A model generated the notes under the pieces. It was not told the DNA's origin. It saw nothing but the letters and a program-made list of their open reading frames with translations, and searched no databases. A stretch of 23,516 nucleotides of DNA from a virus, in the IMG/VR virus record IMGVR_UViG_3300028598_000009, positions 1 to 23,516 of that record. One strand, given 5' to 3'. Positions within the stretch are counted from its first letter, which is position 1; each line of letters begins with the position of its first letter. Made by a program: the position numbers and the translations under genes. Below, piece after piece: positions 1 through 23,516 of the stretch.

Positions 1-176
1 TAAAAACTGAGCGCCAACATTTCATTTAAGACTAGCGCCCACGCTTGATGTCTGAATTTTGCCTCCTTGTCTGTTATTTCAACCAAGACCGGGGCCTGCT
101 CGTCGTCTAAAGGAATAAAGCAATTCTTTTGAAGCTCCACAGCCAAAGGCAAGTCCTCGTCATATTTTATAGGCAT
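1..176 (-). CDS. Hypothetical protein, cut by the window edge
   Basis: The frame is open from an ATG at 176 to the window edge, giving 58 codons without a stop, so the C-terminus is missing. The protein begins MPIKYDEDLPLAVEL and is acidic near its start. The upstream gene ends at 178, one base away from this ATG, which fits the tight packing of the leftward operon. No family was recognised. Support comes from the open frame and spacing only. Confidence 0.55.
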   Translation of the reverse strand, partial: MPIKYDEDLPLAVELQKNCFIPLDDEQAPVLVEITDKEAKFRHQAWALVLNEMLALSF

Positions 177-177
177 A

Positions 178-363
178 TCACATCCTCTCGTTATCCAGCC
201 TATCCAAATCAACCGGTGGATAGATTGGCTTGCTTTTGCCGTCTACACTGGCAATCGTTGTTGCCCCACAATATTTACAACACATAGTCGGCCCGAAATA
301 TAACTCGAACTTGTGATCACAGTCGCGCCAGTCGTTTTTGGTTTCCAGCCTATCCATAATCAT
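178..363 (-). CDS. Small Cys-rich protein, zinc-ribbon-like
   Basis: This is a 61-residue protein of unknown function. It contains CDH near residue 15 and a CCKYC cluster near residue 28, a spacing that suggests a small metal-binding knuckle. Its ATG at 363 overlaps the stop of the preceding gene as TAATG, so translation is probably coupled. A second ATG at 357 is possible. The zinc binding is inferred from the cysteines; no family was identified. Confidence 0.6.
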   Translation of the reverse strand: MIMDRLETKNDWRDCDHKFELYFGPTMCCKYCGATTIASVDGKSKPIYPPVDLDRLDNERM

Positions 364-656
364 TAACTCTGCGGATACCTGTAGTCACGAATGACTTTCA
401 GTGCAGCATTACACCGAATTAACGCCTCACCTTGCAGGTTCATCGGTTTAATCGGCGGGTTATGGCTCTGCGCCCAATCAACCGGACAATCAGGGGATAA
501 CGCATAGTCAATATCCTCCAGCACCTTTAACAAATCAGTACACCGCCGCGTGAGGTCGTCCAAGTATGGTTCAGGATTAGCGAGCACCTGGGCCTTGCCG
601 ATTGCCAACCTAGTTTGTAGCTCCGCTAATTTTTGCCTGAATGCAATATCGCTCAT
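363..656 (-). CDS. Hypothetical phage protein, 97 aa
   Basis: The protein is 97 residues, soluble and mostly helical, beginning MSDIAFRQKLAELQTRL. A GGAGGT ribosome binding site lies four bases before the ATG, a strong start. It is the first gene after the tRNA-like RNA at 674-795 and overlaps the next gene by one stop/start unit. It has one CNAALKVIRDYRYP segment near the C-terminus. No recognised family and no membrane segment. Confidence 0.7.
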   Translation of the reverse strand: MSDIAFRQKLAELQTRLAIGKAQVLANPEPYLDDLTRRCTDLLKVLEDIDYALSPDCPVDWAQSHNPPIKPMNLQGEALIRCNAALKVIRDYRYPQS

Positions 657-673
657 ATTACCTCCGCTCTATT

Positions 674-795
674 TGGTGGGCATGACAGGACTCAAACCTG
701 CAACTGATTTAGGCCAGACCACTGAGTCATCCTCGCCGACGGTTCAGTACCGGGCTTTCCCGTCCGCCCGTGCATTACTTTTCAGCCACATGCCC
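674..795 (-). ncRNA. tRNA-like RNA without a clear anticodon arm
   Basis: On the minus strand, GGGCATG (795-789) pairs perfectly with CATGCCC near the 3' end as a seven-base-pair acceptor stem. It is followed by discriminator A and an encoded CCA (676-674). Just inside is a T-arm: GCAGG, loop TTTGAGT, CCTGT. The element is 122 nt, too long for a normal tRNA. A scan by eye found no five-base-pair stem with a seven-base loop carrying U33. The interior has a GC-rich helix, GCGGACGG with CCGTCGGC (one mismatch). It sits exactly in the gap between two genes. It may be a degenerate tRNA, a tRNA with an insertion, or a tRNA-like regulatory RNA. Confidence 0.5.
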
Positions 796-805
796 ATTGA
801 TCATT

Positions 806-1315
806 TCACTCTACCTTATTCGCCATTTCCTTGATTCTGTCCCTGACCCATTTCATCGTCTGACTCTTGTCCTCCATGAACGGCAAATCTCGGTGGGTGT
901 TGTAGAAATCCCGTAGTTCCTCAGCCATCATCACGTCCTTGAATTTCCCGTCTATCGTGAAGTTCAGGTGGTGGGCGCAATACTCGAATCTCGCCCCATG
1001 CGTTAGATCTGGGCAACCCTCCACGCTGCAATATTTTGCCTCATACCTTTGGGTGAGTTCAGCATGTGATTCAATTTCCACGTCCCATCTCGCCTGGTTC
1101 AGCCATGTCGAGGCAAAGGGCCAACGATCTACGTCCTCCCCCTTGTTCTTGGCATCCCGGTCATACTTGATCTGGGCTTGCAGGGCTAATACCACTTTCT
1201 CAGGCTCAGTGACGTGCTTATCCCACGACTCCTCGGCCTTGGACTTACCGCCCTTGTTCTTTGCCCCCCGACAAAGGTCTGAGGGGTAGAGGCTCCAGAA
1301 TGTGTCAAAATTCAT
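806..1315 (-). CDS. Putative replication-related phage protein with Cys/His cluster
   Basis: The 169-residue protein begins MNFDTFWSLYP, followed by Lys-rich sequence and a conserved-looking Trp. This FxxFWxxYP...K...W pattern is common near the ends of phage replication proteins of the O/DnaT type, but here it stands at the N-terminus. Residues about 94-116 hold a CSVEGC ... CAHH cluster that could bind zinc. The AAGGAG site six bases before the ATG at 1315 fixes the start. The link to replication is a resemblance only; the protein could be a DNA-binding accessory factor. Confidence 0.65.
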   Translation of the reverse strand: MNFDTFWSLYPSDLCRGAKNKGGKSKAEESWDKHVTEPEKVVLALQAQIKYDRDAKNKGEDVDRWPFASTWLNQARWDVEIESHAELTQRYEAKYCSVEGCPDLTHGARFEYCAHHLNFTIDGKFKDVMMAEELRDFYNTHRDLPFMEDKSQTMKWVRDRIKEMANKVE

Positions 1316-1330
1316 GCTTTCTCCTTACAT

Positions 1331-1552
1331 TTATGCATATCTCGCCCCTTTTCCCCTAGGATCTATATGTCCTGGGTACTCAGCCTTCCCCTTGTAATCC
1401 CCTCTCTTAGGGTTCCTAGGGCCAGGTTGACAGTGGGCGCGGTCATTGCCTGGATTCTTGATATGTATTCGATGCCTCGCAGTAACCCTGCCGTTGCTTG
1501 TACCCGTTGGGGCGAGTTTGAATATGAGGAGAATGTGGTATACTTGACTCAT
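1331..1552 (-). CDS. Doubtful small ORF, 73 aa
   Basis: An open frame from ATG 1552 to TAA 1331 would give MSQVYHILLIFKLAP and then a basic, Pro/Gly-rich tail. It lies just downstream of a possible leftward promoter at 1571-1598. It has no convincing ribosome binding site and its composition is unlike its neighbours. The 330-base stretch between the genes ending at 1315 and 1649 may be mainly regulatory. I list it so that the stretch is accounted for. Confidence 0.2.
   Translation of the reverse strand: MSQVYHILLIFKLAPTGTSNGRVTARHRIHIKNPGNDRAHCQPGPRNPKRGDYKGKAEYPGHIDPRGKGARYA
1517..1544 (+). promoter_or_regulatory. Possible rightward promoter, extended -10
   Basis: TGG followed by TATACT at 1536-1544 is an extended -10 element matching five of six consensus bases. 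The -35 is weak: TTTGAA with 16 bases or TTGAAT with 15 bases of spacing. A start near 1551 would give an RNA of about 95 nt ending at the terminator at 1624-1650. The element is the left arm of an inverted repeat. Confidence 0.35.
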
Positions 1553-1580
1553 ATTGTTGATCGCACCTTCAATATACCAC
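1535..1580. repeat. Inverted repeat over facing promoters
   Basis: GTGGTATA at 1535-1542 is the exact reverse complement of TATACCAC at 1573-1580. Inner TTGA (1544-1547) and TCAA (1569-1572) extend the symmetry with a one-base offset. The arms coincide with the two extended -10 elements, so a dimeric regulator or the promoters themselves could explain the symmetry. Confidence 0.6.
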
Positions 1581-1648
1581 TTGGCCAAAAAAAGGCAAGT
1601 CGGTCTGAGCACCTAGCTCCCTGACCCCGCTTCGGCGGGGTTTTGTAT
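1551..1648 (+). ncRNA. Candidate small RNA, about 95 nt
   Basis: A plus-strand transcript from the promoter at 1517-1544 would end at the intrinsic terminator at 1624-1650. It has no plausible coding frame of its own. It could form a hairpin pairing CTTGGCC with GGCAAG around an A7 loop near 1580-1600, then the UUCG-capped terminator. All flanking genes are on the other strand, so a plus-strand terminator here needs a plus-strand transcript. This is an inference from promoter and terminator only. Confidence 0.35.
1571..1598 (-). promoter_or_regulatory. Possible leftward promoter, extended -10
   Basis: On the minus strand TTGCCT (1598-1593), 16 bases, then TATATT (1576-1571) preceded by TGG makes an extended -10 promoter. 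It would start RNA near 1564 and drive the genes from 1315 leftward. Its -10 region is the right arm of the inverted repeat GTGGTATA (1535-1542) / TATACCAC (1573-1580), so it faces the rightward promoter. Confidence 0.4.
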
Positions 1649-1650
1649 TT
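1624..1650 (+). terminator. Intrinsic terminator, plus strand
   Basis: ACCCCGC and GCGGGGT form a seven-base-pair stem capped by TTCG, followed by TTTGTATTT. The UUCG loop and T-tract are on the plus strand only; read on the minus strand it has no T-tract. Confidence 0.7.
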
Positions 1651-1915
1651 AATCGGTAACGAGTTCAATTTCTTTATCCACCCTCAGAATGAGACTCTTA
1701 TCGTTGGCGCTGCCAGTAGTGCCATACATGGATGATTCTTGATAAAAGTTTTGCTGTCTGATCCATCCACCCTGGCAATCGTAGAAACTGCCAGAAAATA
1801 TCTGGGCATTGATTTTCTCGTTAATCATCATCGAGATTACGTCTTTCTCAAACTTGGATTCCGGCGTAATAACCAACTGTAATACCCCGTCTTCAATGTA
1901 TATCGCTGTTTTCAT
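1649..1915 (-). CDS. Hypothetical protein, 88 aa
   Basis: The 88-residue protein begins MKTAIYIEDGVLQLVITPES and reads as a compact mixed alpha/beta domain without membrane segments. A GGGAGG ribosome binding site precedes the ATG at 1915. That site lies at the edge of a hairpin (1924-1941), so pairing could affect translation. No family was recognised. Gene reality is supported by a good start signal and amino-acid composition typical of the neighbours. Confidence 0.65.
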   Translation of the reverse strand: MKTAIYIEDGVLQLVITPESKFEKDVISMMINEKINAQIFSGSFYDCQGGWIRQQNFYQESSMYGTTGSANDKSLILRVDKEIELVTD

Positions 1916-1923
1916 AATTCCCT

Positions 1924-1951
1924 CCCTGTCTTCGGACGGGGCTTTCTATTT
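1924..1951 (+). terminator. Possible plus-strand terminator upstream of 88-aa gene
   Basis: CCCTGTC and GACGGGG form a seven-base-pair stem (one T.G pair) with a TTCG loop, followed by CTTTCTATTT. As at 1624, the loop and T-tract face the plus strand although the genes here are on the minus strand. On the minus strand the same arms border the ribosome binding site of the 88-aa gene. Confidence 0.4.
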
Positions 1952-2161
1952 AACCAGTTTAAGATTTGGCGGATTTCCGTCACCATAATCTGCCACCGCC
2001 TCAAGCATTAGAAATTCGCCGTTTTCATCGCCAGTCAGATCAACCTCGTCGTAGCATTTCCCGTCCCTATTGAAAAAATAGACCTCCCTTTCTTCAATAT
2101 TTTCATCTGGGTAAATCGTTTCATAGGCTGACAAGAAAGCTATTAATTTATTCAATTTCAT
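1946..2161 (-). CDS. Hypothetical acidic protein, 71 aa
   Basis: Starting at the ATG at 2161 the protein is 71 residues, MKLNKLIAFLSAYETIYPDEN. An in-frame GTG at 2170 would add three residues, but AAGGTG six bases before 2161 acts as the ribosome binding site and favours the ATG. It is strongly acidic, with a GDENGEFLMLEAVADYGDG stretch. It resembles small phage proteins of unknown role; I cannot name a family. Confidence 0.65.
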   Translation of the reverse strand: MKLNKLIAFLSAYETIYPDENIEEREVYFFNRDGKCYDEVDLTGDENGEFLMLEAVADYGDGNPPNLKLVK

Positions 2162-2178
2162 CTCATTCACCTTGGTTT

Positions 2179-2379
2179 CTATTTGGGGTTATCATTCCAA
2201 CCAAGTAAATATTCAGGATCGTTCCGGTGCTCGATGCAGGACCAGACAACCTCATCCTCGCCCCTGAATTGGTTTAGCTGAATATGAACTTTGCGTTTAC
2301 CGATCTCACCACACCGGCACTTGGCACAGATATTCCTGTCCCTGATTTCCGTCTTGCCGATTCTAGGGTACTCCCTCAT
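2179..2379 (-). CDS. Small zinc-binding-like protein, 66 aa
   Basis: The 66-residue protein carries CAKCRC near residues 18-23 and a later CIEH near residue 48, a plausible Cys/His metal site. AAGGAG seven bases upstream of the ATG at 2379 is a strong ribosome binding site. That start region is the first copy of a direct repeat shared with 2783-2824. Function unknown. Confidence 0.65.
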   Translation of the reverse strand: MREYPRIGKTEIRDRNICAKCRCGEIGKRKVHIQLNQFRGEDEVVWSCIEHRNDPEYLLGWNDNPK

Positions 2380-2418
2380 CTCTCACTCCTTGGTTTTAAG
2401 GTTGCGGATTTCATCTAC
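2377..2418. repeat. Direct repeat A, copy 1
   Basis: This stretch is nearly the same as 2783-2824. Both carry catctctcactccttggttt and continue with similar bases. It holds the ribosome binding site of the downstream gene and the C-terminal codons of the upstream gene. Confidence 0.75.
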
Positions 2419-2547
2419 CTGTTGATTCAGGTTATCCAGCATTCTCTCAATAGTGGTTAATATGGTTTCTATTGCCTTCGGCTCCGTCTTGTTGGCAATC
2501 TCCCACATATCATTACTGAGCTTGGCCTGTAATTCCTCAAAGTTCAT
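2383..2547 (-). CDS. Small helical protein, 54 aa, paralogue of 2789-3004
   Basis: This frame runs from ATG 2547 to TGA 2383 and gives 54 residues, MNFEELQAKLSND to DEIRNLKTKE. GGAGAG lies upstream of the ATG. Its ends match the 71-aa protein at 2789-3004 (MKFDEW ... DEIRQLKTKE), and the bases on both sides are repeated too, so the two are diverged copies of one cassette. It looks fully helical and possibly coiled-coil. Function unknown. Confidence 0.65.
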   Translation of the reverse strand: MNFEELQAKLSNDMWEIANKTEPKAIETILTTIERMLDNLNQQVDEIRNLKTKE

Positions 2548-2570
2548 CGTTCTCTCCTAATAGGCCCTGA
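2544..2570. repeat. Direct repeat B, copy 1
   Basis: This 27-base stretch matches 3001-3027 with one mismatch. It covers the start codon and ribosome binding site of the 54-aa gene, and the corresponding start of the 71-aa gene in copy 2. Confidence 0.8.
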
Positions 2571-2572
2571 AG

Positions 2573-2785
2573 TCATGCCGGGTTATCATCACTCATCGCC
2601 GCTAACAGCTTTTCATGTTTGCTGCGTAGATTAAAATATTTGGCCTGGTATTCGGCTAATGCCTTAAACCTTGCTTCCATTTCGTCAATAGTGATTATTT
2701 CTTGTGTCTTTACATTTTCAAGATATTGATTTGTATAGAGATCATTACCCAGAGCGTCCCCGCCATATAATTTATACATTCCCAT
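2573..2785 (-). CDS. Hypothetical protein, 70 aa
   Basis: The 70-residue protein begins MGMYKLYGGDALGNDLYTNQ and ends in a helical region rich in Ala, Lys and Glu. AAGGAG precedes the ATG at 2785; a second ATG at 2779 is possible. It lies between the two copies of the duplicated cassette and is the only unique gene there. No family recognised. Confidence 0.65.
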   Translation of the reverse strand: MGMYKLYGGDALGNDLYTNQYLENVKTQEIITIDEMEARFKALAEYQAKYFNLRSKHEKLLAAMSDDNPA

Positions 2786-2824
2786 CTCTCACTCCTTGGT
2801 TTTGAGTTGGCGAATTTCATCTGC
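2783..2824. repeat. Direct repeat A, copy 2
   Basis: Second copy of the repeat at 2377-2418. It again encodes the LKTKE ending of one gene and the ribosome binding site of the next. Confidence 0.75.
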
Positions 2825-3004
2825 AAGGCTGAATAAGTTGTCACAGATAGTTGCACCATCGTCATGCGTGTAGCCTTTGTATTCCTCAGCCACTTTCGCC
2901 GCTTCCTCAAGGGCTGAACTCCACGCTATTTGCGCCTCAATACGACATAATTCATCAGCATTAGCGACTTTCTTTTGTTCTCTCCACCATTCATCAAACT
3001 TCAT
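2789..3004 (-). CDS. Hypothetical helical protein, 71 aa
   Basis: The protein is 71 residues, MKFDEWWREQKKVANADEL, with a WSSALEEAAKVAEEYKG core that resembles many small phage proteins carrying a Trp-x(3-4)-Leu-x-x-Ala-Ala helix. It ends DEIRQLKTKE like its paralogue at 2383-2547. A GGAGAG site precedes the ATG at 3004. The function of this group is not known. Confidence 0.65.
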   Translation of the reverse strand: MKFDEWWREQKKVANADELCRIEAQIAWSSALEEAAKVAEEYKGYTHDDGATICDNLFSLADEIRQLKTKE

Positions 3005-3027
3005 CGCTCTCTCCTAATAGGCCCTGA
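3001..3027. repeat. Direct repeat B, copy 2
   Basis: Second copy of the 27-base repeat at 2544-2570. Here it also encodes the last residues of the 51-aa gene ending at 3014. Confidence 0.8.
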
Positions 3028-3169
3028 TACGGCATTTGAAGTGGAACACCGCTCGGGGTATCCGACAATCAAACTTTAATCTTCCATCTTTTGCGTCTAC
3101 GAAGTACGGCTTATTCATCCCAGAATGTCCGAATCGTCGTTTATTCTTGTAGTCATGGAGTGCTTTCAT
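3014..3169 (-). CDS. Small basic protein, 51 aa
   Basis: This frame runs from ATG 3169 to TAG 3014. Its ATG overlaps the preceding stop as ATGA, which supports it as a real, coupled gene. The 51 residues are strongly basic (MKALHDYKNKRRFGHSG ...) with two cysteines near residues 35 and 46, and could bind nucleic acid. It fills what would otherwise be a gap in a tightly packed operon. Function unknown. Confidence 0.6.
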   Translation of the reverse strand: MKALHDYKNKRRFGHSGMNKPYFVDAKDGRLKFDCRIPRAVFHFKCRIRAY

Positions 3170-3480
3170 TTGTTGTCATTAATGGCCTTAATAATGGCTT
3201 TAATTTCTTCAAAGTCGCGATGATCCTGTGGACAATGCTTTATTGCCAGGACAAACATGCGTAGATACCCCGAGCTTACAGTAAGGAGTTCTTCTTTAAG
3301 CGGGGTAATTTCGGCGTCTGCGGCCTTTCTAGCTTTATCGCTAGCGTCAATCATCATATTGAGCCATTCTATTTCTGCCTCTAGTCCATTAATTCTTTCA
3401 AGCGCGGCAGTAAATATCTGGCTCCCCATATATCTGTAAAGGTGCGCCGTATCCTGCTCGATTTCCTCCCATCTGATCAT
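3166..3480 (-). CDS. Coiled-coil protein, 104 aa
   Basis: The 104-residue protein has a long central helix with leucines and isoleucines at heptad-like spacing (about residues 28-65), so it is probably a coiled coil. GGAGGG sits next to the ATG at 3480, which overlaps the previous stop as ATGA. Charged and soluble, with no membrane segment. No recognised family. Confidence 0.65.
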   Translation of the reverse strand: MIRWEEIEQDTAHLYRYMGSQIFTAALERINGLEAEIEWLNMMIDASDKARKAADAEITPLKEELLTVSSGYLRMFVLAIKHCPQDHRDFEEIKAIIKAINDNK

Positions 3481-3785
3481 CCCTCCCCCTCCAAGGCTAA
3501 TACCGCGTGACAGATAGCGAGGTTGAGGGATTCCCCATCTCCAAAATCACGACTTATATCTATCATTGTTTCATAGCGCATGGCTCTGCTGACTCTTGCT
3601 AGCAGTTCCCGCAACAACTGAAAGGCTTGCGCGTCATTGGTGTCTGGGGTATATCTCTCACCAGAGGCAACCAGTATTACGCTAGGCCATTCTTCGTCTA
3701 ACTCACGATAGGCTTCGGGCAGAACAACCGCCTCATGCCCCGCAAACTCAGCCAGTTGCTTATATTGTTCTGGTGTTAGGTTCAT
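3477..3785 (-). CDS. Hypothetical phage protein, 102 aa
   Basis: The protein has 102 residues, MNLTPEQYKQLAEFAGHEAVV at the start and a C-terminal MRYETMIDISRDFGDGESLN region. It ends in a short LALEGEG tail. It is acidic, soluble and densely coded, with the next gene overlapping its stop. I recognise no named family. Confidence 0.65.
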   Translation of the reverse strand: MNLTPEQYKQLAEFAGHEAVVLPEAYRELDEEWPSVILVASGERYTPDTNDAQAFQLLRELLARVSRAMRYETMIDISRDFGDGESLNLAICHAVLALEGEG

Positions 3786-3787
3786 AG

Positions 3788-4012
3788 TTATTCCTTGGGC
3801 TTATAATCAACCGTTCTGTCATAAACAAACTCGCCGTCATCGTTTCTTGTATAGACTTCTTCTGGCGGTTTCCATGATGTTGTTTCGCTTATTTTCAACT
3901 CTGCATCCTCGGCCATAGTTATCCGTTTACGCAGATAGACAAGCGGCTGACGTGGATATATTTCAATAGACTCTCCATCCCTGCTGCCACCGATTAATTT
4001 TACAGTCTTCAT
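3788..4012 (-). CDS. GG-x-DG motif phage protein, 74 aa
   Basis: The likely start is ATG 4012, because AAGGAA lies six bases upstream and the preceding gene stops at 4015. An upstream in-frame ATG at 4081 would lie deep inside that gene. The protein begins MKTVKLIGGSRDGESIEI. The L-x-GG-xx-DG pattern near the N-terminus is typical of a widespread family of small phage proteins of unknown function. Confidence 0.65.
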   Translation of the reverse strand: MKTVKLIGGSRDGESIEIYPRQPLVYLRKRITMAEDAELKISETTSWKPPEEVYTRNDDGEFVYDRTVDYKPKE

Positions 4013-4014
4013 GT

Positions 4015-4314
4015 TTATTCCTTGGGGGGATTGGGTAGATAAGTCCAATAAGCGACATAGGGTCCACTCAAATATCCCCACTTGAATTTTTTTAGATCAA
4101 TCGAAGTTAGAAAGTCGAAACCCATAACTTTGCCGTCATCAAAGCAAACAATATAATCCCCATCTTTCTCCGGCAACCTCTCTTCCACGCTTATCCAGGG
4201 GTTGAGGTAGGCTTGGGCGACTTCTAATATATCCAGGTGCGTCCATAACAACTCATCGTCCGGCACCTTTTTTGCCCACTCTAGTAACTTTTCAGCTTTC
4301 TCTCTCGTATCCAT
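4015..4314 (-). CDS. DUF551 domain protein
   Basis: The C-terminal part, from about residue 39, reads WISVEERLPEKDGDYIV, followed by FDDG and YWTYLPNPP. This is the pattern of DUF551, a domain common in phages and prophages with no known biochemical role. An N-terminal helical extension of about 38 residues precedes it. The ATG at 4314 overlaps the YopX-like gene stop as TAATG, with a good AGGAAAGGA site. Confidence 0.85.
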   Translation of the reverse strand: MDTREKAEKLLEWAKKVPDDELLWTHLDILEVAQAYLNPWISVEERLPEKDGDYIVCFDDGKVMGFDFLTSIDLKKFKWGYLSGPYVAYWTYLPNPPKE

Positions 4315-4703
4315 TATCCTTTCCTAATTAGGTCGGGGTGCTGATGTATATTGCCGATGACTTCAAAAGGTTGATCGGTTAAATTCTTAAGTCCCCGAAC
4401 CTCATGCTCGCTTTCTTTATCCGGCATTACCCCCCGAAAGCATCCGTCTACATATTCGACAATTAACGGGACGCCAACTACAAACATATTTTCAGACAAG
4501 ATAATATCTAACTCGTATGTCTCAACACCGTTCTTATCGTGTAATCCGGTGTACTGATCTACCTCTAAATGCTGCAAGTCCTCAGCGCGAGGCGGACAGA
4601 TTAAAGTACACTCGCCAAAGAGATGAAACCCATAAAATTTAAGCTCCGTCTCATACCAGCATTTGTTCTTCTTATCCCACGCCCTGAATTTCAGTTCCCG
4701 CAT
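4314..4703 (-). CDS. YopX family protein
   Basis: The 129-residue protein begins MRELKFRAWDKKNKCWYET, the signature start of the YopX family. It has the usual later elements: QYTGLHDKNG near residues 50-59, then DI and VIGNIHQHPDL near the end. YopX proteins are frequent in phage early regions; their function is unknown. AGAGGT precedes the ATG at 4703. Confidence 0.9.
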   Translation of the reverse strand: MRELKFRAWDKKNKCWYETELKFYGFHLFGECTLICPPRAEDLQHLEVDQYTGLHDKNGVETYELDIILSENMFVVGVPLIVEYVDGCFRGVMPDKESEHEVRGLKNLTDQPFEVIGNIHQHPDLIRKG

Positions 4704-4728
4704 AATAGTGACCTCTTTAGCCCATACG

Positions 4729-4959
4729 TTATTGCTTAACTGCCCACTTAGTTATCAAGGTAGGGAGTTTTAATTCGTTCCCCCAGCCACATCCGATGTT
4801 CGGGCACCATAGAAAACCAGTAGACTCAACCGTAAATGAACCGCATTCAGGGCAGTTAAGGCCGTCATAACGGATAGGCTGTAAGTTTTGCAGCGCCTTA
4901 ATAGTTTCCGCATTGGACGCATTGGCTACCCCGACAATTTTTGGATCGTAATCGCTCAT
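4729..4959 (-). CDS. Zinc-ribbon protein, 76 aa
   Basis: Residues about 36-57 contain CPECG and then CPNIGC, a classic two-knuckle zinc ribbon. A 35-residue helical N-terminal part precedes it. The protein may bind DNA, RNA or a protein partner; the sequence does not say which. It is the second gene of the leftward early operon, after the helix-turn-helix gene. Its ribosome binding site is weak, so the start is less certain. Confidence 0.7.
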   Translation of the reverse strand: MSDYDPKIVGVANASNAETIKALQNLQPIRYDGLNCPECGSFTVESTGFLWCPNIGCGWGNELKLPTLITKWAVKQ

Positions 4960-4989
4960 CGTATTAACTGCCCATTCTCTGAAAGGCGT

Positions 4990-5157
4990 TTAGCCTTCCA
5001 TCCTCGCTTTCTCTGACCAGTAGCGCCGGTGGACCGCCGTTCTTGAGATCCCTAACAGCTTGGCAATCTGCCCGAAAGACTTACCTTTTTCGTCATACAA
5101 TTTGACAATCCGCTTACGCTCTCTGGCGAACTGCCGCATTTCGGCCTTGGTGGTCAT
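4990..5157 (-). CDS. Small helix-turn-helix DNA-binding protein, 55 aa
   Basis: This frame runs from ATG 5157 to TAA 4990, with AAGGGG six bases upstream. Residues about 18-48 read as a helix-turn-helix: IVKLYDEKGKSFGQIAKLLG, then ISRTAVHRRYW, with the usual Ala and Gly positions. The N-terminus is basic. At 55 residues it is little more than the DNA-binding domain. As the first leftward gene next to overlapping divergent promoters, it is the natural candidate for a Cro-like or repressor role. It could equally be a packaging-type or sigma-like DNA binder, so the regulator role is inferred. Confidence 0.75.
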   Translation of the reverse strand: MTTKAEMRQFARERKRIVKLYDEKGKSFGQIAKLLGISRTAVHRRYWSEKARMEG

Positions 5158-5190
5158 ATCTGCCCCTTGAAATTATTTTTCGGTTAACCC

Positions 5191-5219
5191 TTGACGTTAA
5201 CAGTAAACTAGATTATGGT
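5191..5219 (+). promoter_or_regulatory. Rightward early promoter
   Basis: TTGACG (5191-5196), a 17-base spacer and TATGGT (5214-5219) match sigma70 elements in five and four positions. Transcription would start near 5226, about 32 bases before the first gene's ATG at 5258. It overlaps the leftward promoter almost completely. Confidence 0.6.
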
Positions 5220-5228
5220 TATTGTCAA
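5197..5228. promoter_or_regulatory. Candidate operator dyad
   Basis: TTAACAGTAAAC (5197-5208) and GGTTATTGTCAA (5217-5228) are an imperfect inverted repeat, 9 of 12 positions, with an eight-base centre. GTTAAC also occurs twice, at 5183-5188 and 5196-5201. The dyad covers the spacer and -35 regions of both promoters, as expected for an operator. Confidence 0.5.
5200..5228 (-). promoter_or_regulatory. Leftward early promoter
   Basis: On the minus strand TTGACA (5228-5223), a perfect -35, is followed after 17 bases by TACTGT (5205-5200), a weak -10. A start near 5193 gives a leader of about 36 bases before the helix-turn-helix gene. Confidence 0.5.
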
Positions 5229-5257
5229 GATGTTTGATTAATTACCGAGAGGGAACC

Positions 5258-5524
5258 ATGTCTCACTTTGAACACCACCATGAACTCCGCGCCGAGTATT
5301 TCCTGGAGCAGTTGATCCGGCGCAATCCGATCCCCTGGTTCGGCACTAATTGCAATATGCACGATATACGGGACGCATGGCGCAATGAACGGTTCCAACT
5401 CAAGGCCGGGGTGGATTGGGACGACGCCACCCTTGAAGACAGGCTCAGGAAGGACGTGAGAGAAGATTTCAGGGAATATCTCTCAGACTGGTGCCTAGAG
5501 GCTGCCAGGACAGAAGTACGTTAA
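5258..5524 (+). CDS. Hypothetical protein, 88 aa
   Basis: This is the first gene of the rightward early operon. ATG 5258 is chosen because GAGGG lies just upstream and the promoter start is near 5226; a longer TTG frame would begin at 5222, before the transcript starts. The protein is acidic with a His-rich start (MSHFEHHHELRAEYF) and a C-terminal helical segment rich in Arg, Asp and Glu. No family recognised. Confidence 0.65.
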   Translation: MSHFEHHHELRAEYFLEQLIRRNPIPWFGTNCNMHDIRDAWRNERFQLKAGVDWDDATLEDRLRKDVREDFREYLSDWCLEAARTEVR

Positions 5525-5536
5525 GAGAGGATAACA

Positions 5537-5944
5537 ATGAAATATGACGTGTATTCCAGACCCACCGGGGTCCATGTGGGGATCTTAACTGACAAAGGCA
5601 TTCCTTATGCCAATAACTCCGAGGCCTTCAAAAACCTGATCAGCCAGATTGCCCGTGGAGTTACCAGTGAAGACAAGATCGTGATCGTGGCTCGAGCCTA
5701 CATCAAGGATCAGTGGGGCAGGAGTACGAACTTCCTCGATGGTCACTGGAAGCGCCGGGCCAAACTGGCGGACTTGCAGGGGTATCGGATCAAGAAAACG
5801 CCCAAGCAGATTGAGGAAATAACCCGAATTGTAACAAGGTTATCTGAGAGGCGGGGCTTCTCCATCACCAAGATCGTAAATGAAACCCAACTGACCAAAC
5901 CCCAGATAAGACACATATTGGGTTTTGACTGGACGCAAGCCTAG
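5537..5944 (+). CDS. Possible DNA-binding protein, 135 aa
   Basis: The protein has a mixed alpha/beta N-terminal region and a basic middle (GHWKRRAKLADLQGYRIKK). The C-terminal part, about residues 95-130, resembles a helix-turn-helix: ERRGFSITKIVNETQLTKPQ, then IRHIL. An AGAGGA site precedes the ATG. Its position as second gene after the early promoter suits a regulator, but the fold is inferred from the C-terminal pattern only. Confidence 0.6.
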   Translation: MKYDVYSRPTGVHVGILTDKGIPYANNSEAFKNLISQIARGVTSEDKIVIVARAYIKDQWGRSTNFLDGHWKRRAKLADLQGYRIKKTPKQIEEITRIVTRLSERRGFSITKIVNETQLTKPQIRHILGFDWTQA

Positions 5945-5949
5945 TAACC

Positions 5950-6039
5950 ATGCGGGTTTCCAGACACGAAAACGGCGAGAAACGGCCTACCTTGGTAATG
6001 GTACAAAACAGGCGTTTAACGTATTTAAGAGGATATTAA
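5950..6039 (+). CDS. Candidate micro-ORF, 29 aa
   Basis: An ATG at 5950 opens a 29-codon basic frame (MRVSRHENGEKRPTLVMVQN ...) that ends at 6039, three bases before the next start. It exactly fills a 98-base gap. No ribosome binding site is visible before it, so it may be chance. The gap has no other recognisable element beyond the AAGAGGA site for the next gene. Confidence 0.25.
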   Translation: MRVSRHENGEKRPTLVMVQNRRLTYLRGY

Positions 6040-6042
6040 TAT

Positions 6043-6483
6043 ATGGAACGCAGAATAGAATTTGGTGCCGCTTATGACAAACGGGACGCCGATCCAAAAA
6101 AGAATTATGGCATTCATGGCGTCACCATTTCATTTTATCTGATTGGCGATGAGGGCGCAGTGCAATTTGTTGTTTATTCAAACTGGCAGCTCCCCCACGT
6201 CCAAGCCGAGTTTGACGCTAAGGGTGTGGATGGTATGCGCGATCCATGTTGGCGTTATAAACCTATGGCGGCGGATCTAGGCTATCACAGTCCGAAACCA
6301 ACTTATGAAGGCCAAACCCCGATGAGCGGTGAGTGTCATCTGTTGGGGGGAGAATGTTTCTATGATGGCTCAACTCTAAATGCCGAACCAGTATTTGACA
6401 GACTTCTAAAAGAAGGAAGCGATGGCGTTTGGGACGAGCTGGAGAGTTTCTATAAAGATATTTTTAGCGCGGAGGCGGACTAA
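6043..6483 (+). CDS. Conserved hypothetical phage protein, 146 aa
   Basis: The 146-residue protein contains DLGYHSPKPTYEGQTPMSGEC near residues 79-99, then FYDGSTLNAEPVFDRLLKEG. I recall similar segments in conserved phage and prophage proteins of unknown function. It has a Trp-rich middle and an acidic end. AAGAGGA lies upstream of ATG 6043. The stop overlaps the next ATG as TAATG. Confidence 0.75.
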   Translation: MERRIEFGAAYDKRDADPKKNYGIHGVTISFYLIGDEGAVQFVVYSNWQLPHVQAEFDAKGVDGMRDPCWRYKPMAADLGYHSPKPTYEGQTPMSGECHLLGGECFYDGSTLNAEPVFDRLLKEGSDGVWDELESFYKDIFSAEAD

Positions 6484-6653
6484 TGGACACTAACCAATTA
6501 CGTCAAGTATTCGATTTGAACAACTATCTGATCTGGATGGATAACGTGATCGCCAGCTTTGAAAGCGGGGGCCGCAATATCTCCAGCGGGTGTTATCAAG
6601 AACTCACGAAGAAACGGGAACAATGCGCCCAGCGGTTAGCGGAGTTGCAGTGA
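6483..6653 (+). CDS. Small helical protein, 56 aa
   Basis: ATG 6483 overlaps the previous stop as TAATG, and the frame closes at TGA 6653. The 56 residues, MDTNQLRQVFDLNNYLIWMD to RLAELQ, look helical and soluble. The stop/start overlap on both sides supports a real, coupled gene. Function unknown. Confidence 0.65.
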   Translation: MDTNQLRQVFDLNNYLIWMDNVIASFESGGRNISSGCYQELTKKREQCAQRLAELQ

Positions 6654-6826
6654 CCTGCCGCTGGTTCATCTGTGCCCTGATTGCCGGTGTCTGTTGTGGA
6701 TTCTATGCAATGGCCCCTTATCTGGATTACTACGGGGAGGGGAGCTTTAAGTGGGTAACGTATGAGCCAGCATTTGCAATAGTGGCCGGGTTATTTGTGG
6801 TGATTGGTTTACTGATTAAGGATTAA
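6650..6826 (+). CDS. Small membrane protein, 58 aa, GTG start
   Basis: GTG 6650 overlaps the previous stop as GTGA and has GGAG five bases before it, making it a better start than ATG 6623 or GTG 6590 inside the previous gene. The 58 residues hold two hydrophobic segments, about 5-22 and 38-55, so it is probably a two-helix inner-membrane protein. Such proteins in phage early regions can act in exclusion or host takeover, but nothing here says so directly. Confidence 0.65.
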   Translation: MTCRWFICALIAGVCCGFYAMAPYLDYYGEGSFKWVTYEPAFAIVAGLFVVIGLLIKD

Positions 6827-6830
6827 GGAA

Positions 6831-7106
6831 ATGAGTGAATATACGAAAGGGCCTTGGTTTGAAAATTGGAACCGCGTGTTTACTGGGTCGTTCGGTGATC
6901 CAGACTCCGAATTGATATGCGTGGTGGATGGGGACAGCAACGCAAAAGCCAATGCCCACCTGATAGCCGCCGCCCCTGAACTGTATGAGGCATTGAAAGG
7001 GTATATGGAATCCGAATGGATGGTGACGCATGATTGGGGCGGGGACAGAGATGCAGTAAGAGAAAAGGCCGAGAAAGCCATTAACAAGGCAGAGGGTAAA
7101 CCCTAA
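6831..7106 (+). CDS. Phage protein with NAxLIAAAPELxEAL motif
   Basis: The N-terminus (MSEYTKGPWFENW) and the block NAHLIAAAPELYEALKGYME around residues 41-60 are the hallmark of a widespread small phage protein group that includes Ea22-like C-terminal regions. The role is not known. The coding region starts four bases after the previous stop. Confidence 0.8.
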   Translation: MSEYTKGPWFENWNRVFTGSFGDPDSELICVVDGDSNAKANAHLIAAAPELYEALKGYMESEWMVTHDWGGDRDAVREKAEKAINKAEGKP

Positions 7107-7115
7107 GAGGATAAT

Positions 7116-7271
7116 ATGATGGAGTTAATCGGTTATTTAATAGCGGGAATATCTGGTGGGATTTGGAGCTATTTAGGACACAAGTTCGACCTTAGCCCCG
7201 GACGGTTTGCGCTTGGTTTCATTCCCTTAATTCTGGCTCTGGTTGCTGGAATGTTTGTTGGTAAATTTTAG
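7116..7271 (+). CDS. Small membrane protein, 51 aa
   Basis: AGAGGA precedes ATG 7116 (a second ATG follows at once). The frame ends at TAG 7271. The 51 residues contain two hydrophobic segments, about 3-20 and 31-48, joined by a short polar turn (GHKFDLSPGR). A two-helix membrane protein with small loops is likely. It is the second such gene in this operon. No family named. Confidence 0.65.
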   Translation: MMELIGYLIAGISGGIWSYLGHKFDLSPGRFALGFIPLILALVAGMFVGKF

Positions 7272-7283
7272 AGGATAAACACC

Positions 7284-7478
7284 ATGACCCCCTTAACACA
7301 ATGCAGAGTGAATTTTATATTGAGCCTTCAACGATTGATCGCTCATGCTGAGGCAGGGAAGGGAACCGATATTACTGGACCGCTATTAAAGATAGCAAAT
7401 GATTGTCATGGAGAGATGCAGGTGTGTGAGTTTGACGCGAGGCAGGAGTGTGCCAGAAATTGTGGAGGGGCGTGTTGA
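7284..7478 (+). CDS. Small Cys-rich protein, 64 aa
   Basis: The 64-residue protein has seven cysteines or histidines in its second half, ending CARNCGGAC. It may bind metal or form disulfides. An AGAGGA site lies upstream. The stop overlaps the next start as TGATG. Function unknown. Confidence 0.6.
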   Translation: MTPLTQCRVNFILSLQRLIAHAEAGKGTDITGPLLKIANDCHGEMQVCEFDARQECARNCGGAC

Positions 7479-7852
7479 TGTTATACAGAACCGGCGCATA
7501 TCGGCTTGTAACCCGTGACTTGGTTAAGTCGCAGATAAGACAAGACGGATGGAAAAGGCTCAACCGTGAACCGCGACCTGATAATTATCAGGAAATCATG
7601 GTGGCCAGAGAGCACATAAATAAAGATTACGGCGTAACTGACGAATTTTTAATATCCTATGGCGAGTACGACGCTAAAACTGATTCTTTGCGTCCCTGTG
7701 TTGATGTGCTATTGAAAGAGCCCATTCCTTTCTCTGAGTTTCAATGGTGGAAGCCAGTTTGGAATCCAGCCGAGCTAGATGTGCTTAAACTGCATGTTGG
7801 TAATATTGTAACAGGAATCGAAGGCCGTTTATGCGGAATGAGAGAGATATGA
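7478..7852 (+). CDS. Hypothetical protein, 124 aa
   Basis: ATG 7478 is favoured over an earlier GTG (7448) because GGAGGG lies eight bases upstream and TGATG joins it to the previous stop. The protein, MLYRTGAYRLVTRDLVKSQ, has a Trp-rich C-terminal part (FSEFQWWKPVWNPAEL) and no membrane segment. I recognise no family. Confidence 0.65.
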   Translation: MLYRTGAYRLVTRDLVKSQIRQDGWKRLNREPRPDNYQEIMVAREHINKDYGVTDEFLISYGEYDAKTDSLRPCVDVLLKEPIPFSEFQWWKPVWNPAELDVLKLHVGNIVTGIEGRLCGMREI

Positions 7853-7914
7853 TGCAAAACAGGAAGATTTACAACGGGCAAAGAATATGGCCAGGAGGGG
7901 ATGTTGATGGATAA
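7849..7914 (+). CDS. Candidate micro-ORF, 21 aa
   Basis: An ATGA overlap with the preceding stop opens a 21-codon frame, MMQNRKIYNGQRIWPGGDVD plus Gly, which ends inside the next gene. It spans the 50-base gap and would couple translation of the next gene. Its size makes chance likely. Confidence 0.25.
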   Translation: MMQNRKIYNGQRIWPGGDVDG

Positions 7915-8095
7915 CATGAAAACAGAGGAAGAAGAATTGGACGCCATTAACGGGCTATATGTCGGGATGCTCTCCGATGAAGAAATGGAGCTCTTTAATG
8001 AGTGCGTATCTAAGAGGCTGGCCTATCGAGCCTATGAAGGAACCGCAGGCTTGATGGGTTTGGCAAAGGTAAGAAAGGCGAGAGACGATGCCTAA
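7907..8095 (+). CDS. Acidic protein, 62 aa
   Basis: ATG 7907 lies six bases after GGAGGGG; the earlier ATG 7901 is too close to it. The protein is acidic at the start (MDNMKTEEEELDAINGL) and basic at the end, and looks helical. No family recognised. The rest of the operon continues in the same direction. Confidence 0.6.
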   Translation: MDNMKTEEEELDAINGLYVGMLSDEEMELFNECVSKRLAYRAYEGTAGLMGLAKVRKARDDA

Positions 8096-8124
8096 CCACA
8101 AACCCCATACCTATGAGGAAGGCG

Positions 8125-8406
8125 ATGCAATATAAACGAATCAAGACCTCAGTTGAGGTATGGCGAGCAATTAAAGCCGCGCATCCTGATCTGGTCGTCG
8201 TTAGCACCTTCTCTGCGCCGGATGGTGATCCTTACGGGAATCCGTCTGAGGGACGCATGTTCACAGAATACGGCTTTCAAAAGGCGGACTGTCCATTGAT
8301 GGGAGCAGATACGCGGTGGGACATTGATCGTGATAACCCATTAAACCGCAATAACCTCAGAGAGGAATTCTGGCTCTGTACGCCGGAGAAAGACGATGAG
8401 TATTGA
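8125..8406 (+). CDS. Hypothetical protein, 93 aa
   Basis: ATG 8125 is supported by GAGG six bases upstream; ATG 8113 would add four residues. The 93-residue protein has a conserved-looking middle, DGDPYGNPSEGRMFTEYGF, then DTRWDIDRD. It is acidic and soluble. The function is unknown. Confidence 0.6.
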   Translation: MQYKRIKTSVEVWRAIKAAHPDLVVVSTFSAPDGDPYGNPSEGRMFTEYGFQKADCPLMGADTRWDIDRDNPLNRNNLREEFWLCTPEKDDEY

Positions 8407-8593
8407 GTTTAGGTGGTTGTTAAGTCGTCAGCCGATGAAGATGGGGTCTATTAATGTCGGCAGTTATGAACAACCTATCTTTCAGATGTTGCAATATCGA
8501 ACAGCAGAGCATTTCTATATCCAAACAGAAGGCTTCACGGTCAAGCAGCTATGGTCTGATTGGCTGGATATTCCGGCAGAGTGGGAGAAATGA
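8396..8593 (+). CDS. Hypothetical protein, 65 aa
   Basis: ATG 8396 lies seven bases after GGAG and overlaps the previous gene by 11 bases. The 65 residues are rich in aromatic amino acids (W, F, Y), ending WSDWLDIPAEWEK. The composition suggests a small folded domain. No family recognised. Confidence 0.6.
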   Translation: MSIEFRWLLSRQPMKMGSINVGSYEQPIFQMLQYRTAEHFYIQTEGFTVKQLWSDWLDIPAEWEK

Positions 8594-8594
8594 G

Positions 8595-8747
8595 ATGAGT
8601 AAGATGGGTCAATATGTACTGGAGCATCAGGTGGACGATCCGAATGAGCTACAGGGAGAGGAACGGGTCGAGTATGAGGATTATCTGGATATGGTTAATG
8701 AACTATTAGCGGAGGCAAGCGATGAAGATATACGACGAACTGAGTAA
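8595..8747 (+). CDS. Acidic small protein, 50 aa
   Basis: ATG 8595 follows the previous stop by one base and has GGGAGAAATGAG before it. The 50 residues are very acidic (DDPNELQGEERVEYEDYLD ...). The frame can be read further upstream, but only by overlapping the previous gene fully. It overlaps the annealing-protein start by 26 bases, which suggests coupling. Confidence 0.6.
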   Translation: MSKMGQYVLEHQVDDPNELQGEERVEYEDYLDMVNELLAEASDEDIRRTE

Positions 8748-9369
8748 GCCGTTTCCGGCAGAGCGCATTCATTGGCGCATCGGTTCCACCAACAAGAAAA
8801 AGGTGATCCGGGAAACCGGCAACCAGAGCGCCAAACCTACAAAGGGGATTCCCTTGGCTTATATCGACGCAAGGGATGTAATGGAGCGTCTGGATTTTGT
8901 GGTTGGGCCCGGCAACTGGCAGTGTCGTTATCCTTATCAGGGTTGCTGCGAGATAGGCTTAAGAATCGGGCCGCCAACAGAATGGATATGGAAATCCAAT
9001 GGGGCTGGGGTGACGGATGTTGAGGCTGAGAAAGGCCAATACTCCGATGCCTTCAAACGGGCGGCGGTCCTATGGGGGATCGGGCGGTATCTGTATGATC
9101 TCCCGAATACATGGGTTGATCTGGATGATTGGGGCAAACCCAAGCAACCGCCTAAATTACCCGACTGGGCCACTCCCGCAGGCTGGAACCGGATTCCTTT
9201 AAGCCAGCGACAGGACTTCCACAAACAGATGCTCGAACACTTAGCAAACAATGATGAGTCTGGGGCGAGAGAGTTAATAGCGGAATGGACTGAGACAGAA
9301 GACAAACTTCAGCTTTGGGCTATGTTCGATTCAACACAACGCGCAGCAATAAAGGTATTTCAAAAATGA
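8722..9369 (+). CDS. Rad52-type single-strand annealing protein
   Basis: Residues about 5-135 match the phage Rad52/Rad22 family: [35 protein letters not shown] with NWQ, then [20 protein letters not shown] and [11 protein letters not shown]. The family anneals complementary single strands coated with SSB and supports phage recombination, often in place of Red-beta. The C-terminal third is less conserved and ends in a charged helical region. The stop overlaps the ssb start as ATGA, so the two products are probably made together. The family call is strong; activity is inferred. Confidence 0.9.
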
Positions 9370-9809
9370 GCGGCATAAACAAAGTAATTCTAATCGGCAA
9401 TCTCGGCAAAGACCCCGAAGTTCGTTATTCCCCCAGCGGTGGGGCAATCGCTAATTTAACCTTGGCCACCAGCGAGTCGTGGAAGGACAAGAATACTGGC
9501 GACAAGGTTGAGAAGACAGAATGGCATCGGATCGTGGCCTTCAAGCGCACGGCTGAGATTATGGGCGAATACCTGAAGAAAGGCTCCAAGGTCTACATCG
9601 AGGGGAAGTTACAAACCCGGAAATGGCAGGATAAAGAGGGAAAGGATCGCTATACCACGGAGGTCGTAGCTAAAGACATGCAAATGCTGGATTCTCGCGG
9701 CAGTACGCAACAGGAAGCGCCGCAGCAGGGGGCACATCAACAGGCTGCCCCGACAGGTGGGGACTTTGACGATGACATTCCCTTTGCTCCGGTAAGCAGT
9801 AAGGTGTGA
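9366..9809 (+). CDS. ssb: Single-stranded DNA-binding protein
   Basis: ATG 9366 overlaps the preceding stop as ATGA. The 147-residue protein has the OB-fold of bacterial SSB ([52 protein letters not shown]), then a Gln/Ala-rich linker. The acidic motif DFDDDIPF is present but followed by seven more residues (APVSSKV), so the usual free C-terminal Phe is absent. It coats single strands for the adjacent annealing protein. Confidence 0.95.
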
Positions 9810-9810
9810 C

Positions 9811-9969
9811 ATGACCTGCAAGAAACATCCTAACGCCATCATACGCACCTATAAACATGGTACGTGCTGTATGGAGTGTGAGCGAATACGGCAACGACAG
9901 CGGGGAGAGTTTGACCGGGTGAAAGTATTTGTGAAGCGCATGGGATGGCTGGAGGGATTGGAGAAATGA
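9811..9969 (+). CDS. Small Cys/His protein, 52 aa
   Basis: This frame starts one base after the ssb stop and ends at 9969, overlapping the next ATG as ATGA. The 52 residues carry C3, H6, H16, C19, C20 and C23, a likely zinc site, then a basic helix (CERIRQRQRGEFDRVKVFVK). It may bind nucleic acid. No family named. Confidence 0.65.
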   Translation: MTCKKHPNAIIRTYKHGTCCMECERIRQRQRGEFDRVKVFVKRMGWLEGLEK

Positions 9970-10166
9970 AAATAACCCGACATCAACAAAGCTGGGTATT
10001 ACGGTTTGATAATACCTTAGCCCAAAGGACGGTTTTAACCTTTGCCGGGTTCTCTTTGGTGGGTCAGGTTCGGTATGTGAATAATTATGGGAAGTTTCAC
10101 AGACAAGAGTTGATCAACGAACTTGATTACTACCTGAGGTGGGTAAGGCGGTGGTGGAAAAGCTAA
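9966..10166 (+). CDS. Hypothetical protein, 66 aa
   Basis: ATG 9966 overlaps the preceding stop and has GGAG near it. The 66 residues, MKITRHQQSWVLRFDNTLAQ, suggest beta strands followed by a basic, Trp-rich helix (YYLRWVRRWWKS). It could touch DNA or membrane. The function is unknown. Confidence 0.6.
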   Translation: MKITRHQQSWVLRFDNTLAQRTVLTFAGFSLVGQVRYVNNYGKFHRQELINELDYYLRWVRRWWKS

Positions 10167-10183
10167 TAACAAGGAGAAGGGAA

Positions 10184-10843
10184 ATGAAAATACTGTGGAT
10201 GGTATTACTGTTGATGATGGGAAGTGTTCAAGCCGAGGTTCAGGTCAACCTGATGAAGATGGTGAGATTGTCGAATGATGACAATTTCTATACCGGGGAC
10301 TGGTCCGGGATCGAACTCTCTTACCAGTTCAAAAATTCTCCCTGGTATGTTTATGGAGGGTATGAGGAAACCGGCGTGTATGCCGGGGGTCGGATCTGGG
10401 ACTACACCTTCAAAGGAGTGGGGTTTGGGATGAAGCATAAGCTGTCGGATCATGTGAATGTCTTTGGTCAGATCGGCTATTACTTTGTCGAGAACTCATG
10501 GGGAGGACGGCGGGCCGAATTCAACGAAGCGGGTCACTACTACTTGAATAGCCTGTGGCAAAACAGTTTGCCCGGACCCTATGACACGGGTGACTATTAC
10601 GTCTTTGATGAGTTCGAGGTCAAGAACAGCGACACCATCGGAGTCTCAGTGGGGATGGAGATCGATTATCCCCTGTCTAAAAACTGGAATGCCGGGTTCA
10701 TGGTGGCCTATCGGTATATGAATATTGATGAATATGTCGCCGGGTATCGGGATGAGTGGCCGGATGGTGAACATTGGGAATTGATACGTTCCCATGACTA
10801 CAGCTCACTCAATCTGGGCATCACAGTGGACTATCAGTTCTAG
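10184..10843 (+). CDS. Outer-membrane beta-barrel protein, secreted
   Basis: AAGGAG precedes ATG 10184. The first 18 residues, MKILWMVLLLMMGSVQA, are a signal peptide with an A-E cleavage site. The rest alternates polar and aromatic residues in short strands (GIELSYQF; WYVYGGYEET; VNVFGQIGYYFV) and ends in YQF, the C-terminal aromatic signature of barrels inserted by the BAM machinery. At about 200 mature residues it would be an eight-strand barrel. Phage barrels such as Lom-like proteins alter host surface or exclude other phages; which applies here is not shown. Confidence 0.8.
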   Translation: MKILWMVLLLMMGSVQAEVQVNLMKMVRLSNDDNFYTGDWSGIELSYQFKNSPWYVYGGYEETGVYAGGRIWDYTFKGVGFGMKHKLSDHVNVFGQIGYYFVENSWGGRRAEFNEAGHYYLNSLWQNSLPGPYDTGDYYVFDEFEVKNSDTIGVSVGMEIDYPLSKNWNAGFMVAYRYMNIDEYVAGYRDEWPDGEHWELIRSHDYSSLNLGITVDYQF

Positions 10844-10852
10844 GAGGGGAAA

Positions 10853-11002
10853 ATGAAAGATAAACATTGTTTAGAATGTAAGCACTTCGCACACGTCTGG
10901 CGAGGCTGGGGCCGGTGTTACAGATTCCCGCCCCACTTCTTCCTTCGATGGCCGTGGGTCAAACGGGAACACGGTTGCGGTGAACATGACCCGTCAAGGT
11001 AG
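10853..11002 (+). CDS. Small zinc-binding-like protein, 49 aa
   Basis: GGAGGGG precedes ATG 10853. The 49-residue protein holds CLECKH, then C22, and HGCGEH near the end, a likely four-ligand metal site, with a Trp/Phe-rich middle (RFPPHFFLRWPW). It is the last gene of the rightward operon, 20 bases before the terminator. The CxxC ... C ... C pattern recalls the late 53-aa protein at 18801-18962. Confidence 0.65.
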   Translation: MKDKHCLECKHFAHVWRGWGRCYRFPPHFFLRWPWVKREHGCGEHDPSR

Positions 11003-11021
11003 ACTACAATAATAACAGCTC

Positions 11022-11046
11022 AGGGGCTTCGGCCCCTTTTTATTTG
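11022..11046 (+). terminator. Intrinsic terminator of rightward early operon
   Basis: AGGGGC and GCCCCT pair around TTCG, followed by TTTTATTTG. It ends the rightward operon. The late leftward operon's last stop codon (11042-11040) lies inside the T-tract, so the two operons converge here. Confidence 0.9.
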
Positions 11047-11279
11047 TTTAACTCCCGGATCTTCTCAATCATCAGGTTACATTCATCAATAGCTTGGCCA
11101 CGCTCTGCGGCAAGTTCGGCAACATCCCGCCAGGTGTCGCCATTTAATTCTGGCCTGTCGCATTTCTGGAGCAAGGCCCCGGCATCAACGCTCAAACTGC
11201 TGCAAGATGTCATCAGGGGCGCGAGTATCAGCGCAACCAGATATATCCGCCGCCGTCCGAATAGTTCGGATTTTATCAC
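11040..11279 (-). CDS. Rz1: Rz1-like outer-membrane spanin
   Basis: GTG 11279 with AAGGTGG six bases upstream starts a 79-residue lipoprotein. A basic N-terminus and hydrophobic segment lead to a lipobox, LMTSC at residues 22-26, cleaved before the Cys. The mature part has two further Cys residues, as in many o-spanins. It overlaps the Rz gene by 95 bases in another frame, the usual Rz/Rz1 layout. With Rz it fuses inner and outer membranes at the end of lysis. Confidence 0.85.
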   Translation of the reverse strand: MIKSELFGRRRIYLVALILAPLMTSCSSLSVDAGALLQKCDRPELNGDTWRDVAELAAERGQAIDECNLMIEKIRELNK

Positions 11280-11481
11280 GATAGACCACCTTAATGGTTT
11301 CTTTGTCAGTTTCCAGCTCCGTCTGTAGTTGGGCGATCCGTCTATCTTTCTCTTTCAAGAGTTCGGCGTGTTGGGCCAAAACGTGATCTCGCCCAGCACG
11401 ATAAGAGAAGAAAGCTACAGCGGCAATCACGCCAACAATTAGCGCAACCTTGATCATTTTAGGGTTCAGTAAATTAATCAT
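11185..11481 (-). CDS. Rz: Rz-like inner-membrane spanin
   Basis: ATG 11481 overlaps the previous stop as ATGA and is preferred to GTG 11490. Residues about 10-27 are one membrane helix (KVALIVGVIAAVAFFSYRAG), followed by a periplasmic coiled coil (HAELLKEKDRRIAQLQTELE) and a short tail. This is the i-spanin layout. The next gene, Rz1, starts inside it. Confidence 0.85.
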   Translation of the reverse strand: MINLLNPKMIKVALIVGVIAAVAFFSYRAGRDHVLAQHAELLKEKDRRIAQLQTELETDKETIKVVYRDKIRTIRTAADISGCADTRAPDDILQQFER

Positions 11482-11663
11482 TTTTGCCACTTATCATCAA
11501 CAACCGCGCCGCCAATAAACACGGTTATGGTTAAGGTCACGAACGTATAGAAAGGCGCAGCTATTCCGATCACATCTTTGTCGAACATGACCAGAAATGG
11601 GAACAGTAACCCGCTCACAACACCAGCATAAGCAAAGCGCCTGCGGTGTTTCCACTTGTCCAT
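11478..11663 (-). CDS. Holin-like membrane protein, 61 aa
   Basis: ATG 11663 overlaps the preceding stop as TGATG. The basic start (MDKWKHRRRFAYAGV) is followed by two hydrophobic segments, about residues 12-27 and 35-55. Such short two-helix proteins between lysis genes are often holins, which make the hole that lets the endolysin through. This is an inference from size, charge and context; another membrane role is possible. Confidence 0.65.
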   Translation of the reverse strand: MDKWKHRRRFAYAGVVSGLLFPFLVMFDKDVIGIAAPFYTFVTLTITVFIGGAVVDDKWQK

Positions 11664-12097
11664 CACCACTGCACCTGCTTCTCGACGATCTTGAGTATGT
11701 CGCCCGGTACGAAATGCTGTAAGACTTCGCCGGTCCCGTCTTTAGACCGCAGAACAGCCCACTCGTTATTTAAGCAACCCAGTATCTTGCCAAAGCCGAT
11801 ACAGCCCTCAAAGTCCCTGAAGGTGTTTCCAGGATGTAAGAGGATAGCGTAGCGTTGGGCCTTTGGATCGGGATAGTGATAGACCCCTTTCTTTTCGTTG
11901 ATCAGGGCAAAGGTGTGGGGGCGAGAAGAGGAATTGTGAGTTTCCAGGGTGTAGCTTCCGAGGGGAATGCAGGAGTGGAAGGGTTTATTCTCTTTCCACG
12001 GGCGTTCCATGCTGTAGTATTTCTCATGGCCAAATTCAATCTCCCCAATCGTGCAAAAGGGGATGCCGGTATAACGGGTCAGGATGTGGGTTCGCAT
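11663..12097 (-). CDS. DUF5675 protein, candidate endolysin
   Basis: ATG 12097 is chosen for GAGG six bases upstream. The 144-residue protein has the DUF5675 pattern: YYSMERPWKENKPFHSCIPL with GSY, then ILLHPGN (86-91) and EGCIGFG (97-103). His88 ... Gly98-Cys99 recalls the H...(S/E)GC site of L,D-transpeptidase-like (YkuD) enzymes, so a peptidoglycan role is plausible. It lies in the lysis cassette, where no standard muramidase, amidase or transglycosylase is seen. Enzyme activity is inferred and unproven. Confidence 0.75.
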   Translation of the reverse strand: MRTHILTRYTGIPFCTIGEIEFGHEKYYSMERPWKENKPFHSCIPLGSYTLETHNSSSRPHTFALINEKKGVYHYPDPKAQRYAILLHPGNTFRDFEGCIGFGKILGCLNNEWAVLRSKDGTGEVLQHFVPGDILKIVEKQVQW

Positions 12098-12104
12098 GAT
12101 TGCC

Positions 12105-12455
12105 TCACGTTTTCGATCTGATGCCGTCTGCCCTTGCCTCCCTGATAAACTGCACCGCCTCATCAATGGCGGATTCCCTTTCCTTTTGCCAGTTGGATAG
12201 TCCTACGAGCCTGTGTGCGGCATCGTGTAAAGACTCAAGCATGTGCTCGATGTTCGTGTCTATCTTCCCCAAAGAGATATAGACCTTTCTCAAGTCCTTT
12301 AATTCGGATTCCACGTCACGGAGCCTCCTGTCAGTGCTTCTTCTTTCCTCGTTAGAGGCTGATATCATCCTTGCCACCCATATACTCCCGAGGATCGACA
12401 ATGGGATGAGTGATATCAATAACCCTATCACTACCTTTTCCATAAAGATGTCCAT
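12105..12455 (-). CDS. Membrane-anchored coiled-coil protein, lysis region
   Basis: The 116-residue protein has one N-terminal membrane helix (about residues 8-29, VVIGLLISLIPLSILGSIWV) and then a long charged coiled coil (NEERRSTDRRLRDVESELKD). TAGGAG lies seven bases before ATG 12455. It stands between the tail-fibre genes and the lysis genes. A holin, antiholin or membrane-tethered virion factor are all possible. Confidence 0.6.
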   Translation of the reverse strand: MDIFMEKVVIGLLISLIPLSILGSIWVARMISASNEERRSTDRRLRDVESELKDLRKVYISLGKIDTNIEHMLESLHDAAHRLVGLSNWQKERESAIDEAVQFIREARADGIRSKT

Positions 12456-12496
12456 AGGCTGCTCCTAGCGGTTAGACCACCCCTCCGTGTGTGGCC

Positions 12497-12763
12497 TTAA
12501 TGTACTTTGAATATGTCAATAAAGTGCCTGAAGCCCTCAACCAGTATCCAGCCTAGCGCACCCAGAAACGAGGCCACCAGAATCCTGAGAGCCGTTGAAG
12601 CAGCCTGATCTCCGCGACGTGATAATGCAGCATGAAACTGCACAGCATCATTGAGAGCATCAAAGTCAATTTTCTTGAGGTCTTCGATATCAACCCCGTG
12701 CTTCTCCTTGAGAGTCTTGATAAACGCATTGACTTCCCTTTCTGCTTTTTCGTCATCTGTCAT
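12497..12763 (-). CDS. C-terminally membrane-anchored protein, 88 aa
   Basis: The 88-residue protein is soluble and charged at the N-terminus (MTDDEKAEREVNAFIKTLKE) and has one membrane helix near the end (ALRILVASFLGALGWILVEG, about residues 58-77). ATG 12763 overlaps the preceding stop as TAATG. Single-helix proteins of this size occur in lysis cassettes as holin or pinholin partners, but its role is not established. Confidence 0.6.
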   Translation of the reverse strand: MTDDEKAEREVNAFIKTLKEKHGVDIEDLKKIDFDALNDAVQFHAALSRRGDQAASTALRILVASFLGALGWILVEGFRHFIDIFKVH

Positions 12764-13158
12764 TAATACCCTTTCAAATCCAGCGCAGCCTGAAAGACGA
12801 TGAGTGTATCGCCGCTGGTCTCAGCCGTGTTGGACATGGTTATGATATCGTCCATCTTGTCAAAGGTCGTTTCCAGTCCGGCCATCTCGGCGGACAGCTC
12901 GGAAGTCAACACCTCACCTCTTTGCAGCATGGCAAGGAATTTGCTGTGCTTACCATGCAAGTGGTTCTCTTTCTCCAAATAGTTTTCCTGTGTGCCGCCT
13001 GGGATCTGGGCAATAATGCGCTTTCTGGCCTCTGCTTTAATGGCTTTAATCCGGGTATTCTCCGCAATCGCCAACTCATTTTCATTGGATTCAGCGAGAA
13101 AGGCGGTTTCTTCTTCAGGAGTTAAGGTAACTCTTTCCCCGTTGATCAATCTATCCAT
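12763..13158 (-). CDS. Putative tail-fibre-associated protein, 131 aa
   Basis: It begins MDRLINGERVTLTPEEETAF, a start seen in small proteins next to phage tail-fibre genes. The middle is basic and helical (IKAIKAEARKRIIAQIPGG) and the end is Thr/Ser-rich. It follows the fibre gene by two bases. A chaperone or fibre-attachment role is plausible from position only. Confidence 0.6.
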   Translation of the reverse strand: MDRLINGERVTLTPEEETAFLAESNENELAIAENTRIKAIKAEARKRIIAQIPGGTQENYLEKENHLHGKHSKFLAMLQRGEVLTSELSAEMAGLETTFDKMDDIITMSNTAETSGDTLIVFQAALDLKGY

Positions 13159-13160
13159 CT

Positions 13161-14141
13161 CTATACTCCTGCTGCGAGGCCATAGACCTCAATAGTGCTG
13201 TCGAGATCCACGTTGCCAGTGGAAAAGTAAAATCGTAGGGCGGTGATTGCAGAATAATTATTGGTGGTAAATCCGGCACATTTCTCTTTATACAAATTCC
13301 CGGATTGATTCAGATGGACAACATGAGAGTCAATTGCGGCGGGACTGTTAGCCGATTGCGAATTATAGATAAACAACTGCCCATTGACATATTCACCCAC
13401 CGCATTACCGCAGGTCTGAGCAACGGGGAAAATCCCCGAGGTCGCTGACGCTTGCCCCAAATACGTTGCGGCGGAATCATTGCTCCTGTCAACATGATAT
13501 TTATAAGAAGCCGTAATATAGGTCGGAGTCGCCCCATAACCTTGCCGCATGGAAAAGGTCACATTATCACTCACTGGTTTGACATCTTTGAACAATACAA
13601 GGTAAGAGTCATGGGCGGTGAGCCCGGTAAAATCCACCGTTGCAACCGAGGCCCCCGAAACAGTGGTGGAATCCAGTAATTTCCATAAATAGGTGTCAGT
13701 CAGGGTTGAGGTGACGAGGTTCGACGGCGAAGGATTCAATAATTCCCACACATCATTGGCCGTGTTGTATTTCAGGATCAGGAAATGTCCGGCCCCATAA
13801 ATATCCCCCGCCAATAAAGCCTGGTTGCCGTCTTTTACAATCGTTTTGGCCGTTAATCCATCCGGTGAAAAAGTCGGGGTCGTGGTCGCATTGGCTCCCG
13901 CCGCTCTGAGAACAATGGTGCGCCCGTCATAGAGGGCGGTCAGGGCAGGGGAGAAGGTGGCCGTAATGGCATCCACGGTACCCGTGGCCGTGGCAGTCCC
14001 GTCAATCCGGTCCTTCCAGCGCCTTATGTCGGCTTGTGATTCTCTCCCGGCATCATTCACTGCCGAGGGGGGCATTCCTTCCGGCCAATCAGCGGTGTTG
14101 GAAGCGGCTGTCGTGGAGTAGTTTTCTGTATCGTTTGACAT
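13161..14141 (-). CDS. Tail fibre protein
   Basis: The N-terminus, YSTTAASNTADWPEGMPPSAVN with DAGRE, is the common podovirus tail-fibre attachment domain. Then come repeats rich in Thr, Ala and Gly, typical of beta-structured shafts. The C-terminal third (LTAHDSYLVLFKDVKPVSDN ... FYFSTGNVDLDSTIEVYGL) looks like the receptor-binding head. It binds the host surface. ATG 14141 overlaps the previous stop. No variable-repeat or C-type lectin features of BPP-1 Mtd are seen. Confidence 0.8.
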   Translation of the reverse strand: MSNDTENYSTTAASNTADWPEGMPPSAVNDAGRESQADIRRWKDRIDGTATATGTVDAITATFSPALTALYDGRTIVLRAAGANATTTPTFSPDGLTAKTIVKDGNQALLAGDIYGAGHFLILKYNTANDVWELLNPSPSNLVTSTLTDTYLWKLLDSTTVSGASVATVDFTGLTAHDSYLVLFKDVKPVSDNVTFSMRQGYGATPTYITASYKYHVDRSNDSAATYLGQASATSGIFPVAQTCGNAVGEYVNGQLFIYNSQSANSPAAIDSHVVHLNQSGNLYKEKCAGFTTNNYSAITALRFYFSTGNVDLDSTIEVYGLAAGV

Positions 14142-16879
14142 TATTGCTCCGATAATCTCGCTTGAAATTCATCATCAGTGATAAGGCCGACAGAGGCCAA
14201 CAGTTCTAATGTGCGACGGGTAATCACATTATGCTCAGCTACGTCTGCCATTTTCGCCATATCTTCAGGATTCAGTATTGCTCGGGCCATTGCCTTGTGC
14301 GCCTGCCTATTATCCAGCCTCACAATCGCAGTAAAGGCACGACCGCGACGAGTAAGGGGTGGCGCTGGGCCAGCCCGAAATGTCTGAAGGATGGCTTCTC
14401 TTGATTCTGGGTCGGATAAGATTTTACCCTGACGATTTAATATCTGGACCGTATCGTTAATGGTTTCCAGATTCTTTCTGTATTCTTTGCCCATGATCGC
14501 CTCAATCACATCGCCCTTCTTATGCACGATATCACTGAGCTGTTTGGGTTTGATGAACCCGGTTTCAGGGTCGAAGGTTGACTTACGCAGATCCAGGGCA
14601 AAATCGGATTTGAACCGATCCCAGACTTCAGGATGGTTGCGGGTAATGCCTTTGACGTACTTGACCTTGCTGATAGAGGCTTGAATCCCCCTGCCGTTGG
14701 GGGTCGTAAAACTGCCCGCTTCGTTGGTGACAAACTTGATCAGGTTTTCAGGATCGAGTGAGGCCAGTTTGCCTTTGCCCCATCGTTGCTCGGCATTCTT
14801 CAGTATCCGTTTTTCCTGCTCGACCTGCTTTTTAACGACCATCGCAATGTCGCCGGTTTTACGGATCTGATTCAATTCCTGCTTGGTAAAAAACCGACTT
14901 AGCACTTCCTCGTTATTGTCAAACCATTGCAGTGACCGTTCTGCTAATTCTTCTTTTTCAAACTTCCCGCCCCGCAACGGGCGCATTTTGGCGATGACGT
15001 TTGTCTTATAATCGTCGGCCAACGCCTCTTTCCACTTATTCATCAAGGTGGGCTGATCGTTAATCACACGAAGAAGCTGATCGGCTTCATCCCCGCCGCC
15101 CCTTAATATCGTGTCAACAAAGTCAGGGTCCTTGATTTTGTATGTGCCCTTGCTGGTTTTCTCGGTCAGATCACCAATGACGCTTTTTTCAAAGATGTCA
15201 TGGAACTCAGCGGTCTTCTGTTCCGCATTTTTGATCTCGTTTAAGAGGTCGGTTCTGCCCGATTTAACTAAGGCGTCATCCCGGTCCTTTACCAGTGCCT
15301 TGATGGTTTTATTGAGATCCCGGATATCCAGATCGGGGTCTTGACCATACTTACTTTTCTCCCGCATTCGTGTTTTGAGCCGCGAAATTTCACGCTGGTA
15401 ATCAGCGAGATCAGCGCCTTTTGCGCCCTTGCGGAAGATGTTGGTCTGCGGCACATTAGTAATGGCGGTATCGGCTTGGCGTTCATAGATTTGCCGCACC
15501 TGCCTGGCTTCTTTCCCAATAGGGATGTTGATCCCAAAGGTTTCGGTTTGTGGGTCGAATTTACCCATCGCCCGCATATCTTCCCAGGCTTTATCCTCGG
15601 CCTCCTTAAACGCTTTCCGCTTTTCTAGTATGGTGTTGCGCGTCGGCTGACCGGCCATCTTTTTGCGAACCCGGCTAATATCGTCCATCTGGGTTCGGAA
15701 TTCATTTTTGGTTCTGGCGACAACCCCTTTAGCCTGAGCAGCACGATGTTTAACCTGTTGTTCAGCCATATCGTTCAAGGTCTGGGCCGACGACCTGGGT
15801 GGCGCGATACGTTCAAATGCCTCGACCGCACCTAACTGATCGGTCAGATCCCGTTGTCTGAAATCATCGGCATATTCCACCTTACCGCGTAGCCGCGACT
15901 CTTGCGATCCGATAGTAACGTCATCTGTCCGCTTATACAGCGTACCCTTCACCGCGCCTTTTCGCCCGATGATCTTGTTGATTTCGTCCAGGACCATATC
16001 GGCCTGCTGGGTACTCATGCCATGCTTCAAGGCTTCATCGTGCGTGAATATCCCGCCTTTGATGAAATTTCGTAATCCCTTGGTTGTGACGACCGCCCCA
16101 CCGACAACACCAGTCGTCACCCCTGCCGCCGCGCCGACTTTGCCCGCACGTTTGTAAACGTCGGGCCAGGTTAGATCGTGGATGCCCATGAATTTACCCG
16201 TGGCAAGGCGTAGAAATTCGCCGGTCCCTGCCCCCGCAGCGGAGCCTGCGGATTCCCCGGCAGTAATTGTTAAAGGATTGCGGGTGATGGTCGCTGCCCC
16301 CATGCCGCCCAGAACGGTGCCAGCGACATCCCCGGCAATCGGCAAGCCGTGACCTGCCGCACCCAGCATATTCGGTTCAGCGCGTTTGATGACTTTATCA
16401 GTCGGGTCGAGATAGAGAACATCCTGACCGCGCCGGAAAACCGTCACGGGCGTTTGGTATTGCTGGCTTAACACATTCCTGAGTGATTCGGCCTGATCGG
16501 CACCGAAACCCAACTGAATATCGCCCGCAGGTAATGGAGTCCCCGTTTCAACGCCAAGCTGCTGAAGTTCTGCGGCCCGCTCAATGTCCTGTACCGGACC
16601 TCGCGGCAATCTCACCGCCCCCGGGCCAAAACGCTCCATCGGTGGGGCAGATTCAGTGACTCGCCGCATTTGTTGGGCCTGATTAAGAGAGGTCGCCATT
16701 TCAGGGGTTAGCCCGGGTTTGCGGGCTGACATATACTGGATCAATTCATCCTCGGACTTGGTTCTGAGTTTTTTTATGATAGAGGTAACGACAGTTCGGC
16801 GGCGATCTTCAGGCAAAGATTCAAGCTCTGCCCTTCGTTTTCGCACAATCGCGGCCGCCACATCCTCATAAATGCTCAT
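14141..16879 (-). CDS. Large internal virion / DNA ejection protein
   Basis: At 912 residues this is the largest gene. The N-terminal 170 residues are mixed. Residues about 172-265 are Gly/Ala-rich with glycine-zipper spacing (GDVAGTVLGGMGAATI; VGAAAGVTTGVVGGAVV), as in proteins that enter membranes during genome ejection. The rest is long, charged and helical. It overlaps the upstream gene as ATGA. Podovirus ejection proteins sit here, between stabilisation protein and fibre. No lysozyme or transglycosylase motif was recognised. Confidence 0.7.
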   Translation of the reverse strand: MSIYEDVAAAIVRKRRAELESLPEDRRRTVVTSIIKKLRTKSEDELIQYMSARKPGLTPEMATSLNQAQQMRRVTESAPPMERFGPGAVRLPRGPVQDIERAAELQQLGVETGTPLPAGDIQLGFGADQAESLRNVLSQQYQTPVTVFRRGQDVLYLDPTDKVIKRAEPNMLGAAGHGLPIAGDVAGTVLGGMGAATITRNPLTITAGESAGSAAGAGTGEFLRLATGKFMGIHDLTWPDVYKRAGKVGAAAGVTTGVVGGAVVTTKGLRNFIKGGIFTHDEALKHGMSTQQADMVLDEINKIIGRKGAVKGTLYKRTDDVTIGSQESRLRGKVEYADDFRQRDLTDQLGAVEAFERIAPPRSSAQTLNDMAEQQVKHRAAQAKGVVARTKNEFRTQMDDISRVRKKMAGQPTRNTILEKRKAFKEAEDKAWEDMRAMGKFDPQTETFGINIPIGKEARQVRQIYERQADTAITNVPQTNIFRKGAKGADLADYQREISRLKTRMREKSKYGQDPDLDIRDLNKTIKALVKDRDDALVKSGRTDLLNEIKNAEQKTAEFHDIFEKSVIGDLTEKTSKGTYKIKDPDFVDTILRGGGDEADQLLRVINDQPTLMNKWKEALADDYKTNVIAKMRPLRGGKFEKEELAERSLQWFDNNEEVLSRFFTKQELNQIRKTGDIAMVVKKQVEQEKRILKNAEQRWGKGKLASLDPENLIKFVTNEAGSFTTPNGRGIQASISKVKYVKGITRNHPEVWDRFKSDFALDLRKSTFDPETGFIKPKQLSDIVHKKGDVIEAIMGKEYRKNLETINDTVQILNRQGKILSDPESREAILQTFRAGPAPPLTRRGRAFTAIVRLDNRQAHKAMARAILNPEDMAKMADVAEHNVITRRTLELLASVGLITDDEFQARLSEQ

Positions 16880-17916
16880 TTAGGAAATTCTCTTTGCAGT
16901 ATAGAATCGGCAGTTACATCGTCATCGTCTTCGGGAAATCCGTCGCCGATCACATCCTCAATTCGCAGGGATGTGCCGCGCAGTTTGGGGTGTCGTTTTT
17001 TGTTGACCAGATATTTCTGATTATGCGCCCGGGTAATTCGTCGCATGTTATCTCGAAGCAAGGTAATCATAGAGGCTTTATCTGCCCCGGCTCGAAACAT
17101 TTTTTCAGCAAACCGAACATCAGCATCCGATATTCTTCCGCCAGGATCGAGGGATTTGGCTTTAATATAAGCAAGTTCCATTATCGCGCTATCAACGCGA
17201 TCATCGTTGATCGCGGCTCTGCGGAACCGATCCATATTTTCTTTATTCAGTTGGACTTTGGTTTCATCCAGCTTCCCGTCTGGCGTCAGTACGGAGTCAA
17301 TGTTCATAGATTGTCTTGCTTGGGCAACAAAACTGTTCATCCTAGATACGGCATCACCCGTTATGCCGCCGATATAATCATCACCGGATACATACTCGAC
17401 CAGATCCATCATAGCCAATAGATTCGTTCGGGTCGTGACTTCTGACTCATCCATCCCGACCTGCACCTTCCCTAATTGTGTTGATGTGGGGATCACGTCT
17501 TCCGCTCCACCCGTGATCTGTGTGCTGACAAGTCGTGCATTTCGCCCTGCGGGCTTTATTCCGCTGCCTGTATATTCATATACTCCCCCGTCCTTGCCAG
17601 TAAAACCTAAGAAATGCCGATTCTGATCGGGATCATAGAACGAACCGCGCTGTAAGTCCGGCGAGGACGGCATGAACTGGGATTGCAGCACATTCTGGGT
17701 CACTTCCGGGTATGCTCCCGCCCGCATCATGCCGGTCAATACGTCCTGTTTGGTCATTTGGGGCGTAGGGGGCAGATCAACGTTCAGATTGGTATTGGTC
17801 GGAGCCTGTACCGTGGGTTGCTGACCGAGGTTGTACAGCTCAAGCAGGGAGGGGGCGATCTCCCGCTCCGCCATCTGCTTTTCGCGGTTTTTCATAGTGA
17901 AGTTGAACATTGCCAT
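16876..17916 (-). CDS. Internal virion protein, 346 aa
   Basis: The protein has an N-terminal helical segment, a Pro/Thr-rich linker and a C-terminal helical domain with ELAYIKAKSLDPGGRISDAD, a motif recurring in podovirus internal proteins. It ends in an acidic stretch (GDGFPEDDDDVTADSI). The stop overlaps the 912-aa gene start. Its position suggests an ejection or core protein made together with the 912-aa partner. Confidence 0.65.
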   Translation of the reverse strand: MAMFNFTMKNREKQMAEREIAPSLLELYNLGQQPTVQAPTNTNLNVDLPPTPQMTKQDVLTGMMRAGAYPEVTQNVLQSQFMPSSPDLQRGSFYDPDQNRHFLGFTGKDGGVYEYTGSGIKPAGRNARLVSTQITGGAEDVIPTSTQLGKVQVGMDESEVTTRTNLLAMMDLVEYVSGDDYIGGITGDAVSRMNSFVAQARQSMNIDSVLTPDGKLDETKVQLNKENMDRFRRAAINDDRVDSAIMELAYIKAKSLDPGGRISDADVRFAEKMFRAGADKASMITLLRDNMRRITRAHNQKYLVNKKRHPKLRGTSLRIEDVIGDGFPEDDDDVTADSILQREFPK

Positions 17917-17919
17917 GAT

Positions 17920-18501
17920 TCAAAGCTCTTTTGTGAAGCTGAACATTTTGCTTAAACCCGGGATGATTCCCCCGAAACTGCGAGTATCGCCTTGAGATTC
18001 ACCCAATACGGTTGGCGGTCCAACCACATCGGCGTAGTTTTGGGCGGCCATCCACGGGAACTGTTGAAGTAGGGCGGCGAATTGAGGACTATTCCGGGCC
18101 GCCTCCATCTGCCGGTTCCGTTCATCGCCGTACAACCCTGCACCGATCTGGGCCATGCGATCCTCGGCACCAATACGGTGCAACCCCGAACCGTAGCGTC
18201 CGGTACTCGCAAATTGAGAATCGAGTGAGGGGCGGATCTGGTTATACATCGCCTGTAGGGTGTTACCAAATTGCTCCGATCCGGGCATGTAGGCTCCCCC
18301 GAGGGTATCGAGGTATTGCCCCCCGGCCGCGAGATTTAACGGTCCTGCGGCCTCTTGCGCCCCGGCGACGGATGGAGAACCAAAGGTCGTCTGTGCCTGG
18401 TTGTAGACATCGCTCAGAAACGGGGTCTGGGCCGGGTTCACGTATTGGCTTGAAGACTGTGAACCTCTGCTACCACCAAAGAGTTTATCAAGTAATCCCA
18501 T
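17920..18501 (-). CDS. Virion structural protein, 193 aa
   Basis: It begins MGLLDKLFGGSRGSQSSSQY and continues with Gly, Ala, Gln and Ser-rich sequence, including NPAQTPFLSDVYNQAQTTFG, a pattern seen in podovirus internal or tail structural proteins upstream of the ejection genes. It ends FSFTKEL. The role in the particle is inferred from this pattern and position. Confidence 0.65.
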   Translation of the reverse strand: MGLLDKLFGGSRGSQSSSQYVNPAQTPFLSDVYNQAQTTFGSPSVAGAQEAAGPLNLAAGGQYLDTLGGAYMPGSEQFGNTLQAMYNQIRPSLDSQFASTGRYGSGLHRIGAEDRMAQIGAGLYGDERNRQMEAARNSPQFAALLQQFPWMAAQNYADVVGPPTVLGESQGDTRSFGGIIPGLSKMFSFTKEL

Positions 18502-18505
18502 CGTC

Positions 18506-18832
18506 TTATCCTAGTAGTGCGTATCGAAAGTCTCGATCTGTTTGTGCATTGTTGGCATGAGTGAGGACGAAGCTGGTCCCCGCCGTGGTAGAGCTGTGAT
18601 AAATCGTGCCGTTGCCGATCTCGGCAGATGCGTTGGCCGTGATCGGGGAGAGAATCACGACCGTATCCGATCCCACTCGAAAGTCCGTCACGGTGGTCGT
18701 GGTGACACTCGCTGTTAAAGTCACTGTACCGGTACTGTTGATCTTCCCGTCTAATGTCCGGTTGACGACTTCCGTGGTTTGGCGAAGCCCTTCCTCGGTA
18801 TCAGTCGGTCTTGAGGGCGCTAAGGGGAACAA
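18506..18832 (-). CDS. Hypothetical virion-region protein, TTG start, 108 aa
   Basis: TTG 18832 is the only usable start: the frame is closed upstream by a stop, and AAGGA lies eight bases before the TTG. The 108 residues are Thr/Val-rich beta strands (TVTLTASVTTTTVTDFRVGS) after a short charged helix. It overlaps the 53-aa gene by 32 bases, so the pair may be translated in coupling. A fibre or baseplate-like beta protein is possible. Confidence 0.6.
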   Translation of the reverse strand: MFPLAPSRPTDTEEGLRQTTEVVNRTLDGKINSTGTVTLTASVTTTTVTDFRVGSDTVVILSPITANASAEIGNGTIYHSSTTAGTSFVLTHANNAQTDRDFRYALLG

Positions 18833-18962
18833 AGTCGATGTCCTTGCATTTGGTGGTTTTTACATTAATCGCCAGATCGTCATAGAGGTGGCATTTTCGG
18901 TAATTGCGCTTATTGCGAGTGATCGCGGTTTGTCCGTGTTGACAGTCTTTACACAAGTTCAT
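18801..18962 (-). CDS. Small Cys-rich protein, 53 aa, in late operon
   Basis: ATG 18962 overlaps the stop of the stabilisation-protein gene as ATGA. The frame ends at TGA 18801. The 53 residues have C4, C7, C24 and C39 with one or more His (LCKDCQHG ... RKCHLYDD), a likely zinc site, and a basic middle. A small metal-binding protein amid tail genes is unusual. It may be a virion accessory or an assembly factor. Confidence 0.65.
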   Translation of the reverse strand: MNLCKDCQHGQTAITRNKRNYRKCHLYDDLAINVKTTKCKDIDFVPLSALKTD

Positions 18963-20431
18963 CGGCGTCCCGTTTTCACGGCCTCCAGTAGTTCAACCCC
19001 TTGAGCGTGGGTAAAATCCCCACTGGTATTAATCCGTAGGCGGTGTCGAAACCCGTTGGATCGCAAGGAACAATTACCCGAGTCGTTCTGGCTTTTGACC
19101 GATCCCCAGGTGACGCTTTGCTGATCGGTATTGCGGGTTCCGGCCTGTAAGGTCGCGGCATTGTCCACAATGGGGCGTGCTCTGGAGATTAAGGATTTAT
19201 ACCCGTCGAACACCTGGAACTCGCCGGTTTCCAATATGGCACTCAGGGCGGTTCCTGAGAAAGTCGAGAGTTGGTGGCTGGTGTCAAAGGCGGCTAACGA
19301 GAGATCGCCGCCCTGCCACACTTTCGAGTCCAATGACGGGGATAAGGTATCAATGTCGGTGGTAATCGCATCCAGCCCGTCCAGGGTGTAGCCTAACGAG
19401 ATAAACTGGAACAAGGTTTCACAGTCCACTTCAGCACAGCCCCACCAATTATAGGTCCAACTGTAAATCAGGAGCTTATCGGGGTTGCCTGTAATGGATG
19501 AGTTCGAGGGATAGGCCCAAATAATTAATTTGTTGATGGGATCGACCGCGCTTCTGACCCGATGAACAAAGGCGACGTTCAGATCGGCAAAAAAGGTCTT
19601 ATCGACTTTCCCCTCGCCAATCGGTTCAGATCGGTCATAAGTAAACGCATAAAAGCCGTCTTCCGCGATGTAAAACGAGGTCTGTCCTAACGTGGCAATG
19701 TCGGGGATAAACGCCCCTCTTGCCGTTTCCACCCGGTCAAAACTGAAGACGCTGGGTGATCCCACGTAGGTAATTCGGCTGATGGCCTTTTCCTGAAAGG
19801 CAGCCCCATATACCCCGCCAACGACTCCTCTCACTTCGCCAAACGAGGAGTCGAGGTTTTGATAATCCGCCTGGGTCGTGGCAGAGACGGTCCAATCGGT
19901 CGGATCGCCAATCGCTGACCATCTCACTCGATACGGCACGTTCCCGTCAGTGGCATCAAACGTATTCCCCACCATGACGAAATCCCCGACCACTGTTATG
20001 TAGCGAGCTTTTGGGGCTCCGGCGGCCAGATCGGCAAATAAGGAGGAGGTGCCTAACGTGTACTCCTGGATGGCTTCCGCGAAGTTTGTCGCCAAAACCT
20101 GTTCGCCCCACTTGGTCCAGTTCCATGTATCGGTATCAGCAGTATTGTAGCCTAATGCCTTGGATACCACGGCCCATGCGCTTGCGGTGGACAGTTTGTA
20201 CAGATCCCCCGTCGATCCGGCGAAATTCGCACTGTTGCCCGCATCGTCCTTCGCGGCAACCCCGGAGAGAATGGCAGCACTGGCGGCAGAGGTAAACGCT
20301 TCCAGACTTCCAATCGGCAGATAGCTCTTGCTCCCGGGAATGGCGTTTTTGATCACCGTCGCGCCGGGGTTCAGATAATCCGGTAGATCCGGCAGCCATT
20401 CACCCAACGGTATAAGTTCACCGACCCTCAT
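18959..20431 (-). CDS. P22 gp10-like DNA stabilisation / tail hub protein
   Basis: The 490-residue protein begins with LGEWLPDLPDYLNPGATVIK followed by NAIPG, then GSLEAFTSAA, the start typical of the phage stabilisation family (P22 gp10-like). Repeated GD-x-V-x-V-GN and Trp/Tyr strand segments suggest a beta-propeller. These proteins close the portal channel after packaging. It follows the adaptor gene with ATGA overlap, the order found in P22-type podoviruses. The family call rests on the N-terminus, repeats and order. Confidence 0.8.
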   Translation of the reverse strand: MRVGELIPLGEWLPDLPDYLNPGATVIKNAIPGSKSYLPIGSLEAFTSAASAAILSGVAAKDDAGNSANFAGSTGDLYKLSTASAWAVVSKALGYNTADTDTWNWTKWGEQVLATNFAEAIQEYTLGTSSLFADLAAGAPKARYITVVGDFVMVGNTFDATDGNVPYRVRWSAIGDPTDWTVSATTQADYQNLDSSFGEVRGVVGGVYGAAFQEKAISRITYVGSPSVFSFDRVETARGAFIPDIATLGQTSFYIAEDGFYAFTYDRSEPIGEGKVDKTFFADLNVAFVHRVRSAVDPINKLIIWAYPSNSSITGNPDKLLIYSWTYNWWGCAEVDCETLFQFISLGYTLDGLDAITTDIDTLSPSLDSKVWQGGDLSLAAFDTSHQLSTFSGTALSAILETGEFQVFDGYKSLISRARPIVDNAATLQAGTRNTDQQSVTWGSVKSQNDSGNCSLRSNGFRHRLRINTSGDFTHAQGVELLEAVKTGRR

Positions 20432-21057
20432 GGTGTGCTACTCATGACGCGGCGTTTCAACGGGCCGGGGAATTTCAGTTTCTTCTCTGAACGATTCAAT
20501 TCTTCAACCAGTCTCTCATAATGGGATAAATACCTGTCGCCCACGTCTTCATCGCGTTTGAAGTAATAACACTCAGCGAGCGATCCATAGAGATAAATCG
20601 CCGGATGATTGGTTAAGATCCAGTTGGTATCCAGATCGGCAGAGAAAGCCGGGAGCCTGAAGTACAGTGTGTATTCAATGGTGTAATCCTGTTCGGCAAT
20701 CGGGCGGATCTGTAACGTCTCCCCCTGGATCGAATAGTAATACGGTGTCGCTTCGTCATCGTAACGGATCAATCGCGTGGATTGAAAGGTCGGCACAAAC
20801 TCCAGATTCACTTTCGGGTTCGTGTCCAGTGCGACATCGGTGATCTCAATTACGTCCGAATCCAATGCGACAAATTCGGTGGACTGGGTTAATGAATCGG
20901 TACGCAGTTCTTCCATTGCGCGACAGCGTACCTTATCGGCAATGCGAGACTCAGCTAATGTGATCGCGGTGGGGATATAGGAAGCAAGCTCCGATCCATC
21001 GTCTTCTAAGACGTTGGCGATCTCGGTTTTCAGTTCACCGTAATTGGCGAGTCCCAT
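20428..21057 (-). CDS. Head-tail adaptor protein
   Basis: The 209-residue protein begins MGLANYGELKTEIANVLEDD and has helices separated by a beta segment (LDSDVIEITDVALDTNPKVN), then IRPIAEQDYTIEYTLYFRLP, a pattern of gp6/adaptor-like proteins that connect portal to tail. The C-terminus is basic. It lies directly before the stabilisation gene, as in related podoviruses. Confidence 0.75.
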   Translation of the reverse strand: MGLANYGELKTEIANVLEDDGSELASYIPTAITLAESRIADKVRCRAMEELRTDSLTQSTEFVALDSDVIEITDVALDTNPKVNLEFVPTFQSTRLIRYDDEATPYYYSIQGETLQIRPIAEQDYTIEYTLYFRLPAFSADLDTNWILTNHPAIYLYGSLAECYYFKRDEDVGDRYLSHYERLVEELNRSEKKLKFPGPLKRRVMSSTP

Positions 21058-21066
21058 AGCAAATCC

Positions 21067-21261
21067 TTATAAAGCGACGGAGGCTTTCGCCCCCGTCTTT
21101 TTCTTGCCTCGTTTCGAGACACGTTTCATCCATTTACTACTGAATAGCTCGGGCGGGATGTCGAACTCGTCCCCGGGGTGGTCAGGGCTACGAAGGCCCT
21201 TCCCATACCGGCGACCGTGATAATACCCGATCATCCCGTCCTTCACTTTTACCTTAATCAT
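21067..21261 (-). CDS. Small basic phage protein, 64 aa
   Basis: The 64 residues, MIKVKVKDGMIGYYHGRRYG ... RVSKRGKKKTGAKASVAL, are strongly basic at the C-terminus. A middle FDIPPELFSSKWMKR resembles small proteins encoded between cement protein and adaptor in related phages. The ATG overlaps the previous stop as TGATG. Role unknown; DNA or capsid interaction is possible. Confidence 0.65.
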   Translation of the reverse strand: MIKVKVKDGMIGYYHGRRYGKGLRSPDHPGDEFDIPPELFSSKWMKRVSKRGKKKTGAKASVAL

Positions 21262-21734
21262 CAGGTAATAGTATAGCCATTGTTGTAGTCCACGCTGCTG
21301 TCGATCATGCTCATCGGCTGCACGTAAGCAGACACGGTAATGGTGGGAGTCGTACCGGCTAAGGTATAACGCACACCAAGATACCGTTCACTTTCGGCCA
21401 ACGTGGTCGGTGGGAGTGGGATCGCAAACTTGAACCCGGCGACCAGCAGATCGGCATCTTGCGCCGGAGCCCCTGGGGTGCCTGATTCAAACAAGCGACG
21501 GCCAACGGATTGCTGACCGGCAGACTGATCCGCCGCAGAGGCGTACTCAACATCGAAGGTGTAATCCTCGTCACCTGTCGTCTGATCGGCGGCTACTTCG
21601 ACCACGAAAACCACTGCCAGTGGCTCGCCGTTACCCATAGAGCGATCAACAGACAGATCGATGGTATTAGTCCCTACCGCTGTTGCAGTAAGCGCCTGTG
21701 CGTCGGAGAGTTGGTTCTGTTCATCTAATATCAT
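21261..21734 (-). CDS. Bbp16-like capsid cement protein
   Basis: The 157-residue protein begins MILDEQNQLSDAQALTATAV, closely similar in pattern to the BPP-1 Bbp16 cement family, and continues with Thr/Val beta strands and ERYLGVRYTLAG near the end. It lies right after the capsid gene, as Bbp16 does after Bbp17. Cement proteins stabilise the expanded capsid from outside. The assignment is by pattern and order. Confidence 0.8.
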   Translation of the reverse strand: MILDEQNQLSDAQALTATAVGTNTIDLSVDRSMGNGEPLAVVFVVEVAADQTTGDEDYTFDVEYASAADQSAGQQSVGRRLFESGTPGAPAQDADLLVAGFKFAIPLPPTTLAESERYLGVRYTLAGTTPTITVSAYVQPMSMIDSSVDYNNGYTIT

Positions 21735-21745
21735 GATTGCTCTCC

Positions 21746-22771
21746 TTAAGAAACGACTGCTTCAGTTTCAGTCAATGAATCGACTGTGCGGATCGGAATA
21801 CCCAGGAACAGGAGTTCGTGGATCTTGTCACCAAACTGATTCAGACCGGGCTCGATGCTCAACACGCCGTTGGATTTCTCCATTGCAGCCACTCGCAAGA
21901 GAGACTGAACGGTACGGTTGGCATAGAAGCAAGGCTTGACCCCCATCATTGACGGTAGACGGTCAATGGCGCGAGACATCAGTTTTGGCAAGTACGTGGT
22001 GGCGGTGACGGCTTGTGAAGTCGCCAGCGAAGCCAGATCGGAAATGTCGATATTCGGGATACGCACGGCGTATCTCCAGTCTTTCACGACCAGACCGTTC
22101 TTCCACTGCCAATGGTCCTGATAGGCTCTCATGCGATTTCCGGCGATCCCGGCAGTGGTTTCCACCGTGACCAGACCTAAATCTTCATGCGAAAGCCCGG
22201 CCTTGGAGCCTTTCGGGAATACGCCATGTACAGAGTTAGCGCCCCAGCCGACCAACCAGACGGAGGAATTATCCGATCCTGCACCACCGGCGGAAAGAAT
22301 GTTCTCCGCGTTGTTGGCGCTCAGACTTGAATAGCGTTCCGTGAAACCGACGAATTCTTCCGGGTCAGCCGCCGAACCGTAGAATAGCGTTGCCGCCATT
22401 TCCTGATTCATGGACTCCAGGAAGGCCATTGCTTCATTCAAGCGGAAGGATTTGGTATTGCCGTTAAGCGAAGCCAGATCCTTGTCCACTTCAGACCACG
22501 CTTCCAGCATCCCGCAGTGCTCATCGACTTGAGCGGTGGTGGATTTGCTGGGTGGTGTGCCCTGGTTCAGTAGTCTCCAGTAGACGGCCGGTAGACCGGT
22601 ACGGATAGTGGTACGTTCCCCTGTCGGGAGATTGCCTTCCTTGAACAGCATGTCCGTGAGGACATCATTGGATTGCGACAGGAGTTCAATGGTTTTGGCG
22701 ATCTTATCGTCGGGACCGATGCGTTTCGCCCAGTCCGCGAGCGTTAAGACATTGCTGCCTATTGTAGCCAT
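21746..22771 (-). CDS. Major capsid protein, GP7-like (HK97 fold)
   Basis: The 341-residue protein has the start MATIGSNVLTLADWAKRIGP and motifs of the BPP-1/epsilon15 GP7 coat family: LKEGNLPTGERTTIRTGLPA-like (residues 45-64), DKDLASLNGNTKSFRLNEA, then LFYGSA and the C-terminal LFLGIPIRTVDSL. Length fits the family (about 330-340). It forms the icosahedral shell, assembled on the upstream scaffold. The cement gene follows after 11 bases. Confidence 0.9.
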   Translation of the reverse strand: MATIGSNVLTLADWAKRIGPDDKIAKTIELLSQSNDVLTDMLFKEGNLPTGERTTIRTGLPAVYWRLLNQGTPPSKSTTAQVDEHCGMLEAWSEVDKDLASLNGNTKSFRLNEAMAFLESMNQEMAATLFYGSAADPEEFVGFTERYSSLSANNAENILSAGGAGSDNSSVWLVGWGANSVHGVFPKGSKAGLSHEDLGLVTVETTAGIAGNRMRAYQDHWQWKNGLVVKDWRYAVRIPNIDISDLASLATSQAVTATTYLPKLMSRAIDRLPSMMGVKPCFYANRTVQSLLRVAAMEKSNGVLSIEPGLNQFGDKIHELLFLGIPIRTVDSLTETEAVVS

Positions 22772-22782
22772 GTGTCACCTCG

Positions 22783-23516
22783 TTATGTATAGAAATAGTC
22801 TTCAATCGCCTTGTCCTCATTGGGTTTCGTTTTACCCCCTTGGCCCGGGCGACTGACCTTTGGCTTTTTCTTAACGAGATTTTGGGTTTCAGGCTTTTTC
22901 TTCTGCATCTCGTCGTACTTCATCGCTTTTTGAAATGCGAGCGCGACTTGATGATGTCCGATTTGCCCGAAATTCTCCTCGTTAAGCCCGAGTCCTTCCA
23001 TATACTTCTCGACCTTTTCGACTTCCGCTTTGGCGGTTTCCTCGCTTCCGAACACTTCAATCAGCTTGGTTTCCTGTTCGGTGGCAAAGTCCTGCTGCTG
23101 CTTCTGCTTCTGGTCGTGGACCTCCTGATACAACTTACCAATGGCGTTTTGTCGATCCTGAAATTCAGCCCGCTTGGCAAGAAACTCGGTGGAATCGTAA
23201 CTTTTGAGTTCTTCCCAATTGATTTGACTGTATTCCCGGTTCAACTCACTCCAGGCAAGTTGGGCCAGATTTTCTAAATGGCCGGTCTTGTCTTTAATGG
23301 CTTTCTCGGTTTCCGCCTTTTCCTGTTGCAAAGTGTCTTTCAACTTTGCGACTTCCCTGTTTTTGTTGTCGAGGTGTCCTTGAACTTGGTAGGAACGTAC
23401 AAGATCGTTGAGGTCTACAGTGCCACTCTTGCCGTCTATCTGGGTACGTACAATAACTTTGCCTTCTTCATCAACATCGAAGGGGTTATCTTCAGATCCA
23501 AACATCGCTGCGAGTT
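22783..23516 (-). CDS. Scaffold-like protein, N-terminus cut
   Basis: The frame is open to the window edge. An ATG at 23505 is the first in view, but codons upstream (L-A-A) stay open, so the true start may be outside. About 240 residues are visible: a short beta-like start, then long coiled coil (NREVAKLKDTLQQEKAETEK) and a basic Pro/Lys tail (KKKPKVSRPGQGGKTK). A helical, basic-ended protein directly before the capsid gene fits an internal scaffold. Confidence 0.75.
   Translation of the reverse strand, partial: LAAMFGSEDNPFDVDEEGKVIVRTQIDGKSGTVDLNDLVRSYQVQGHLDNKNREVAKLKDTLQQEKAETEKAIKDKTGHLENLAQLAWSELNREYSQINWEELKSYDSTEFLAKRAEFQDRQNAIGKLYQEVHDQKQKQQQDFATEQETKLIEVFGSEETAKAEVEKVEKYMEGLGLNEENFGQIGHHQVALAFQKAMKYDEMQKKKPETQNLVKKKPKVSRPGQGGKTKPNEDKAIEDYFYT

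Follow-up and report, generated by a model that had tools for sequence, protein, structure and literature searches.

A predicted pair of superimposed divergent promoters with a candidate operator beside a small helix-turn-helix gene in an IMG/VR virus sequence

The gap at positions 5158-5257 of the analysed virus sequence is probably where a short-tailed (podovirus-like) phage controls its two divergent early operons, with a single small autorepressor that occupies a symmetric operator and turns off both operons at once. The window, i.e. the whole stretch of 23,516 nucleotides under analysis, is a 23.5-kb virus sequence from an IMG/VR record and is probably a fragment. The assignment draws on the gene layout, the promoter matches, the dyad, the predicted helix-turn-helix (HTH) fold and the layout common to relatives, all as they appear at the sequence level. 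The promoter superposition is unusually complete and the feature was judged real and non-random; the class of system is ordinary phage biology.

Operon organization of the window

A first block of genes runs leftward from 5157 and reaches the left end, a second is rightward and covers 5258 to about 11002, and another runs leftward from 23505 to 11185. Structural genes, among them those for the scaffold and the major head protein, are in the last block. The sole leftward/rightward operon gap in the window is 5158-5257. Both arms around it are early-type, one being the replication-initiator side and the other the recombination/single-strand binding protein (SSB) side, and the late genes are located elsewhere. 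The first gene of the leftward operon encodes a 55-aa HTH protein; a YopX protein and a replication-initiation-like protein are encoded there as well. The layout is Cro-like, with a small HTH gene heading the early operon on the replication side and the recombination-side operon diverging from it. The main features are the following.

5158-5257, no strand: divergent early intergenic region, 100 bp, between the ATG of the 55-aa gene (minus) and the ATG of the 88-aa gene (plus)
4990-5157, minus strand: 55-aa HTH protein, first gene of the leftward operon; ribosome-binding site AAGGGG at 5163-5168
806-1315, minus strand: replication-initiation-like protein, leftward operon (PHROG 9474, 1.1e-7; PHROG 270, 1.8e-7)
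5258-5524, plus strand: 88-aa protein with no assigned function, first gene of the rightward early operon
5537-5944, plus strand: 135-aa conserved protein, 65% identical in contig G001; no Pfam or PHROG family
8722-9369, plus strand: Sak/Rad52/Erf-like annealing protein, rightward operon (Pfam Rad52_Rad22, 4.5e-14; Erf-annotated tblastn relatives)
9315-9809, plus strand: SSB, rightward operon (Pfam SSB, 1.7e-41)

Superimposed promoter pair

Both strands were scanned with a weighted sigma-70 model, the weights of which represent E. coli promoters. The 100-bp gap held 5 of the 19 best promoter sites of the whole window, including these:

5191-5219, plus strand: rightward sigma-70-like promoter TTGACG-17-TATGGT, consensus 9/12; rank 5 in the window, 10.2 bits; predicted start about 5226
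5200-5228, minus strand: leftward sigma-70-like promoter TTGACA-17-TACTGT; rank 8, 9.9 bits; predicted start about 5193
5197-5225, plus strand: alternative rightward promoter TTAACA-17-TATTGT, shifted by 6 bp; rank 10
5172-5200, minus strand: alternative leftward promoter TTAACG-17-AATAAT; rank 11

The alternative leftward promoter is less likely, since its start would fall within the ribosome-binding site. When the gap was shuffled, 2 of 3000 shuffles contained at least four sites of this quality and 13 of 3000 contained an antiparallel pair that overlaps. With a plain consensus scan of positions 1-12000, promoters were not in excess (18 compared with 16.8 +/- 3.2) and the leftward site was missed. 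The -35 element of the leftward promoter matches the consensus at 6/6 positions, its -10 element is weak (3/6), and the site fails a stricter 4-of-6 filter.

As an earlier note on this DNA had proposed, two predicted early promoters occupy the same DNA: 5191-5219 and 5228-5200 are exactly superimposed and antiparallel. By sequence match they form an overlapping divergent pair, lying on the same DNA with diverging starts. The description of the pair as face-to-face had to be corrected to divergent, because transcription is predicted to start at about 5226 and 5193 and to run apart; the predicted transcripts never run into each other. The claim that RNA polymerase would be unable to hold both promoters at once is supported by their full superposition. 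The use of promoters in 5158-5257 is presumed from these matches.

Dyad and candidate operator

The promoter pair is covered by a dyad, and a possible further half-site lies to its left.

5190-5229, no strand: candidate operator, dyad with two 20-nt arms, half-site CTTGACnnTAAC; 15/20 paired
5164-5175, plus strand: possible third half-site CCCTTGAAATTA, a direct repeat of 5188-5199 (CCCTTGACGTTA) with a spacing of 24

The 12-base imperfect dyad noticed earlier over both promoters was recovered with the arms CTTGACgtTAAC and GTTAttGTCAAG (5190-5201 and 5218-5229), which match at 10/12 positions and are nested as outer arms in the larger dyad. The latter is the window's best dyad with 20-nt arms, and its axis at 5209/5210 is the shared centre of both promoters. 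The half-sites are separated by 28 bp or about 2.7 helical turns, a spacing that a simple dimer would not easily fit. The exact operator pattern had 0 matches in all other IMG/VR contigs.

The symmetry might have a simpler origin: the dyad could be no operator and a mere symmetric image of the superimposed promoters, with RNA polymerase competition alone acting here and the 55-aa protein acting elsewhere. Promoter hexamer positions facing each other supply 9 of the 15 dyad pairs, and the dyad score, which 2 of 5000 dinucleotide-shuffled gaps attained, was met in 15 of 100 whole-window shuffles. However, 6 of the 8 positions outside the hexamers pair as well, so that the dyad is still unexpected with the promoters fixed (p about 0.006); the residual symmetry had a p of 0.0009 when the promoters were drawn from the sigma-70 model. 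The HTH gene, moreover, immediately adjoins the dyad. The superposition of two similar promoters in opposite orientation accounts for part of the dyad and extra symmetry for the rest, and a purely promoter-derived origin is considered unlikely.

The 55-aa HTH protein

The HTH gene reported beside the dyad was confirmed at 4990-5157 on the minus strand; it gave strong HTH profile matches and is the first gene of one arm. In Pfam, the protein matched HTH_23 (7.8e-8) and Sigma70_r4_2 (8.9e-7; 28.9 bits, cut-off 25.7), and HTH_28, HTH_7 and Sigma70_r4 were also above the curated cut-offs. The AlphaFold model of the protein alone consisted of three helices (4-23, 28-35 and 39-53) with a mean pLDDT of 92.9. 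The fold matches of this model were generic, namely the DeoR DNA-binding domain and (ECF) sigma region 4, all with an E of 0.08 or worse. No match to the HTH_3/Cro-type profile was detected in the window, and by its best Pfam match, HTH_23, the 55-aa protein falls outside the Cro/CI family. Homologues were found neither in IMG/VR nor among GenBank phages nor in contigs G001 and G002, and its family therefore offers no functional precedent. As judged from sequence, the protein would be an unusual regulator type in the place held by a small Cro-type regulator in the phages C72C1, ctXG6705 and Venkman.

In the favoured autorepressor scheme, the host sigma-70 RNA polymerase would start both early operons at the two superimposed divergent promoters. 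The leftward transcript would carry the 55-aa regulator first and replication-type genes further down, and the rightward one small genes of no assigned function, the Sak/Rad52-like annealing protein and SSB. The most likely target of the 55-aa protein, the first product of the leftward promoter, is the dyad at 5190-5229, and early transcription would fall as the protein builds up. Binding there would block both promoters, because the -35 and -10 elements of each lie within the site. The protein would then behave as a Cro acting alone (Cro without CI), combining negative autoregulation with shut-off of the opposite arm. Its binding to the dyad, and repression rather than activation as the outcome, are what we infer. 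If binding is confirmed, the region would be a very compact early control unit in which a single 40-bp operator serves two superimposed early promoters and a 55-aa protein of a different HTH type occupies Cro's place.

The sigma-type matches also allow the 55-aa protein to be an activator, or a stand-alone sigma-region-4-like protein acting at the -35 elements, instead of a classical repressor. Such a role agrees with the Sigma70_r4_2 score above its cut-off, with the fold match to ECF sigma region 4 and with the half-site, which includes the -35 element TTGAC. However, the generic homeodomain-like HTH_23 scores higher, and structural matches this weak are to be expected for any small three-helix HTH. 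Little probability was given to this role.

Switch behaviour

The earlier note had suggested a bistable lysis/lysogeny or early/late switch, with the mutually exclusive overlapping promoters and the 55-aa regulator holding the phage in one of two states. This was not borne out: a single regulator was recognised in the window, the candidate operator lies symmetrically over both promoters and both arms are early-type. A bistable switch needs a pair of regulators that repress each other, or a single regulator whose net effect on its own expression is positive, whereas a lone repressor with the same effect on both promoters has a single steady state. Since monotonic negative feedback by a single repressor has only this state, bistability would require something more: another repressor, an activating effect at low dose, or a regulator that affects the two promoters very unequally. 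Overlapping promoters can form a switch when their strengths differ and the regulator effects are very unequal (discussed in PMC4207663), and the leftward -10 is the weaker one here; the symmetric cover by the operator nevertheless leads equal repression to be expected. A possible second HTH in the 135-aa protein of the opposite arm could supply a second repressor, but it had no profile support and the structure model was poor.

Profiles of tyrosine and serine integrases and of S24 repressors had no match in the window (a fragment), G001, C72C1, ctnlZ23 or ctXG6705, and no integrase is annotated in C72C1, ctXG6705 or Venkman. Neither a CI-type repressor nor an integrase was found in the window, and no integrase in the searched relatives. 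Lysogeny genes may lie in the missing genome parts, which may change the picture. Bistability was rated very improbable. A further reading, also given a very low probability, is that a sigma-region-4-like 55-aa HTH reads the -35 itself (half-site CTTGACnnTAAC being the -35 plus flank) and competes with sigma-70 at both promoters; if true, such a protein would make a minimal early shut-off or switch out of one small protein and 40 bp of DNA.

Related phages

Profile scans with the Sak and 135-aa proteins recovered only G001, a 46.5-kb IMG/VR contig, and a Sak alignment run against the genome collection gave no relatives. The identities of G001 to the window were 65% for the 135-aa protein and 71-76% for the Sak protein. 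The divergent neighbour in G001 is a different, 70-aa protein of no clear family, and a comparable dyad is absent from its divergent gap. Contig G002 (L003) was set aside as a relative, its genome organisation being different.

The comparison set consisted of GenBank phages with a related stabilization protein (37-39% identity in C72C1, ctXG6705 and Venkman). A single small regulator at the divergent early gap was found in 3 of the 6 complete records:

Phage C72C1 (OQ984150): 66-aa regulator of the HTH_3/Cro-CI type; 92-bp gap; Sak and SSB opposite
ctXG6705 (MW202481): 58-aa regulator annotated 'cro'; erf opposite; strong promoters both ways
Methylophilales phage Venkman (MT375522): 55-aa regulator annotated 'Cro/CI family'

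HTVC106P, ctnlZ23 and ctDrO704 have a different organisation, as annotated. The window shares with the three phages the related stabilization protein and a single regulator of 55-66 aa at the divergent early gap. In contrast to the 55-aa protein, the regulators of these phages carry annotations or profile matches of the Cro/CI type or of transcriptional repressors. The two -35 elements of ctXG6705 are about 22 bp apart and back to back, whereas the pair in the window is superimposed. If binding is confirmed, phages with related structural genes would retain the arrangement of one small regulator beside the divergent early gap and swap the protein.

Comparison with known systems

In phage lambda, Cro is a small HTH protein encoded by the first gene of the replication-side early operon, opposite the recombination-side operon. 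The gene position of the 55-aa protein and its likely role as autorepressor of both early arms resemble those of Cro at PR and PL. The window differs in having no cI gene between the arms and in its one superimposed promoter pair, compared with the separate PL and PR and the triple operators of lambda. The 55-aa protein also matches profiles of the HTH_23/sigma-r4 type, not HTH_3/Cro.

Overlapping divergent promoters can belong to a real switch, as at Pr/Pc of the conjugative plasmid pLS20, where RcoLS20, a DNA-looping tetramer, activates and represses its own promoter (PMC4207663). The two systems are alike in that one of the overlapping divergent promoters drives the regulator gene and RNA polymerase would hold only one of them. 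In contrast, pLS20 is a plasmid with a looping, dual-action tetramer, and nothing in the window points to that. The literature on Cro-only control regions of lytic phages yielded nothing close.

Rightward leader and first rightward genes

The segment upstream of the first rightward gene is conserved in G001.

5236-5255, plus strand: conserved rightward leader GATTAATTACCGAGAGGGAA, ribosome-binding site included; matched at 19/20 columns, with one gap, at the same position of G001 (0/2000 shuffles)

The G001 copy, GATTAATTACCGAG(A)GGGAA, lies at about 44.01-44.03 kb. The leader is near-identical although the shared genes of the window and G001 are only 70-73% identical in DNA and the first rightward genes differ. 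It may be a translation signal or a module boundary. Of four exact matches to the leader pattern in IMG/VR, three were discarded as unrelated sequence without this layout. A conserved rightward -35/-10 pair was also considered and rejected: TTGCGT-17-TAAGGT, upstream of the shared leader in G001, aligns with TTGACG-17-TATGGT, yet it is missing from the G001 sites scoring more than 5 bits and is outscored by other positions there, so that only the leader is claimed as conserved. Searches with the 88-aa protein yielded no homologues. The conserved C-terminus of the 135-aa protein (SITKIVNETQLTKPQIRHILG) resembles an HTH, but the structure model is poor.

Other features of the window

Terminator-like hairpins with TTCG loops were observed at 11022-11037, 1623-1642 and 1924-1941, the first of them where the convergent early and late operons meet. 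The last sizeable rightward early gene (10139-10843) gave a weak, sub-threshold match to Gram-negative porin/outer-membrane beta-barrel profiles. In the late region, a 912-aa protein is encoded at 14141-16879, with no Pfam match and a marginal PHROG match only, and a DUF5675 protein at 11663-12163 is flanked by a spanin-like gene and structural genes.
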